A stretch of DNA of 64,000 bases, taken from Zygnema cylindricum. Taxonomy: Eukaryota; Streptophyta; Zygnematophyceae; Zygnematales; Zygnemataceae. The notes under the pieces are model-generated. The model saw only the letters and a program-made list of their open reading frames with translations, ran no database searches and was not told the origin of the DNA. The translations under genes were made by a program, and so were the position numbers. This document shows positions 1-64,000 of the stretch, piece after piece (the stretch's first letter is position 1; the number at the start of each line of letters is the position of its first letter). Where the stretch lies: positions 245,948-309,947 of the forward strand of contig JBBHKE010000395.1 of assembly GCA_037447655.1 (NCBI GenBank), written 5' to 3'.

Positions 1-370
1 ATTTGCAACGCTAACCAGGATGTCACCTACTTCCACGATACCAAATAGTACAGAGTACAATAATGTTGGATTGTATGGACAATACAAAATTTTCATTTTT
101 TTTGGTTTTTTGGTTGACCGACCGTAACCGACCGTTTTTTTTTTTTGTGAATCAACCGACCGCAACTGCCCGACACTCAAAATTTGGCAACCAAATCCGT
201 TCTGGATCCGGCGCCGGCGGTCAGTTAACGGTTGGTCACGGTTTCGGTTGACCGTTTACGACCTCTGGTCGAAATAGCTATTAACGCTAATTGCGATACA
301 CAGTGTAATTTTACGACGCGATTTTGGAAAAATATCGTGTCTGCCGTTACTCCTATAGCAAACGCCACAT
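1..370. other. Intergenic DNA, no gene seen
   Basis: No coding region is supported. Around 285-313 there is a sequence resembling the right end of the TA-flanked MITE annotated next (gctaattgcgatacacagtg then TA), so an older eroded copy may end here; its left end is not recognisable. Confidence 0.5.
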
Positions 371-587
371 TACACCGCGAATCGCTATTGCAATAGCGTT
401 AACAAATACTAAGTGTTAAAAAACCATTAGTGTGATTAACGCTAATTGGGAATTCGGGGATTTTTAAGGAAATTAGTCACTCTAATTTGGCTTTTAGGGT
501 TTTTTTATTCACTCTATTTAAAAATTTGGGTAAAACTTTGGCGGCGCCAAATTAGTGTGATTCATGCTAATAGCGATTCGCGGTGTA
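371..587. mobile_element. TA-flanked MITE, copy 1
   Basis: A 217-bp non-coding element bounded by perfect inverted repeats: tacaccgcgaatcgctatt at 371-389 and its reverse complement at 569-587. If the outer TA is the target duplication, the terminal repeat proper begins CACCGCGAATCG, as expected for a Tc1/mariner-type MITE; the superfamily is inferred. Related copies with the same ends lie at 1395, 4757 and 6642, with a broken one at 3678. There is no ORF, so a transposase would act in trans. Confidence 0.75.
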
Positions 588-1394
588 CAGTACACGTCAC
601 TAAAGTGCAACATATCGATTCCGCCTTTGCTTAAACTGGATCCAGGAATGGGTTGTGTCCAATGGTTGATGAGCCGTACACAACATGGAACATGGATTTG
701 ATTCTCCACGTTTATGGGCTTAAACGTGGACCGTTGGATGCATAATCGGATACACCATCGTCTAACACTTTCACTTCGCAACAAGTGGCCTGGAATAGGT
801 CAATTCTAAGCGCCTGAAAGAATAGCATTGTGCCTCATGGAAAAGTGAACAAATATCCATGACTAGTGTGCGACCAGGTGGGTACACGTCACATATGACA
901 TGTGCCTTCCGCCAGAGAGGATGCGAGGCCACCTGAAGCCGCAATAAAATCTTTGACGGAGATATTGTTTCACGCTTCTGTCGCCATCCACTAACCATTT
1001 TGACATTTTCGTGCGCTTAAACAAATCTTCAGTTTCATCCGCCCGTACAAATTTTATTCAATGCGTCGTACGGTCACTTTTTACCTTCGCTAGTAACAAA
1101 TATGTGGTAACGATTTGTTGTTAGAGATTTTTTGAAGATTATTAGAATCGTATTCATCTATTACATGGACCAATCAAAACGTGCCACACAAATAAAATCT
1201 CGGTTACTGAGACGACACAATGGAACATTCGCTTCATTAAACGATTTTTTGACGTTTACTAAGACCGCGTAATGGAACAACGCTCTTAGCTGAATTGGAA
1301 CATACACATTTGTATTTCGTGACAGTCAGCCCCGATCGGTTCAGTTCAGTTTGGTTTGGCCACAAATTGATCCAAAGCGAACTAAACAGTAAAG
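588..1394. other. Intergenic DNA with possible eroded MITE
   Basis: No gene seen. The stretch from about 604 to 1285 may be an eroded relative of the Harbinger-like MITE at 3788: its right end (gaccgcgtaatggaac near 1252-1270) resembles gaccgcctaatggaatg there, and both contain a motif ccgttggatg. The left end is too diverged to be sure. Confidence 0.35.
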
Positions 1395-1615
1395 TACATC
1401 GCAAATCGTTATTAGCGTAGAAGTTTTTTTAGCGTATATGAATAATTACCGTTATTAACGCTAATTGGGAATTCGAAAATTTTCAAAGAAATCATTTACT
1501 CTAATTATAAATTAGGGTATTTTTTAAATAGTAAGAATAATTTAATTTGAGAATTTGGGAAAAATTCGGGGGAACCGAACTAACGTTCAATACGCTAATA
1601 ACGATTCACGGTGTA
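1395..1615. mobile_element. TA-flanked MITE, copy 2
   Basis: About 221 bp with inverted ends: tacatcgcaaatcgttatt on the left and aataacgattcacggtgta on the right. The interior shares the stretch ttattaacgctaattggga with copy 1. Non-coding and more diverged than copy 1. Confidence 0.7.
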
Positions 1616-1986
1616 CTGTACAGCAAGTAACAAACATTGGAAATTTTGAACCAAAACAAACCGTTGGATTCTGTAATAACCAGTGCACCCCAGATGGGTT
1701 ACATGTCACTGCAAACCGAGCCGATTCCTAACAGCTTGTACTGAGCAGACCAAAACATGGAATGAATTATATCCGATTGTCTACAGTTAGAAACGTTGTT
1801 TCAATGCTTAGGATGGAGAAATCATCCGGAAACAAAAAGAGAAAAAAACAAGCAAACATTTAGAGACATAACGGTCAAAAGATAATAGGTTAAGTATAAC
1901 AAATTACATAAACAAGACAACACCAGTTAAATAAAGTATCTCATCAATTAACTATAGAACATGACTGCCAACAACCCAACTACGAA

Positions 1987-1996
1987 NNNNNNNNNN
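1987..1996. other. Assembly gap (10 N)
   Basis: Ten Ns, probably a placeholder gap of unknown true size, so continuity across this point should not be assumed. Confidence 0.99.
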
Positions 1997-2127
1997 AGCT
2001 GGTTGTCTGAGGTAAAGCGTTTTCGCTTCAGGCACTTTCGCGAAGAGAGATAGTTAGAGGGTGATTGCGCAGATAGAGTGTTAAGAACGTTACTTTTTTC
2101 CGTTTTTTTCATAGCTAATTATGATAG

Positions 2128-2330
2128 CGTCGACGTCACTAATTCCAAAACATTCCGCCATGGTTTCCCGATTTTGTTTTTTCGTCCGTTCTCACTCTAC
2201 TTGCCACCAAAATAAGCTAAAAGACAGCCAAAATAAATATTTTATATATATCTTTCATTCGATACTTTTTTTGCCTTTTTTCATTGCAAGAATTGTGAGA
2301 TAGACGCGTTAGTGGGAGATTGATAGAGAG
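2128..2330. repeat. Dispersed repeat, copy 1 (partner 5360-5560)
   Basis: This stretch and 5360-5560 align along their length by eye, sharing gacgtcac, gccatgg, a pyrimidine-rich tract, ctctacttgc, caaaataa and gtgagata. The partner lies inside the MITE at 5085-6022, so this copy is probably the core of a second, older member whose ends I cannot find. Confidence 0.5.
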
Positions 2331-3426
2331 AAGCGCTTTCACGGACTTCGCTTTTGCGAAATGGAGTCTGTTGGTCGAAACCCCCTCCACGGCCCTTGTA
2401 CGGAAAAAAGGTCAGCGAATGTGCGATGGGTTTTCTTTTTGTACTCCGCGCACAAAATTGTCAGAAACTTTTGACACATGCGACATCGCTTGCCTATTCG
2501 CTCACCTCATGTAACTATATTTAAAATCACTTCGCGAGGTGAGTTTATATAAAGTTTGAAGATGAGCTGAAGGGACGCAAAATTGGGACAAACTACATCG
2601 CGCTAGACGACAAACTGTAGTACATCTAAATTTTCACGGTAACGCAACTTGTACAGTGGTAATTTCAATTTTTTGGTACGATTGCGGATTTTCACGTTTT
2701 TTTCTAAGTTATGGAGGAAAACGACATAAGATAAATGCAACTTTAGCACATGTGAAAGTACCCGAAGGGTAACCTTTTATCAGGCGTTCCCAATAATCGT
2801 ACGGTCACGTTTACTGGCGGTAATATTTGTAACACCTTCTCATCAGGTCGTGCCAGTGAAGCGAAAATTGCTAGTGTTAGATTGTGATTGGTACCACGGA
2901 TGATCTTGTTGAGCCGGTCGGGATTAATGAAAGATTTTAAAAGTACAAAATCTAAATTGCGTATCTGTACGGGCGAACGCAGATTAAAATAGTAGCATCA
3001 CCCTAATGTACAATCGTACCAACGGTCACGAAAATCGTTGCAAACTGGAAATTTGTACAAATGTCCATGAATGTACCATTTGTACGTTCATGCATTGTCG
3101 CTGTACCAGCGGAGGCGTGACAGGATGTCATACAACCAAGATTCTGTCGTCGAACAGGGTGGCTTTGATATCAGAAGGTACACGCCATTTGCCACACGTA
3201 AGTTTATTACTTCACGTCCGTCATGGATCGACTCTGACTTTTACAAGTGGCCAGCTCATTTTTTAGGGTTCGTGTTTTTGAACATGGCAAAAATCCTTTT
3301 TTGGAAATAGTGTGAAGAAAGAAATTGGGCGACAAAGGACCGTTTCGAGATTACTTTTTAAATTTTCAATTTTATTTTGTAACGTACATACCATGTGCAA
3401 ATTTTGTAAATTTTCGTTGGTTTTCC

Positions 3427-3464
3427 ATCGTGACACGTAGCTTATTCGTCCAACGTGTCACGAT
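3427..3464. repeat. Short inverted repeat (hairpin)
   Basis: Perfect 12-bp arms atcgtgacacgt (3427-3438) and acgtgtcacgat (3453-3464) separated by 14 bp and followed by a T run. The T run superficially recalls a terminator, but no gene lies upstream; it is probably part of an unrecognised repeat. Confidence 0.6.
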
Positions 3465-3677
3465 TTTTTTTTTTGTATCTGCCAACCCACCTGTTACAGG
3501 TACATTGGGAGCTACAGAGAAAAATGAAGCGAACGCCTCGCGGATGAACATCCGACGGTCAATATTACCTCCAACACGTTCGGAGAGTATTGGCAAGATT
3601 CTTTGTAATGTTGTTTCGCGTATAAAAACAAAATAAGCGGTACGAATTGGTACGGATAGTCGCGGATTTATGTTAAC

Positions 3678-3784
3678 TACACCGCGAATCGTAATTAGAG
3701 TAAATTACTCTAATTCGGTGCTCGAAATTTTGACTCTCTCACATGAAATAGAGTAAATGATTCTAATTTTTTCATTATTCTATT
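3678..3784. mobile_element. TA-flanked MITE, left part only
   Basis: Begins tacaccgcgaatcgtaatta like the other copies and shares interior words with the copy at 6642 (cgaaattttgactc, aatagagta). It stops where the Harbinger-like MITE begins at 3785-3788, so it was probably split by that insertion; the right part beyond 4534 is not clear. Confidence 0.5.
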
Positions 3785-3787
3785 TAA

Positions 3788-4530
3788 GGGTAACATTCCA
3801 TTAGACGAAAAGTGGGGTTCGTTACTGGACGCCGTACGTATTCATTCAACACCGTACAGATCTGTACCATCAATTTTTTTTTGGTCAGACGAAACATCGT
3901 TACTGGAAAGTTGTCGGGAAGCTCCAATGATGTAGGCGTGATTCCTGACCGTTGGATGTTTCACTATTTTAGATCCGCGAAGCAATCGGGCACATCATGT
4001 AGTGGGCCCCAACTCTCCTCGCGAGGAGAGTTGGGGCCCACGAGATGATTGCCATTGGTACACGTCAAAAATCAAATACATATCTACTTTGAACAAGCGA
4101 TCACAAGCGTGCACGTCGTACAGGCCATGTGCCGCCTGCCACGCTGAATGCATGTCAGGTTGAAAATATCCTCGCACGCTCCGTCTGATATCCACTGACA
4201 TTCGAGGTTTTGCCGCGACCTTCAAAGTTTGCCTCGTCCTTTTGCCTTCCGTTTCGAAATTTCGATTTCTATTTTCAAAATCAAAATCTGGCCGAAAATT
4301 TTATGTACAAATCATTAACTACTGTACCTTCGGTTGTACAGATGTTTCGTACAAATATCCCGTTTGTAGATTTTTTTAAGATTTTTAGAATCTGGACTGT
4401 AACCTATGTGGCGCCAATCATAATTGAGGAATGTTTGTTACTGGCCCGACATAATGGAGTGGACTTCTAGTAAACGTTGTCAGTAGACTTGTTCTTACAT
4501 TTACTGGGACCGCCTAATGGAATGTTACCC
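3788..4530. mobile_element. Harbinger-like MITE with TAA target duplication
   Basis: A 743-bp non-coding element with inverted ends GGGTAACATTCCATTAG (left) and CTAATGGAATGTTACCC (right), flanked on both sides by the trinucleotide TAA (3785-3787 and 4531-4533). A 3-bp TAA duplication with G-rich terminal repeats fits PIF/Harbinger; the superfamily is inferred since no transposase is present. It has an unusual perfect 40-bp palindrome at 4002-4041. Confidence 0.7.
4002..4041. repeat. Perfect 40-bp palindrome
   Basis: Arms of 20 bp (gtgggccccaactctcctcg and its reverse complement) meet with no spacer at 4021/4022. Flanks are partly complementary as well (atcat on both sides). It lies inside the MITE at 3788-4530. 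Confidence 0.9.
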
Positions 4531-4756
4531 TAAGCGTTACATTGTATTTAGACGCAAATTGAAACAAACCTCTTTAAAGTGAAGTACATTACTGTAAGTC
4601 CTGTACGGAAATAATAAAACGCACGAAATGAAATTTCATTTGTCAATGTAAGAATGCTGATTCGTAGATAATGTGACTGGATTTCGTCGCGCCTGACGAC
4701 GCGCATTTTTTTCATTTAATTTCAATTGATATTTTATGCCGGTTCATTTTATTATA

Positions 4757-4957
4757 TACCGTGAATCGTTATTAGCCTTATGTATTCTATATCGGCACCC
4801 CAAAATTTTGACATTGATACCTTAAATATAATAAATTACACTATTTAAGAACGTGGACCATAATTTGCCACGTCTCCAGGCACTAAATTAGAATGAATGA
4901 GGCTATATTTTTCTTTACACTAATAATTTCTATATGCTAATAACGATTAAAGTTGTA
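4757..4957. mobile_element. TA-flanked MITE, copy 3 (eroded)
   Basis: Left end taccgtgaatcgttattagc and right end gctaataacgattaaagttg form an imperfect inverted repeat about 200 bp apart, matching the other copies. Non-coding. Confidence 0.6.
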
Positions 4958-5084
4958 GTGTACAAAGTTTATTTCGTTTCGTGCATTTTAATATTTCGGT
5001 ACAAGATTTACAGTACACTACTTCAGTTTATAAAGGTTTCGTTTCAACTTGCGTCTAAATTCAATGTAACGCTTATACGACTAA

Positions 5085-6022
5085 GGGTACGTCCCCATGT
5101 AACCGATACTTTGAAAATGTATTTTGGACTGTAGTGAAGTGTTCCGTACTACTTTGAAAAGCGTCCCTATCTGCAAAAATGAAATCGAAACTTTGAAATG
5201 TGACAGTTGTAGACGTAGATACAACTTTGTGATGGTTGACGACAACTACGAAATTGGTGACGCCAACAAAAACATCGACAGTTGCAGCATTTACATTTTT
5301 TTTATTTTGTGACATGGTAGATGTTTAGGGTTTTGGAACATTGTAACGTCACGCTCACTTGTGACGTCACAAATTCAAGAACTTTCGGCCATGGATACCT
5401 GATTTCGTTCTCTCTACTTTTTTTGCTCTACTTGCTATAAAAATATACATAAAGGTTGTCAAAATAAGTATTTTTCAAATATTTTTCATTTTATACCAGT
5501 TTTGTCATGCCTCATTCTAAAAAGTGTGAGATAAAAGTGATAGTGTGAGAGGGAGAGGGTAAAAGAGGGACGGCGATGCAAAATTCTATCGAGGACCCAT
5601 GAATGGAATTGGAGGTCCGAGACCCCTGCAGATATTTTTCCGTACATGCACGTGACGGACAAGGAGAAAAATAGCGAGTACTCTCCCTCGTCCTAAAATT
5701 TTCCCACTCGTGTGGCGCATGCGTGGGTCATTTTTCATTCGTTGTTTGGGTGGTACTTTCCCTGAAATCAGGCCGTGAGGTGATTTTTGATAAAGCTTTT
5801 TTACGGGCTAGATTCTCTTGCCCGGGGGTCGAAAAAAGGAAAACGCCAAAATGCGTTTACATGACGACATACACGAAGTACATTCAAAGTATCGACTTGA
5901 GGTTTGTTGTAATTTTAAAGAATTTATTCTTTTGTATGGCTAAAGTTTTTCGCGTACGGAACTGCGTTTTTCAGTGAAAATGACAGATTAAAATCGATAC
6001 TTTAATGAATGGGGACGTATCC
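5085..6022. mobile_element. Second TAA-flanked Harbinger-like MITE
   Basis: A 938-bp non-coding element with terminal inverted repeats GGGTACGTCCCCAT (5085-5098) and its near-perfect complement ATGGGGACGTATCC (6009-6022; one mismatch). TAA flanks both ends (5082-5084 and 6023-6025). The interior holds one copy of the dispersed repeat shared with 2128-2330. No transposase is encoded. Confidence 0.7.
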
Positions 6023-6084
6023 TAAATATCAATTTCGTGGCTATCCAACGTGCTCTCACCGTGGAACTCACGTAACGACAAAAA

Positions 6085-6205
6085 ATGATTGTCTGCAACA
6101 CTTTTATTTACATGTGGTTGCCACACTTTTGTTACCGTAAACGTTCGCCGACCGTGTGAATTGTTAATTTTATTATGACGGTCGACGTTCGCAAGCGCAG
6201 CTTTG
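6085..6205. repeat. Dispersed repeat pair (partner 7050-7180)
   Basis: This stretch and 7050-7180 share tttacatgt, gttcgcc, tgtgaattgtt, ttatgacggtcgacgttcg (gtcgatgttcg in the partner) and the following aagcgc, in the same order and orientation. Origin unknown; they bracket a MITE copy and an LTR fragment. Confidence 0.5.
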
Positions 6206-6339
6206 GTAAAATATCCTCTACTTCAAAATCTGCCACTTTCTAAATATGGCGGCAGCCATGGCGTGCCTTTGATCTCACTCTCTTTCTTTGAAGTAAAACT
6301 AAAATAGAGAAGTGAACTATTAATTACCTCTTTTCAACA
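6204..6339 (-). repeat. Copia LTR fragment (U3 start)
   Basis: Nearly identical to the last 135 bp of the M2 3' LTR (25549-25684): it shares gtaaaatatcctctacttca, ccatggcgtgcctttgatc and gtgaactattaattacctc, and ends ttttcaaca, the complement of an LTR start TGTTGAAAA. The rest of the element is absent. Confidence 0.75.
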
Positions 6340-6641
6340 CTACTAATGTGTACTTTAAAAGTACAATTCTTGACAAAATGACGTGAGTGACTATGCGCAA
6401 CCAAAACAGTCAGTGCCATGATCAATTCCCTTGCTGTAATTGTACCGCCAATTTGAGTGAAGCGTCCAATATTCAGAATACACAGTTTGTTTTGTTGACA
6501 TTTTAGATTAGTTCAGGTTCATAAAGCTCATGATTATTAACTGGTATTCCAAATGACACACGAAGGCAAAATGTGCTCCGTTGTAAATATTAGAAGGGAA
6601 TTGCTAATCGCAGAGACAATTTTTGCTACGGGCAGGTACAG

Positions 6642-6813
6642 TACAGCGCGAATCGTAATAAGAGTTATATACGCTTTTTTCGTCACTCGAAATTTTGACT
6701 CAATCACCATAAATAGAGTACATTATTCTAAATTATTTTTTACATTATTTAAAGCATTTTTTGAATGAGCGTTAATAACTCTAATACAATGTCGTTTTAA
6801 ATAGTGTGGCGTA
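6642..6813. mobile_element. TA-flanked MITE, copy 4 (eroded)
   Basis: Begins tacagcgcgaatcgtaata, shares interior words with the partial copy at 3678, contains gcgttaata, and ends near ggcgta; the right inverted repeat is badly decayed so the end is approximate. Confidence 0.45.
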
Positions 6814-7299
6814 CAGTTGGTGTCTGACCGTGCAAAATTGTACTTTATTAAGTAAAAGAGTAGAAATAATGATTAATACGGGCCATTATCATATAACTGC
6901 GTGTTACCAAACATATTATTTTGTTTTGTGCGTGTTATTTTATACATATGACGCCGTCCTTTAATTTGTGTCCAAGTTCAACGTAACGGTTCACGATTAG
7001 ATTCCATTTTTGCGGCTAAGTTAAATTTCAGTATAATGGAGCTCACAAGAAGTGAGAAACTACCTGCAAACAACAATTTTGTTTACATGTATTTGTCGTG
7101 GTTTTTTCAAAGTAAACCTTCGCCGGCTATGTGAATTGTTTTTTTTTTATGACGGTCGATGTTCGTAAGCGCGACACTTTTTTAGCCGTCGTTACAATAT
7201 TTCGCCAGTCAAAGTTGTTTGACCGATTGACCGTCAAATCTGAACTCTAAAGTACATAACTTGTACTAAACTGAACTTCAAATGTACAATTTTTGACAT

Positions 7300-7944
7300 C
7301 TACCTGCGCGCAACAAAAATTCATATTAGCCACCATTTCCCCATCACCCCTATACACCAGATTCACAATTTTTTTTTCAACTTTTCCCCTCACAAAACTC
7401 AATTGTATATCCATATGCTTAGCCTTGAAATGATATTTTGGATTGGATGCAATTGGAATTGCAGCCAGATTATCACAAAACACTTCATGCACTCCTTTCT
7501 TCATATACCCCAATTCTTGCAATAAAGACTTGATCCACATCAGCTCTTTCACAGTAGAACAAAAAGCCATGTACTCAGCCTCCATAGTGGACTAAGCAAC
7601 CACCTTTTGTTGCTTGCTACTCCAGCAGCAAGCACCTTCCTCCACATACAACACATACCCAGAAGGGCATCTTGTCATAGGTGCATCCCCATAACTAGCA
7701 TCACTCTAAGTAGTGATGTCAGTGTGCTTCCCACCCTAGTGGAACCATAAATCTCTAGTTCCCACCAAGTATCTAATGACTCTCTTGGCTGCCTCCCAGT
7801 CTCTCTTCTTAGGATCATTAAGATTCCTACTGAGGACTCCAACTGCTGCTGCTATGTCTAGTCTAGTACAATTCATAAAGTAAATCAAGCTTCCTACAAT
7901 TTGTCTCTACGGAATAGACTTCATAAATTGTCTCTCTTCTAGAC
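7300..7944 (-). pseudogene. Copia RNase H (broken)
   Basis: Translation of 7247-7585 contains the RNase H acidic motifs MEAEYMA, FCDNLAA and HMDIQLSF; the part upstream (7586-7944) keeps recognisable words such as WSSKQQK and the NCTRLDIAA region but is cut by stops. After GEMVANM the copia reading ends and unrelated sequence follows, so the usual C-terminal tail is missing. Would have degraded the RNA strand during reverse transcription. Confidence 0.8.
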
Positions 7945-9103
7945 TCATCTCTCTTCTGGACTCATCTGATCATCTAGTATCATCACTCCGCCTTCTACAC
8001 TCCCATCACTTACATTCTTCAAGTCCATGGGAGTGGTACAACTGTTTGCCTTTTCTTTCTGAAATTTCTCAAGCATATTTCCGATAGCTTCTTTCTGAGT
8101 AAGTCTGATTATCCTCTTCCCCCTATCTCTTTCAATTTGAATTCCCAAAATATATTTAGCCTCCCCTAAATCCTTTATGTCAAATCTGCTCCTAAGATCT
8201 TTCTTTAGCTTATTGATCTTTTCCATAGACTTACTTAACACCAGCAAATCATCCACATAAATTGAAATTAAAATCACACCATTCTCATCCTCAAACATAT
8301 AAATAGAATGATCAAAAGTGATCCTAATATATCCCAGACTAGTGAGAAACTCATCTAGTTTCTTGTTCCATTGTGTGGGAGCCTACTTCAGTCCATATAA
8401 AGACTTTATGAGCCTGCAGACTTTGCTCTCCTCTCCTTCATCTACAAAACCCTCTGGCTACCGCATGAAGATTTCTTCCTCTAGTTCACTGTTGAGGAAG
8501 GTGGTCTTGATATCCATCTGGTGAATTTCCATGTCTTTTGTGCTGCTAGACTAAAGAGAATCCTTACAGATGGGAACCGAACCACAGGAGCAAAGTCTCC
8601 TCATAATCTATCCCTTTTTTTTGGGTGAACCCATTTGCTACCAACAGAGCCTTATATCTCTCAATGGTATTATCTGGGTTCAGCTTTAGTTTAAATACCC
8701 ATTTGAACCCGATAGGATTTTTGTCTTGAGGAGAATCCACTAGCTCCCAAGTATTCGCTTCCGTGATGGAAGCCATCTCATCATTTATAGCTCTGACCCA
8801 TCGGTCTTTCTCCGAACTGTCCATTGCCTTCGAGTATGATTGAGGCTCATTTGGGTGAGATAACTTTGTTACCTTGTGAGCAGCTTGTTTATCTTGTAGT
8901 CTTTTGCTGCTCCTCCGTCCTCGCTCAAAGTCCAAAGCTGGAATGGAGGAAAGTCTTGGATTCCTCTGCACTGTTTCATCTGCTCCCTTATCCATGAAAA
9001 CCGGTTTTGACTCCTCTTCCTCTCTCTCCGCAGAGTGTGTAGAAATATGAAGAGATTTTAGTATATCTCCCCCATTTTGGATCTCCCCTGACTCTGTAAT
9101 CAT
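7945..9103 (-). pseudogene. Copia reverse transcriptase (broken)
   Basis: Two main frames. The upstream one (8564-9103) carries the copia RT entry motifs [29 protein letters not shown] and GIDYEET; the downstream one (7945-8298) carries the catalytic YVDD (8248-8259), then DLGEAKYILGIQ and LTQKEAIGNML. The segment between (8299-8563, covering the LNGELEEEIF and SLYGLKQAP region) is interrupted by stops and a frameshift. Confidence 0.85.
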
Positions 9104-9121
9104 GTTTTCTCTTGTGTCTTT

Positions 9122-10353
9122 TCAGGGAAGATCTAAGTTATCCTCACTCTCGGACTCAAATTTGATTCTGATCTTCTTGGTGTATTTGAAGGGATCAAAT
9201 GACTTCCCTTCATCTATGACAACTAGGTGCTTTACCAGAATGATATCTTGTTTAGCTAAGTCATAGACTCTAAATCCTTTGACATCCTCATTGTATCCGA
9301 CAAAATATCCCGGTTTTCTTTTAGCATCTAGTTTCCAGTTTTTCTTATCTGTATCAAGATTGTAAACTTGACTACCGTATACTTTCAAGTGAGAAATATC
9401 CGGTTTCCTTCCAACCCATCTCTCATAAGGTGTCATTCCTTTGACGTTGTAGTGAGGACTCTATTTTTAATGTAGTTAGCACAGTTGATGGCTTCTACCC
9501 AAAATCTTTTTCCTATTTTCTTATCTGCCAACATACTACACACACTATCTCCCAAAGTTCGGTTCAACCTCTTAGCTACCCCATTTTGTTCTAGATTATT
9601 TGGTACAGTTTTCTGATGCTGAACTCCCTCATCTCTCAAGTATTTTTTGAACTGGTTAGAGGTGTACTCTCCCCCATTATCACTTCTTATTCTCTTAATG
9701 AGGGTTCCCTGCAACTTTTCACTCCAAGCTTGGTATTGTTTGAAGTACTTTGGTGTTTCAAACTTTGTTTTCAAGAAGTAGACTCTAGAATATCTGGACC
9801 AATCATCAGTAATTGTGAGCAAATACCTCTTCCCCCCGACCGAAGGTACTCTTGCTGGTCCCTAGATATCTGTATGGACCAGATCTAATACTTTCTCACC
9901 TCTATATGTGGGGGTTTTGGGAAAGGAAAGTCTGTGAGCCTTACCTTGGGCACAACCACTACAATCATCCATCATTTCATATCCCCAAACTGAATACCTT
10001 CTACCACACCCAGCTTCTTCATTTCCCTCAGCCTTTCAAAATGCACATGCCCCAACCGCTTATGCTAGATCATTAAGCTCGGGGCACCACCATAAGTAAG
10101 CACTCTTCTTTTCATTACTTAGGTTAAGCCTAAACATTCCTTGGCTACCCTTATCTGCTGTGAAGTAGACATCATCTCCGTACTTAGCTGTAAAGACTCC
10201 CTTTCTAGTGAACGTATCAAAATCCTTGTCATCTAATACAGAAGTAGACACAATATTTTTACTCAGATGAGAAATGTAAAGCACATATGAGAAGGTGAGT
10301 ATAGAAGTCTTACCCTCCACTAAGACTTTCAGATCTACCGATACGATTAGCAA
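9122..10353 (-). pseudogene. Copia integrase and end of protease region (broken)
   Basis: Frame 9433-9822 holds the integrase core: DDWSRYSRVYFLK, RSDNGGEYTS with the second catalytic Asp, and an LEQNGVAKR segment with the catalytic Glu. Frame 9122-9436 is the C-terminal domain (YERWVGRKPD, YGSQVY, KHLVVIDEGKSFDPF). Frame 10060-10353 is the protease-integrase linker (STSVLDDKDF, GVFTAKYGDDVYF). The HHCC zinc region between 9822 and 10060 is broken but a CSGCAQGK-like stretch is readable. Confidence 0.8.
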
Positions 10354-11007
10354 TTCCTATAATAGAGACGTGAAATACGAGCTTGAAAGCTAAAAACCAA
10401 ACAAAAGGTCTAATATGTTATAATATCCCCTAAAATACCATAAACATCTTAAAGTAACATAAACATAACTTACATCGGATGCTTGAGAGAAACGTAAGTG
10501 TACAGGTTGGTTTTGAAAGCAGGTCAAATGAAAAAAAAAATGTATCATACTTCTTATCTTTATAAAAATGTAAATGGAACACTATCATTTCTATTACCGT
10601 TTCACAAATGATTGATGACTTCGTGTCTAACTGCAATGCGTAAAATATATAAATAAAAGTCAATATTACCAAGTCGTATGTGAAGCAATCCTACATAAAA
10701 AAATGCTCTCAATTGAATTGTGCCATCAAATCCAACCAAATCAAGATACATGTAAACCATCTCCATTAAAAAAAAAATTGTATTACCATAAATTTTAAGA
10801 TTAGGAGTAGGTAAACTTGACCGCCCAACTCATATTCCTCCTATATAAAGCTTCCCCCAGCAAACATGTGTTTTTTTTTTTATCACATGCAGTCTCTATA
10901 TAAACCTGGACCCGATCAATCACTTTAATTATACTATTGATAAGGGTTATGGAGTGTAAGGAACTTTTATATAATACTAACTACCTTAGAGTGTGCGTGT
11001 AGGAAAC
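10346..11007. other. AT-rich intergenic DNA, nothing recognised
   Basis: AT-rich with several A or T homopolymers. No copia motif, LTR end or coding frame is recognisable; a short minus-strand frame at 10430-10672 has no recognisable motif and low-complexity composition. Confidence 0.6.
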
Positions 11008-11461
11008 CTTTTTAAAACACTATCTGCCTTAACTTGTAGTTATAAGGGATCCGAAGATGTTGGCCAAAATTGTTGAAATATCTAGTTTTTCTGTAATTTC
11101 TAGGTCTAAATAGATTAGCAGAAAAATATAAGAAAAAGTGCAGGCAGCCTGCCTCCATCTCTTCTCTCTTGCCCCCATACTTGTTGTAGTCACCGAAGGA
11201 GAGAAAGAGAGTGATGGAGCCATGGCTGCCTCAGCTTTTTAAAACACTATATGCCTTAACTTGTATCTATAAGGGATCTAAAGATGTTGGCCAAAATTGT
11301 TGAAATAAATAGTTTTTTGGTAATTTCTAAGTCTAAATAGATTAGCGAAAAAAGATAAGAAAAAGTGCAGGCAGCCTTCCTCCATCTCTTCTCTCCTACC
11401 CCCATACTTTTTGTAGTCACTGATAGAGAGAGAGTGATGGAGCCATGGCTACCTCATCTCC
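11008..11461. repeat. 227-bp tandem duplication spanning an LTR junction
   Basis: Two head-to-tail copies, 11008-11234 and about 11235-11461. Each starts ctttttaaaacactat, runs through about 60 bp of flank ending gttggccaaaat, then about 165 bp of LTR start (TGTTGAAATA...) to ccatggct. The duplication therefore arose after P1 had inserted. Only the second LTR start continues into a complete LTR. Confidence 0.85.
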
Positions 11462-12295
11462 ATAGGCTGGACTAAAGAGTGACTTAAGTCACTCTCAACA
11501 AAAGGTTGAATTTTGCAGGACTCGAACCTCCGACCGCCAGAGCGCGGCGTAACCGTTAGCTCCAACCAGTCTGTCTTAGAAGTCCGTTAGGATACATAGG
11601 GTTTGATATCTATTTAAACTTGCGTACGGTCCTAAAACTGATTAACTAAAATATGAACGAAGGAATATAAAACTAGTTAAAATTTAGTGCGGACGTCATT
11701 TCACACGAAACAAATGAATCAGACATTTGTTTCGACGGCTAAAATTCAATGTTAGATTTAATCCTACGGCATACATCGCAGTTGAGATCCTGGAATGGTC
11801 ACTTTGGCGTTTATGGACGTGGCATGACATGGCGCCACGTGGAGGGATAACATTTGGTCGTAGGAATTTCGGGGAGCATACGGACGAGTGAAAGGTTGAC
11901 ACGCGTCCACTCAGCGGCCTTGTCGTACACAGGCCGTACAAAAAAGACATCGGCCGTAATAACTTTCTGTACGTTATAGTTATGTGATTGGGTCGTACAT
12001 TAGTGGATACGGGTTGTGAGAGGGATGTAGGACTTAACATTTTTTTAGGCAGTCACCCCTCCCTTGGGAGCTTTGTGTAAATTGGCATCTTGGCCACCTC
12101 ATAACTTATCGGCTGGTTGGCCGTTTTCGGCGATTATTTTTGCTACGGACTCAAGGGAGTCCACGCTACAAAGGGGTGCAATCAAGCTGTCAGTATGCCG
12201 TCTTGGGCGGTAGTGGTTGTGGCTTGAAGTGGGTTAGTTAAAAGTTATCTAGAGGCATTCGAATTTTGTAGTCCAATGGAGGACACAGAATTGCA
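11298..12295 (+). repeat. P1 5' LTR
   Basis: 998 bp from TGTTGAAATA to ...GAATTGCA, directly followed by the PBS. The gag start codon (12276) lies inside it, 20 bp from its end. It carries an antisense tRNA-like sequence (11510-11575) and a GCCACGTGG word common in these LTRs. The first ~165 bp is duplicated upstream with its flank. Confidence 0.85.
11510..11575 (-). repeat. tRNA-like sequence, antisense in LTR
   Basis: On the minus strand a perfect B-box GGTTCGAGTCC (11518-11528) lies about 25 bp after an A-box-like TGGAGCTAACGG (11553-11564). The layout matches tRNA-derived pol III promoters, but acceptor pairing is poor, so it is not a functional tRNA gene. Confidence 0.65.
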
Positions 12296-13390
12296 AGTTA
12301 TGGGCCCACCTTCTAGGGTGCCCACCTTCAATGGATCAAGGTTCATCTATTGAGAAGCCATGATGATGGGGGCTTTGTGCGAAAAAACGATACTGGGGTA
12401 TTGTTAGTGGACAAGTGAAACGTCCACCTCAGGGAACTCCACCAGGGTTTGGTGGAATAAGGTTTGTTGCAGCAACCTCTGCTGCAACAGAGGAGGCAGA
12501 TGATCGAGACAGCAGTGTGTCGAAAAAGGGAAGGAGAAAGACACGCCTCTTACTCCAATTGCTCTTATTACCACGTCACCCGGAGCGGCGACCGTGAAGA
12601 CCGCGAAGAATGACACCCAAACGTGGGAAGACATCAACATGGCTTCCAAAAACTTCATTCTAAGACACCTCACTCAAGCTTTGGCAACCCCCCATCTTCA
12701 CATTTACAATGGGGAGGAGTTGTGGGTGAGTTTGGTGGAAATCTATAGAGCAAGTACTATTCAGGAGCTCTAGATGGCCGAACAAAAGTTGGGAAGTTAT
12801 ACTTAGAAAGGGGGAAAGATGTTAGACTATTGTAATGATCTCTCTTGTTTCTATATTGAGATAGAGAGTGGCGGGTGGACAAGTACAATGAAGATGAAAG
12901 TTAACACTCTCATCATGAGTTACTCGAGGAGTATAAATGCATAGTGTATCGAGTATACGAAATGATTGACAATTCATAGAAGTGGAACAGAGTGGTCCGG
13001 ATGATACTTGTGTAGGAGAATACGATTGAGATTAGGAGGGGGGGGGGGGGAAGAGCATCCAAGCTCTAAATGCAGGAGAAAACGGATGGGGAAAGGATCC
13101 AAAGAAACCATTCTAAGGAGGGAGGGATCAGCCTAGAGGACAAAGGCCCCCAAAGGGCCTTTGTCATTATTGCAAAAAAGGCGGGACACTTTATCGCGGA
13201 TTGTGTCAAGTTGTCAGAGCTGAGGCTCCAAGAGAACCGTGGAGGGGGTTCTTCTGTAGGGAAGAAAAATACACTTATGGTCACAAAAGTGATAAGAGAA
13301 ACCGAGGACGAGTCATCTGAGAAGGATGGGGAGCTTCTTGTTGACAAGAGTCTGGAGGACAAGGAGATCCCTCGGAGATAGAAGTGTGCC
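12276..13390 (+). pseudogene. P1 gag (broken)
   Basis: Starts MEDTELQVMGPPSRVPTF with the ATG inside the LTR and VMGPP encoded by the PBS. A stop follows at about codon 25 and further shifts occur. Recognisable downstream words include the LRHLTQALATPHL segment and, near 13160-13203, a CCHC zinc knuckle (CHYCKKAGHF...C) reached only by changing frame. Gag would form the particle and bind RNA. Runs of G at 13039-13050 and several short indels mark decay. Confidence 0.75.
12296..12310 (+). other. P1 PBS, half tRNA-iMet type
   Basis: AGTTATGGGCCCACC abuts the 5' LTR. Apart from the first base it complements the segment GGUGGGCCCAUAACC in the anticodon stem-loop of plant initiator tRNA-Met, as recalled, rather than the tRNA 3' end. 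It is also read in frame as gag codons (VMGPP). Confidence 0.8.
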
Positions 13391-14236
13391 CTTGGAGCAA
13401 TTCGGGAAGCTCCACAGGGAGGATGGATCATTGACTCAGGTGCATCCATGCATATGTGTCGTGATAAGCATCTCTTCACTAAGCTAAGAAAGATCCCTAC
13501 TGTAGAGATAGAGTATGGGGATGGGAGAGTGGTCACAACAGATTTAGTGGGGTCAGTAGATCTGAAAGTCTTAGTGAAGGGTAAGACTTCTATACTTACT
13601 TTCTCAGTTGTACTCTTCATTCCTCAACTGAGTAAAAATCTTGTCTCTACATCTGTATTAGATGACAAAGAGTTTGATACCTTCACTAGAAAGGGAGTCT
13701 TCACAGCTAAGTATGGGGATAAAGTTTACTTCACGGCAGATAAGGATAGCAGAGGCATATATAGGCTTAATCGAAGTAAAGAAAAGAAGAATGCTTATTA
13801 TGTTGGTGTTCCAAAATTGATGACTTGGCATAAGCGGTTGGGGCATGTACATTTTGATAGGTTGAGGGAAATGAAAAAGCTTGGTGTAGTAGAAGGCATT
13901 CAGTTTGGTTATAATTAAATGGTGGATGATTTTAGTGGATGTGCTCAAGGAAAAGCTCACAGACTTCCTTTTCCCAAAGCCTCCACATATAGGGGGGGAA
14001 AAGGTACTATATCTAGTCCACACAGATATTTGGGGACCTGCAAGAGTACCTTCGGTCGGAGGGAAGAGGTTTATGTTAACAATAATCGATGACTGGTCTA
14101 AAGTCTACTTCTTAAAAAACAAAGTCTTAAACACCAACTAACTTTAAAAAATATAAAGCCTGGAGTGAGGGGAACCCCTATTAAGAGAATAAGGGGTGAT
14201 AATGGGGGAGAATATACCTCTAATCAGTTTGAGGAA
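13391..14236 (+). pseudogene. P1 protease and integrase N-terminal part (broken)
   Basis: Protease active-site words WIIDSGASMHMCRDKHLF at 13426-13480, then frame 13448-13918 with STSVLDDKEF and the HHCC start (WHKRLGHVHFDRL). Frame 13905-14141 has CAQGKAHRLPF, HTDIWGP with the first catalytic Asp, and the FMLTIIDDW core start. RGDNGGEYTSNQFEE follows and is cut at 14236 by M1; it resumes at 23333 with YLRDEGVQ. Confidence 0.8.
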
Positions 14237-14804
14237 TGAAACTCTAAGACCTCCATAAGTCCTCAGAGTAGACAGCTTCTAAGAAGCCTCTAGGATAACC
14301 CTTACCCCTTTGTGTTTCAGCAAAAATAACTGCCACCCTGGCATACAAAAACTCTGACCAACTTCACCCTTGTGAAGACAAGACTCCCCTAAGTTGATAG
14401 AAAAAAGAATCTCTGAATTTGCTCCCCTGAGCAGTTACAGTTAAATGAACTTTTCTACGTATAAATGTTTAAATAATAATCAATCCCTATGTTACGTAAC
14501 ACTACTTCTAGACTTAACAGCTAAGGCTACCGGCTACTGGCTGTTTGTCGGCCGGCAGGTACTAGGATCAAATCCTACCGCGAACACATATCTTTTAGTA
14601 AATTAAACCCCTAACTAAAATATATTTTCGCGTAAACCTCTGGATAGCCTAGGTAGCCATGGCTCTAGCTCCTTTTCCAATTTCTCAGTGACTGCGACAA
14701 GTTTGAGAAGTTGGAGAGAGAAGTTAGAGGTAGACTGTCTCGGCTACTTTCTTATTTCTATTCAGACCTAGAAAATACTTAAAAAAAAACCATTAATTTC
14801 TACA
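14237..14804 (-). repeat. M1 3' LTR
   Basis: 568 bp; minus-strand start TGTAGAAATTAATGG, end ...AGAGTTTCA. Shorter than the related 1-kb LTRs because the middle promoter-like block is reduced. PPT lies at 14805-14814. Confidence 0.9.
14510..14585 (+). repeat. tRNA-like sequence, antisense in M1 3' LTR
   Basis: Plus strand: A-box-like region taacagctaaggc, then cggccggcaggt, then B-box ggatcaaatcc (14565-14575). Same kind as in the 5' LTR (23030-23110). Confidence 0.6.
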
Positions 14805-14817
14805 CTCCCCTTATTTT

Positions 14818-15495
14818 CTAGTCAATCTTTAATTTCAGACCACACTTTTCCCTGCAGAAAATTAGCTTAGGGGAAGGCACAGGTTTGGTCATCATATCTG
14901 CTACCATCTCACTATCTGGTCGGTACTCTAAACTTATTATTTTGTTTTCTACTTTCTCTTTAACAAAGCTGAGTCTAATGTCCATGTGTTTAGCTTTAAA
15001 ATGATGTTTAAGATTGGCAGAAATAGCCATTGCTGCCTGATTATCACAAAAAATTTTCTGCACACCACACTTAAGGTGACCAAGCTCACCAAGCAAAGAC
15101 TTGACCCACATCAATTCTTTTACAGCAGAGCAAGAGGCCATATACTCAGCCTCCATGGTGGACTGAGCAATAACTTTTTGCTGTTTGCTACTCCAACAGC
15201 AAGCCCCATCACCCACATATAATACATATCTAGATGTGCATCTCCTCATCGGAGCATCACCATAACTGGCATCACTCCAAGTAGTGATATCAGTATTCTC
15301 CCCACCCAAATGTAACCATAGATCTCTAGTTCCTATCAAATATCTAAGGACTCTCTTAACTGCCTCCCAATCCTTCTTAGTGGGAGCATTTAGACTTCTA
15401 CTCAGCACTCCTACAGCTGCAGCTAAATCCGGCCGGGTACAATTCATAAAATAGATTAGACTTCCCACTAGTTGCCTGTAAGGAATAGTCTGCAT
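14818..15495 (-). pseudogene. M1 RNase H
   Basis: A continuous 225-codon frame covering the whole copia RNase H: NCTRPDLAAAVGVLSRSL, WSDASYGD, TMEAEYMA, CDNQAAMA and HMDIRLSF (the acidic catalytic set), ending TKPVPSPKL...GLKLK just before the PPT. No internal stop. It is a segment of the pol reading frame separated from RT by a stop near 15496-15501, so called pseudogene although this domain looks intact. Confidence 0.85.
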
Positions 15496-15501
15496 GAACT
15501 T

Positions 15502-16974
15502 CTATTCTTCAAGAGATAATTCCTCGTCTAAGACTATGACTTCTTCTTCCTCACTCCCCTCACTTCCCTTCTTCAACTCCATAGGAGTTGTACAACTATT
15601 AGCTTTATCCATTTGAAATTTTTCAAGCATGTTCCCTATTGCTTCCTTTTGAGTCAATCTTATAATTTTTCTTTTTCGGTCTCTCTCTACTTGAATTCCC
15701 AAAATATATTTTGCTTACCCCATATCGTTCATTTCAAATCTCCCTTTAAGATCAGTTTTCAGTTTATTAATTTTTTCCATTGATTTACTTAAGACAAGCA
15801 AATCATCAACATAAATTGCAATAAATATAAAACCTTCCTCATCTTCGAAAACATAGATTGAGTGACCTGAGCTGATCCGGATATATCCTAGACCGGTAAG
15901 AAACTCATCAAGCTTCTAATTCCACTGTCGAGGCGCCTGTTTCAAACCATAAAGAGATTTAATCAGCCGGCATACCTTACTCTCCTCTCCTTTCTCCACA
16001 AACCCTTCGGGTTGTCGCATGAAGATCTCCTCTTCCAATTCTCCATGCAAAAAGGCTGTCTTGATGTCCATCTTGTGCACTTCCATGTCTTCCGTTGCTG
16101 CCAAGCTGAGAAATATGCGGACGGAGGGAAATCTGACCACCGGGGCAAAGGTTTCCTCGTAGTCAATTCCCTCCTTTTGTGTAAATCCCTTTGCCAATAG
16201 TCGGGCCTTGTAGCGCTCGATTGTGTTATCTGGGTTCAGTTTTAATTTGAAAACCCACTTACAACCGATTGGTTTTCGGTTAGGTGGACAATCCACCAGC
16301 TCCCAAGTATCGGCTGCCATAATTGAGGCCATCTCCTCATTGATGGCTGTCTTCCACCGGTTTCTTTCTGGACAAGTCATCGCCTCTCCATAAGTTTGAG
16401 GTTGATCTTGATGAGATAGTTTAGTTACCTTGTTATTAACCTGTTTTTCTTGTAGTCTTTTGCTACTTCTCCTCCCCCCCTCAAAATCTGAGGCCGAAAG
16501 AGATGGTTCTCGTGGAATCTTTCGAACAAACTTGGCTTCTCCCCTATCCCTTGATTCCGAATCAATTTCCACCACGTCTTCCGCTTCGGGTAGAAATGTC
16601 ACTGGAGTTTCCACATCCGAGTCCTTTTCGGTCTGATTTGTATTTGCAAGAATGTCATCTTCTCTAAAACTCGGATAGTTAGGGAGCTCAAAGTCATCGG
16701 AATTTTCTGACTCAAATCTGATTTTTACTGACTTTGTATATTTGAAGGGATCCACAGACTTTCCCTCATCAATAACTACTAGATGCTTTACTAAGATTAT
16801 ATCTTCTCTTTTTAGATCATAAACTCTATATCCTTTAACATCCTCCTCATATCCTAATAAGTATCCCGATTTTCCTTTAGGATTTAGCTTCCAATTAGAC
16901 CGATCTGTATCTAGACTGAATACTTGACTGCCGAAAACCTTTAAGTAAGATAAGTCTGGTTTCCGGCTGTCCAT
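15502..16974 (-). pseudogene. M1 integrase C-terminal part and RT
   Basis: The 352-codon frame 15916-16974 runs from the integrase C-terminal domain (KVFGSQVFSLDTD, VIDEGKSVDPF) through the charged linker into RT ([62 protein letters not shown]). A stop at 15913-15915 follows; the next segment has the catalytic YVDD (15802-15813), and 15502-15702 has GIQVERDRKRK and LTQKEAIGNMLEKF. About three stops separate these pieces. Confidence 0.88.
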
Positions 16975-18017
16975 CTTTCATAAGGTGTTTGATATTTTAT
17001 AGCTGAAGTAAGAACTCTATTTTTGAGGTAATTTGCACAGTTCATTGCTTCTGCCCAAAACCTTTTTCCTATCTTCTTATCTGACAACATACTTCTAGCA
17101 CTATCACTTAGTGTTCTATTCAACCTTTCAACTACCCCATTCTGTTCCGGGTTTCTTGGAACTGTCTTTTGGTGTTATACCCCATCTTCCCTCACAAAAT
17201 CCTCAAACTGGTTAGAAGTATACTCTCCACCATTGTCACTCCTTATTCTCTTGATTGGAGTTTCATGAAGTCTTTCGCTCCATGCTTTATATTGTCTAAA
17301 ACAATCTTCAGCTTCAGACTTGTTTTTCAAAAAATACACTCGGGAATACCGAGACCAATCATCAGTGATAGTCATCATAAATCTCTTCCCCCTTGGTGAG
17401 GGCACTTTAGCTGGTCCCCAAATATCTGTGTGTACTAGATCTAGAATTTTTTCTCCCTTATAGGTGGTTGTTTTAGGAAAGGGTAATATGTGTGTTTTAC
17501 CTTGAGCACATCCACTACAATCACTTATATTATCATTCTCACTAAACATAATCCCTTCCACCACTCCCATCTTTTTCATCTCTCTTAACTTGTCTAGATT
17601 CACATGCCTAAGCCTCTTATGCCACATCATAATATCATTAACACCAGCGTAATAAAGTTTCTTCTTTTCATTACTTAAAACCAGCCTAAACATCCTATGG
17701 CTTCCTTTCTCAGCAATGAAATATACATCCTCCTCAAAACTAGCAGTAAAGACTCCTTCCCTAGTGCTAGTAAAAAAACCCTTATCATCTAATACGGATG
17801 TAGAGATGAGGTTTTTGTTCTGCTCCGGAATAAACAATACATCGGAGAATGTTACTATGGATGTCTTTCCTTCTCCTAACACTTTCAAATCTACCGATCC
17901 TACAAGAGTAATGGTGACTATCCTTCCATCCCCGTACTCTATCTCTACGGTGGGAATATTTCTTATCTTAGTGAACAGGTGCCTATCCTTACACACGTGC
18001 ATGGAGGCACCTGAATC
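16941..18017 (-). pseudogene. M1 protease end and integrase core
   Basis: Frame 17175-18002 holds MHVCKDRHLFTK (just after the protease DSGA, which is on the other side of TRG1), FIPEQNKNLISTSVLDDKGF, the HHCC zinc domain (WHKRLRHVNLDKL; CSGCAQGK) and two integrase Asp (HTDIWGP; RSDNGGEY). One stop at 17174, then NPEQNGVVERLNRT with the catalytic Glu (17105-17150). All integrase catalytic residues are visible. Confidence 0.88.
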
Positions 18018-18990
18018 TGTTGTTCATAGCTTATTTCAGCCATGGATTACTCACGGAAACACCCACAGACTACCTCAAAAAAAGTTGTGTTTTAAACGAC
18101 ACAGATTACTCCACAATAAACAAAATGATCGCAAACTGCACCAATTTGCAATCTATCATATACACTGTAAACTCTCAAAGTTACAGCCAAATCCACCAAG
18201 GCATCTAGAAGATATAAGCTCCAGAGTTTCCCAAATGTAGCTGACAGCTTCACAAACTAGCCACTTAGACTGTTCACAGAATCTTACACAGATACCGGAA
18301 TACAATGATACTTCACACACATAAAGATTCTATATCATAGAATAACCCCACAAAGTTTCACATGAAAGCACCAATCAGAGTGATCACACCAACAGGTCAA
18401 AGATGCAGAAAACAGTTTGCCATAGCTTTGATTAACTTGACTGCGATACATAAAATAATCTAAGTCCTGCAAGTTATACTCAGAGTACGGAGGCATACCA
18501 GCCGTACCGTATCTACTCTAATAAACTAATTAGTCAAAAGGACAAACCTCTGTTGTACATAATATTTACACCGTACTCTTCGTATGTCAGAAAACCAAGC
18601 TACCACTGAGCAACTACTTAGCTACCACTACCGTACAATCATCATTACCCGAGATCTATCCTAGTCATATTATCCGCAGCTGCGCTAGCTGCGCTGGCTG
18701 CGCTGGCTGCGCTTGTCCGTACGGATCATACAAATAGCCGCAGCTACGTTGACTTAACTTCGTCGCAGTTCCGCAGTACTGGCGGCGCGTATTCCAACAT
18801 TCCGTTTATTTTACATCGGATCGCTTCGCGATCCGCCGTCCATTTGTCATTGCTTGTTCCCACCACTCAATGAGTATTTTACGTAACTTTAATTATCAAT
18901 CCGTTCGCTCCCCCAATCCGTGAATCTATTCAAACCTCCATATTAAATCTAATTAGCAATTACGCACGAAACTGACTTTTCAAAACAACA
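18018..18990 (-). repeat. TRG1 3' LTR
   Basis: 973 bp. Contains the hairpin ggatcgcttcgcgatcc (18816-18832) shared by all LTRs of this type, and a short array of gctgcgctg-like 9-mers at 18680-18716. Confidence 0.9.
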
Positions 18991-19342
18991 CTCCCCCGAA
19001 AATTTAGTTTCGTGCAGCGTGTAATGCTCTGTTGCTACGCTGCGCTAGTTTGACATCGCAGCGCAGTATCAATACAAAGTGTAGCGTGTATTGCTATGCT
19101 GCTACGCTGCGCTAGTTTGACATCGCAGCGTAGTATGAATACAAAGTGCACCGTGTACTGCTCTGCTGCTACGCTGCGCTAGTTCGACATCGCAGCGCAG
19201 TATGAATACAATATGCAGCTTGTACTGCTTTGCTGCTACGCTGCGCTATTTTGACACCGCAGCTCTAGCAGCTGCTTCTTTCACCCTTAACTTCCTCCTC
19301 ATAGCCTCATCTACTGAGAACTAAAGCTTTCAATTTTCAACA
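18991..19342 (-). repeat. Relic of an older LTR start inside TRG1
   Basis: Just inside the current PPT (18991-19000, ctcccccg in plus orientation) lies a block ending ttttcaaca|ctcccctaaagc at 19342/19343. On the element strand this reads as a second PPT (TTTAGGGGAG) followed by a second LTR-type start TGTTGAAAATTG, the start also seen in the divergent LTR at 50420. I infer the LTR start was moved and the old one left behind. Confidence 0.6.
19012..19279. repeat. Four 67-bp tandem repeats forming hairpins
   Basis: Units start at 19012, 19079, 19146 and 19213, the last shortened. Each contains ctacgctgcgctagtttgac and then atcgcagcgcagta, so CTGCGCT pairs with AGCGCAG within the unit. They lie near the 3' end of TRG1, in sequence that would be in its RNA. 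Confidence 0.85.
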
Positions 19343-19621
19343 CTCCCCTAAAGCTTTAGACTGAGTAGTGTATGCAGATATTTCTACCTTAATGGAAATA
19401 CAAACAAAATGAAGAATGGAGAATATTTAGAGATTAAAAATTCTCTATCAACCTCCACTATTAATGATTCAAAAAAAAACGTTAGTTAAAACAACACATC
19501 ACCATTGTTTTGCTGACGTCGCCACGTCCCATTTGTCTTGCTGAAAACCACCACCTTGCAGAATTTGTCCTGTAACAGCTCCCCATAAGTCATAAATGTG
19601 AAATTGACACTTTCACTAACG

Positions 19622-20674
19622 TTATAACACCACTTTTGCCGCTGCGTTGCTGCATTTGTTGCTGACGTCCTTTTTCCTTTCTTCAATAAATTCTTCCATC
19701 TGTAACTCTTTGGTACTCACCAATCTGTTGTCGGGACAAGGGAAAGTCACCAAATCCTTTGCTGTCACCTCCTTCTCCTCATTCCAAACAACATAGAAGG
19801 TCGGTAGGTAAATAAATTTGTCAACACACTGTGTATGTCTTTTGTCATTTGTCGAGTCTTGTCTCTTACTCACGAAGGCACTTGATTCCTTTTTTGTTGG
19901 GGTTCGAACTAGGGTGTTGTCCCATCCATCTCTGAACTTCCCTGTAACACATGCACTTTTATACGATGGGCATACCCTGAAGGTATGTCCTAAATCATTA
20001 CAGTAAAAACAATTCTTTGGCCGATCTCCAACCTCACTATTACCTTTAAATTTCTGAAACTGAGACTTAGATTTCGTTATATTCCTTTCACTTGTTAAGA
20101 CTCTTCTATTAGCCTCTTCATCTAGAATAACTCGTCTAGCTACAGTTACGCTCCAATCATTTTTATCAATTAAAGTCAATCGATCTAGTGCACTCTTATA
20201 TTCTTTAGGTAGACTTCTCATTAACAAGATAGTTTGTTGAGCATCTGTAAAGTTTCCCCCTGCCAAATCATTTTCTGCAAATAATACTTGTAAGTCAATA
20301 CAGTGTTTCTCCATACTACCTCCTACATACTTGTGTTCAACTATTTTGGTAACACTACTAAGCCAATGATATAAAGACGTCTTTCTATACACACATTCTA
20401 AGCTCTTCCATAATTCAGCTGCCTTTTTAAAACTTAGGTATGACATTACCAAATCCTCAGTCAAGGAGTTCTTGATAACCCTTAGACACTCATGATTTTT
20501 CCTTTTCCATTCATTTGATGTTTCGGCCAAGGTACCGTCCACCACATCCATTAGCTCCATCATCTCGAAGTAGCTCACGAGCGCACACTTCGAGTAGTGA
20601 TATTTTGATCCATCAAATATAGGTAGCCATGGGTGTGGGCCCATAACCTGTTGTTCATAGCTTATTTCAGCCAT
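19622..20674 (-). pseudogene. TRG1 gag
   Basis: A 350-codon frame starting in the 5' LTR (ATG at 20674, 26 bp before the LTR end), read through the PBS (EQQVMGPHPWLP). It contains the retrotransposon gag (UBN2-like) region with WKSLECVY, KYVGGSM, AGGNFTDAQQTILLMRSLPKEY and a CCHC zinc knuckle (CFYCNDLGHTFRVC). It is shorter than the TRG2 gag and loses the lysine-rich tail, its 3' part (19486-19686) being shifted in frame. Probably expressed once, now likely damaged. Confidence 0.8.
20634..20648 (-). other. TRG1 PBS
   Basis: Minus-strand GGTTATGGGCCCACA directly follows the 5' LTR; 14 of 15 bases agree with the common form. Confidence 0.8.
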
Positions 20675-21620
20675 GGATTACTCACGGAAACACCCACAGA
20701 CTACCTGAAAAACAGTTGTGTTTCAGACGACACAGATTACTCCACAATAAACAAAATGATCGCAAACTGCACCAATATGCAGTATATCATATACACTGTA
20801 AACTCTCAAAGTTACAGCCAAATCCACCAAGGCATCTAGAAGATATAAGCTCTAGAGTTTCCCAAATGTAGCTGACAGCTTCACAAACTAGCCACTTAGA
20901 CTGTTCACAGAATCTCACAGAGATACTAGAATATAATGATACTTCACACACATAAAGATTCTATATCATAGAATAACCCCACAAAGTTTCACATGAAAGC
21001 ACCAATCAGAGTGATCACACCAACAGGTCAAAGATGCAGAAAACAGTCTGCCATAGCTTTGATTAACTTGACTGCGATACATAAAATAATCTAAGTCCTG
21101 CAAGTTATACTTAGAGTACGGAGGCATACCAGCCGTACCGTATCTACTCTAATAAACTAATTAGTCAAAAGGACAAACCTCTGTTGTACATAATATTTAC
21201 ACCGTACTCTTCGTATGTCAGAAACCAAGCTACCACTGAGCAACTACTTAGCTACCACTACCGTACAATCATCATTACCCGAGATCTATCCTAGTCATAT
21301 TATCCGCAGCTGCGCTAGCTACGCTGGCTGCGCTGGCTGCCCTTGTCCGTACGGATCATACAAATAGCCGCAGCTACGTTGACTTAACTGCGTCGCAGTT
21401 CCGCAGTACTGGCGGCGCCTATTCCAACATTCCGTTTATTTTACATCGGATCGCTTCACGATCCGCCGTCCATTTGTCATTGCTTGTTCCCACCACTCAA
21501 TGAGTATTTTACGTAACTTTAATTATCAATCCGTTCGCTCCCCCAATCCGTGAATCTATTTAAACCTCCATATTAAATCTAATTAGCAATTACGCACGAA
21601 ACTGACTTTTCAAAACAACA
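20649..21620 (-). repeat. TRG1 5' LTR
   Basis: 972 bp, about 98% identical to 18018-18990 by eye, including the ggatcgcttc-cgatcc hairpin (one base changed at 21457). Confidence 0.9.
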
Positions 21621-22781
21621 GAATCTACAATCCAACCTGCTTCACCTTTCAATCCACCATAAGCACATTTCTGCCTTCGTGGTATTTCGACCTCGTTTTT
21701 CGCCTCCAACTCCTCATCCAAAAAGAGCTCATCGTCCTCGTCCTCGGATTTCGCCTCATGTAACTGTGTCATAAGGGCCTTTTTCTTTCCTCTCGCGGTA
21801 CCACCGGTCTGCCCCTCTTTTAACCAAAGCTCGGTTAGCTAAGTGCACTCTGCCATATAGTGCCCAGGTTTCTTACAAAAATAACATAAACCTTTGGGAG
21901 CCCTTGGTCCGAACTCGTCGGTCTGATTTTTCTGCTCCCTCCCCCCATAGTTTCCGACCGGTTTCCGGGAATCCTTGTTCCTCCAATCGGTCGCAGTTGC
22001 CAAGGCTTGGCCACTCTTTCCTCCTCTTTGGATCTCAATTGTATTCTCCCGAACGAAAATCATCCCTACTACTGAGTTCCATATCCACCTTGAGTCCGGC
22101 AAGTCCTGCACACGGTTGACTATGTTCGCGAACTCATCGGGTAACTTCATCAGTAAACAGTTAACCTTTTCTTTTTCACTAAAATCTTTTCCCGCACTCT
22201 CTAGCTCCATGAAGAGTGTAGCAAGCTCATTGCAAAAATCCAACATCTTCCCCCCTTTGTATACATACTCCTTAACTTTCTGATCAGCCAACTGTTGTTG
22301 CTGAATCGTACCACTTCGGTACATCTCTATGAGAGCCATCCAAAGATCGGATGCCCTTTCTACCTGCAAATGAGGACATGCAAGTCCTTGAGTGAGATGG
22401 TGAGGATGAAGTGCTTTGCCGCCATATTGTTGAAGTTCCAGGTTTCAGTATCATTCTCCTCGTTCCTCGGAATAGGTGACATGAATGCCGAACCAGTTGT
22501 TATTGGTATGGTCGCCTCCTTCTCCTTTCCTTTGTCCACCACCTCTCCTTGTTTTGTTTCCTCCGTTGAAGGTGGATCCTCTTTTCTGGTGAATCTGCTT
22601 CCTTTAAACCCTGGAGGAATTCCAAGACTTGATGGACGCCCCAACTGTCCACTCACTATCCCCCAAAACCTTTTTTCGCATAGAGCTCCTATCATCATAC
22701 TTTTCAGTATATGAAGCCAGTTCTATTAAAGATTCGTACCCTAGAGGGTGGGCCCATAACCTGAAACTCTGAGACCTCCAT
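21621..22781 (-). pseudogene. M1 gag and protease start
   Basis: Begins MEVSEFQVMGPPSRV with ATG at 22781 in the 5' LTR. Frames 22360-22698 and 21839-22369 overlap with a shift: LTSIP-type linker, ASDLWMALIEMYRSGTIQQQ, KVKEYVYKGGKMLDFCNELATLF, LPDEFANIVNRVQDLPDS, and a zinc knuckle CYFCKKPGHYMAEC near 21845-21890. Frame 21590-21772 continues to GWIVDS where TRG1 interrupts. Apart from one or two shifts the gag is well preserved. Confidence 0.82.
22747..22761 (-). other. M1 PBS, perfect half tRNA-iMet match
   Basis: Minus strand GGTTATGGGCCCACC immediately inside the 5' LTR. Confidence 0.85.
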
Positions 22782-23327
22782 AAGTCCTCAGAGTAGACAG
22801 CTTCCAAGAAGCCTCTAGGTTAAACCTAACCCCTTTGTGTTTCAGCAAAAATAACTGCCACCCTAGCACACAAAAACTCTGACCAACTTCACCTCGTGAA
22901 GACAAGACTCCCCTGAGTCGATAGCAAAAGAATCTTTGAATTTGCTTCCCTGAGTAGTTACAGTTAAATGAACTTTTCTACGTATAAATGTTTAAATAAT
23001 AATCAATCCCTATATTACGTAACACTACTTCTAGACTTAACGGCTAAGGCTACCGGCTACCGGCTGTCTGCCGGCTGGCAGGTACCAGGATCAAATCCTA
23101 CCGCCGGCACATATCTTTTAGTAAAATAAACCCCTAACAAAAATATATTTTCGTGTTAACCTCTGGATAGCCTAGGTAGCCATTGCTCTAGCTTCCTCTC
23201 CAATTTCTCAGTGACTGGGACAAGTTTGAGAAGTTGGAGAGAGAAGTTAGAGGTAGACTGAACCGCTTCATTTTTATTTCTATTCAGACCTAGAAAATAC
23301 TTTAAAAACTAACCATTAATTTCTACA
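22762..23327 (-). repeat. M1 5' LTR
   Basis: 566 bp, same ends as the 3' LTR. Carries the tRNA-like sequence at 23030-23110. Confidence 0.9.
23030..23110 (+). repeat. tRNA-like sequence, antisense in M1 5' LTR
   Basis: A-box-like taacggctaaggc, B-box ggatcaaatcc (23088-23098), then ctaccgccggca, which could partly pair with the ctgccggc upstream. Confidence 0.6.
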
Positions 23328-24796
23328 TGGAATACCTGAGAGATGAGGGAGTTCAGCACCAGAAGACGGTACCATATAACCCGGAACAAAATGGGGTAGC
23401 TCTAAGATTGAAGTGAACACTAAGAGATAGTGTATGTAATATGTTGGGTGACAAGAAAAAAGGAAAGAGAGTTTGGGTAGAAGCTATGAATTGTGCCAAC
23501 TACATAAAAATAGAGTCCTTACCTCAATTGTAAAGGGAATGACACCTTATTAGAGATGGGTTGGAAAAAAACCAGATATCTCACACCTTAAAGTATTTGG
23601 TAGCCAAGTTTACAGTCTTGATACGGATAAGAAAAACTGGAAACTAGATGATAAGGGAAAACCTAGATACTTTGTAGGATATGATGCGGATGTCAAGGGA
23701 TATAGAGTCTATGACTTAGCAAAGCAAGATATTATTCTAGTCAAACACCTAGTTTTCATGGATGAAAGGAAGTCATTTGACCCCTTCAATTATACTAAGA
23801 AGATAAAAATCCGTTTGAGTCTGAAAGCGAGGAGAGTCCTGTCTTTCCCGAAAATGACATGAGTGAAACAGTGATTGCAGATTCAGGGGAAATCCAAATA
23901 CACGAGATCTACTTGACACCTCACATATTTTTATGGACTTCGAGGAGACAAAAGAGAAGGAATTTGAACCGCCTTCCATGAATATGGGAGCCGATGAGAC
24001 AGTAAGGAGAAACCCGAGACTTCCTTCTATTCTAGCTTCGGAGTTTGAGGGAGGGAGAAGGAGCAGCAAAAGGATACAAGAGAAACATGCTGCTCATAAG
24101 GTAACTAAGCTATTTCATCCTGATGAGCCTCAATCATACATGGAGGCAATGAACAGGCCAAAAAAAGATATATGGAAGAGCCATAAATGATGAGATGACT
24201 TCCATCATGGAAGCAAATACTTGGGAACTAGCGGATTGTCCCATAGACAGAAAACATATTGGCTGTAAATGGGTATTTAAACTAAAACTGAATCCAGATA
24301 ATACCAATGAAAGATATAAAGCTTGTTTGGTAGTAAAGGGGTTCACCCAAAAAAAGAGGATTGACTATGAGGAGACGTTTGCTCCAATTGTTCGGTTCCT
24401 ATCAGTAAGGATTCTCGTCAATCTAACAGGAGTGGAAGACAAGGAAATTCATCAGATGGATATTAAGACTGCATTTCTCAATGGTGAGTTAGTGGAAGAA
24501 ATCTTCATGCGGCAACCAGAGGGATTCGTGGAGAATGGGAAAGAGAGAAAAGTCTGCAGGCTCATAAAGTTTTTATATGGACTTAAGCAGGCTCCCCGAT
24601 AGTGGAATAAGAAACTAGATGAGTTTCTCACCGGTCTAGGATATCTCCGCATCATCTCTGCCCATTCTATATATATGTTTGAAGATGTGAATGGTGTGAT
24701 TTTCATTACAATTTATGTGGATGATCTGTTGGAGTTAAGTAAGTCTTTGGAAAAGATCAATAAGTTAAAGAAATATCTTAGAAGCAGATTTGATAT
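23328..24796 (+). pseudogene. P1 integrase C-terminal part and RT (broken)
   Basis: Continues the P1 integrase from YLRDEGVQ with an NPEQNGVAL segment carrying the catalytic Glu, then HLKVFGSQVYSLDTDKKNW and KHLVFMDERKSFDPF. Frames 23933-24190 and 24195-24602 cover the linker and RT ([54 protein letters not shown] then a stop in place of Gln). 24675-24796 has the YVDD (24714-24725) and stops at SRFDIE where M2 inserted. Multiple stops and at least two shifts. Confidence 0.82.
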
Positions 24797-25684
24797 TGAA
24801 ATTCTGTGGTCTCCATTGACCCACAGAATGAACAGCCTATGTAAAGCCTCAAGGATAATATTTTCCACTTCCAATTTCCCACTGAATAAGTGCCGCCCAC
24901 GCACACAAATATTCTGACCACCCTCACCCCTGTGAGGAGAAGACTCCCTTGAGTCAAACGCAAAAAGAATCACTGAATTTGCTCCCCTGAGCAGTAAGTT
25001 ACGGCTGGTTAAAGATGACCTTTATAGTTACAAGCTCTCTTAGAGAGAGGTACCTAAATATCACTAAGTCTTGGTCTGCCTACTCACGACTACCTACTAC
25101 TAAACCCTAGTCCAATAGGAACACTATATAGTACAAGAAGGTACAATAGGAGATGTACTTATTTTACGGCCATTGTACGACATGGTCTACAAGGTGACAC
25201 TTGTCAAATCGAGAGCCATGGTTCCTCCTCCCATCTTCTCCGGTATCAAATAATGTGGCGCCATGTGGCACCGCGTGACGTTATCTCCAAATGACGCCAA
25301 AAGATCACTTAGTGTGGCGGCTACAATGCCGACCGTTCGATCAAAACATATTTTACACGGTTCAGATTCGCGTACATGCATGAATTGCTCGTTTTGGTTA
25401 GTCTGCTATTAATTAGCTGTTGCGTTAATGTTTATATATCTTTCAAACCAGTCACGTTATTGTTTCGATATCGCCTTAGTGGTTAAGACGTACGACTAAG
25501 TAGAGGTCCACAAACATAGGTTCAAATCTGGACCTTGGCAACATTTTAGTAAAATATCCTCTACTTCAAAAAACTGCCACTTTCTAAATATTGCGGCATC
25601 CATGGCGTGCCTTTGATCCTCACTCTCTTTCTTTAAAGTAAAATTAAAATAGAGAAGTGAACTATTAATTACCTCTTTTCAACA
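24797..25684 (-). repeat. M2 3' LTR
   Basis: 888 bp from TGTTGAAAAGAGG (25684) to ...AGAATTTCA (24797). A fragment of the same LTR type lies at 6204-6339. Confidence 0.85.
25465..25545 (+). repeat. tRNA-like sequence, antisense in M2 LTR
   Basis: Clear pol III-type layout: A-box-like TTAGTGGTTAAGACG (25476-25490), then ggttcaaatct (25519-25529) inside a T-arm-like aggttcaaatctggacc. Confidence 0.65.
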
Positions 25685-25690
25685 CTCCCA

Positions 25691-26509
25691 TTAATTCTTT
25701 GTCATTTTTAATTTTAATCCATAGTTTTCTCTGCAATAAATCAACTTAGGGGAAGGCACTGGTTTTGTCATCATGTCTGCAATCATTTCTCTATCAGTTT
25801 TATGAACCAGTTTAATAATTTTATTTTCAACCTTCTCTTTGACAAAGCTTAGTCTAATATCCATATGCTTAGCTTTGAAGTGATGTTTCGGATTAGCTGC
25901 AATAGAGATAGCAGCTTGATTATCACAAAAAACATTTTGAGTTCCAGACTTCATGAACCCAAGTTCTTCAAGAAGAGATTTAACCCACATTAATTCTTTG
26001 GTGGCAGCATAGGAAGCCATGTATTTAGCCTCCATAGTGGACTGAGCAACTACTTTTTGTTGCTTGCTACTCCAACAACATGCACCAGATCTAATTTGCA
26101 ACACATATCCAGTCGTACACCGCCTTAAAGGCACATCTCCATAACTGGCATCACTCCAGGTGGTGATGTCAGTGTGCTCCCCTCCCAAATGCAACCATAA
26201 TTCCCTTGTCCCCACCAGATACCTCATCACCCTTTTGGCAGCCTCATAGTCTCTCTTTCTTGGTTCATTTAGACTTCTACTAAGGACACCTACAACTGCA
26301 GCTATATCCGGACGGGTACAATTCATAAAATAAATTAAACTGCCTACAATCTGCCGATAAGGAATATTTTCCATAAATTTTCTTTCTATCTCATCCATCT
26401 CATCATTAATGATCAATATTCCTCTCTCTTCACTTCCCTCAAACACTTTCTTCAAATCCATAGGAGTAGTACATCCGTTTGCTTTTTCCATCTGAAATTT
26501 TTCTAGCAT
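25691..26509 (-). pseudogene. M2 RT end and RNase H
   Basis: A 272-codon uninterrupted frame: MLEKFQMEKANGCTTPMDL, IPYRQIVGSLIYFMNCTRPD, WSDASYGD, TMEAKYMA (Glu to Lys right after the catalytic MEA; the Glu itself is kept), FCDNQAAISIA, HMDIRLSF, then TKPVPSPKL and a stop next to the PPT. All RNase H acidic residues are visible. Confidence 0.85.
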
Positions 26510-26538
26510 ATTACCGATTGCTTCTTTTTTAGTGAGTC

Positions 26539-27266
26539 TTATAATTCTATTCCCTTATCTCTCTCCATCTGAATTCCCAAAATGTACTTTGCTTCGCCGA
26601 GATCTTTCATATCAAAACTGCTTTTAAGATCGCGTTTTAGTTTGTTAATTTTATCTAAGGACTCGCTTAAGACCAACAAATCATCCACATAAATAGCAAT
26701 AAATATCACTCCATTCTCATCCTCAAATAAATATATAGAGTGATCTGATCTAATTCTGATATACCCCAAACTGGTCAGAAATTCGTCTTTGCTTTATATT
26801 CCACTGTCGCGAGGCTTGCTTAAGCCCATAGAATGATTTTATCTGTTTGCAAACTTTGTTTTCTTCCCCACTTTCCACGAATCCTTCCGGTTGCCTCATG
26901 TAAATTTCTTCTTCCAACTCTCCGTGGAAAAAGGCTGCTTTAATATCCATCTGGTGTATTTCCATATCCTCCGCTGCGGCTATACTTAAAAGGATTTCTA
27001 ATAGAAGGAAATCTGACTACAAGTGCAAAGGTTTCTTTGTAGCCTATCCCCTCTTTTTGAGTATAACTTTTTGCAACTAACCTAGCTTTGTACCTCTCAA
27101 TGGTATTATAGGGGTTTAATTTAAGTTTAAAAACCCACTTACATCCGATTCGTTTTCGGTCCGATGGACAATCTACCAACTCCCATGTATTTGCTTCCAT
27201 GATAGAGGCCATTTCTTCATTTATAGTTGTGATCCATTGGCTACTTTCTGGGGTGTTTATGGCCTC
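26539..27266 (-). pseudogene. M2 RT (broken)
   Basis: Frames 26539-26769 (YVDD at 26680-26691; DLGEAKYILGIQMERD), 26750-26965 (FFHGELEEEIYMRQPEGF, KSFYGLKQASRQWN) and 26940-27212 ([32 protein letters not shown]). Two frameshifts separate them; the upstream part lies beyond the solo LTR at 28541. Confidence 0.82.
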
Positions 27267-27271
27267 TAAGT

Positions 27272-28535
27272 TGTTGTTTTTGAAGATTTAGTTTTGTGCA
27301 TACGTGAAATTTGGTGCGCACGGGACGTTTCGTGCGTATATATTTCACTTGATGTACTGTGGAGTTTTGAACAGATTTGCGATTCGGGGGAGCTAGTGTA
27401 CAAGTGAAATTAATGTGACGTAAGGAAAAAAATTGAATGGTGCGGAGTGCGCTCGGAAATGAACGGTAGATCGCGAAGCGATCAGACATGAAATGTTTGA
27501 CATATTTAAATTGTACGCCGGCCGTACGGAACCTAATGTTACGGGCGACAATTATGGAAAGTACGCCATGGTACATAGAATCTATTTTGGACTGGTGTAT
27601 TATTAAGTGTACTTTATTTGCGACGCATTTATCAAAAATGACGTGAACCTTATATGCGACAAGGCGCATTTATGACGAAGTACGCGGTTACGGTACGGGC
27701 AATATTTAGATGGTACCGTATCGTTTCGACAGTGGATTGTGTTGTACTTTGAGGCGTCCGCCGGTTTTTGATGATTCACACTATTTTGAGGACATGAAAT
27801 CAAATTGAATTCTACATATGTGATGACGACTTGTTGTATGCGAATTAATGATTTAATGTTGATTAAACTAGTTTATATTTTACGTGATCAATTAGGGTTT
27901 CGACAGTTTAATTTATGTGTCTTTATGTGTCGTATTTGCAGACAAGTGTACGCTTACGATTGCTTGACTTTCAGGTGTACGCTTACGATTAATTTATTCT
28001 TAGTGATGGTCTATTATGGTTAAATAGGACTTGATGACAGTTACGTAATGTATGTTGGTTATTTTGACACTTAGTGATTCGTTGACAGCTCACAAGTGTA
28101 TATATAGGAATGAGCTTTGTTAGGAAAAATAATCAATGCTGGTTAGAAAAGTAGGGACCAAAGATGTAGTATTTTAGGGTTGTCGATTAGGTCATGCACT
28201 TTGAATGATATAATGATTATTTGATTATACTTTTGTTTATGTGTGATGCATTTGTTTGTTATTATTTATTTATGTTATTTTATATATGTTTGATATGCTT
28301 TGTTTATACATTTGTCCTAGGGTTTGTTTATGTCGATTATTCCATCAAACCTTAGATGTTGTCATAGGGTTTATTTATGTTAATTATTCCATGAAACCCT
28401 AACTGTTGTTTGTTGCGTCTGTGTACGCATATAGAGGATGCATTTCAAATGATTATTCATTGGCCTAGCTTTGCTTAGCTTCTTGCATGATAGTTTGGGT
28501 TGCTTCTGCGGTCTATTTTAGACCAAAGAACAACA
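27272..28535 (+). repeat. Solo LTR of the TRG type in M2
   Basis: A 1264-bp LTR starting TGTTGTTTTTGAAG and ending AAGAACAACA with perfect TSD taagt (27267-27271 and 28536-28540) and no internal region, so a product of LTR-LTR recombination. It keeps the agatcgcgaagcgatc hairpin (27472-27487). Removing it restores the M2 frame (EPQTYLEAIN). The right half (27800-28500) is AT-rich and longer than in TRG1/TRG2. Confidence 0.88.
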
Positions 28536-28540
28536 TAAGT

Positions 28541-29827
28541 ATGTCTGAGGTTCATTTGTAAGTTGGTTATTTACTTGTCTTTCTTGAAGTCGTTTGCTAC
28601 TTCTTCTTCCCCATTCAAAATCGGAAGATGGTATGGAAGGCATCTTTGGGCTTCGTTTAGGAATATTTTCAGCTCCCCTATCTTCCAATTCCGGTGTCTC
28701 ATCAAAATCCTCATTCGTTTCCACTTCGTTTTGTGGCGTTGCCTCGGATATTGTCATTTCCTCCTCCTTTGGTAGATCTGCAAATTTTCCTTTTTCTCCA
28801 TCTTCATTCTCTTCATTTTCAAAGTCAAAGTCAGAAAACTGATCCGTTTCAAATCTGATTTTGACTTCCTTATTAAATTTGAATGGATCAATGGATTCAC
28901 TTCATTCATCACCACTATGTGTTTTACCAAAAATATATCTCTCTTTTTCAAGTCATACACCCGGTATCCTTTTGTGCTCTCATCATATCCTACAAGATAT
29001 CCTGGTTTCCCTCTTCCCTCTAACTTCCATTTTGTCTTATCGGAATTCAAACCATAAACTTGACTTCCGAACACTCTCAAACTAGACAAATCAGGCTTCC
29101 TTCCTGTCCACCTCTCATACAGAGTTTCCTCCTTATTTGCTGAAGTTAGGAATCTATTTTTGATGAAATTAGCATAGTTCATAGACTCAGCCCAAAACTG
29201 CAACCCTATCCCCTTGTCACTTAACATACTTCTGGACATATCTCCTAAAGTTCTATTCACTCTTTTTGCTACTCCATTTTGTTCCGGATTATGGGGAAAA
29301 GTTTTCTCATGATGATTTCCTTCTTCTTTAAGATTTTCTTCAAATTCCCTTGAGGTGTATTCTTTTCCATTATCACTTCTTATCTCTTTTATTGAGGTTT
29401 CATGCTGCTTTTCACTCCATACTTTATACTCTTTGAAACATCTTAATACCTTTGACTTATGTCTGAGAAAGTATACCTTCGTGTATCTAGACCAATCATT
29501 TGTGATGGTTAACATCCATCTCTTCCCCCCATGTGAAGCATACGTAGCAGGTCCCCAAACATCAGTGTGAACTAGATCTAATACTTTCTCTCTCCTAAAT
29601 GTGGTTGCCTTTGGAAATGGAAGTCTATGAATCTTCCCTTGGGCACATCCACTACAATCATCAAAGGTCTCATCATCCTCAAAAGTAATACCCTCCACTA
29701 TTCCTTTTTTCTTCATTTTCTTTAATCTATCTAGATGCACATGCCCCAACCTTTTATGCCAAAGCATCATCTCACTTGCACACGAGTAGAGAACACTCTT
29801 TTCATTGCAAAGAACAATTTTGAACAT
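28541..29827 (-). pseudogene. M2 integrase
   Basis: Frame 28754-29827 (357 codons) carries a complete-looking integrase: WHKRLGHVHLDRL and CSGCAQGK (HHCC zinc domain), HTDVWGP, RSDNGKEYTS and NPEQNGVAKR (D, D, E), then YERWTGRKPDLSSLRVFGSQVY. Frame 28518-28757 adds the acidic linker before RT. It ends in a shift at about 28756. Confidence 0.86.
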
Positions 29828-29830
29828 TCC

Positions 29831-31085
29831 TTAACTACCCTTCTCAGCTATGAAATAAACCTCATTATCAAAGCTTGCTGTGAAGATTCCTTTCCTAATT
29901 CCTGTTTCAAACTCCTTTTCATCTACGACAGCTGTTGAGACTACGTTCTTGCTATGCTGTGGAATGTAAAGAACATCTGAGAGTGTTACAATTGAGGCCT
30001 CTCCATCAACTAGAACCTTCAAGTCAACAGTTCCAACAAGACTTCTGGTCTCTACTCTACCATCTCCGTACTCTATCTAGACTGTTGGGATCTTTCTCAG
30101 TTTAGTGAACCACCGCTTATCTATTTGCACATATGCATTGAAGCCCCTTAGTATATGATCTACCCATCCTCGGGTGGATCCCTCTTACCTCCGAAAGCAC
30201 ACTTTTGTCTCCATGGAATGTCAACATGCTTTTCAGTGTTTTTTGGATTAAGAAGAAGCTCCTCAAGCTCCTCTTCTGGTGCAGTTTTTTCTTCCACTTC
30301 CTCATCATGAACTTGAGTCAGGAAAGCATTTTTCTTTCCTCCATCCCTTGAGGTTCCTTGACCATCTTTCAGTCAAAGTTTTGCAAGTTTGACACAATCT
30401 GCCATATATTGTCCTGGTTCTTGCAGAAGTGACATAATCCTCCGCGAGAAGTTCCTCTCCCCTGTCTATCAAATCAGCCACCTCCTTGTCGTCTTCCACC
30501 AAAGTTTCGATAGGGATCTTTCCCTTTCTCCTCATCACGCTTCCGCCAATCAGATCCTGCAAACAATGCTTGAACACTTAGACTCCCTCTCCTTAGCTCT
30601 ATGTTGCTTTCTTTCACTAAAATCATTCCCACTATGTCATCCCAATTTTAATTGCTATCTCCTATATCCTGCAAACGGTTAATGATAATCTCATACTCTT
30701 CAGGTAGTTTCATCATTAATGTGTTCACTCTTTGTCTCTTGGACCATGAGTAACCTGCACTCTCTAACTCTCCAAATAATAATCCTAAATCATTGCAATA
30801 ATTATTCATATTTCCTCCTTTATAAGTATAAGTTGCAATCTTATTTTCAGCCAACTGTTGTTACTACAATGGTCCACTCTTATATTTGTTAACTAGTGAT
30901 ACCCAAATCTGAGATTAAGATTTGACATGCATAAGGGGAATGGCAATGCCCTTTGCTACACTTTTAAGAATTAAGAGCTTAGCAACCTTGTCTTTGTAGT
31001 TCCACTTTTTATACTCTGATCTTTCGGTCTGAACCCTTGTCCCGTTGCTGGTGGTGCTGCTGCCGGTATAGCCTTCGGCAATGGT
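29831..31085 (-). pseudogene. M2 gag and protease (broken)
   Basis: 29831-30022 is the protease-integrase linker (LVDGEASIVTLSDVLYIPQ). The protease active-site region near 30120-30180 is scrambled (MHICAN readable). 30305-30577 and 30648-30854 are gag: a zinc knuckle CHFCK...YMADC near 30385-30450 with a 1-nt loss, YTYKGGNMNNYCNDLGLLF, LPEEYEIIINRLQDI. 30915-31085 is the start of the conserved gag core (WNYKDKVAKLLI). N-terminal end deleted. Confidence 0.75.
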
Positions 31086-31094
31086 GTCACTTGA

Positions 31095-31134
31095 GTTGCA
31101 AAAAGATAAAATTAGAATAGAAAATAATGGGAGT
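31095..31134 (+). pseudogene. P1 3' remnant with PPT
   Basis: tgcaaaaagataaaatta recalls the last codons of copia RNase H in this lineage, and aataatgggag is a PPT directly before the 3' LTR. Everything between the RT break at 24796 and here is lost. Confidence 0.6.
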
Positions 31135-31339
31135 GTTGCAATCACTAGTTTTTTGGTATTTTCTAGGTCTAAATAGATTAGCGGAAAAAGATAAGAAAGC
31201 CTGCTTCCGTCTCTTCTCTCTTGCCCTCATACTTGTTCTAGTCACTGAAGGAGAGAGAGAGAGTGATGGAGCCATGGCTGCCTCATCTCCATAGGTAGGA
31301 CTAAAGAGTGACTTAAGTCACTCTTAACAAAAGGTTGCG

Positions 31340-31400
31340 TCCGGTAGGACTCGAACCTCTATTCGGCAAAGCTCGGAGTAGCCGTTAGCTCTAACCAATC
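31340..31400 (-). repeat. tRNA-like sequence, antisense in P1 3' LTR
   Basis: B-box GGTTCGAGTCC on the minus strand (31347-31357) with A-box-like TAGAGCTAACGGCTA about 25 bp upstream in that reading. Confidence 0.6.
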
Positions 31401-31868
31401 TGTCGTAGAAGCCTGTTAGGATACAAAGGGTTTGATATCTATTTAAACTTGTGTACGGTCCTACAATCGATTAACAAAAATATGAACGAAGTAACCTAAA
31501 ACTAGTTAAAATTTAGTGCGGACGTCATTTCACACGAAACAAATGAATCAGACATTTGTTTCGACGGCTAAAATTCAAAGTCAGATTTAATCCAACAGCA
31601 TACATCGCTGCCGGGATCCCGGAATGGTCACTTTGGCGAATATGGACATGGCATGACCTGGCGCCACGTGGACAGATAACATTTGGTCGTAGGAATTCTG
31701 GGGAGCGTACGGACGAATGAAAGGTTGACACGCGTCCACACAACGGCCTTGTCTTACACAGGCCGTACAGAAAGAACATCGACCGTAGTACCTTTCTGTA
31801 CTTTACAGTTATGTGATTGGGTCGTACATTAGTAGATAGGGGTTGTGAGAGGGAAGTAGGACTTAACA

Positions 31869-32192
31869 TATTACCGGCGGCGTCCCAATTAATAAATGTC
31901 GTCAGTCGCATTATGTTTCGTACGTGCAACGTACAATTTTACAATTTTACATATTTCGAATATCATACATCGGATCGCTTCGCGATACGCCGTCCATTTC
32001 ACTTACGCGAACTGTACTCTTACATATGTTTGTTCGGGTCACTCAATTAGTACTCATGTACGTTGAACTTCAATTAATTTCAGTTCTCCCCCAATCCGAA
32101 AATCCATTCGTACCACCACATTAATTTCGGTAATTACTTACGCACGCAATCACGCGCACGCAAGTACGAAACTGAATCTTCCAAAACAACAT
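31869..32192 (-). repeat. TRG-type LTR fragment
   Basis: Contains catcggatcgcttcgcgata, gccgtccatttcac, ctcccccaatccgaaaatcc and ends ttccaaaacaaca, as in TRG LTR starts on the minus strand. The left half is missing. A shared tatt at both junctions may be the remains of a target duplication. Confidence 0.7.
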
Positions 32193-32378
32193 ATTTTAGA
32201 CGGTCACCTCTCCTTTGGGAGCTTTTTATAAGTTGGCATATTTGCCACCTCATAGCTTATCGGCTGGTTGGCTGTTTTTAGTGATTCTTTTTGCTACGGA
32301 CTCAGAGGAGTCCAGGCTGCACAAGGTTGCAGTTAGACTGTTAATTTGCTGTATTCGGCAGCAGTGGTTGTGGCTTAG

Positions 32379-33868
32379 AACCAGAACTACTGCCAACAGG
32401 TCGAGCATGACTCACCCGGAGATAATAATCCAACAACAGAGCCAACAACTGGCCGCAATGGCAGCAAAATTGGCCGCCCTGCGATTAGGATCCCCCTCCC
32501 GTACTCGTGCTCTCACGGCCGCTCTGAAACTCCACCGGAGAAACTAAGAGTTACTACAGAAGCTGGCGGAGCTTGAACAGGAATTTGCGGCGGGCGAAGA
32601 CGATGACGATGTAATGGGGTGGGGCATGGAACCTCCTAAAGCGCAACACGCACAAACCTTCCTTTCGGGAGCGTGGAATGTCGGTGTGGGAGACAATCGC
32701 AAGCAGCTTCGTAACTCAACATCAGCGCAGAGAAGAGACAAGCAAAGACTGGCTCAAGGAGACCACAACAGGAAGACCACTGGACCTTTGTCTTTCACCC
32801 CCAAGGCAGTCATTCTGAACGACAAAATAGGTCTCACAATCTAACCCACAAACCTGCCTCCTCCGGCTGTGAAGAAATTGCCTCGCGGATTCGAGAATTA
32901 CAAGACAACTAAACCAAGGGAGATGGAAAAACAAGCAAAGGTGGAGGAAAAACAGATAAACGAAGACTGGTTTGAAAAATATTTGGCGGAACGCCGGGAG
33001 GATATCACACCAGAAACGCCCCCAGAGCCGGAATGCGACGAGGAAAGTGAGGAAACACGGGGAGGAGGAGCAAGAAAAATTGGATGAACGAACAGATTCC
33101 CCTTTTTCGTCGCCAAAAACTCAACCTCGTTCCTCCAAACCAGCAAAGATGTTAGTAAGGCATCTAATGCCCTACGCCCTCACTCACGTGAAAACATTGG
33201 CCTCTTCCCATAACTTGCCGGAAGAAATTCTCATCCAGGCCCTCGGAGAGGAGATTCACTCAGAAGGGGAGAAAAGAGACCTCGCAGATCAGGCCAGATC
33301 CGTCTTTTGGTCAATAGACCGAAAGCCCCCTATAATGGATAAGGATTATAAGACGTTATTTGTAACCGGACGGGAAATTTCAAACTCAACGGAAACGGCT
33401 GATATCAGGATGCAATGGTCGATATATGAGCACTCCCAAATCTAATTACCACTTCGGCTCTACAGCAAATGCATGAGGAACTCCGATCGGAAATCTGCCC
33501 GAATAACATCAGCCTAAGCACGACTAGTAGTGGGAGGGAGCCGGTCCACGAAATTATCAAGGCCATGTTAATCGAGTTCTCCGATGACGCGGGTCAGAAG
33601 GTCCGAATTTAGTTTCCCTTCTTGGTGGTGGAAGGCAAACAGTTTGAAATTTTGTTGGGGATGGCCACCAGGACAAGGTTGAATATGGGATTAAGTTTGT
33701 GGAAGGAGCAGTTTAGTGTTCGTGATCTTGAGGATCTGGAAGGGGTCAAGGTGGTGGTACCCCTCGATTTATGGAATCAGGGGAAAAACAATGCTCCTAT
33801 AGCCAGATGTTTTCCTATTTATGCCACCCACACTCCAACAGAGCTGCTTGCCATCGCTACCGACATCG
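32379..33868 (+). pseudogene. Retroelement gag-like region and retropepsin (methyltransferase-bearing element, part 1)
   Basis: Not copia. The first 700 bp encode a charged Q/A/K/E-rich region (IIIQQQSQQLAAMAAKLAAL; PAVKKLPRGFENY). From about 33380 a retropepsin is readable: a VD-x-x-A active site at 33418-33432 where two of the three D-T-G codons are altered (ATA, then TGA), followed in frame by LPNLITTSAL, a stop near 33610, then FPFLVVEGKQFEILLGM, the family's second conserved ILLG strand (33645-33662). Four to six stops or shifts. It was cut at 33868 by H1 and continues at 42243. No RT is present, so the superfamily is open; the protease is closer to Ty3-like ones. Confidence 0.7.
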
Positions 33869-33873
33869 CTGAC

Positions 33874-35037
33874 TGAAACTCTGTGTGCTCCATTGCCCAC
33901 AGAATTTGCAGATCCAAAAGAAGCTTATCTCGATAGTGCCAACTCCAAGTTGATATAAACCCAAATGACCAACCACTTGACAATCATAGACACATTATAG
34001 CTTAACCCTTTTGAAATAAGACTTTCTATGTGCTCAATTCCACCACAGAATGCAAAGTTAGAATATGAGTTTTGGACACATTCACCCAAATTGACTTTCC
34101 CCTAGAAATGTAGCCACCTTGGCAGGCAAAAACTCTGACCGGCTTCATCTCTTTGTAGCTTGGACTCCCCTGAGTCGGCAGCAAAAAGAATCACTGAAAA
34201 TGGTCAAGTAAATTGATAGTTATCGTTGCTTAAAGTTAGCCTTTTATACAAGGTGCTCTCTCACAGAGGCGACTACCTACCAAAAATATTCTAAGTCCTA
34301 TTCCCTCTCTAAAACTCTATCTACTAACGTACGGCACCAATCAAATTACTGTGTCATACAGAAAAGTACAGGTGCTGGTATACTTTCTGTACGGCCATCG
34401 TACAACATGGCCAAAATGTCGACACATGTTACATTCGGATTTGTTCCTGTAATCTCCGAAGTTGCCGCGATTTAATGTCATTGTGCCACGTGTCATCCTA
34501 TGTGGCGACGACCGCAAACCGCCTAGATCCTCTTCCGCGATCTCGGCATCCTTTTCGGCCGTCCGATCGAAACTAGATTTCAATCGTAGCCTTCATAATT
34601 ACTTGCGCGGTATTTGTTTCGCTATCGAAACAAAGCGTGCGGTATTCGTTTTTTCTCCGTACTCTATATAACTGGATATATGCATCCCGAATAAATTTTC
34701 AGTTGAATGAATTAGTCTACGTGTAAGTCTATATATAATTATCGAACCCTATATCATCTAACACTAGTCTTAGACTAAACGGATAAAGCTAACGTCTAGT
34801 TTAACGGACGACAGGTACGTGGATCGGATCATGGGTCCGTCAAGATTCATTTTAAAAAACCCAACCACTATCTACTCTTGTCTCTTTGGAGAGCTTAGGC
34901 AGCCATGGCTCTAGCTCCCTTTTGAGCCTTCAGTGAGTAGAACAAGTGTGGGGGCTTAGAGAAGGGAGTTAGAGGCAGGCTGCCTCTGCTCATTTTCCTA
35001 TTCTAATAAAGACCTAGAAAATACTCAAATATCAACA
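33874..35037 (-). repeat. H1 3' LTR
   Basis: 1164 bp, TGTTGATATTTGAG (35037) to ...CAGAGTTTCA (33874). PPT TAAGGGGAG adjoins at 35038-35046. Confidence 0.9.
34765..34850 (+). repeat. tRNA-like sequence, antisense in H1 3' LTR
   Basis: tagactaaacggataaagct resembles an A-box region; ggatcggatca (34821-34831) is a weakened B-box; the copy in the 5' LTR reads ggatcgaatca, closer to consensus. Confidence 0.5.
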
Positions 35038-35071
35038 CTCCCCTTATTTTCTAGTTTATTTCCTTTCAATT

Positions 35072-35344
35072 TTACAAACAAATAAACAAACATTCTCTTC
35101 CCCTTTTTCTTTTTCCTTTCCTTTTCCTTTCATAAAACTTTAAGACAACATTCTCATATTTAAAAATTTCCATTAAATTAGCTGACTTAAAAATTCCATC
35201 TTGCTGGTCATACATTTTATTTAGGATCCCACTTTTCATAAATCTGAGCAAAGACAATATCCACCTCAAATCTTTTCCATTCACACAAAAACCAATTTCC
35301 CTCTTACAATTCACCCAGCCAGCCCCATCTCCAATATGCAACAC
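35072..35344 (-). pseudogene. H1 RNase H relic
   Basis: A 90-codon open frame that follows the copia RNase H region position by position (LHIGDGAGWVNCKREIGF against the usual LxxGDGACCWSSKQQKV; then LRWILSLLRFMKSGI, MYDQQDGIF, KFYERKRKGKRKRG) while the catalytic words TMEAEYMA, CDN and HMDIRLSF are gone. The end is very basic. It is open despite heavy divergence, so it may have been kept as a short tail rather than as an enzyme. Confidence 0.6.
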
Positions 35345-35349
35345 ACACC

Positions 35350-35847
35350 CAGATGTTAACCTTTTTACGAGTACAACTTCATAGATGACATCACTCCCAT
35401 TAGGGATGTCAAAACCATTACCCCCGAATTTATCCTTAAATCAAGAGTCCCCACTAAGTTCCTCATAAAATCTACATCTTTCGAACTCATATTTCTATTC
35501 ATGACGATTACCCCAATTTTTGAACTTTCCTCACTCTCTCCCATGGAATTCTTTCCACTATCACTTTCTAATTTTTATCACAATAAATATTTCTCCTCCC
35601 CTAAACCTTTCATTAAATATTCCTCTTCTCTCCTATCTTTTAAAACCCCCTATATAGTTATTTCTCCCCTTTCCTCGGAATTCGTTGAAGTCTCCCTTTT
35701 CGACCAGTTTTTTGTTTGTAGATTATCTACGAAACTATCCTCAATATTTTGAACTCCCTCAAGTATCTCCTCTCTCTTTACTTCCCTTATACCTCCAAAA
35801 GCACACTGTTGTTTCCGTGGAATTTCTGTGTGCTTTTCTCTCTTCCC
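35350..35847 (-). pseudogene. H1 gag tail and RT relic
   Basis: Corresponds to 52957-53400 in M4. It encodes a charged Glu/Ser-rich tail after the gag core and, near 35400-35620, a degenerate equivalent of the LLGIKIESDSGK and MSTEDVDLM words seen in M4, derived from the RT-RNase H join. Interrupted at 35847 by TRG2. Confidence 0.5.
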
Positions 35848-36910
35848 TGTTGTTCATAGCCCATTTTCAGCCATGAATGTACCCTCGGAAGCACCACAGA
35901 CTACCCCAAAACAGCCTCCCTTGATTCCACTCAGAATTCTACAGAATAACCAAACCAAGCTAAAACTACACAACCAGATAGTTCCTAGTCCACTAAGTAT
36001 TCCCACCAAATTTCATATAATAATACCAAACCGAATAATCACAACACTCAGTCAAAGTTGCAGAAAAACAGCCTGCCAGAACTTTGATAAATATGACCAA
36101 CTTCACAATGAAGCCCCAAGAAAACCAGACACACAATAGGTCTGCAAATTCGCCACAATATTGCCAATACAAAGAGGAACCCACATGCAAAATGTCATAT
36201 AATTCTGCCAATAAAATTGAGAGCAATTCTCAGATGAAAATCCCAAAAAGGAGCAGAAACAGTTTCTGTCCAAAAAGTTCCTAAGTCTAGAAATGAGTCA
36301 GTCCTACAAATATACACTACAGCTTACTACAAACTGTACGGAGGCATACCAGCCGTACGTAATCAATCAACTACCTCTATTAATGTGAGTGTACCTAAGA
36401 TCTACACTAATAATTAAATACACAGGACAAAACATTGTTAAATATTTACACGTTGTACGAATTCCGTCAAACGAATCAGGACCGTCAAAAATAAATATCA
36501 TGTGATGGACGCGATTTTGCGTCCCTCACCAAAATGACGACGCTGCCGTCCATAGCTCTGGGGGCGTCCAATTCATCACATGTTGACCGCCGCATTATGT
36601 TTCGTACGGCCGGCGTACAATTTAAATCATTTCGAATGTTAATCATCGGATCGCTTCGCGATCCGCCGTCCATTTCTCCAACACATTCAACACTTTCGTC
36701 TATGTTTCTTCGCGTCACTTGAAGTCCAATTCTGTACGTTCAATACTCTTAGTACCTAGTATGCAAGCTGCTATGGCTGCGATGTGACCAGCGCAGCATG
36801 GCAGCACAATATCTTTTTCATACATGCTGCTATGTCTGCGGTGTGACCAGCGCAGCATGGCAGCATAGCAATGTGATATAGAGAGGACTAAAGGTTTCCA
36901 AAAACCAACA
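35848..36910 (-). repeat. TRG2 3' LTR
   Basis: 1063 bp. Contains the ggatcgcttcgcgatcc hairpin (36647-36663) and two 40-bp tandem units at 36767 and 36826 (gctgctatggctgcgatgtg and its variant), which can form hairpins with agcgcagcatggcagca. Confidence 0.9.
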
Positions 36911-37099
36911 CTCCCACAAACCTTTAGACTCTCTCAGCCACTAAGTCCACATTCTTCTACCATTACTCCCCCCGATTCGCAGATCCATTCGAACCTCCAC
37001 AGTAAATCAAGATAGCATTAGAATCTTATACTGTACCCACGAAACATTTTGTACGCACGAAACGACACGCCCTCACGAAACTGACTTTTCAAAACAACA
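36911..37099 (-). repeat. Relic of an older LTR start inside TRG2
   Basis: Between the working PPT (ctcccacaaacc, 36911) and a second PPT (ctcccccgaaaa, 37100) sits 189 bp that matches the first part of the TRG1 LTR: ttcgaacctccacagtaaat, acgaaactgacttttcaaaacaaca at its end. Thus an old PPT plus U3 start now lies internally. Confidence 0.7.
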
Positions 37100-37517
37100 C
37101 TCCCCCGAAAATTTAGTTTCGTGCATCTGGAATGAAATATGCCGCGTGTTAAAAATAACTGTACCTTTCCGTACCTGCAAATTTCCTCCCTTTTTCCCTT
37201 TTGATCAAACGTCACCACTGCTTCCGCTGCGCTGCGTTGTTGCGTTGCGACGCGAACTGCTTTTGCCGATTCACCACTGCTCCAGCTGCGTTACTGCTCC
37301 AGCTGCGTTACTGCTCCAACTGCGTTACTGCTCCAGCTTCTTTCTTCCATTTCTTCCAAAAATGCGTCCTCTCCAGAAACCATTGCTACCGTTGCCTCTT
37401 CTTGAGTCTTTCAAAAAAAAATAAACTTTCTTTTCAACTAATTTAAAGAAAAACAAAATGCAAAATTCGAAATTTTACATATATTACTGGATTTTAATGG
37501 TAGTCACCTCCGTAAAC

Positions 37518-38975
37518 TTACTTTTCACGCCGTCTTCTTTTAACCACTTTCGGAACATGTTTTCTTCTACTAGTGATCTTTTGAGTCCTGCCTGTTTTCT
37601 TTGTTTTCTTAATGAATTTTTGTGATTTATGTAAGTTTACATCTTTGTCACCGTTTTCTACCCTTTTAATGTCATGAATTCTAATTCCTGCCTTTTTCTT
37701 CACTAAACTCTTCTTCCAGGTTTCTTTTCCTATTTTTCCAATTTTTGCAGTTTTATTTCGTTTTCCAAAATTACAAACTCCCTCTCTTACCCCAATAATC
37801 TGAACATTTTTCCTCTCATCTTCTCTAAGGTCATTAAATTCCACATTCACATTATTTTTCTGTTCCACTATCACTTCCTCATCTTTTCCTCCCACTCCTT
37901 TTACTTCACTTAACTCTCCCTCTTGTAAGCATTTTTCACTCACCAATCTGTCACCAGAAAAAGTTTCAAAAACTGCGTCCTTTTCTGTCTCCTTTTCCTC
38001 CACACCATCTTCGGTGACAATTATTTTTCCCCCTCTGTCCTCGTTCTCCATACTTCTAAAAATGACGTTCGACAAATAAACAAATTTCTCGAAAGAAGGT
38101 GTAACCCTTTTATCTTCACAATATTTCCTCGGATCAGTAAACGCATTCTGTTGCCTTTGTATAGGGGGCTGAACTCGGTTGTTGTCCCACCCTTCTCTGA
38201 AATTTCTTGTGAGACATGCACTTTTATATAGCGGACATACCCTGAAAGTATGCCCTACATCATTACAGTAAAAACAGTTTTCTACCTGACAACTTTTCTT
38301 ATTTCTTTGAAACTGTGATCTAACACCTTGACAACTCTCCCTATTCTTTAAAGCCTCATTATTAGCCTCTTCCTCTAAAACACACCTGATTGCTAAAAGT
38401 AAGTTCCAATCCTTTTTATCAACCTGTCTTAATCTATCCAAAGCACACCTATATTCCTTTGGTAATCCTTTCATTAACAGGAAAGCCTTTTGAGCATTCG
38501 TGAAGTTTCCTCCTGCAATTTCATTTTCTGCAAACAGTATTTGTATCCCAATACAATAATTCAACATACTACCTCCATCATACTTGTACTCAATTATTTT
38601 TGTAACATTACTCATCCAGTGATACACAGAAGTCTTTTGATATGCAAGTTCTAAACACTTCCATAATTCAACTGCACTTTCTAAACCAAGGTAATTCATT
38701 ACAAGTTCCTCGTTCAAGGATAGCTTGATAGTCAGCATACACTCATTGTTCTTCTCCTCCCATCCAACCGATGATTCAACACACATCCCGTCCACCACAT
38801 CCATTAGCTTCCTCGACTTGAAGTAGCTCTCCATCATACTCCTCCAATAGTAATATTTAGAACCATCAAATATGGGCAGGGTTGATTCCTCCAAAATGGG
38901 TAGCCATGGGCGTGGGCCCATAACCTGTTGTTCATAGCCCATTTTCAGCCATGAATGTACCCTCGGAAGCACCAC
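37518..38975 (-). CDS. TRG2 Gag, intact, with lysine-rich tail
   Basis: 485 codons without a break, the best preserved gene here. The first ATG (38975) is in the 5' LTR, 50 bp before its end; a second ATG at 38942 is also possible. Residues 18-24 (VMGPRPW) are encoded by the PBS. The gag core (about 35-215) has FDGSKYYYWRSMM, LWKCLELAYQKTSVYHW and LLMKGLPKEYRCALDRL; a CCHC zinc knuckle follows (C234, C237, H242, C247: CFYCNDVGHTFRVC). From about 330 the protein is charged, and residues 405-485 are strongly Lys/Arg-rich, ending RRRREK. The tail replaces Pol and may bind RNA or act as a nuclear signal (inference). Role: particle protein, with enzymes supplied in trans. Confidence 0.88.
   Translation of the reverse strand: MVLPRVHSWLKMGYEQQVMGPRPWLPILEESTLPIFDGSKYYYWRSMMESYFKSRKLMDVVDGMCVESSVGWEEKNNECMLTIKLSLNEELVMNYLGLESAVELWKCLELAYQKTSVYHWMSNVTKIIEYKYDGGSMLNYCIGIQILFAENEIAGGNFTNAQKAFLLMKGLPKEYRCALDRLRQVDKKDWNLLLAIRCVLEEEANNEALKNRESCQGVRSQFQRNKKSCQVENCFYCNDVGHTFRVCPLYKSACLTRNFREGWDNNRVQPPIQRQQNAFTDPRKYCEDKRVTPSFEKFVYLSNVIFRSMENEDRGGKIIVTEDGVEEKETEKDAVFETFSGDRLVSEKCLQEGELSEVKGVGGKDEEVIVEQKNNVNVEFNDLREDERKNVQIIGVREGVCNFGKRNKTAKIGKIGKETWKKSLVKKKAGIRIHDIKRVENGDKDVNLHKSQKFIKKTKKTGRTQKITSRRKHVPKVVKRRRREK
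38911..38925 (-). other. TRG2 PBS
   Basis: Minus-strand GGTTATGGGCCCACG abuts the LTR; one base differs from the common form at its far end. Confidence 0.8.
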
Positions 38976-39986
38976 AGACTACCCCAAAACAGCCTCCCTT
39001 GATTCCACTCAGAATTCTACAGAATAACCAAACCAAGCTAAAACTACACAACCAGATAGTTCCTAGTCCACTAAGTATTCCCACCAAATTTCATATAATA
39101 ATACCAAACCGAATAATCACAACACTCAGTCAAAGTTGCAGAAAAACAGCCTGCCAGAACTTTGATAAATATGACCAACTTCACAATGAAGCCCCAAGAA
39201 AACCAGACACACAATAGGTCTGCAAATTCGCCACAATATTGCCAATACAAAGAGGAACCCACATGCAAAATGTCATATAATTCTGCCGATAAAATTGAGA
39301 GCAATTCTCAGATGAAAATCCCAAAAAGGAGTAGAAATAGTTTCTGTCCAAAAAGTTCCTAAGTCTAGAAATGACTAAGTCCTACAAATATATACTACAG
39401 CTTACTACTAACTGTACGGAGGCATACCAGCCGTACGTAATCAATCGACTACCTCTATTAATGTGAGTGTACCTGAGAGCTACAGTAATAATTAATACAC
39501 GGGACAAACATTGTTAAATATTTACAAGTCTTACGAATTCCGTCAAACGAATCAGGACCGTCCAAAATAAATATCATGTGATGGACGCGATTTCGCGTCC
39601 CTCACCAAACTGACGGCGCTGCCGTCCGTAGCTCCGGTGGCGTCCAATTCATCACATGTTGACCGCCGCATTATGTTTCGTACGGCCGGCGTACAATTTA
39701 AATCATTTCGAATGTTAATCATCGGATCGCTTCGCGATCCGCCGTCCATTTCTCCAACACATTCAACACTTTCGTCTATGTTTCTTCGCGTCACTTGAAG
39801 TCCAATTCCGTACGTTCAATACTCTTAGTACTTAGTATGCAAGCTGCTATGGCTGCGATGTGACCAGCGCAGCATGGCAGCACAATATCTTTTTCATACA
39901 TGCTGCTATGTCTGCGGTGTGACCAGCGCAGCATGGCAGCATAGCAATGTGATATAGAGAGGACTAAAGGTTTCCAAAAACCATCA
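38926..39986 (-). repeat. TRG2 5' LTR
   Basis: 1061 bp, same hairpin and 40-bp tandem units as the 3' LTR. The terminal base pair set reads TGATGG at the start where the 3' LTR reads TGTTGG. Confidence 0.9.
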
Positions 39987-39991
39987 TTCCC

Positions 39992-41097
39992 CATACTACC
40001 AATGTGGAGAAGCTCCAACATATCTTTATCCTCTTTCTGCTTTTCCCCTTCTTCCTCCTCATCTACATTCCAACTTCTAAGTTTTTCCAAACAAGGGCAT
40101 TCCTCTAAATAATGACCCGGTTCCCAACAAAAGAAGCAAACCCCCTTTTTCAAAGCTCTCGTTTCTTTTCCTCTCCCTCTCTTTCTACTAAAGTTCCGAT
40201 AAGGTTTACCTTTGTCTTTCTTCCTCTCTTCACGTACCGTTCGTCACCGCTGTTCCTCTCATCACGCTTCCGCCAATCACCACCAGCTGTAAATGCATTC
40301 ACTCTGTCACTTCCTCTATGAAGATCCAAAGCGCTTTCCCTCACAAGAATTTTCCCCATGGTAAAGCTCCAAGTCCATGAGGAGCCATCCATTGCCTGCA
40401 TACGACAAATGATGTTTTCGTACTCATCTGAGTGTTTCATAAGTATTGTATTAATCTTCCGCTCCTCAGATTCTACAAATCCCGCACTATCAAGCTCAAC
40501 ATATAGTGCAGCAATATCATTGCAAAACTCTATCATGCTACCGCCTTTATAAACATAGGCATCTATTTCTTGTTTTACTAATTGCTGCCTCTGAATAGTC
40601 TCACTCTTATAAATTTGACTTAATGCTTCCCATATCTCTGAAGACTTCGTTGAGTTTATAAGAGTGATAGCTATGCACTTAGACACGTTTCTAAGTATGA
40701 GATGCTTTGCTATAGTGTTTTTGTATTCCCATATTTTTCTGTCATTTTCTTCAGTTTTAATCCCTACAAGTGGAACCATAGTTGAGAGCTTAGCTCCCCT
40801 CACCATCGTTGTTCCTTTTCCCTTCTCCTATTTGTCCCCTTCCATGGCAATGATTTTCCCTTCACCTTCCTTTGCATCTAAACTCCGGTTGATTTTTTTG
40901 GGCGCCCAAGATGATTCTCCATAGTGAGTTTCTCCAAAGCCCGGTGGAGGACATCTCACTTGTCCCGAAACACTTCCCCATATGTGCTTCTCGAAAAAGA
41001 ATCCCTCCATCATAAATCCCCAATAAAAGAAGCCTGTTCCATCAAACATAGGCACCCTAGATGGTGGGCCTATAAATTGAAACTTTGTGTGCTCCAT
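39992..41097 (-). pseudogene. H1 gag
   Basis: Starts MEHTKFQFIGPPSRVPMFDG (ATG 41097 in the LTR; an in-frame ATG also lies at 41121). Frames 40828-41121 and 40150-40806 are in phase, separated by one TAG near 40828, and a shift near 40150 leads to 39791-40153. Core words: NTIAKHLILRNVSKCIAITL, SETIQRQQLVKQEIDAYVYKGGSM, MKHSDEYENIICRMQ; zinc knuckle CFFCWEPGHYLEEC. Well preserved for a non-autonomous element; only one stop and one shift before the TRG2 break. Confidence 0.82.
41063..41077 (-). other. H1 PBS, decayed
   Basis: Minus-strand ATTTATAGGCCCACC, three mismatches from GGTTATGGGCCCACC, next to the 5' LTR. Confidence 0.7.
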
Positions 41098-42242
41098 TGC
41101 CCACAGAAATCGCAGATCCAAAAGAAGCTTATCTAGATAGTGCCGCCTCTATGTTGATATAAACCCAAATGACTAACCCCTTCACAGTCAAAGACCCATT
41201 ATAACTTCACCCCGGTGAAATAAGACTTTGTGTGTGCTCAGTTCCACCACAGAATGCAAAGTTAGAATATGAGTTTTGGACACATTCACCCACTTTGAAT
41301 TTCCCTTATAAATGCAGCCACCCTGGCAGGAAAAAACTCTGACCGACTACACCCCTATGTAGCATGGACTCCCTTGAGTCCGCAGCAAAAAAAATCACTG
41401 AAAATGGTCAAGTAAATTGATAGTTATGGCTGCCCAAAGTTAGCGTGTTATACAAGGTGCTCTTTCACAGAGGCGACTACTCACCACAAATATTCTAAGT
41501 CCTATTTCCTCTCTAAAACTCTATCTACTGACGTACGGTACCAATCAAATTACTCTGTCGTACAGAAAAGTATAGGTGCCCTTATACTTTCTGTACGGCC
41601 ATCGTACGACATGGCTAAAATGTCGACACATGTTATATCCGGATTTGTTCCTGTAATCTCCGAAGTTGCCGCGATCCAATGTCATTGTGCCACGTGTCAT
41701 CCTATGTGGCGCCGACCGCAAACCGCCTAGATCCTCTTCCGCGATCTCGGCATCCTTTCCGGCCGTCCGATCGAAACTAGATTTCAATCGTAGCCTTCAT
41801 AATTACTTGCGCGGTATTTCTTTCGCTATCGAAACAAAGCGTGCGGTATTCGTTTTTTCTCCGTACTCTATATAACTGGATCTATGCATCCCGAATAAAG
41901 TTTCAGTTGAATGAATTAGTCTACGTGTAAGTCTATATATAATTATGGAACCCTATATCATCTAACACTAGTCTTAGACTAAACGGATAAAGCTAACGTC
42001 TAGTTTAACGGATGGCAGGTACGTGGATCGAATCATGGGTCCGTCAAGATTCATTTTAATAAAACCTACCACTATCTACTTCCTGTCTTTTTGGAGAGGT
42101 TAGGCAGCCATGGCTCTAGCTCCCTTTCCATCCTTCAGTGACTACAACAAGTGAGGGGGCTTAGAGAAGGGAGTTAGAGGCAGGCTGCCTCTGCTTTTTT
42201 TCCTATCCTAATAAAGACCTATAAAATACTCAAATATGAACA
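41078..42242 (-). repeat. H1 5' LTR
   Basis: 1165 bp; starts TGTTCATATTTGAG (42242). Both LTRs share the gtacggccatcgtac and ccacgtgtcatcctatgtgg blocks. Confidence 0.9.
41972..42060 (+). repeat. tRNA-like sequence, antisense in H1 5' LTR
   Basis: Same as 34765-34850 with B-box-like ggatcgaatca at 42025-42035 and tagactaaacggataaagct upstream. Confidence 0.5.
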
Positions 42243-42963
42243 CTGACGTGATATAGCAATTCCGTATTTCTAAGCGGTGGGAAGAGGGATACCAAAGCAG
42301 ATTATCACAGATAACCACACTTCGGCGGGAAGTGGACCAGTCCTTTGCAGTGTTTTTGGCAAAGAGAAAATGCCTCGGTCGCAATCTTTGGAGGTTCCGC
42401 TTTAGTATCAAAAATTCCATCGACAAGTGGTGTAATTATCAATTTCGGATTCCGGACTCCGGATATTATCCTTATTTTCTGGAATTAGCTCGGACCTAGA
42501 AGCGGTCTTGAAAGCATGATATAACGTGGAATCTTATGTGGCCGTGGAAATATCCCCCGATACTCGGGCAGTCACTGAACACCGACTAGAACACCTCCAC
42601 CAATTGTGTCCCCAGCAACTTCCAATATCCGCCATATGCACATCTCACCGAAGCCTTCCCCAAAATGTAGACAATATCTTGAAACCCCATTTAGCCATGC
42701 TGGAGAGAGTAGATCTGGTAATAGCCGGATGGCCATATCAAGGATACTCCGCAGCAAGGAAAGGCGTGGGACATCAGGACAGCCAAAGTCGAACCTTCTT
42801 CTAGAAGATCAAATTAATTTCTTGGCTCCAACATTCCGAAGACACATCAGTGGGTTACGTTTTGGAAAATGTTCACCCGGGAGATGATAAAAGAAAACAG
42901 GTCGCCAAGTGTTGGAATCAAGTTAAGCAGATTCTAGGGGCTCCACTCGTTTTTGATGCAGCG
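42243..42963 (+). pseudogene. DNA cytosine C5-methyltransferase domain (methyltransferase-bearing element, part 2)
   Basis: Resumes the element cut at 33868. After a roughly 75-codon linker and one shift, a C5-methyltransferase is read in one frame from about 42463: motif I LSLFSGI (42469-42486), a TGA at 42517, then VAVEIS (motif II), VDLVIAGWPYQGYS (motif IV; the catalytic Cys of P-C-Q is Tyr, 42736-42738), a TAG at 42802, GYVLENV (motif VI, ENV at 42865-42873) and DAA (42955-42963, start of motif VIII). The target-recognition region and motifs IX-X are cut off by the LTR at 42964. Two stops and the lost Cys make it inactive. It sits directly downstream of the retropepsin, so protease-methyltransferase order is seen in sequence. 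Confidence 0.85.
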
Positions 42964-43991
42964 TGTAGAAATTAAAGGTTATTTTAGTATTTTCTAGGTT
43001 TTGTAAAATGCAGAAAAAGAAGCAGAGGCAGCCTACCTCTAACTCCTCTCTCTAGCTCCCACACTTGTCGCAGTCATTGAAAGTTGGAGAGGGAGATAGA
43101 GCCATGGCCGCCTATGCTATCCCGACGGGGACAGATATTAGGTTGTTAAATTTTACCAAAATGAACTTGGCGGACACATGATTTGAACTTGGTACCTGCC
43201 GTCCGTCAAGGCAGCCGGTAGCTGGTAGCCTTAGCCATCTAGTCTAAACCAGAGATATATGATATAGGGTTTGGTAGTTATTTAAATGTTAACACGTAGG
43301 CTATTTCATTCAACGGGATATTTAGACATAGATACAGTTTGTTATTTACGGTGTACGGAAAATCCGAAACGGATATCGCGCATTTTGTTTCGAAGGCGAA
43401 ACAAATATCGCGCAAGTATTTATGACGTCCACGATTGTAATCCGGCTTAATCGGACGGCCACGAAGCATGTCGAGATCGCAGAATCGGTTTTCGGCGTTT
43501 TGGGGACAACCTCAAATCAATCGCCACGTGGCGCAATCACATTGGATTATAGCATCTCCGGGGATTCCTGGAACGAATCGAAAATTGACATGTGTCGACT
43601 TGTTGGCCATATCGTACATATAGAAAAGTACACCGACACCTGTACCTTTATCTACGATACACTATTATGATTGGTGTCGTACTTTAGTAGATAGAGTTTT
43701 AGAGAGAGAAAGGACTTAGAAAACTTTTATAAATTGGACCCTCTCTCCGAATGAGCTTCTGTACAAAAGGTCAACTTTGACCCTTCATAACTTACTGCTC
43801 AGGGGAGAAAATTTAGAGATTCTTTTTGCTATCGACTTAGGGGAGTCTTGCCTTCACGAAGTAAAGGTGGCCAGAGTTTTTGTTTGCCAAGGTGGCAGTT
43901 ATTCTTGGTGAAATACAAAGGGGTCAGGGATATCCTAGAGGCTTCGTGTGAGCTGCCTACTCTGAGGTCCTATGGAGGTCTCAGAGATGCA
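42964..43991 (+). repeat. P2 5' LTR
   Basis: 1028 bp, TGTAGAAATTAAAGG to ...GAGATGCA, directly followed by a perfect PBS. Same family, opposite orientation to the LTR at 46912-47938. Confidence 0.88.
43175..43255 (-). repeat. tRNA-like sequence, antisense in P2 LTR
   Basis: Minus strand: tagatggctaaggctac as A-box region and AAGTTCAAATC (43180-43190) as a slightly degenerate B-box. Confidence 0.55.
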
Positions 43992-44528
43992 GGTTATGGG
44001 CCCACCATCTAGGGTGCCCATATTCAATTGAGTTGGCTTCATATATTGGGAAAGTATGATGACACGAGCTCTATGTGAGAAACGATTTTAGGGAATAGTG
44101 AGTGGACGGGTGGGTCGTCCATCCAGTCTTGGGATACCTCCAGGGTTTACAGGAGGCAGATCCATCTTCAACGGAGGAGACAAAGGAAAGAGAGGTGGTG
44201 GACAAAGGAAAGGAAAAGGAGACGGTCACACCAATAGCAACCGGTTCGGCATTCATGTCACATATTCCGAGGAACGAGGAGAATGATATCGATATGTGGG
44301 ACTACAACAATATGGCGGCTAAGCACTTCATCCTCCGCCATCTTACTCAAGGGCTTGCATCTCCCCATTTGCAGGTAGAGAGGGCATCCGATCTTTGGGT
44401 GGCTCTCATAGAAATGTACCGAAGTGGTACGATTCAGCAACAATAGTTGGCTGATCAGAAAATTAAGGAGTATGTATACAAAATGGAGAAGATGTTGGAT
44501 TTTTGCAATGAGCTTGCTACACTTTTTC
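43972..44528 (+). pseudogene. P2 gag, 5' part only
   Basis: MEVSEMQVMGPPSRVPIFN then a stop; PBS at 43992-44006. Frame 44102-44446 has the PIATGSAFMSHIPRNEENDI linker, NNMAAKHFILRHLTQGLASPHLQ and IEMYRSGTIQQQ, then a TAG, KEYVYKMEKMLDFCNELATLF and an abrupt end where another LTR begins. Rest of the element is absent. Confidence 0.78.
43992..44006 (+). other. P2 PBS, perfect
   Basis: GGTTATGGGCCCACC abuts the LTR and is read as VMGPP in gag. Confidence 0.85.
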
Positions 44529-44544
44529 ATATATGCTACCATCT

Positions 44545-45437
44545 TGAACCATTGTAGTCATTGAAAGAGAGAGAGGGCGGTGGAGCCATGGCTGCCTCAG
44601 CTCTATAGGGAGGACTTAAGCGTGACCAAAGTCACTCTTAACAAAAAGGTTGAGTCCGACACGACTCGAACCTCCGACCGGTTGAGCGAGGCGTAGCCGT
44701 TAGCTCTTACCGGTTTGTCATAGTAGTCCGTTGGGATATAAAGGGTTTGATAGCCATTTAAACCTTAATTAGATCATTATTTCAATTAACGAAATAACAA
44801 ATTGAGGACATAGAAACTAGTTGAGATTTGAGTGCGTACACACAAATGTAACAGACATTTGTTATTTTGGACAGCGAGCAATAAAACATGGTTTGGATCT
44901 GACGACCCCTCATCATCGCCGAGATCCCGGAATGGCCGCCTTAGCCGATTTCGGACATGACATGACTTGTCGACACGTGGCAAGATATCATTGGGAAGAG
45001 GGAATCTAAGGGAGCATGAGGACAAGTTCGGAGGAGACAGACGTCTGCTCCATGGTTTTGTCGTACACAGGCCATACAGAAAGTACATCAACCCTAGTAC
45101 CTTTGTATACTGTACAGTTTTTTGATTGGTTCGTACATCAGTAGATTGGGGTTGTGAGAGAGGTTAAGGACTTAGAGGATTGAGGAGGTAGCCGCCTCTC
45201 TTCGAACAAGCCTGTATAAATATTAGCATCTTTGCCACTCCATAATTAATCGCCTAGTTGGGCGTTTTCAGAGACTCTTCTTGCTGTGTACCCAAGGGAG
45301 TCCATACTGCACAATGGTGCAATCTTATTGTCTATTTTTTTGCTTGGGTAGCCGCAGTCCTAGTTGAAAGTGGGTTAGTCAGAAGCTATCTAGAGGTTTC
45401 CTAAATTTTAAAGTCCAATGGGGGACACAGAATTACA
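44545..45437 (+). repeat. LTR fragment of P1 type (start missing)
   Basis: Matches the P1 LTR from about its 130th base (gtagtcattgaaagagagag, gccatggctgcctcagctc) to the end (gtccaatgggggacacagaattaca). No PBS follows, so it is a 3' LTR or a truncated solo LTR joined to P2 gag on the left and pol on the right. Confidence 0.75.
44655..44735 (-). repeat. tRNA-like sequence, antisense in LTR fragment
   Basis: B-box GGTTCGAGTCG on the minus strand (44662-44672) and A-box-like TAAGAGCTAACGG near 44695-44707. Confidence 0.6.
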
Positions 45438-46911
45438 CTTTTACCCTCAGAAACATCAATCTTATGTCCATATGCTTAGCTTTGAAATGATATTTAAGAT
45501 AAGCTACAATTGCAATGGCAGCTTGATTATCACAAAACACTTCATGCACTCCCTCCTTCATATACCCCAGTTCTTGCAACAAGGACTTGACCCACATCAA
45601 TTCTTTCACAGCAGAACAAGAGGCCATGTACTTAGCCTCCATAGTAGATTTAGCCACCACCTTTTGTTGCTTACTGCTCCAACTGCAAGCACCTCCCCCC
45701 ACATACAACACATACCCAGAAGTGCATCTTCTCATAAGTGCTTCTTCATAATTGACATCACTCCACGTAGTGATAACAGTGTGCTCCCCTCCCAAATGCA
45801 ATCATAACTCTTTGGTTCCCACCACATATCTTATGACTCTTTTGGCTACCTCCCAGTCTCTCTTCCTAGGAACATTAAGACTCCTACTAAGTACTCCAAC
45901 AGTTGCCGATATGTCCGGCCTGGTATAGTTCATAAAATAGATCAAACTTCTTACGACCTGTCTTTAAGGAAAAGACTTCATAAACTCTCTTTCCTCTAGA
46001 CTCATCTGATCGCCTAAGATCATCACTCATCCTTCTACACTCCCATCACTTACTTTTTTCAAGTCCATGGGAGTGGTACAACTATTAACCTTTTCCATCT
46101 AGAATTTCTCAAGCATATTACCTATTGTTTTTTTTCTGAGTAAGTCTAATAATCCTTTTCCCCCTATGTCTCTCCATTTGGATCCCCAAAATGTATCTTG
46201 CCTCACCTAAATCCTTCATATCAAATCTGCTTTTAAGATTCTTTATTAGCCTATTAATCTTTTCCAAAGATTTACTCAACATAAGCAGATCATCCACATA
46301 AATACTAATAAAAATGACACCATCCTCATCTTCAAACATATAGATAAAATGACCAGAGCTGATCCGGATATATCCCAGACCGGTGAGAAACTCATATAGT
46401 TTCTTGTTCTATTATCGAGGAGCCTGCTTCAGTCCATATAAAGACTTTATGAGCCTGCAGACTTTGCTCTCTTCTCTTTCTTCCACAAATCCCTCTAGTT
46501 GCCTCATGAAAATTTCTTCCTCTAACTCACCATTAAGAAAAGCAGTCTTAACATACATCTGGTGTATTTCCATGTCTTTCGCTGCTGCGAGACTGAGGAG
46601 AATCCTTACTAATGGGAATCGAACAACCGGATCAAAAGTCTCCTCATAGTCAATCCCCTCCTTTTCGGTAAATCCCTTTGCTACCAATCAAGCCTTATAT
46701 CTCTCAATAGTATTATTTGGGTTTAGTTTTAGTTAAAACATCTATTTATAGCCAATCGTTTTTTTGTCCGGAGGACAGTCCGCTAGTTCCCAAGTATATG
46801 CTTCCATGATAGAGGCCATCTCATCATTTATGGCTCTAATCCATCTGTCTTTCTCCTGACTGTTTACTACCTCTGAGTATGAATGAGGCTCATCTGGGTG
46901 AGATAGCTTAT
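45438..46911 (-). pseudogene. Copia RT and RNase H fragment
   Basis: Minus strand. RNase H frame 45433-45801 with WSDVNYEEA, TMEAKYMA, CDNQAAIA and HMDIRL, cut at its end by the LTR fragment. RT frame 46118-46339 has YVDD (46289-46300) and DLGEARYILGIQ; 46412-46687 has FLNGELEEEIFMRQLEGF and SLYGLKQAPR. Upstream it reaches the integrase-RT linker (SHPDEPHSYSE) and is cut at 46911 by an LTR. Many stops. Confidence 0.8.
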
Positions 46912-47938
46912 TGCAACTCTAAGACCTCCTTAGGACCTTAGAGTAGGCAACTCACACGAAGCCTCTAAGATAACCCTGACCCCTTTGTATTTCAGCAATA
47001 ATAACTGCCACCCTGGGAGACAAAAACTCTGACTACCTTCACCCCTCTGAAAAGAAGACTCCCTTGAGTCATTAGCAAAAAGAATTTACTCCCCTGAGCA
47101 GTAAGTTATGAATGGTCAAAGTTGACATTTTGTACAGAAGCTCACTGGGATAGAGGTTCCAATCTATATAATTTTTCTAAGTCCTATCTCTCTCTAAAAC
47201 TCTATCTACTGAAGTACGGCACCAATCATAATAGTGTATCGTACATAAAGGTAAAGGTGCCGGTGTACTTTGTGTACGGCCATTGTACGACATGGCCAAT
47301 AAGTCGACACATGTCATTTTTGGATTCGTTCCTGGAATCCTCGTAGATGCTGTAATCAAATGTGATTGCGCCACGTGGCGATTGATGTGACGTCGTCCGC
47401 AAACCGCCGAAAACCCATTCCGCGATCTCGGCATGCTTCGTGGCCGTCCGATTAAGCCGGATTACTATCGTGGTCGTCATAAATACTAACACAATATTTG
47501 TTTCGCCTTCCAAACAAAATGCGCGATATTCGTTTCAAATTTTCCGTACGCCGTACATTACAAACTGTATCTATGTCGAAATATCTCGTTGAATGAAATA
47601 GCCTACTTTTTAACATTTAAATAACTACCAAACCATATATCGTATATCTCTTCTTTAGACTAGATAGTCAAGGCTACCGGCTAGCGACTGCCTTAAAGGA
47701 CGGCAGGTACCAGGTTCAAATCTTGGGTCTGCCAAGTTCATTTTGGTAAAATCTACCAACCTAATATATGTCCCCGTCGGGATAGCATAGGCGGCCATGG
47801 CTCTATCTCCCTCTCCAACTTTTGAGTGACTATGACAAGTGTGGGAGCTAGAGAGAGGAGTAAGAGGCAGGTTGCCTCTGCTTCTTTTCTGCATTTTACA
47901 AAACCTACAAAATACTAAAAGAACCTTTTATTTCTACA
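46912..47938 (-). repeat. LTR without partner, P2 family
   Basis: 1027 bp, TGTAGAAATAAAAGG (47938) to ...GAGTTGCA (46912). Neither flank shows a matching target duplication (cttat against atgag) and gag/pol fragments adjoin directly, so it is a solo or recombined LTR. Confidence 0.75.
47655..47740 (+). repeat. tRNA-like sequence, antisense in LTR
   Basis: tagactagatagtcaaggct, then ggttcaaatct (47713-47723) within accaggttcaaatcttggg. Confidence 0.6.
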
Positions 47939-47989
47939 ATGAGAGTGTTAACCTTCATCTTCATTGTACTTGTCCATCCGGCACTCTCC
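47939..47989 (-). pseudogene. Gag fragment (51 bp)
   Basis: On the minus strand matches P1 gag near 12850-12905 (gtggacaagtacaatgaaga and tgaaagttaacactctca in P1). A sliver left between two LTRs. Confidence 0.6.
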
Positions 47990-48791
47990 TGAAATTCTAT
48001 GGGCTCCATTGCCCACATAATTCCAGATCTAAAAGAAGCTAATCTAGATAGTGCCGACCACAAGTTGATATAAACCCAAATGAATGATCCCTTGACAATC
48101 AAAACCCCAATACACCTTCACCCCTGTGAAGAGAAGACCTTCTGTGTGCTCTGTTCCACCACAGAATGCAAAGCTTGAATATGTGTTTTGGACAGTATTC
48201 CCCTCTTTGACTTTCCCACTATATAAGTGCCACCCTGGCACGCAAAGACTCTGACCGACTACACCCCTATCTAGCTTGGTCTCCCTTGAGTCTGCAGCAC
48301 AAAGAATCACTGAATTTGCTCACCCGAGCATTAAGTTATGGTTGGTCAAAGATGACCTTTATAGTTACAAGCTCTCTTAGAAAGAGGTACCTAAATATCA
48401 CTAAGTCATGGTTTGCCTACTCACGACTACCTACTACTAAACCCTAGTCCAATAGGAATACTATATAGTACAAGAAGGTACGATGGGCGATGTACTTATT
48501 GTACGGCCATTGTACGACATGGTCTACAAGGTGACATTTGCCAAATCGGGAGCCATAGTTCCTCTTCCCATCGTCTCCGATATTAAATAATGTGGCGCCA
48601 CGTGGCACCGCGTGAGGCTATCCCCAAAGGCCGCCAAAAGCTTATTGTGGGTGGCGGTTGTAATGGTTGCTGTCCGATGAGTTGTATTTATACGGCTTCG
48701 ATTCGCTTCCATGCATGAATTGATTAATGCGCGTTTTTGTTAGTCTGCTGCGAATTAGTCTTTAAGATCAATAGTTATATATGCGTGAAAC
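47990..48791 (-). repeat. LTR of M4 type, start missing
   Basis: From the LTR end (tgaaattctatgggctccat) it tracks the M4 3' LTR to tatatatgcgtgaaac, where another LTR in plus orientation begins. Confidence 0.75.
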
Positions 48792-48984
48792 TGTTGAAAT
48801 TTATGTATTTTCTAGGTCTATATTGGAAAATTAAATAGAGTAAGTCAGCAAAGGCAACCTGCTTCTCACTCAACTCTCTCCGGTCCCCATACTTGTTGCA
48901 GTCACTGAAGACCAGAGAGAGAGCTAGAGCCATGGCTGTCTAAAGAGGATAGGCTAATTCGTAGTTTGTACCAAAATGGTTGTG

Positions 48985-49050
48985 AAGGTTCCAGGACTTG
49001 ATCCCGGTACCTACATCCTATAATAGACGTTAGCTTTAGCCTATGACTTA
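48985..49050 (-). repeat. tRNA-like sequence 1 in this LTR
   Basis: Minus-strand B-box GGATCAAGTCC (48995-49005), preceded by ataggctaaagctaacg as an A-box-like region. Confidence 0.55.
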
Positions 49051-49137
49051 GAGTAAACGACATCATATATCGGGTACAATAGTTATTTATAAGTGGACAA
49101 GAAGAGAGTTCTAACAAACTAACAAATAACCAAAAAC

Positions 49138-49215
49138 TGCTCTAGACCAGATTTGAACCATGGTCTGTGGCTATATTTGTAGAGGTAAACCTTAACCAAT
49201 AAGGCGTTATCGAAA
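49138..49215 (-). repeat. tRNA-like sequence 2 in this LTR
   Basis: Minus-strand B-box GGTTCAAATCT (49149-49159) with A-box-like CGCCTTATTGGTTAAGG (49190-49206); same type as in the M2 LTR. Confidence 0.6.
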
Positions 49216-49461
49216 CGATACACGTGACGGGTTTCATAAATATATAAACATTAAAGCAACAGCTAATTAACAGCAGACTAACCAAAAGGAGCAATTCCTG
49301 CATGTACGCGAATCTGAACCTTGTAATATATGTTTTGATCGGACGGCCGGCATTATACCCGCCACGCGAAGTGAGATTTTGGCGGCATACGGAGATAGCG
49401 TCACGCGGTGCCACGTGGCGCCACATTATTTGATACCGGAGAAGATGGGAGGAGGAACCAT

Positions 49462-49471
49462 NNNNNNNNNN
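49462..49471. other. Assembly gap (10 N)
   Basis: Ten Ns. Sequence on the two sides is unrelated (LTR left, featureless AT-rich DNA right), so the join may not reflect true adjacency. Confidence 0.99.
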
Positions 49472-50419
49472 GAATCAAATTAAAATATCTATAACAACAC
49501 TGAAAGTACGTCTATACCCTAGAAAATTTTGGGAACGGAACTTTAGAGTAAAAGAGAGATTGTAGGTAACTGAGATTTTAAATTTATTAACAAGGTTATT
49601 TAACGTAACTAAATTCAACAGAGTGGTATTATATTGCCGAAAAATATAATTATACTGTCAACCTAATGGACAACAACGAAATTTTTATGGCAATAAGGCT
49701 TTTAACCGAAAGTGTATCAATAGGTTAACGTTAGTAAAAATAAGAGTTACAAAGAAAGAGGCCTTGAGATTATTTACATGTGTGTCTCCCTCTGAGTCTT
49801 GATGACTTGTCACCACCACCCTCGCTAGATAAATGGCCGAAGTTGGACCCCAAAAAGTCTTGATTAGAGACCTTTTATAGAGATGCCTGATTAAAAATGA
49901 TTGCAATTGGATAACTATGTGAAAGCCAATTTTCGGAATAACGGTATTTTTAAAGCAACAACAGGTAATCCAACTGTCATATTAATATAAAAAGCCGTTA
50001 TATTATGGTGAGACAACTTAAATCAATGCAATTTATTGGAACAATTATTTAAATTTTAGAGTCAATGGATGTTAGAGAGAAAATGAGATTTCAAGGCAAG
50101 GGTTTTAAAAGATCCCATATCTGCATGAAAGTCACAACAATATCTATAAAATTAAACTAAGTTTACGTATGTTAGGTTTCCACTATTTGATGGTTCTAAC
50201 AAGTATAATATCAAAAAGAGATGAATCTTGAGTTAAATCCATTTCTAAGTTCTTACATAATGTAGTTTGGAGTAATAAACCAAAATACCATGTCGGCTGA
50301 ACGAAGAAAACATCAACAATAAAAGGGGTAGAGGTTGGCCATGGAGAGCCGTCATCACTCCAATATAGAACACCAACACTACTCACGCTTATTTAACCCG
50401 TGATTGACCGTGTTTGACT
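49472..50419. other. AT-rich DNA, nothing recognised
   Basis: No copia motif, LTR end or convincing reading frame; short frames have no recognisable motif. Confidence 0.6.
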
Positions 50420-50830
50420 TGTTGAAAATTGAAAAATTTTATTTCAGTGGATAGGGGTGTGAGAGGAGACTAAAATAACTTATAATATTTTCGAAGTTGT
50501 TTGTTGTAGTACTTACCTTAATTAGTGTTACAGAAGCAAAAGTACAATAGACTATAGTAATTATACTGGGAAGCGCGTCGGCAAGAGAAACGTATGCAAG
50601 TTTTACGAAGTGGCTTGGACAATCAGTTACACGCATCACGCAGGAAACGATTGGATTCACCGGATCAGACGAATGAACCGATTATTTCGAATATGCATGT
50701 TACGGTTTGACGTTATGATTATTGATTGAATTCTTGCCAACGGACGCGATTCACCTCGGACCACAAGCGTGGTTCACGTGGGACCACAAGTGACGAAGCA
50801 CTCAGGTGCTTCGTACTACACTGTCACAGT
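50420..50830 (+). repeat. Divergent LTR (D type), end not located
   Basis: Starts TGTTGAAAATTGAAAAA and follows, on the opposite strand, the 3' LTR of D1 (55751-56235): ggataggggtgtgagagg, gtagtacttacct, ttagtgttacagaagc, cgaagtggcttgga, gacgaa and atttcgaa occur in the same order. Right end uncertain. Near 50793-50814 a small hairpin (acgaagcac / gtgcttcgt) occurs. Confidence 0.6.
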
Positions 50831-51132
50831 CGACTGGACTTTAGGGACTACCGCTAACTAAGCACTTGGAACATTTATTGTACTGTTCGCTATCTAGAAA
50901 TGTTTGAAGAACATTGTTTTGTAGTTTAGTGTAATAAATAATAGTGTTTCAGTAATTAAGTTTTTGGAAAATAATAATTAGGTTTTTGGATGTAATCATT
51001 GTACTATAAAGTACAGGTTGGATACTTTGTTTTGAGTCAGGATATTTTTGTAGTATGTTTACCCGAATTAGTGTGACCAGTAGATACTCACTATGGATAT
51101 TTAGTTTAGGACTTAGCCAATTTTGTAGCATC
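50831..51132. other. AT-rich DNA, nothing recognised
   Basis: About 300 bp without recognisable gene or repeat end. Confidence 0.55.
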
Positions 51133-51493
51133 TGTTGTTTTTGAAAAATGAGTTTTTTGCGGACACAATGTTTCATGAGTACATGACGAGATTTTTAATG
51201 CTTACGCTATCTTTATTTAATGTGGAGGTTTGAATGGATTTGTGGTTTGGGGGAGTAATGGTACTAATTGTTTTGGGACATACGAAACTATTTGAGTGGC
51301 GTGAACATAAATAAGAAAAGGTACGGAAGTTATAAGTCAAATGTACGGCGGATCGCGAAGCGATCCGATTTGGAATGTTTGGAAAGGTACGCCGCAGGTA
51401 TGAATCATAATGATGACAAAAGGATTTCGAACTGAAAGTGGCATGAGTGGTGCTTATTGGAAAAGGACGCCGCCAGGACAGACTAATTTGGAT
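51133..51493 (+). repeat. TRG-type LTR fragment (start only)
   Basis: Starts TGTTGTTTTTGAAAAATGAG, contains tttgtggtttgggggagtaa and the hairpin ggatcgcgaagcgatcc (51351-51367), and is cut at 51493 by the M4 LTR. Confidence 0.75.
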
Positions 51494-52541
51494 TGAAATT
51501 CTATAGGCTCCATTGCCCACAAAATTCGCAAATCTAAAAGAAGCTTATCTAGATAGTGCCGACTCCAAGTTGATATTAACCCAAATGAATGATCCCTTGA
51601 CAATCAAAACCCCAATACACCTTCACCCCAGTGAAGAGAAGACCTTCTGTGTGCCCTATTCCACCAAAGAATGCATAGCTTGAATGTGTGTTTTGGACAA
51701 TATTCCCCACTTTGAGTTTCCCACTGAATAAGTGCCACCCTGGCATGCAAAGACTCTCACCAACTACACCCCTGTGTATCTTGGACTCCCTTGAGTCTGC
51801 AGCAAAAAGAATCACTGAATTTGCTCACCCGAGCATTAAGTTATGGCTGGTCAAAGATGACCTTTATAGTTACAAGTTCTCTTAGAGAGAGGTACCTAAA
51901 TATCACTAAGTCTTGGTCTGCCTACTCACGACTACCTACTACTAAACCCTAGTCCAATAGGAACACTATATAGTACAAGAAGGTACGATGGGCGATGTAC
52001 TTATTGTACGGCCATTGTACGACATGGTCTACAAGGTGACATTTGCCAAATCGGGAGCCATGGTTCCTCCTCCCATCTTCTTCGATATCAAATAATGTGG
52101 CGCCACGTGGCACCGCGTGAGGCTATCCCCAAAGGCCGCCGAAAGCTTATTGTGGGTGGCGGCTGTAATGGTGGTCGTCCGATCAGTTGTATTTATACGG
52201 CTTCGATTCGCTTCCATGCATGAATTGATTAATGCGCGTTTTCGTTAGTATGCTGCAAATAAGTCTTTAAGATCAATAGTTATATATGTGTGAAACATAC
52301 CAAGTGTATCGTTTCGTTAGTGCCTTAATGGATAAGTTACAGGTCTGCATAGTAATCTGCAGACCCCGATTCAAATCCTGCCAGAAGCACTATTTTACTA
52401 AAACTAGTAAAATACCTTCTAATTCATTATGCCTCCTACTGAATGACGCAGCAGCCATGGCCTGCCTTTGGTCCTCTCTTTCTCTCTCTTTGCATTTTAA
52501 CTAAAATATAGAAGTGAACTATTAATTACCTTTTTCCAACA
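51494..52541 (-). repeat. M4 3' LTR
   Basis: 1048 bp, TGTTGGAAAAAGG (52541) to ...AGAATTTCA (51494). Shares the gtgaactattaattacct block with the M2 LTR. Confidence 0.85.
52310..52392 (+). repeat. tRNA-like sequence, antisense in M4 LTR
   Basis: ttagtgccttaatggataag (A-box region), an aggtctgc/gcagacc stem-like pair, then gattcaaatcc (52368-52378) followed by tgccagaagca. The most tRNA-like of the set, with a plausible T-arm. Confidence 0.65.
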
Positions 52542-52590
52542 CTCTATTTATTTTTCCAATACAGACTTAGAAAATACATAAATTTCAACA
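52542..52590 (-). repeat. Relic of an older LTR start inside M4
   Basis: 49 bp between the current LTR start and a PPT (ctccccttatttt, 52591): on the element strand AAGGGGAG then TGTTGAAATTTATGTATTTTC, the same start as the LTR at 48792. The working LTR now begins 49 bp further on. Confidence 0.65.
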
Positions 52591-52603
52591 CTCCCCTTAT
52601 TTT

Positions 52604-53307
52604 CTAGTGTTCTTTCTTTTCAACTCCCACTAAACACTTTTTTTTTTTCTTTTCTTTTTCTTCTTTCTTTTCTCCTCATAAAACTTTAAGTGAATACCCT
52701 CGTATTTAAAGAAGTGTATTAGATGAACCGAAATAATAATTACATCACACATTTTATTTTGCATGGTATTTTTCATAAATTCAAGAAAATATTTCATCCA
52801 CCTCATCTCTTTTCCATCCACACTAAATCCAATTTCACTCTTGCAATTCAAAAAGCCAGCCTCATCTTAATTTGTCATTTACGTCACCTTAAATTCATCC
52901 GTACAATTACCCCCCAATCCACAAATCCATTCGAACCACCATATTACATTCGGTTACTAAGTATGCGAACACGCGAGCGCACGACTGTACGATAATGAAT
53001 CTTCCGAAAACAACAAGTTCCTCATAAGATCTACGTCTTCCGTACTCATATTTTTATTCATGATACTCACCCCATTTTTAGAACTTTCCTCACTCTCTCC
53101 CATGGAATTCTTTCCGCTATCACTTTCTATTTTTATTCCCAATAATTTTTTCTCCTCCCCTAAACCTTTCATTAAATATTCCTCTTCTCCCCTATCTTTT
53201 AAAACCCCCTCTAGATTTACTTCTCCCCTTTCCTCGGAATCCGTTGAAGTCTCTCTTTCTGACCAGTTTTCTATTTCCAAAATATCTATAAAATTATCCT
53301 CATTATT
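52604..53307 (-). pseudogene. M4 charged tail with RT and RNase H relics
   Basis: Frame 52957-53280 is acidic and contains KLLGIKIESDSGK and IMNKNMSTEDVDLM, which align with the LGIQMERDRGK and IINDEMDEIERKFM words of active pol, so a large internal part of pol has been deleted. Frame 52630-52851 holds a shrunken RNase H (CKSEIGFSVDGKEMRW; MCDVI) with a Lys-rich end. About 52870-53014 is a TRG LTR scrap. Confidence 0.6.
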
Positions 53308-54540
53308 TTAATTTTTCCATTTTTCATTAATAGATTCTAGATCTGACTTTCTATACTCCTTGACATCCACATCATGTCTAACTCCTTTAAGTACCTCCCT
53401 TCCCTTTACTTCCCTTATACCTCCAAAAGCACACTGTTGCTTTTGTGGAATTTCTGTGTACTTTTCTCTCTTCTCCATTCTACCGATGTGGAGAAGCTCT
53501 AAGATTTCTTTATCCTCTTTATGCTCTTCCCTTTCTTCCTCCTCATCCACATTCCAACTTATAAGTTCTTCCAAACAAGGGCATCCCTCCATATAATGAC
53601 CCGGTTCCCTACAAAAGAAGCAAACCCCCTTTTTCAAAGCTCCCTTTTCTTTTCCTCTCCCTCTCTTTCCACCAAAGTTCCGATATGGTTTACCTTCGTC
53701 TTTCTTCCTCTCATCATGCTTCCGCTCGTCACCGCCGTTCCTCTCATCACGCTTCCGCCAATCACCACTAGTTGTAAATGCATTCACCCTGTCACTTTTT
53801 ATGAAGCTCCAAAGTGCTTTCCCTCACAAGAGTTATCCCAATGGTAAAGCTCCAAGTCCATGAGGAGCCACCCATTGTCTGCATACGATAAATGATGTTT
53901 TCGTACTCATCTGGGAGTTTATGAGTGGTGTATTAATCTTTCTCTCCTCAGACTCTACATATTCCGCACTAGAAAGCTCAATTTATAATGCAGCAATATC
54001 ATTGCAAAACTCTATCATGCTACCGCCTTTATAAACATAGGCCCATATTTCCTGTTTTACTAACTGCTGCCCTTGAATAGTCTCACTCTTATAAATTTGA
54101 CTTAGTGTTTCCCAGATTTCTGAAGACTTAGTTAGACTTAAAAGAGTGATTGCTATGGACTTAGACATATATCTAAGTATGAGATGTTTTGCTATAGTGT
54201 TTTTTTACTCCCAAATTTTACTATCATTTTCTTCAATTTTACTTATAGCTCCTCCAAGTGGAGCTGTAGCGGAGAGCTTAGCTCCCCTCACCATAGGTGT
54301 CTCTTTATCCTTCTCCCCTTTTTTCTCTTCAATGGCAATGATTTTCCCTTCACCTTCCGTTACATCTTTTCTGTGAAGCCCAGATGATTCTCCATAATGA
54401 GTTCCACCAAAGGCGGGTGGCGAACACCTCACTTGCCCCGAAACAATTCCCCACAAATGATTTTCGGAAAGCAATCCCTCCATCGTAAACTCCCAATAAG
54501 TGAAGTCTATTCCATGCAACATAGGCACCCTAAATGGAAG
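53308..54540 (-). pseudogene. M4 gag
   Basis: Frames 54205-54528 (VPMLHGIDFTYWEFTMEGLL region, SGQVRCSPPAFGGTHYGESS), 53983-54168 (SKSIAITLLSLTKSSEIWETL, QEIWAYVYKGGSMIEFCNDI) and 53308-53787 (NAFTTSGDWRKRDERN, zinc knuckle CFFCREPGHYMEGC, ELLHIGRMEK, CAFGGIREVKGREV). Same product as the H1 gag, with about two stops and shifts. Confidence 0.8.
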
Positions 54541-54547
54541 GGCCCAT

Positions 54548-55342
54548 AACCTGAAAATCTGTGGGCTCCATTTCCCATATAATTAGCAGATCCAAAAGAA
54601 GCTAATCTCGATAATGCCGACTCAAAGTTGATATAAACCCAAATCAATGATCGCTTGACAATCATAACCCCAATACACCTTCACCTTTGTGAAAAGAAGA
54701 CCTTCTGTGTGCTCAGTTCCACCACAAAATGGAAAGATTGAAAATGTGTTTTGGACAATATTCCCCACTTTGACTTTCCCACTGAATAGATGCCACCCTG
54801 GCACGCAAAGATTCTGATAAACTACACCCTTGTGTAGCTTGGACTCCCCAAAGTCCGCATCAAAAAAAAATCACTGAATTTGCTCACCCGAGCATTAAGT
54901 TATGGTTGGTCAAAGATGACCTTTATAGTTACAAGCTCTCCTAGAGAGAGGTACCTTAATATCACTAAGTCTTCGTCTGCCTACTCACGACTACCTACTA
55001 CTAAACTCTAGTCCAATAGGAACATTATATAGTATAAGAAGGTACGATGAGCGATGTACTTATTGTACGGCCATTGTACGACGTGGTCTTAAAGGTGACA
55101 TCTGCCAAATCGGGAGCCATGGTTCCTCCTCCCATCTTTTCCGATATCAAATAATATGGTGCCACGTGGCACCGCATGATGCTATCCCCGAAAGCCGCCG
55201 AAAGCTTATTGTGGGTGGCTGCTGTAATGGTGGCCGTCTAATCAGTTGTATTTATACGCCTTCAATTCGTTTTCATGCATGAATTGATTAATGCACGTTT
55301 TCGTTAGTCTGCTGTGAATTAGTCCTTTAGATCAATAGATAT
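54548..55342 (-). repeat. M4 5' LTR, start missing
   Basis: Begins next to ggcccataacc (PBS complement) with tgaaaatctgtgggctcc and tracks the 3' LTR to gatcaatagatat, then is replaced by an LTR-end sequence. The tRNA-like block is absent as a result. Confidence 0.8.
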
Positions 55343-55640
55343 TCCATTGCCCACAGAATTCGCAGATCCAAAAGAAGCTAATCTAGATAGTGCCGACTCT
55401 AAGTTGATATAAACCCAAATGATGGATCCCTTGACAATCAGAACCTCAATACACCTTCACCCCTGTGAATAGAAGACCTTCTGTGTGCTCACTTCCACCA
55501 CAGAATGTCTTCTCTTCACAGGGGTGAAGGTGTATTGGGGTTCTGATTGTCAAGGGATCATTCATTTGGGTTTATATCAACTTGGAGTCGGCACTATCTA
55601 GATTAGCTTCTTTTGGATCTGCGATTCTGTGGGCAATGGA
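55343..55640. repeat. Inverted pair of LTR ends (palindrome)
   Basis: Left arm 55343-55476 and right arm 55508-55640 are about 133 bp and roughly 96% complementary by eye, with a 31-bp spacer (ccttctgtgtgctcacttcc...). Both are the U5 end of the M4/H1-type LTR, facing outward. Confidence 0.85.
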
Positions 55641-55750
55641 GCCCATAGAATTTCAGGTTATGGGCCCACCATCTAGGGTGCCTATGTTCGATGGAACAGA
55701 CTTCACTTATTGGGAGTTTACAATGGAGGGATTGCTTTTCGAGAAGCACT
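55636..55750 (+). pseudogene. P3 gag start fragment
   Basis: The right arm of the palindrome continues into ATG (55636) MEPIEFQVMGPPSRVPMFDG and TDFTYWEFTMEGLLFEKHL, with a perfect PBS at 55656-55670, then stops at about 55750 at unrelated D1 LTR sequence. This is the clearest view of an LTR-encoded gag start joined to the PBS. Confidence 0.8.
55656..55670 (+). other. P3 PBS, perfect
   Basis: GGTTATGGGCCCACC immediately after an LTR end tttca. Confidence 0.85.
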
Positions 55751-56235
55751 TGGTTCATATCGACGTCCTACTTTTGATCTCTTACAATTATGTCTCGGAT
55801 GTTTGGACTAGTTTTTGTCCGTCCGATTCGATAAACCTTCCCGTATGATTTGTGGCACTCGTATGTGGATATTGGTCGCCACTCCGAAATATCTGCGTCA
55901 AATTTAATTGTCGACGCGTGTCCTTGCAGAAGTATAGTACCGTACCATATATTTTTCGAAATATTCAGTCCGAATTTTGTTCGTCTGAATCGAGGAATCT
56001 GCTTTTGTAATGCATGATGCATGTAACTAGATGTCGACGCCACTCCGTAAAACATGTATAGGCGACGCACGTCCCTATAGATGTACACTACACTATATTG
56101 TACTTCTGCTACTGTAACACTAATAAAGGTAAGTATTATAGCAAAAACTACTTAGAAAATATTCTAAGTCCTTAGTCCCTCTCACAACCCTATCAACTAA
56201 AATAAAGATTTCAATTTACATTACTCCCATAAATC
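55751..56235 (-). repeat. D1 3' LTR (partial)
   Basis: Starts TAATGTAAATTGAAATC at 56235 next to the PPT; homologous to 50420-50830. The left boundary with P3 gag is approximate. Confidence 0.65.
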
Positions 56236-56259
56236 TTTAGACTCAGTTACTCACTTAGT

Positions 56260-56363
56260 CTAATTGCTTTTGCAAAACTACAACTTAGGGGCGCGAAGTG
56301 CTTTAGTTAATATGTCAGCCATTATCTTCTCATCTGGTAAATAACACAATTTAATCACCTTTG
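56260..56363 (-). pseudogene. D1 RNase H C-terminal end
   Basis: Reads TKVIKLCYLPDEKIMADILTK then ALRAPKL and a stop; this matches the end of the C1 RNase H. Confidence 0.75.
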
Positions 56364-57492
56364 TGAAACTCTGAGACCTCCATTGGTCGTCAGAGTAGGC
56401 AGCTCACAAGAAGCTTATCTAGATTGTGCCGACTCCAAGTTGATACAAACCCACATGATTGACTCCTTGACAATCATAAACCCAATACAACTTCACCAAT
56501 GTTAAATAAGACTTTCTGTGTGCTTAGTTCCACCACAGAATGCAAAGTTAGAATATGAGTTTTGGACATATTCACCCACTTTGACTTTCCCTTAGAAATG
56601 CAGCCACCGTGGCAAGCAAAAACCTTGAGTGACTACACCCTTTTGTAGCGTGGACTCCTTTGAGTTTGCAGCAAAAATAATCTTTGAATTTGCTCCCCTG
56701 AGCAGTAAGTTATCGAGGGTCAAAGTTGACCTTTTGTACTGGAGCTCTCTCGGAGAGAGGCGGCTACCTACTAAATTTTCTAAGTCCTATCTCTCTCTAA
56801 ACTCTATCTATTGACGTACATCACCAATCACATTATTGTGTCGTAGAGAAAAAAGCAGGTGCCGGTATACTTTTTGTACGCCCATCGTACTACATGGCTG
56901 AAATATTGACACATGTCATATCCGGATTAGTTCCCGTAATATCCGGATTTGTCGTAATCCAATGTTGACGCGCCACGTGTCCTTTGACATGGCGATGACC
57001 GTAAAACGCCAAAGTACATATTCCGTGATCACGACGCCTATCATGGCCGTCCGATCAAAACAAGATATATTTCTAGCCGTTGAAAATAGACGCGCGGTAT
57101 TTGTTTCGTGGTCGAAACAAAAGCGCAGTATCCGTTTCATATAATACATAAAATAGTTATCGTCACAAAATTTTTATGCACTTCGTGTCTCCTTCGGTTA
57201 GCAGAACTGGTTGACTCCATATCTAAAAGTAGCGGCACGGTCATAGACTTATAGGATAAAACCTTCTACTTGGCCTTCGATAGATACCGTTCAAATCACG
57301 GTTCCGTCAAACTTTTGTAACACTAGCAAGATTGGCCTTCGGTCCTCTTTGAATGATCTAGGCAGCCATGGCTCTCTCCTCCTAGTCATGATGATTCGCG
57401 TTAAGTGTGGGGACTTGAGAGAAATTTAGAAGCGGAGTTGTATTTATCTTTGCCTTTATTTTACAATCTAAACCTAAAGAAAAAATTTAACG
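56364..57492 (-). repeat. Solo LTR in D1
   Basis: 1129 bp of the H1/M1-like LTR type flanked by a perfect TSD ctttg (56359-56363 and 57493-57497). End ...AGAGTTTCA is intact; the start has decayed (TGTT to CGTT). Removing it restores the D1 RNase H frame (VLTK|VIKLCYLP). Confidence 0.85.
57231..57310 (+). repeat. tRNA-like sequence, antisense in solo LTR
   Basis: acggtcatagacttatagga as A-box region and cgttcaaatca (57288-57298) as a B-box with two changes. Confidence 0.5.
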
Positions 57493-57497
57493 CTTTG

Positions 57498-58655
57498 TAA
57501 GCACTTTTTCTTTGACAAAATAAGTCAAACATCCTTTTTTGTCTTCTAAAAAAATGTGGCGGGGTTAAACAATAACAATTTTGTGGTTGTCACACTAGAT
57601 AGATTGAGGACTGTTTTACCCAAGTTCTTGTAGAATACCGCCAACCCATAGGAATTTGAAGGGTAGAAAACATTTGCATGTATTAAACATTGTGGATTGG
57701 TACATTTTGGTGCTTTTGTAGCGGCAAGTTCATCTCAATCTTAAGAACAAAGCGGTTGTAGATTTTAGGTAGCATGTCATAGCTTCTACTCACTCCAGCC
57801 TATATTTTCACCTTCTCCTCCCGGAGTCAAGCAAGATTTTTTTGGTAAAGCGAGATATCTCAGCACCCTTTTTTCTTTGCGGACCTTCGTTCAGTAGATA
57901 TCTCAACCCTTTTCTTTGCTTGTCTGTCTTTTTAAGTTCTGGACTTCAGGGGCCCCCATTCTTTAGATATCAAGTCTTCTGATTCATAAAATATATAAGA
58001 CTTATAACTTCATAATGCGTATGGTTTGAAGCCATAAGCTCTTCCTCCACGATCAGACTCACACACCATAATGCGAATGTGAATCACTTTCTTTCAATTT
58101 TGTTAATTCATGGGAGTTACAAATCATATATCTTTGTTTCAAATTTTTTAAATATTTTTATTTTTTTAGATTACAAATGGCCTTTTCTTTCATCTCTTTT
58201 CACTAAGACTCGGCCTCACCGAGGTCTTTCATCTCAAACATTGATGTTAAAGCTGCTTTATTAAAATTTATCTCATCCATTCAATTTCTTATTATTAGTA
58301 GGTCGTCCACATATACAACAATGTATACTATCCCATCCTCTCCTATCCTATCCTAGTAAGACATATACAGAATGATTTGAGCTAATTCTCTTAAAACCTA
58401 GCCATGTCAAAAACTCATCTTACTTCATTATCGCGCGGCTTGTTTTAGCCCATACAAAGATTTCATCAACTTACACACTAATTCTACCTTTCCCTTTTCT
58501 ACATACATTTCAGGTTGCTTCATCTAAATGGTTTCTTCTAACTCTCTATCCAAGAAGGGCATTTTAACATCCATTTGATGTATTTCCATATTCTCTATAA
58601 TTGCTAGACTTAGCGAAATTCTGACAGTGGGAAATATGACAACTGGAGAGAAGGT
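57498..58655 (-). pseudogene. D1 RNase H and RT (decayed)
   Basis: 57498-57600: YFVKEKVLTK and a CDN word of RNase H. 57600-58190 is too decayed to read. 58190-58655: RT with YVDD (58302-58313), LMKSLYGLKQAAR, EMYVEKGKVE, MEIHQMDVK. Stops are frequent. Cut at 58655 by C1. Confidence 0.65.
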
Positions 58656-59345
58656 TATTCAAAAGTAAGCTTTAGTAAGTCTTAGAAATTTGAGTCTAGG
58701 ACTTAGAATATTTTTGGAATACCAACTGTTCAATATTGACAAAATTTAGTGTGGATTTTTTGTAGTATCTACACGAATTGATATCTTTAAGTTAATTAGT
58801 GTGTAGGGCCGCCAATGAATGTAGACGTGATAAGAATCACCCGGATTTTTAGGGTATAGATATTGTTAATGGACAATTCTGGTCCAAACACTTAGATTTT
58901 TGTCAGTACAATGTCTGGTGAACCATGTACATACGTTTTAGATGTTTTCTAGATCTTTTAGATGTTTTTTAGATCTTTTGAGTATTTAGTTCAATTAGGA
59001 TTGATCATTTCAATTTAGAATGTACATTCTTCACAAGAATTAAGGAAATGAGAGCACTGAGTACAGTTTAAGGTGTTTTATGCTCTATTGTCTCTAATTT
59101 GCTTGTAGTACATGTTTGTTTGGTTGAAATACCTCTTTCGTTTGGAGTTACATATCTTACACTATAGATCTAGTCTTCTAGGCATTTCTCTTTGGGTTTG
59201 CTTCTGCTAACATGTCTGATAATGGCTCAGCTCCTATTGCAAGTGCTCCTATTAGCCCTAGTGCTCCACCTGCTTCTACTAGTGCAAGTGTGACTCCTAG
59301 TGGGAGTGGATCACAGCCGAGTCTGAATGCCCATGACCATCAACA
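58656..59345 (+). repeat. C1 5' LTR
   Basis: 690 bp if it runs to the PBS, as in the other elements. Starts TATTCAAAAG (3' copy TATTGAAAAG), so lacks the usual TG. Contains ttttagatgttttctagatc in tandem with a variant at 58940-58980, one unit more than the 3' LTR. Confidence 0.8.
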
Positions 59346-60230
59346 GGTTATGGGCCCACCGCCCAAATTGCCGGTTTTTGACGAAACTGACTACTTATAC
59401 TGGGAAGATATGTTGAGCTCATATTTCGAGTAGAGGGACTTGTCACCCATTGTGGAAGGAACAGCGGATGTGACTACGCCGGATTGAAGAAATAACAATC
59501 TCCATTGCCTGAACGTCTTGAAGCAGTCTATGACAAAAGATTTGGTAATGTCGTATCTTGAGATGAAGAAAGCAACTGATGTTTGGTTTAGTGTACGTGC
59601 TATGTATGTTCAGCTAGATGTTACCGTCCAGACAAACATAGCCACTCAAATTTTTGACTTTAAGTATTATGGAGGTAGTATGTCAGATCATTGTCATGCT
59701 ATGAAAAGGTTATTTCTTCAGAGTACTAGTGTAGGTGGGGACTTTTCACCACCTCAGCAGGCTATGTTGTTGATGAGAACTTTGCCCGATGAATATAAGG
59801 GAGCCATGGATAGGCTTAGGGCTATTCCACAGCGTCAATGGAACATTGCATTAGTAATTTAACTTATTTTGAGAAAAAGAAGCTAACCAAATGTCACAAA
59901 GAGGAAGTAGTAATTCTGTTGAGGCACTAGCTAACCAGTTTTCAGACTCTAAGATTGGCAATGGCACTGGCAGATGTAGTGGTCCTAGAAGGACACCTTT
60001 GACATGCTATTATTGTGATGAAAAAGAACATGTTTTCAGATTGTGTAATGCCTACAAGAGAGCGAAAGCTACAGGAAATTTTCGCACTGGTTGGGACGAA
60101 AGCCGGGTTCGTTCTCAATCTGGTGGATGGCCAACTTCTCTATTTAACGAACTAAAGGAGGAGGTTGTGAGCAGCTATCCCATCAACAGCGAAAAGAAAT
60201 ACTTTGCGATGGCACAAGCAACGGAAGGCG
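59212..60230 (+). pseudogene. C1 gag (broken)
   Basis: ATG 59212 lies in the 5' LTR; about 45 Ser/Ala/Pro-rich residues precede the PBS-encoded VMGPP. Stops at 59431 (TAG), 59485 (TGA) and 59860 (TAA). Core words: MTKDLVMSYLEMKKATDVW, FDFKYYGGSMSDHCH, AMLLMRTLPDEYKGAMDRL; CCHC zinc knuckle CYYCDEKEHVFRLC in frame 59891-60475. Related to TRG1 and TRG2 gag (ATGNFRTGWDESRV against LTRNFREGWDNNRV). Confidence 0.85.
59346..59360 (+). other. C1 PBS, perfect half tRNA-iMet match
   Basis: GGTTATGGGCCCACC, read within gag as VMGPP after HDHQQ. Confidence 0.85.
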
Positions 60231-60480
60231 TGGAGGAAGACGAATGGATAATGGACTCCAGTGCATCTGCCCACATGTGCTGCAATCGCCATCTATATGA
60301 GAGTATTCAATCTATTTCACCCATCAAAATTTATTTTAGTGATGATACCTTTGTTGAGTCAAAAGCAAAGGGGAGGGTGTCACTTATGTTGAACATAGAG
60401 GGAAAACCTGTGAAAAGGGTTTTGGAAGATGTGTTGCATGTCCCAGCTTTTAAAAGAAACTTTTTCTCAACGTAAGTGGT
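60231..60480 (+). pseudogene. C1 protease
   Basis: EWIMDSSASAHMC: the active-site D-S-G-A has Ser for Gly. Followed by HLYESIQSISPIKIYFSDDT, LEDVLHVPAFKRNFFST and a TAA at 60473. Would have cut the Gag-Pol polyprotein; the Gly loss should disable it. Confidence 0.8.
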
Positions 60481-61690
60481 AGAAAAGAAAGGTTTTAAAA
60501 CTATATCTGAGAATGGAAAGAAAACAGTGAGTAAGAATGGGAAAATAGTTGCAAATGGATTTGCTGGAGGAAACAATTTGTATCGGTTGAGTCTTGCAAA
60601 TGATAATGACAATGATGTTATGTACTCAAGTGTAATCAGTGATTGTGAGTTATGGTATAAACGTTTAGAATATGTGAATTATGATAGATTAGAAAAGATG
60701 GTAAATCAAAAAATGGTGGAAGGTGTAAAAATTAGTCAAAAACCAGCATCAAATGTATGTGATGGTTGTGCAATGGGAAAAATTCATTAGTTGCCTTTCC
60801 CTTTGCAAACTGATCATAGAAGTAGCAGGGTGCTAGAACTAATTTATTCAGATGTATGGGGGCCATCTAGGTATCTATCTGTGGGAGGTGCTAAGTTTAT
60901 GCTTACCTTTACTGATGACTATAGTAGATTTACTACAGTTTATTTTTTAAAGAGTAAGGATGAAGTTTTTTCAAAATTTAAGGAGTATAAGGCTTGGATT
61001 GAAAATGTGCCTGAGAGAAAGATAGGGGGATTCAGATCTGATAATGGAGGGGAGTACATTTCTAATGAATTTGCAGAATTCCTAAAATTGCATGGAATCT
61101 CACGTCAGCTAACCATTCCCTATTCTCCGAAACAAAATGGTGTTTGAGAGAGGATGAATAAGACCATATCAGAGTGTGCTAGGACAATGATGGCTGATAT
61201 GGACGTAGATTACAAGTTTTGGGCTAAGGCCATGAATTGTGCAGCTTATTTAAAAAACAAGCTAGAAACAAGGGCAGTAAAGGATAAAACACCTTACGAA
61301 ATGTGGACAGGACAAAAACCAGATGTTAGTCACTTCAAAGTTTTTGGAAGTAAGATATTCTTGCTAGATAATGATCCACAAAAATGGAAATTAGAGCCAA
61401 AAGGCATACCAGGCTTATTTTTAGGGTATGATGATCATGCTAAGGGTTATAAAGTTTATGACATTAGGAGAAATAGAGTTGTGGTAGCCAGAAACATCAT
61501 AGTGAAGGATGAGGGAAAAGGAATAGATGTATTTAGTCAGCGTACATATGAAAAGAAAGATAGAAGTGTTGATTATATCTTTTTAGAGGAAAATCCTATG
61601 TTTTTCAAGAAAAATGTAGAAAATGCATCTAGTTTAACTCAAAATGACTTCGAATCATCTTCTCCACCAGAAAACAGGAAGTGTTATGCC
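60481..61690 (+). pseudogene. C1 integrase
   Basis: Zinc domain damaged (LWYKRLEYVN where both His are Tyr; CDGCAMGK kept), TAG at 60788. Core: YSDVWGP and RSDNGGEY (first two Asp), then SPKQNGV with Lys in place of the catalytic Glu and a TGA at 61146. C-terminal part in frame 61154-61693 (YEMWTGQKPDVSHFKVFGSK, GYDDHAKGYKVYD). Inactive as read. Confidence 0.85.
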
Positions 61691-62930
61691 TGAAAGAGTT
61701 GTAGACTCTCCTCTACCTCAAGCCGAAACTGAATTACAACAGGAATCACATGTATCGAGGAGGAGGACCCAACCATCTATACCAGCGACAGAATTTCCAG
61801 GTGGAGTTAGGCAAAGTGCACGACTCAGGGGAGAAAGTGCAGCCTTTGCTCATTCTGCACACGTAGAAGAGCCTTTAACATTGAAAGAAGCTTTTTCGAG
61901 TAATGAAAGGGAACAATGGGTGGAAGCCGTCAATGAGGAAATGAAGTCCATCATGGAGGCCCAAACATGGGATGTGGTGGAACTTCCTCCAGGAAGAAAG
62001 GCTATTGGAAGTAAATGGGTGTTTAAATTAAAATTGAACCCAGATAATACCATAGACAGGTATAAGGCTCGCTTGGTTGCTAAGGGATATAATCAAAAGG
62101 AGGGGATAGATTATGAAGAAACTTTTTCACCAGTTGTAAGGTTTCCATCTGTCCGCATCTTACTTACATTAGCTGCCATAGAGTATTTTGACATCCACCA
62201 AATGGATGTCAAAACTGCATTTTTGCATGGTGATTTAGATGAGGTCATCTATATGAAGCAACCAGAGGGTTATAAGGAAGCAGGAAAATAAAATCTTGTG
62301 TGCAGACTTTTAAAATCTTTGTATGGCTTAAAACAGGCCCCTAGGCAATGGAACAGAAAGTTAGATGAGTTCTTGACAGGATTAGGATTTACAAGAATTA
62401 GCTCAGATGATTCACTATATGTGATGTGCGGTGATAATATTGATGAGGTGATATTCATTGGTGTGTATGTTGATGACTAGTTGCTAATTAGTAGGAACAA
62501 AGAAGGAATTGCTAGAGTAAAACATGCTCTTAATTCAAAATTTGAAATGAAGGATTTGGGTGAGGCTAAACACATTCTTGGAATACAAGTTGAAAAAGAT
62601 AGAAAAAAGAAAATCATTAGGCTAACACAAAAAGAAGCAATAGGAAACATGTTTGAAAAATTTGGCTTGGCTGATGCCAAGGGTTGTGCAACTCCTATGG
62701 AGTATAGGCAAAAACTTGAAGGAATGGAGCATGAGTTTGGAGTCATAATAGATGAGGAACTCAGTGCAGAAGAGCAAAAATTTATGTCCCAAGTACCCTA
62801 TAGACAAGTAGTAGAAAGTCTAATTTACTTCATGAATTGTACTACGCCCGATATAGCTGCAGCTGTTGGTGTATTGAGCAGAAGTCTGCATAATCCACGA
62901 AGAGAGACTGCGAGGCTGCAAAAAGGGTGT
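61691..62930 (+). pseudogene. C1 reverse transcriptase
   Basis: [52 protein letters not shown] at 62289, SLYGLKQAPRQWN, YVDD (62466-62477) followed at once by TAG (62478-62480), DLGEAKHILGIQVEKD, LTQKEAIGNMFEKF, YRQVVESLIYFMNCTTPD. A shift near 62930 leads to RNase H. The catalytic residues are kept. Confidence 0.86.
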
Positions 62931-63451
62931 TAAGGTATCTTGTTGGGACTAGAAATCTTTGGCTTACTTTAGGAGGGGACAAGGTAAGCAGTAATACTTG
63001 GAGTGATGCTAGCTATGGTGATGTGCCTAGTAGGAAGTCTACAACTGGGTATGTCATTCAGATTGGAAGTGGTACTTGTAGTTGGAGTAGTAAACTTCAA
63101 AAGGTCACAGCTCAATCTACTATGGAAGCCGAATACATGGCTGCGAGCGCAGCCTTGAAAGAGTTGCTATGGATTAAGGCATTTCTTCAAGAATTGGGTT
63201 TTACGCAACACGGGACACAAATAATGTGGTGCGACAATCAAGCAGCCATTTCCGTGGCTACAAACCCAAGTCACCATTTTAAGAGTAAACATGTGGACAT
63301 TCGGCTACATTTGGTACGTGAGAAAGTCTTTGCAAAAGTGGTAAAACTTTGTTATTTGCCTCATGAGAAAATGGTTGCGGACATGTTGACAAAAGCCCTT
63401 CCAGCTCCTAAATTGGAGTACTGCAGAAAAGCATGTGGTCTAAGTGTGTAA
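62927..63451 (+). pseudogene. C1 RNase H
   Basis: Uninterrupted 174-codon frame with WSDASYGD, TMEAEYMA, WCDNQAAISVA, HVDIRLHLV (acidic residues all present) and TKALPAPKLEYC before the stop, 10 bp ahead of the PPT. Confidence 0.88.
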
Positions 63452-63473
63452 GTCTTCTAAAGCTTAAGGGGAG

Positions 63474-64000
63474 TATTGAAAAGTAAGCTTTAGTAAGTCT
63501 TAGAAATTTGAGTCTAGGACTTAGAATATTTTTGGAATACCAACTGTTCAATATTGACCAAATTTAGTGTGGATTTTTTGTAGTATCTACACGAATTGAT
63601 ATCTTTAAGTTAAATAGTGTGTACGGCCGCCAATGAATGTAGACGTGATAAGAATCACCCGGATTTTTAGGGTATAGATATTGTTAGTGGACAATTTTGG
63701 TCCAAACACTTAGATTTTTGTCAGTACAATGTCTGGTGAACCATGTACATACGTTTTAGATGTTTTCTAGATCTTTTGAGTATTTAGTTCAATTAGGATT
63801 GATCATTTCAATACAGAATGTACATTCTACACAAGAATTAAGGAAATGAGAGCACGAGTGCAGTTTAAGGTGTTTTATGCTCTATTGTCTCTAATTTGCT
63901 TGTAGTACATGTTTGTTTGGTTGAAATACCTCTTTCGTTTGGAGTTACATATCTTACACTATAGATCTAGTCTTCTAGGCATTTCTCTTTGGGTTTGCTT
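63474..64000 (+). repeat. C1 3' LTR (window ends inside)
   Basis: First 527 bp of the LTR, aligned with 58656-59204. The part that would repeat the gag start lies outside the window. Confidence 0.9.

Follow-up and report, generated by a model that had tools for sequence, protein, structure and literature searches.

Organization of the fragment and its insertion history

The window analyzed here is a 64,000-nucleotide stretch of Zygnema cylindricum DNA, and bases 32377–33868 and 42248–42963 within it form a single old fragment that has been broken in two by a long terminal repeat (LTR) element at 33874–42242. An earlier note on this DNA had proposed that the two pieces are one element split by this insertion (called H1) with duplication of the sequence ctgac, and the junctions bear this out; the two H1 LTRs (33874–35039 and 41078–42244) are 92.2% identical and have TG...CA ends, and CTGAC is present on both sides. 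When the empty site is rejoined, the protease reading frame carries on into the right piece, interrupted by a single TAG. The features are as follows:

31134–32376, plus strand: truncated LTR-like repeat, left neighbor of the fragment and outside the element (self-BLAST; junction read)
32377–33384, plus strand: gag-protease spacer, interrupted by stops and frame changes (tblastn to relatives)
33385–33868, plus strand: retropepsin-like aspartic protease remnant and C-terminal tail (alignment of relatives; active-site region at 33412, ILLGM at 33649–33663)
33869–33873, plus strand: target site duplication CTGAC, left copy (sequence)
33874–42242, minus strand: H1, a Copia-type LTR element inserted later (LTRs; gag PF14223 on the minus strand)
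42243–42247, plus strand: target site duplication CTGAC, right copy (sequence)
42248–42444, plus strand: linker from protease to methyltransferase (of the 40 loci fetched, 22 align to its first part, and 16 of these are distinct)
42254–42262, plus strand: in-frame stop and the conserved 3′ context that follows it (TAG CAA TTC), a candidate programmed readthrough site (alignment of relatives)
42445–42963, plus strand: DNMT3-like C5-methyltransferase, N-terminal 173 codons with motifs I to VIII-like; ends abruptly at 42963
42964–43991, plus strand: LTR (begins TGTAGAAATT) that cuts off the methyltransferase; an inverted relative lies at 46912–47938

The fragment lacks both of its ends, since the truncated repeat (a copy of 11298–12225 plus an insert of ~320 bases by self-BLAST) abuts it at 32376 and the other LTR begins at 42964. 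The right piece is flanked by what looked like the terminal inverted repeats of a gene-capturing DNA transposon, but these are two related LTRs in opposite orientation. A nested LTR element (35846–39991) sits inside H1. BLAST found no second copy of the fragment in the window, and Pfam searches of the plus-strand frames of 21300–31133 and 42960–62790 found no further part of the element, the only matches being to Copia-type and integrase domains. The observed/expected CpG ratio of the fragment, 0.79–0.80, is unremarkable against 0.73 for the window, so there is no signal of methylation decay.

The protease and methyltransferase pieces

No Pfam family matches anywhere in 32377–33870 and no retropepsin HMM matches the window copy; a retropepsin signature occurs at one place in the 64 kb, where 0.375 would be expected. 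It is the relatives described below that settle the retropepsin identity read there earlier: the protease remnant is 77% identical in amino acid sequence to locus L012 and 69% to L025, and the L025 protease open frame matches Asp_protease_2 (E = 2.1e-4, slightly under the curated cut-off). DTGA is present in 12 of 16 readable loci of clade A (see below), and the protease Asp is lost in L012, the nearest fetched relative of the window copy. The region 32377–33384 had been called gag-like; it is 73% identical to L012 and 53–57% identical to L034, L037, and L038 (amino acids, tblastn), and because the L034 gag with its CCHC knuckle (read by eye) lies farther upstream than the equivalent region, it is a gag-protease spacer instead. 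Single-sequence AlphaFold models of the two pieces had pLDDT values of 36 and 34, too low to be of use, and Foldseek found nothing for these models at E ≤ 0.001.

Motifs and profile matches identify the right piece as a DNMT3-like C5-methyltransferase. It carries the previously noted motifs I (42466), IV (42727; the catalytic Cys is Tyr in this copy), VI (~42861), and a VIII-like DAA (42955–42963), which share a single frame broken by two stops. TIGR00675 matches it at E = 5.7e-8, PF00145 at E = 6.5e-4 (short of its cut-off), and the closest solved relative is DNMT3C (E = 6.5e-4); the other five frames have no methyltransferase match. No relatives of this piece were found in the protein databases or in the viral and prokaryote contigs searched. 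In the domains rearranged methyltransferases (DRM), motifs VI–X stand before I–V; in the window and its relatives motif I precedes IV and VI, so a DRM identity can be rejected.

Related elements in the same genome

The genome from which the window comes (352.8 Mb) contains at least 150 scored relatives among 1,314 candidates, and the family is present at hundreds of places in two clades, A and B. Every piece of the window fragment has relatives, and in the tree it groups with L012 (support 98/93) within clade A (100/100). The better kept copies, whose existence had been anticipated when the window copy was judged dead, are longer and have the order gag with a CCHC knuckle, aspartic protease, DNMT3, Ty3/Gypsy reverse transcriptase (RT), RNase H, DDE integrase, and PHD finger. 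The DNMT3 lies in one Pol open frame with the Gypsy RT in L025, L024, and L021, the last of which (clade B) is a single open frame of 2,395 codons. Many relatives bear additional stops, and in none of the fetched clade A copies are gag, protease, and Pol open together.

The question of RT type is answered by Pfam scans of five loci, L021, L024, L025, L030, and L032, which all have RVT_1 and RNase H; H2C2 and rve integrase domains follow in the first four, the L032 open frame stopping sooner. Thus, the relatives show the Ty3/Gypsy order PR-RT-RNaseH-IN (RVT_1, RT_RNaseH, H2C2, and rve), while the window copy ends before RT. The PHD finger is clear in clade B and weak in clade A, where the L025 and L024 matches are under the Pfam cut-off; the protease and CCHC matches likewise fall short of theirs. 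The L025 methyltransferase domain is closest to DNMT3A (E = 1.9e-14, against 4.9e-5 for HhaI and 1.9e-3 for DRM2), and that of L021 also matches DNMT3A (E = 1.4e-10). The catalytic Cys is retained in all 30 aligned distinct loci, although loci were picked by best PF00145 scores, a choice that favors kept motifs; dN/dS over the DNMT stretch is 0.04–0.36 for those pairs that allowed its computation. Taken with the alignments, these domain matches indicate that the window fragment is very probably a dead copy of a Ty3/Gypsy-type family whose Pol has a DNMT3-like methyltransferase between protease and RT and, behind the integrase, a PHD finger.

A conserved in-frame stop between protease and DNMT3

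The methyltransferase does follow the protease, as had been claimed, but not directly in the window's clade, where a conserved in-frame stop separates the two. All 17 readable distinct clade A loci have it, as TAG in 16 and TAA in the other. Among 100 listed of the 367 places that match the search pattern, 92 have TAG, three have TAA, and five have sense codons one base off TAG; the reversed control of this search gave one place. The 3′ context is mostly TTC after the CAA, with variants TTG in L032, TAATTC in L009, and TAA GAAATC in L017. In L006 and the far loci L003, L011, and L018, TAG, CAA, and TTC are the sole run of three consecutive identical codons in the 37 compared, and the stop is also present in loci whose DNMT protein is only ~50% identical to that of the window. 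Downstream of it dN/dS is 0.15 over 1,520 codons (0.09 for RT-RNaseH). The conserved stop, its conserved 3′ context, and the constrained coding frame beyond it, by which readthrough sites are recognized, are thus all in evidence, and it seems somewhat probable that a candidate programmed readthrough feeds the DNMT3-Pol of clade A. Clade B (L021) lacks this stop, which means that not all members need readthrough. L034 has a second in-frame stop, TGA at 8695–8697, that is absent from L025. That TAG has been reassigned to a sense meaning can be rejected, since it does not occur in open frames 1,520 to 2,395 codons long.

The leaky stop of tobacco mosaic virus has the context UAG CAR YYA. The candidate site of clade A likewise has UAG followed by CAA UU, but its last base is C (G in L032) and not A. 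In an analysis of genomic DNA, this departure from the exact viral consensus leaves some room for the stop to be bypassed in another way, by a separate start of the DNMT3-Pol frame (reinitiation or an internal start) or by splicing it out. Reinitiation would need neither the shared frame on the two sides nor the nine bases TAG CAA TTC, which are conserved en bloc while most neighboring codons vary, and such routes appear rather unlikely. That the TAG arose long ago as a disabling mutation and was handed down in a dead subfamily, as the extra stops of many copies might suggest, is quite improbable; purifying selection past the stop, and its presence in such distant loci, imply that the lineage went on translating Pol after gaining it.

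Terminal repeats and classification

The three mapped clade B elements (L021, L028, and L026) have split repeats in the order A-coding-b-A-b in place of simple identical LTRs at both ends in the Ty3/Gypsy style, and L034 of clade A is compatible with this order in decayed form. The clade B repeats are 99–100% identical and hence recent, and all three elements have TG...CA ends and 4-base target duplications (TTGG, AGGG, and CCTT). Such a repeat order hints at a DIRS element, a type with a tyrosine recombinase and no target duplication; this is very improbable, however, given these ends and duplications, the H2C2 and rve integrase domains, and the lack of any phage-integrase match in eight scanned open frames. 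The window copy by itself, with neither RT nor integrase, could be taken for a pseudogene of a host DNMT3 beside an unrelated protease, but this is scarcely credible, since the plant DNMT3 genes described in PMC6453930 bear DUF3444 and that left region matches no Pfam domain, many fetched loci align with the protease, linker, and DNMT jointly, and the Gypsy RT follows in the scanned open frames; the host gene that would have told against the earlier reading was not seen in the scanned loci, whose open frames carry retroelement domains.

Possible role of the methyltransferase

In clade A ribosomes would mostly halt at the TAG to give Gag-protease, and occasional readthrough would give Gag-protease-DNMT3-RT-RNaseH-integrase-PHD, so that the particle would receive DNMT3 and RT in equally small amounts. 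There it could methylate cytosines of the new cDNA ahead of integration, marking the DNA as "self" or setting the chromatin state where it lands; the PHD finger might read a histone mark and so aim the integrase. Self-methylation was also suggested earlier, and whether the new cDNA is methylated by the element's own DNMT3 we regard as evenly balanced. The whole scheme, in which a virus-like leaky stop (UAG CAA UUC) rations a DNMT3 that is made solely in the fusion, is packaged, and methylates the element's own cDNA, with the PHD finger as a reader of chromatin, is offered more tentatively. If true, it would mean that a mobile element equipped both to write and to read epigenetic marks occupies hundreds of places in one genome. 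The puzzle of why an element carries the class of enzyme that silences such elements can be approached directly here, since clade B, whose repeats are almost identical and whose PHD finger is clear, and clade A, with its apparent built-in dosage switch, make DNMT3 dose, its packaging, and methylation of new insertions testable.

Comparison with known DNMT3-bearing retrotransposons

Retrotransposons that captured DNMT3 have been published from dinoflagellates and a charophyte (PMC5890265). SymbioDIRS-Dnmt3 resembles the present elements in having DNMT3 in Pol and split repeats, but has a DIRS reverse transcriptase and a tyrosine recombinase where these have a Gypsy RT and a DDE integrase; its DNMT methylates CG de novo in yeast (PMC5890265). 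KnitGypsy-Dnmt3 of Klebsormidium nitens (de Mendoza et al. 2018; PMC5890265) likewise has DNMT3 in the Pol polyprotein, in an intronless retrotransposon with Gypsy domains, DIRS-style A-coding-B-A-B repeats, kept key residues, and purifying selection; no activity of its DNMT was found in yeast, a result its authors call inconclusive (PMC5890265). On the joint occurrence of DNMT3 and Gypsy RT in Pol and on repeat order, the Zygnema elements can be assigned to the KnitGypsy-Dnmt3 type, and the window fragment with them through its protein identity and place in the tree. They have a conserved TAG between protease and DNMT3 (in one clade), a PHD finger downstream of the integrase, and 4-base target duplications, features that the consulted text on KnitGypsy-Dnmt3 does not mention. 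They also occupy hundreds of places in 353 Mb, whereas K. nitens is described as having fewer copies than Symbiodinium (PMC5890265).

The split fragment

The dead DNMT3-bearing Gypsy copy lies in two pieces on either side of a later insertion, H1, which itself contains another LTR element:

32377–33868, left piece (protease end)
33874–42242 (minus strand), H1, Copia-type LTR insertion
33874–35039 and 41078–42244, LTRs of H1, 92.2% identical
35846–36915 and 38924–39991, LTRs of an element nested in H1, 97.4% identical
40150–40827 (minus strand), Copia-type gag of H1 (PF14223, E = 6.6e-15)
42248–42963, right piece (methyltransferase end)

H1 starts with TG, ends with CA and is flanked on both sides by CTGAC. 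The reconstructed empty site (45 bases of left flank and 90 of right) is a single frame running from the protease tail into a linker, with one TAG inside; because this frame is continuous and CTGAC is duplicated around H1, the two pieces must once have been contiguous, which bears out the earlier note's view that they are one element. Its statement that the methyltransferase directly follows the protease is refined by the in-frame TAG that separates the two. No clear target duplication is seen in the inspected flanks of the nested element (35846–39991). The H1 gag frame is open at 40828–41148 (minus strand) from within the LTR across its border, with no untranslated leader.

The right piece, translated from 42445 to 42966 with X at its two stops, matches the C5-methyltransferase profile TIGR00675 (E = 5.7e-8, residues 8–144), as had been expected from its motifs, and PF00145 (E = 6.5e-4, under the curated cut-off). 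Its stop-free 94-residue portion matches TIGR00675 (E = 3.8e-4), and that portion alone matched no solved methyltransferase; the other five frames gave no methyltransferase match. Compared with solved structures, the complete piece comes closest to DNMT3C (E = 6.5e-4), DNMT3A and DNMT3B. The sequence thus encodes a cytosine methyltransferase, in which the catalytic Cys of motif IV is replaced by Tyr, as already noticed. It ends at 42963, where an LTR starts with TGTAGAAATT.

The protease of the window copy matched nothing in any profile or domain library searched, and single-sequence structure predictions for the left piece were uninformative. A scan for a retropepsin signature, which required a match at 7 or more of its 10 positions and LLG 60–105 residues downstream, found exactly one place in the 64-kb window, in the left piece (0.375 expected by chance), and none of 300 simulated copies of the fragment was positive. 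Its identity is settled, at the level of sequence similarity, by relatives in the genome: the protease ORF of L025 matches Asp_protease_2 (E = 2.1e-4, marginally below cut-off), and among the 16 clade A loci that can be read at this point, 12 retain DTGA, the four without it being L012, L017, L003 and L011; the window copy lacks it too. The stretch 32377–33384, previously called gag-like, corresponds to the gag-protease spacer, not to gag.

Relatives in the genome and the element plan

The genome searched, the one to which the window belongs, comprises 352,776,454 bases in 2,689 contigs. The PF00145 profile gave at least 123 scored matches among 782 candidates, and the window DNMT piece at least 150 among 1,314, every one with E ≤ 1.8e-67 and, the window itself apart, 63–81% identical to the query. 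The locus sample consisted of 20 short loci plus 20 longer stretches (10 kb each), nine of which include one of the short loci, leaving 31 distinct; ten flanking stretches were added. Of these first 40 loci, 39 can be aligned with the window DNMT piece, all but L007. They form clade A, the window's own (18 distinct loci, 46–81% identity to the window DNMT), and clade B (12 distinct, 35–39%); in a 28-row tree that excludes L010, L017 and L032 as too short, this split has support 100/100, and the window groups with L012 inside clade A (98/93).

The motif IV Cys is retained in all 30 aligned distinct loci, a sample drawn by best profile scores and so biased toward kept motifs. Nei–Gojobori dN/dS over aligned DNMT codons is 0.04–0.36 in pairs with computable dS, the remaining pairs being saturated or identical and giving no value. 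The window copy and L012 differ by dS 0.57 and dN 0.096, so their divergence accumulated mostly under constraint. These codon comparisons indicate that the enzyme is maintained by selection. Its assignment to DNMT3 is clear in the relatives: the L025 enzyme matches DNMT3A at E = 1.9e-14 versus 4.9e-5 for HhaI and 1.9e-3 for DRM2, and that of L021 matches DNMT3A at E = 1.4e-10.

The longer copies hoped for in the earlier note are present, with open frames of 1,520–2,395 codons, and in the five loci scanned with Pfam the reverse transcriptase is of Ty3/Gypsy type, with RVT_1 and RNase H. L025:4417–8976 (1,520 codons) encodes DNMT, RVT_1, RNase H, H2C2, an rve integrase and a terminal PHD finger, and L024:4454–9028 (1,525 codons) has the same order; the PHD matches are below cut-off in both (E = 4.4e-3 and 2.4e-4, respectively). 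Clade B L021 is a single open frame of 2,395 codons, in the order CCHC knuckle (E = 8.6e-3), Asp_protease_2 (E = 0.012; both sub-cut-off), DNMT, RVT_1, RNase H, integrase and PHD finger (E = 1.5e-9, above cut-off). L030 also has a PHD finger (E = 3.5e-10), the L032 open frame holds only DNMT, RVT_1 and RNase H, and L034 has, by eye, a CX2CX4HX4C knuckle at the end of gag. In none of the clade A copies sampled are gag, protease and Pol open together. Confidence in this identity and plan of the element is high. L034 carries an in-frame TGA in the gag region (8695–8697, minus strand) that L025 lacks.

The stop between protease and DNMT3

The window frame at this site reads DVI-stop-QFRISKRW. In clade A the stop is TAG in 16 of 17 readable distinct loci and TAA in L017 (the eighteenth, L010, is unreadable there), and it is followed by CAATTC in 14 of the 17 (CAATTG in L032, TAATTC in L009, GAAATC in L017). 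Between the reference L006 and the far loci L003, L011 and L018, TAG, CAA and TTC are base-identical in all, the only such three-codon run among 37 compared, where most adjacent codons differ. A genome-wide pattern search with the stop codon left free found 367 places versus 1 in a reversed control; by hand count the best 100 of the 367 have 92 TAG, 3 TAA and 5 sense codons one base off TAG, a result that tests the codon and not its context, since the downstream bases were fixed, and that applies to clade A's near group only. Clade B L021 has no stop between protease and DNMT3.

Past the stop, L025 and L024 differ by dS 0.150 and dN 0.022 (dN/dS 0.15 across all 1,520 codons); the ratio is 0.17 for the linker plus DNMT and 0.09 for RT plus RNase H. 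Because Pol behind a fixed stop remains under purifying selection, the clade A lineage must bypass it. UAG CAA UU also forms the core of the context in which the tobacco mosaic virus stop is leaky, and this likeness, with the selected Pol, makes readthrough the simplest reading, and one we somewhat favor as the route. Murine leukemia virus gag-pol uses stop-codon readthrough; here, the difference is that DNMT3 lies immediately behind the putative leaky stop.

The gene order, the selection, the fixed clade A stop and the recent copies among clade B are observed, and from them we infer a possible course of events. Gag-protease would be the chief translation product, and readthrough would yield a DNMT3-Pol fusion in RT-like amounts. 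DNMT3 would then methylate the cDNA inside the particle, a role to which we give about an even chance, and the PHD finger might aid the choice or holding of an insertion site.

Termini and integration

Repeats A and b, the split terminal repeats, were mapped in L021, L028 and L026, all clade B. In L021, A spans 931 bases at 15–945; a second, 100% identical copy begins at 9482, with b (243 bases, 99.6%) lying on both sides of it, giving the order A-coding-b-A-b. The same order, at 99–100% identity, is found in L028, where A has 1,474 bases and b has 192, and in L026, where A has about 1,388 and b has 190, and decayed clade A L034 is consistent with it (A copies 82%, b 95%). The three elements have TG...CA termini and, read by eye, 4-base target duplications (TTGG, AGGG and CCTT) in the flanks of the set. 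DIRS elements likewise have split repeats, but the 4-base duplications and TG...CA ends mark the integration scar here as DDE integrase type. L021, L028 and L026 thus combine Gypsy domains, DIRS-like repeats and a DDE integrase.

Comparison with known elements

This kind of element is already known. The available sections of de Mendoza et al. (2018; PMC5890265) describe KnitGypsy-Dnmt3 of Klebsormidium nitens, with DNMT3 within a Gypsy Pol, DIRS-like repeats and purifying selection; the DNMT of a DIRS relative was active in yeast, and the KnitGypsy enzyme had no activity there, a result termed inconclusive. In the sections available, a 2025 paper (PMC12344493) mentions DNMT3 carried by elements of the LTR Copia and DIRS types, and Morozov et al. 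(2019; PMC6338049) report that tracheophytes lack methylase-coding transposons. Streptophyte DNMT3 proteins carry DUF3444 according to the accessible text of Yaari et al. (2019; PMC6453930), whereas DUF3444 was not found in the element here. The available parts of PMC10538959 and PMC9998398 add nothing further on such elements. A protease-DNMT stop or a PHD finger goes unmentioned in the accessible main text of the papers cited here, and a leaky stop at this place, like the PHD finger, may be a new feature.

Probable priming site of the neighboring Copia elements

The sequence GGTTATGGGCCCACC, complementary to the anticodon arm of an initiator tRNA, occurs at 10 places in the window with at most 3 mismatches (0.79 expected), namely 12296, 22747 (minus strand), 43992, 55656, 59346 and five more; the site usually used, TGGTATCAGAGC, shows no enrichment. 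Drosophila copia is primed by a half-tRNA. By analogy, these places fit half-molecule priming of the neighboring Copia elements by an initiator tRNA of plant type, which makes a host from the green lineage likely. At the inspected places 43992 and 38911, GGTTATGGGCCCACC adjoins Copia LTRs.
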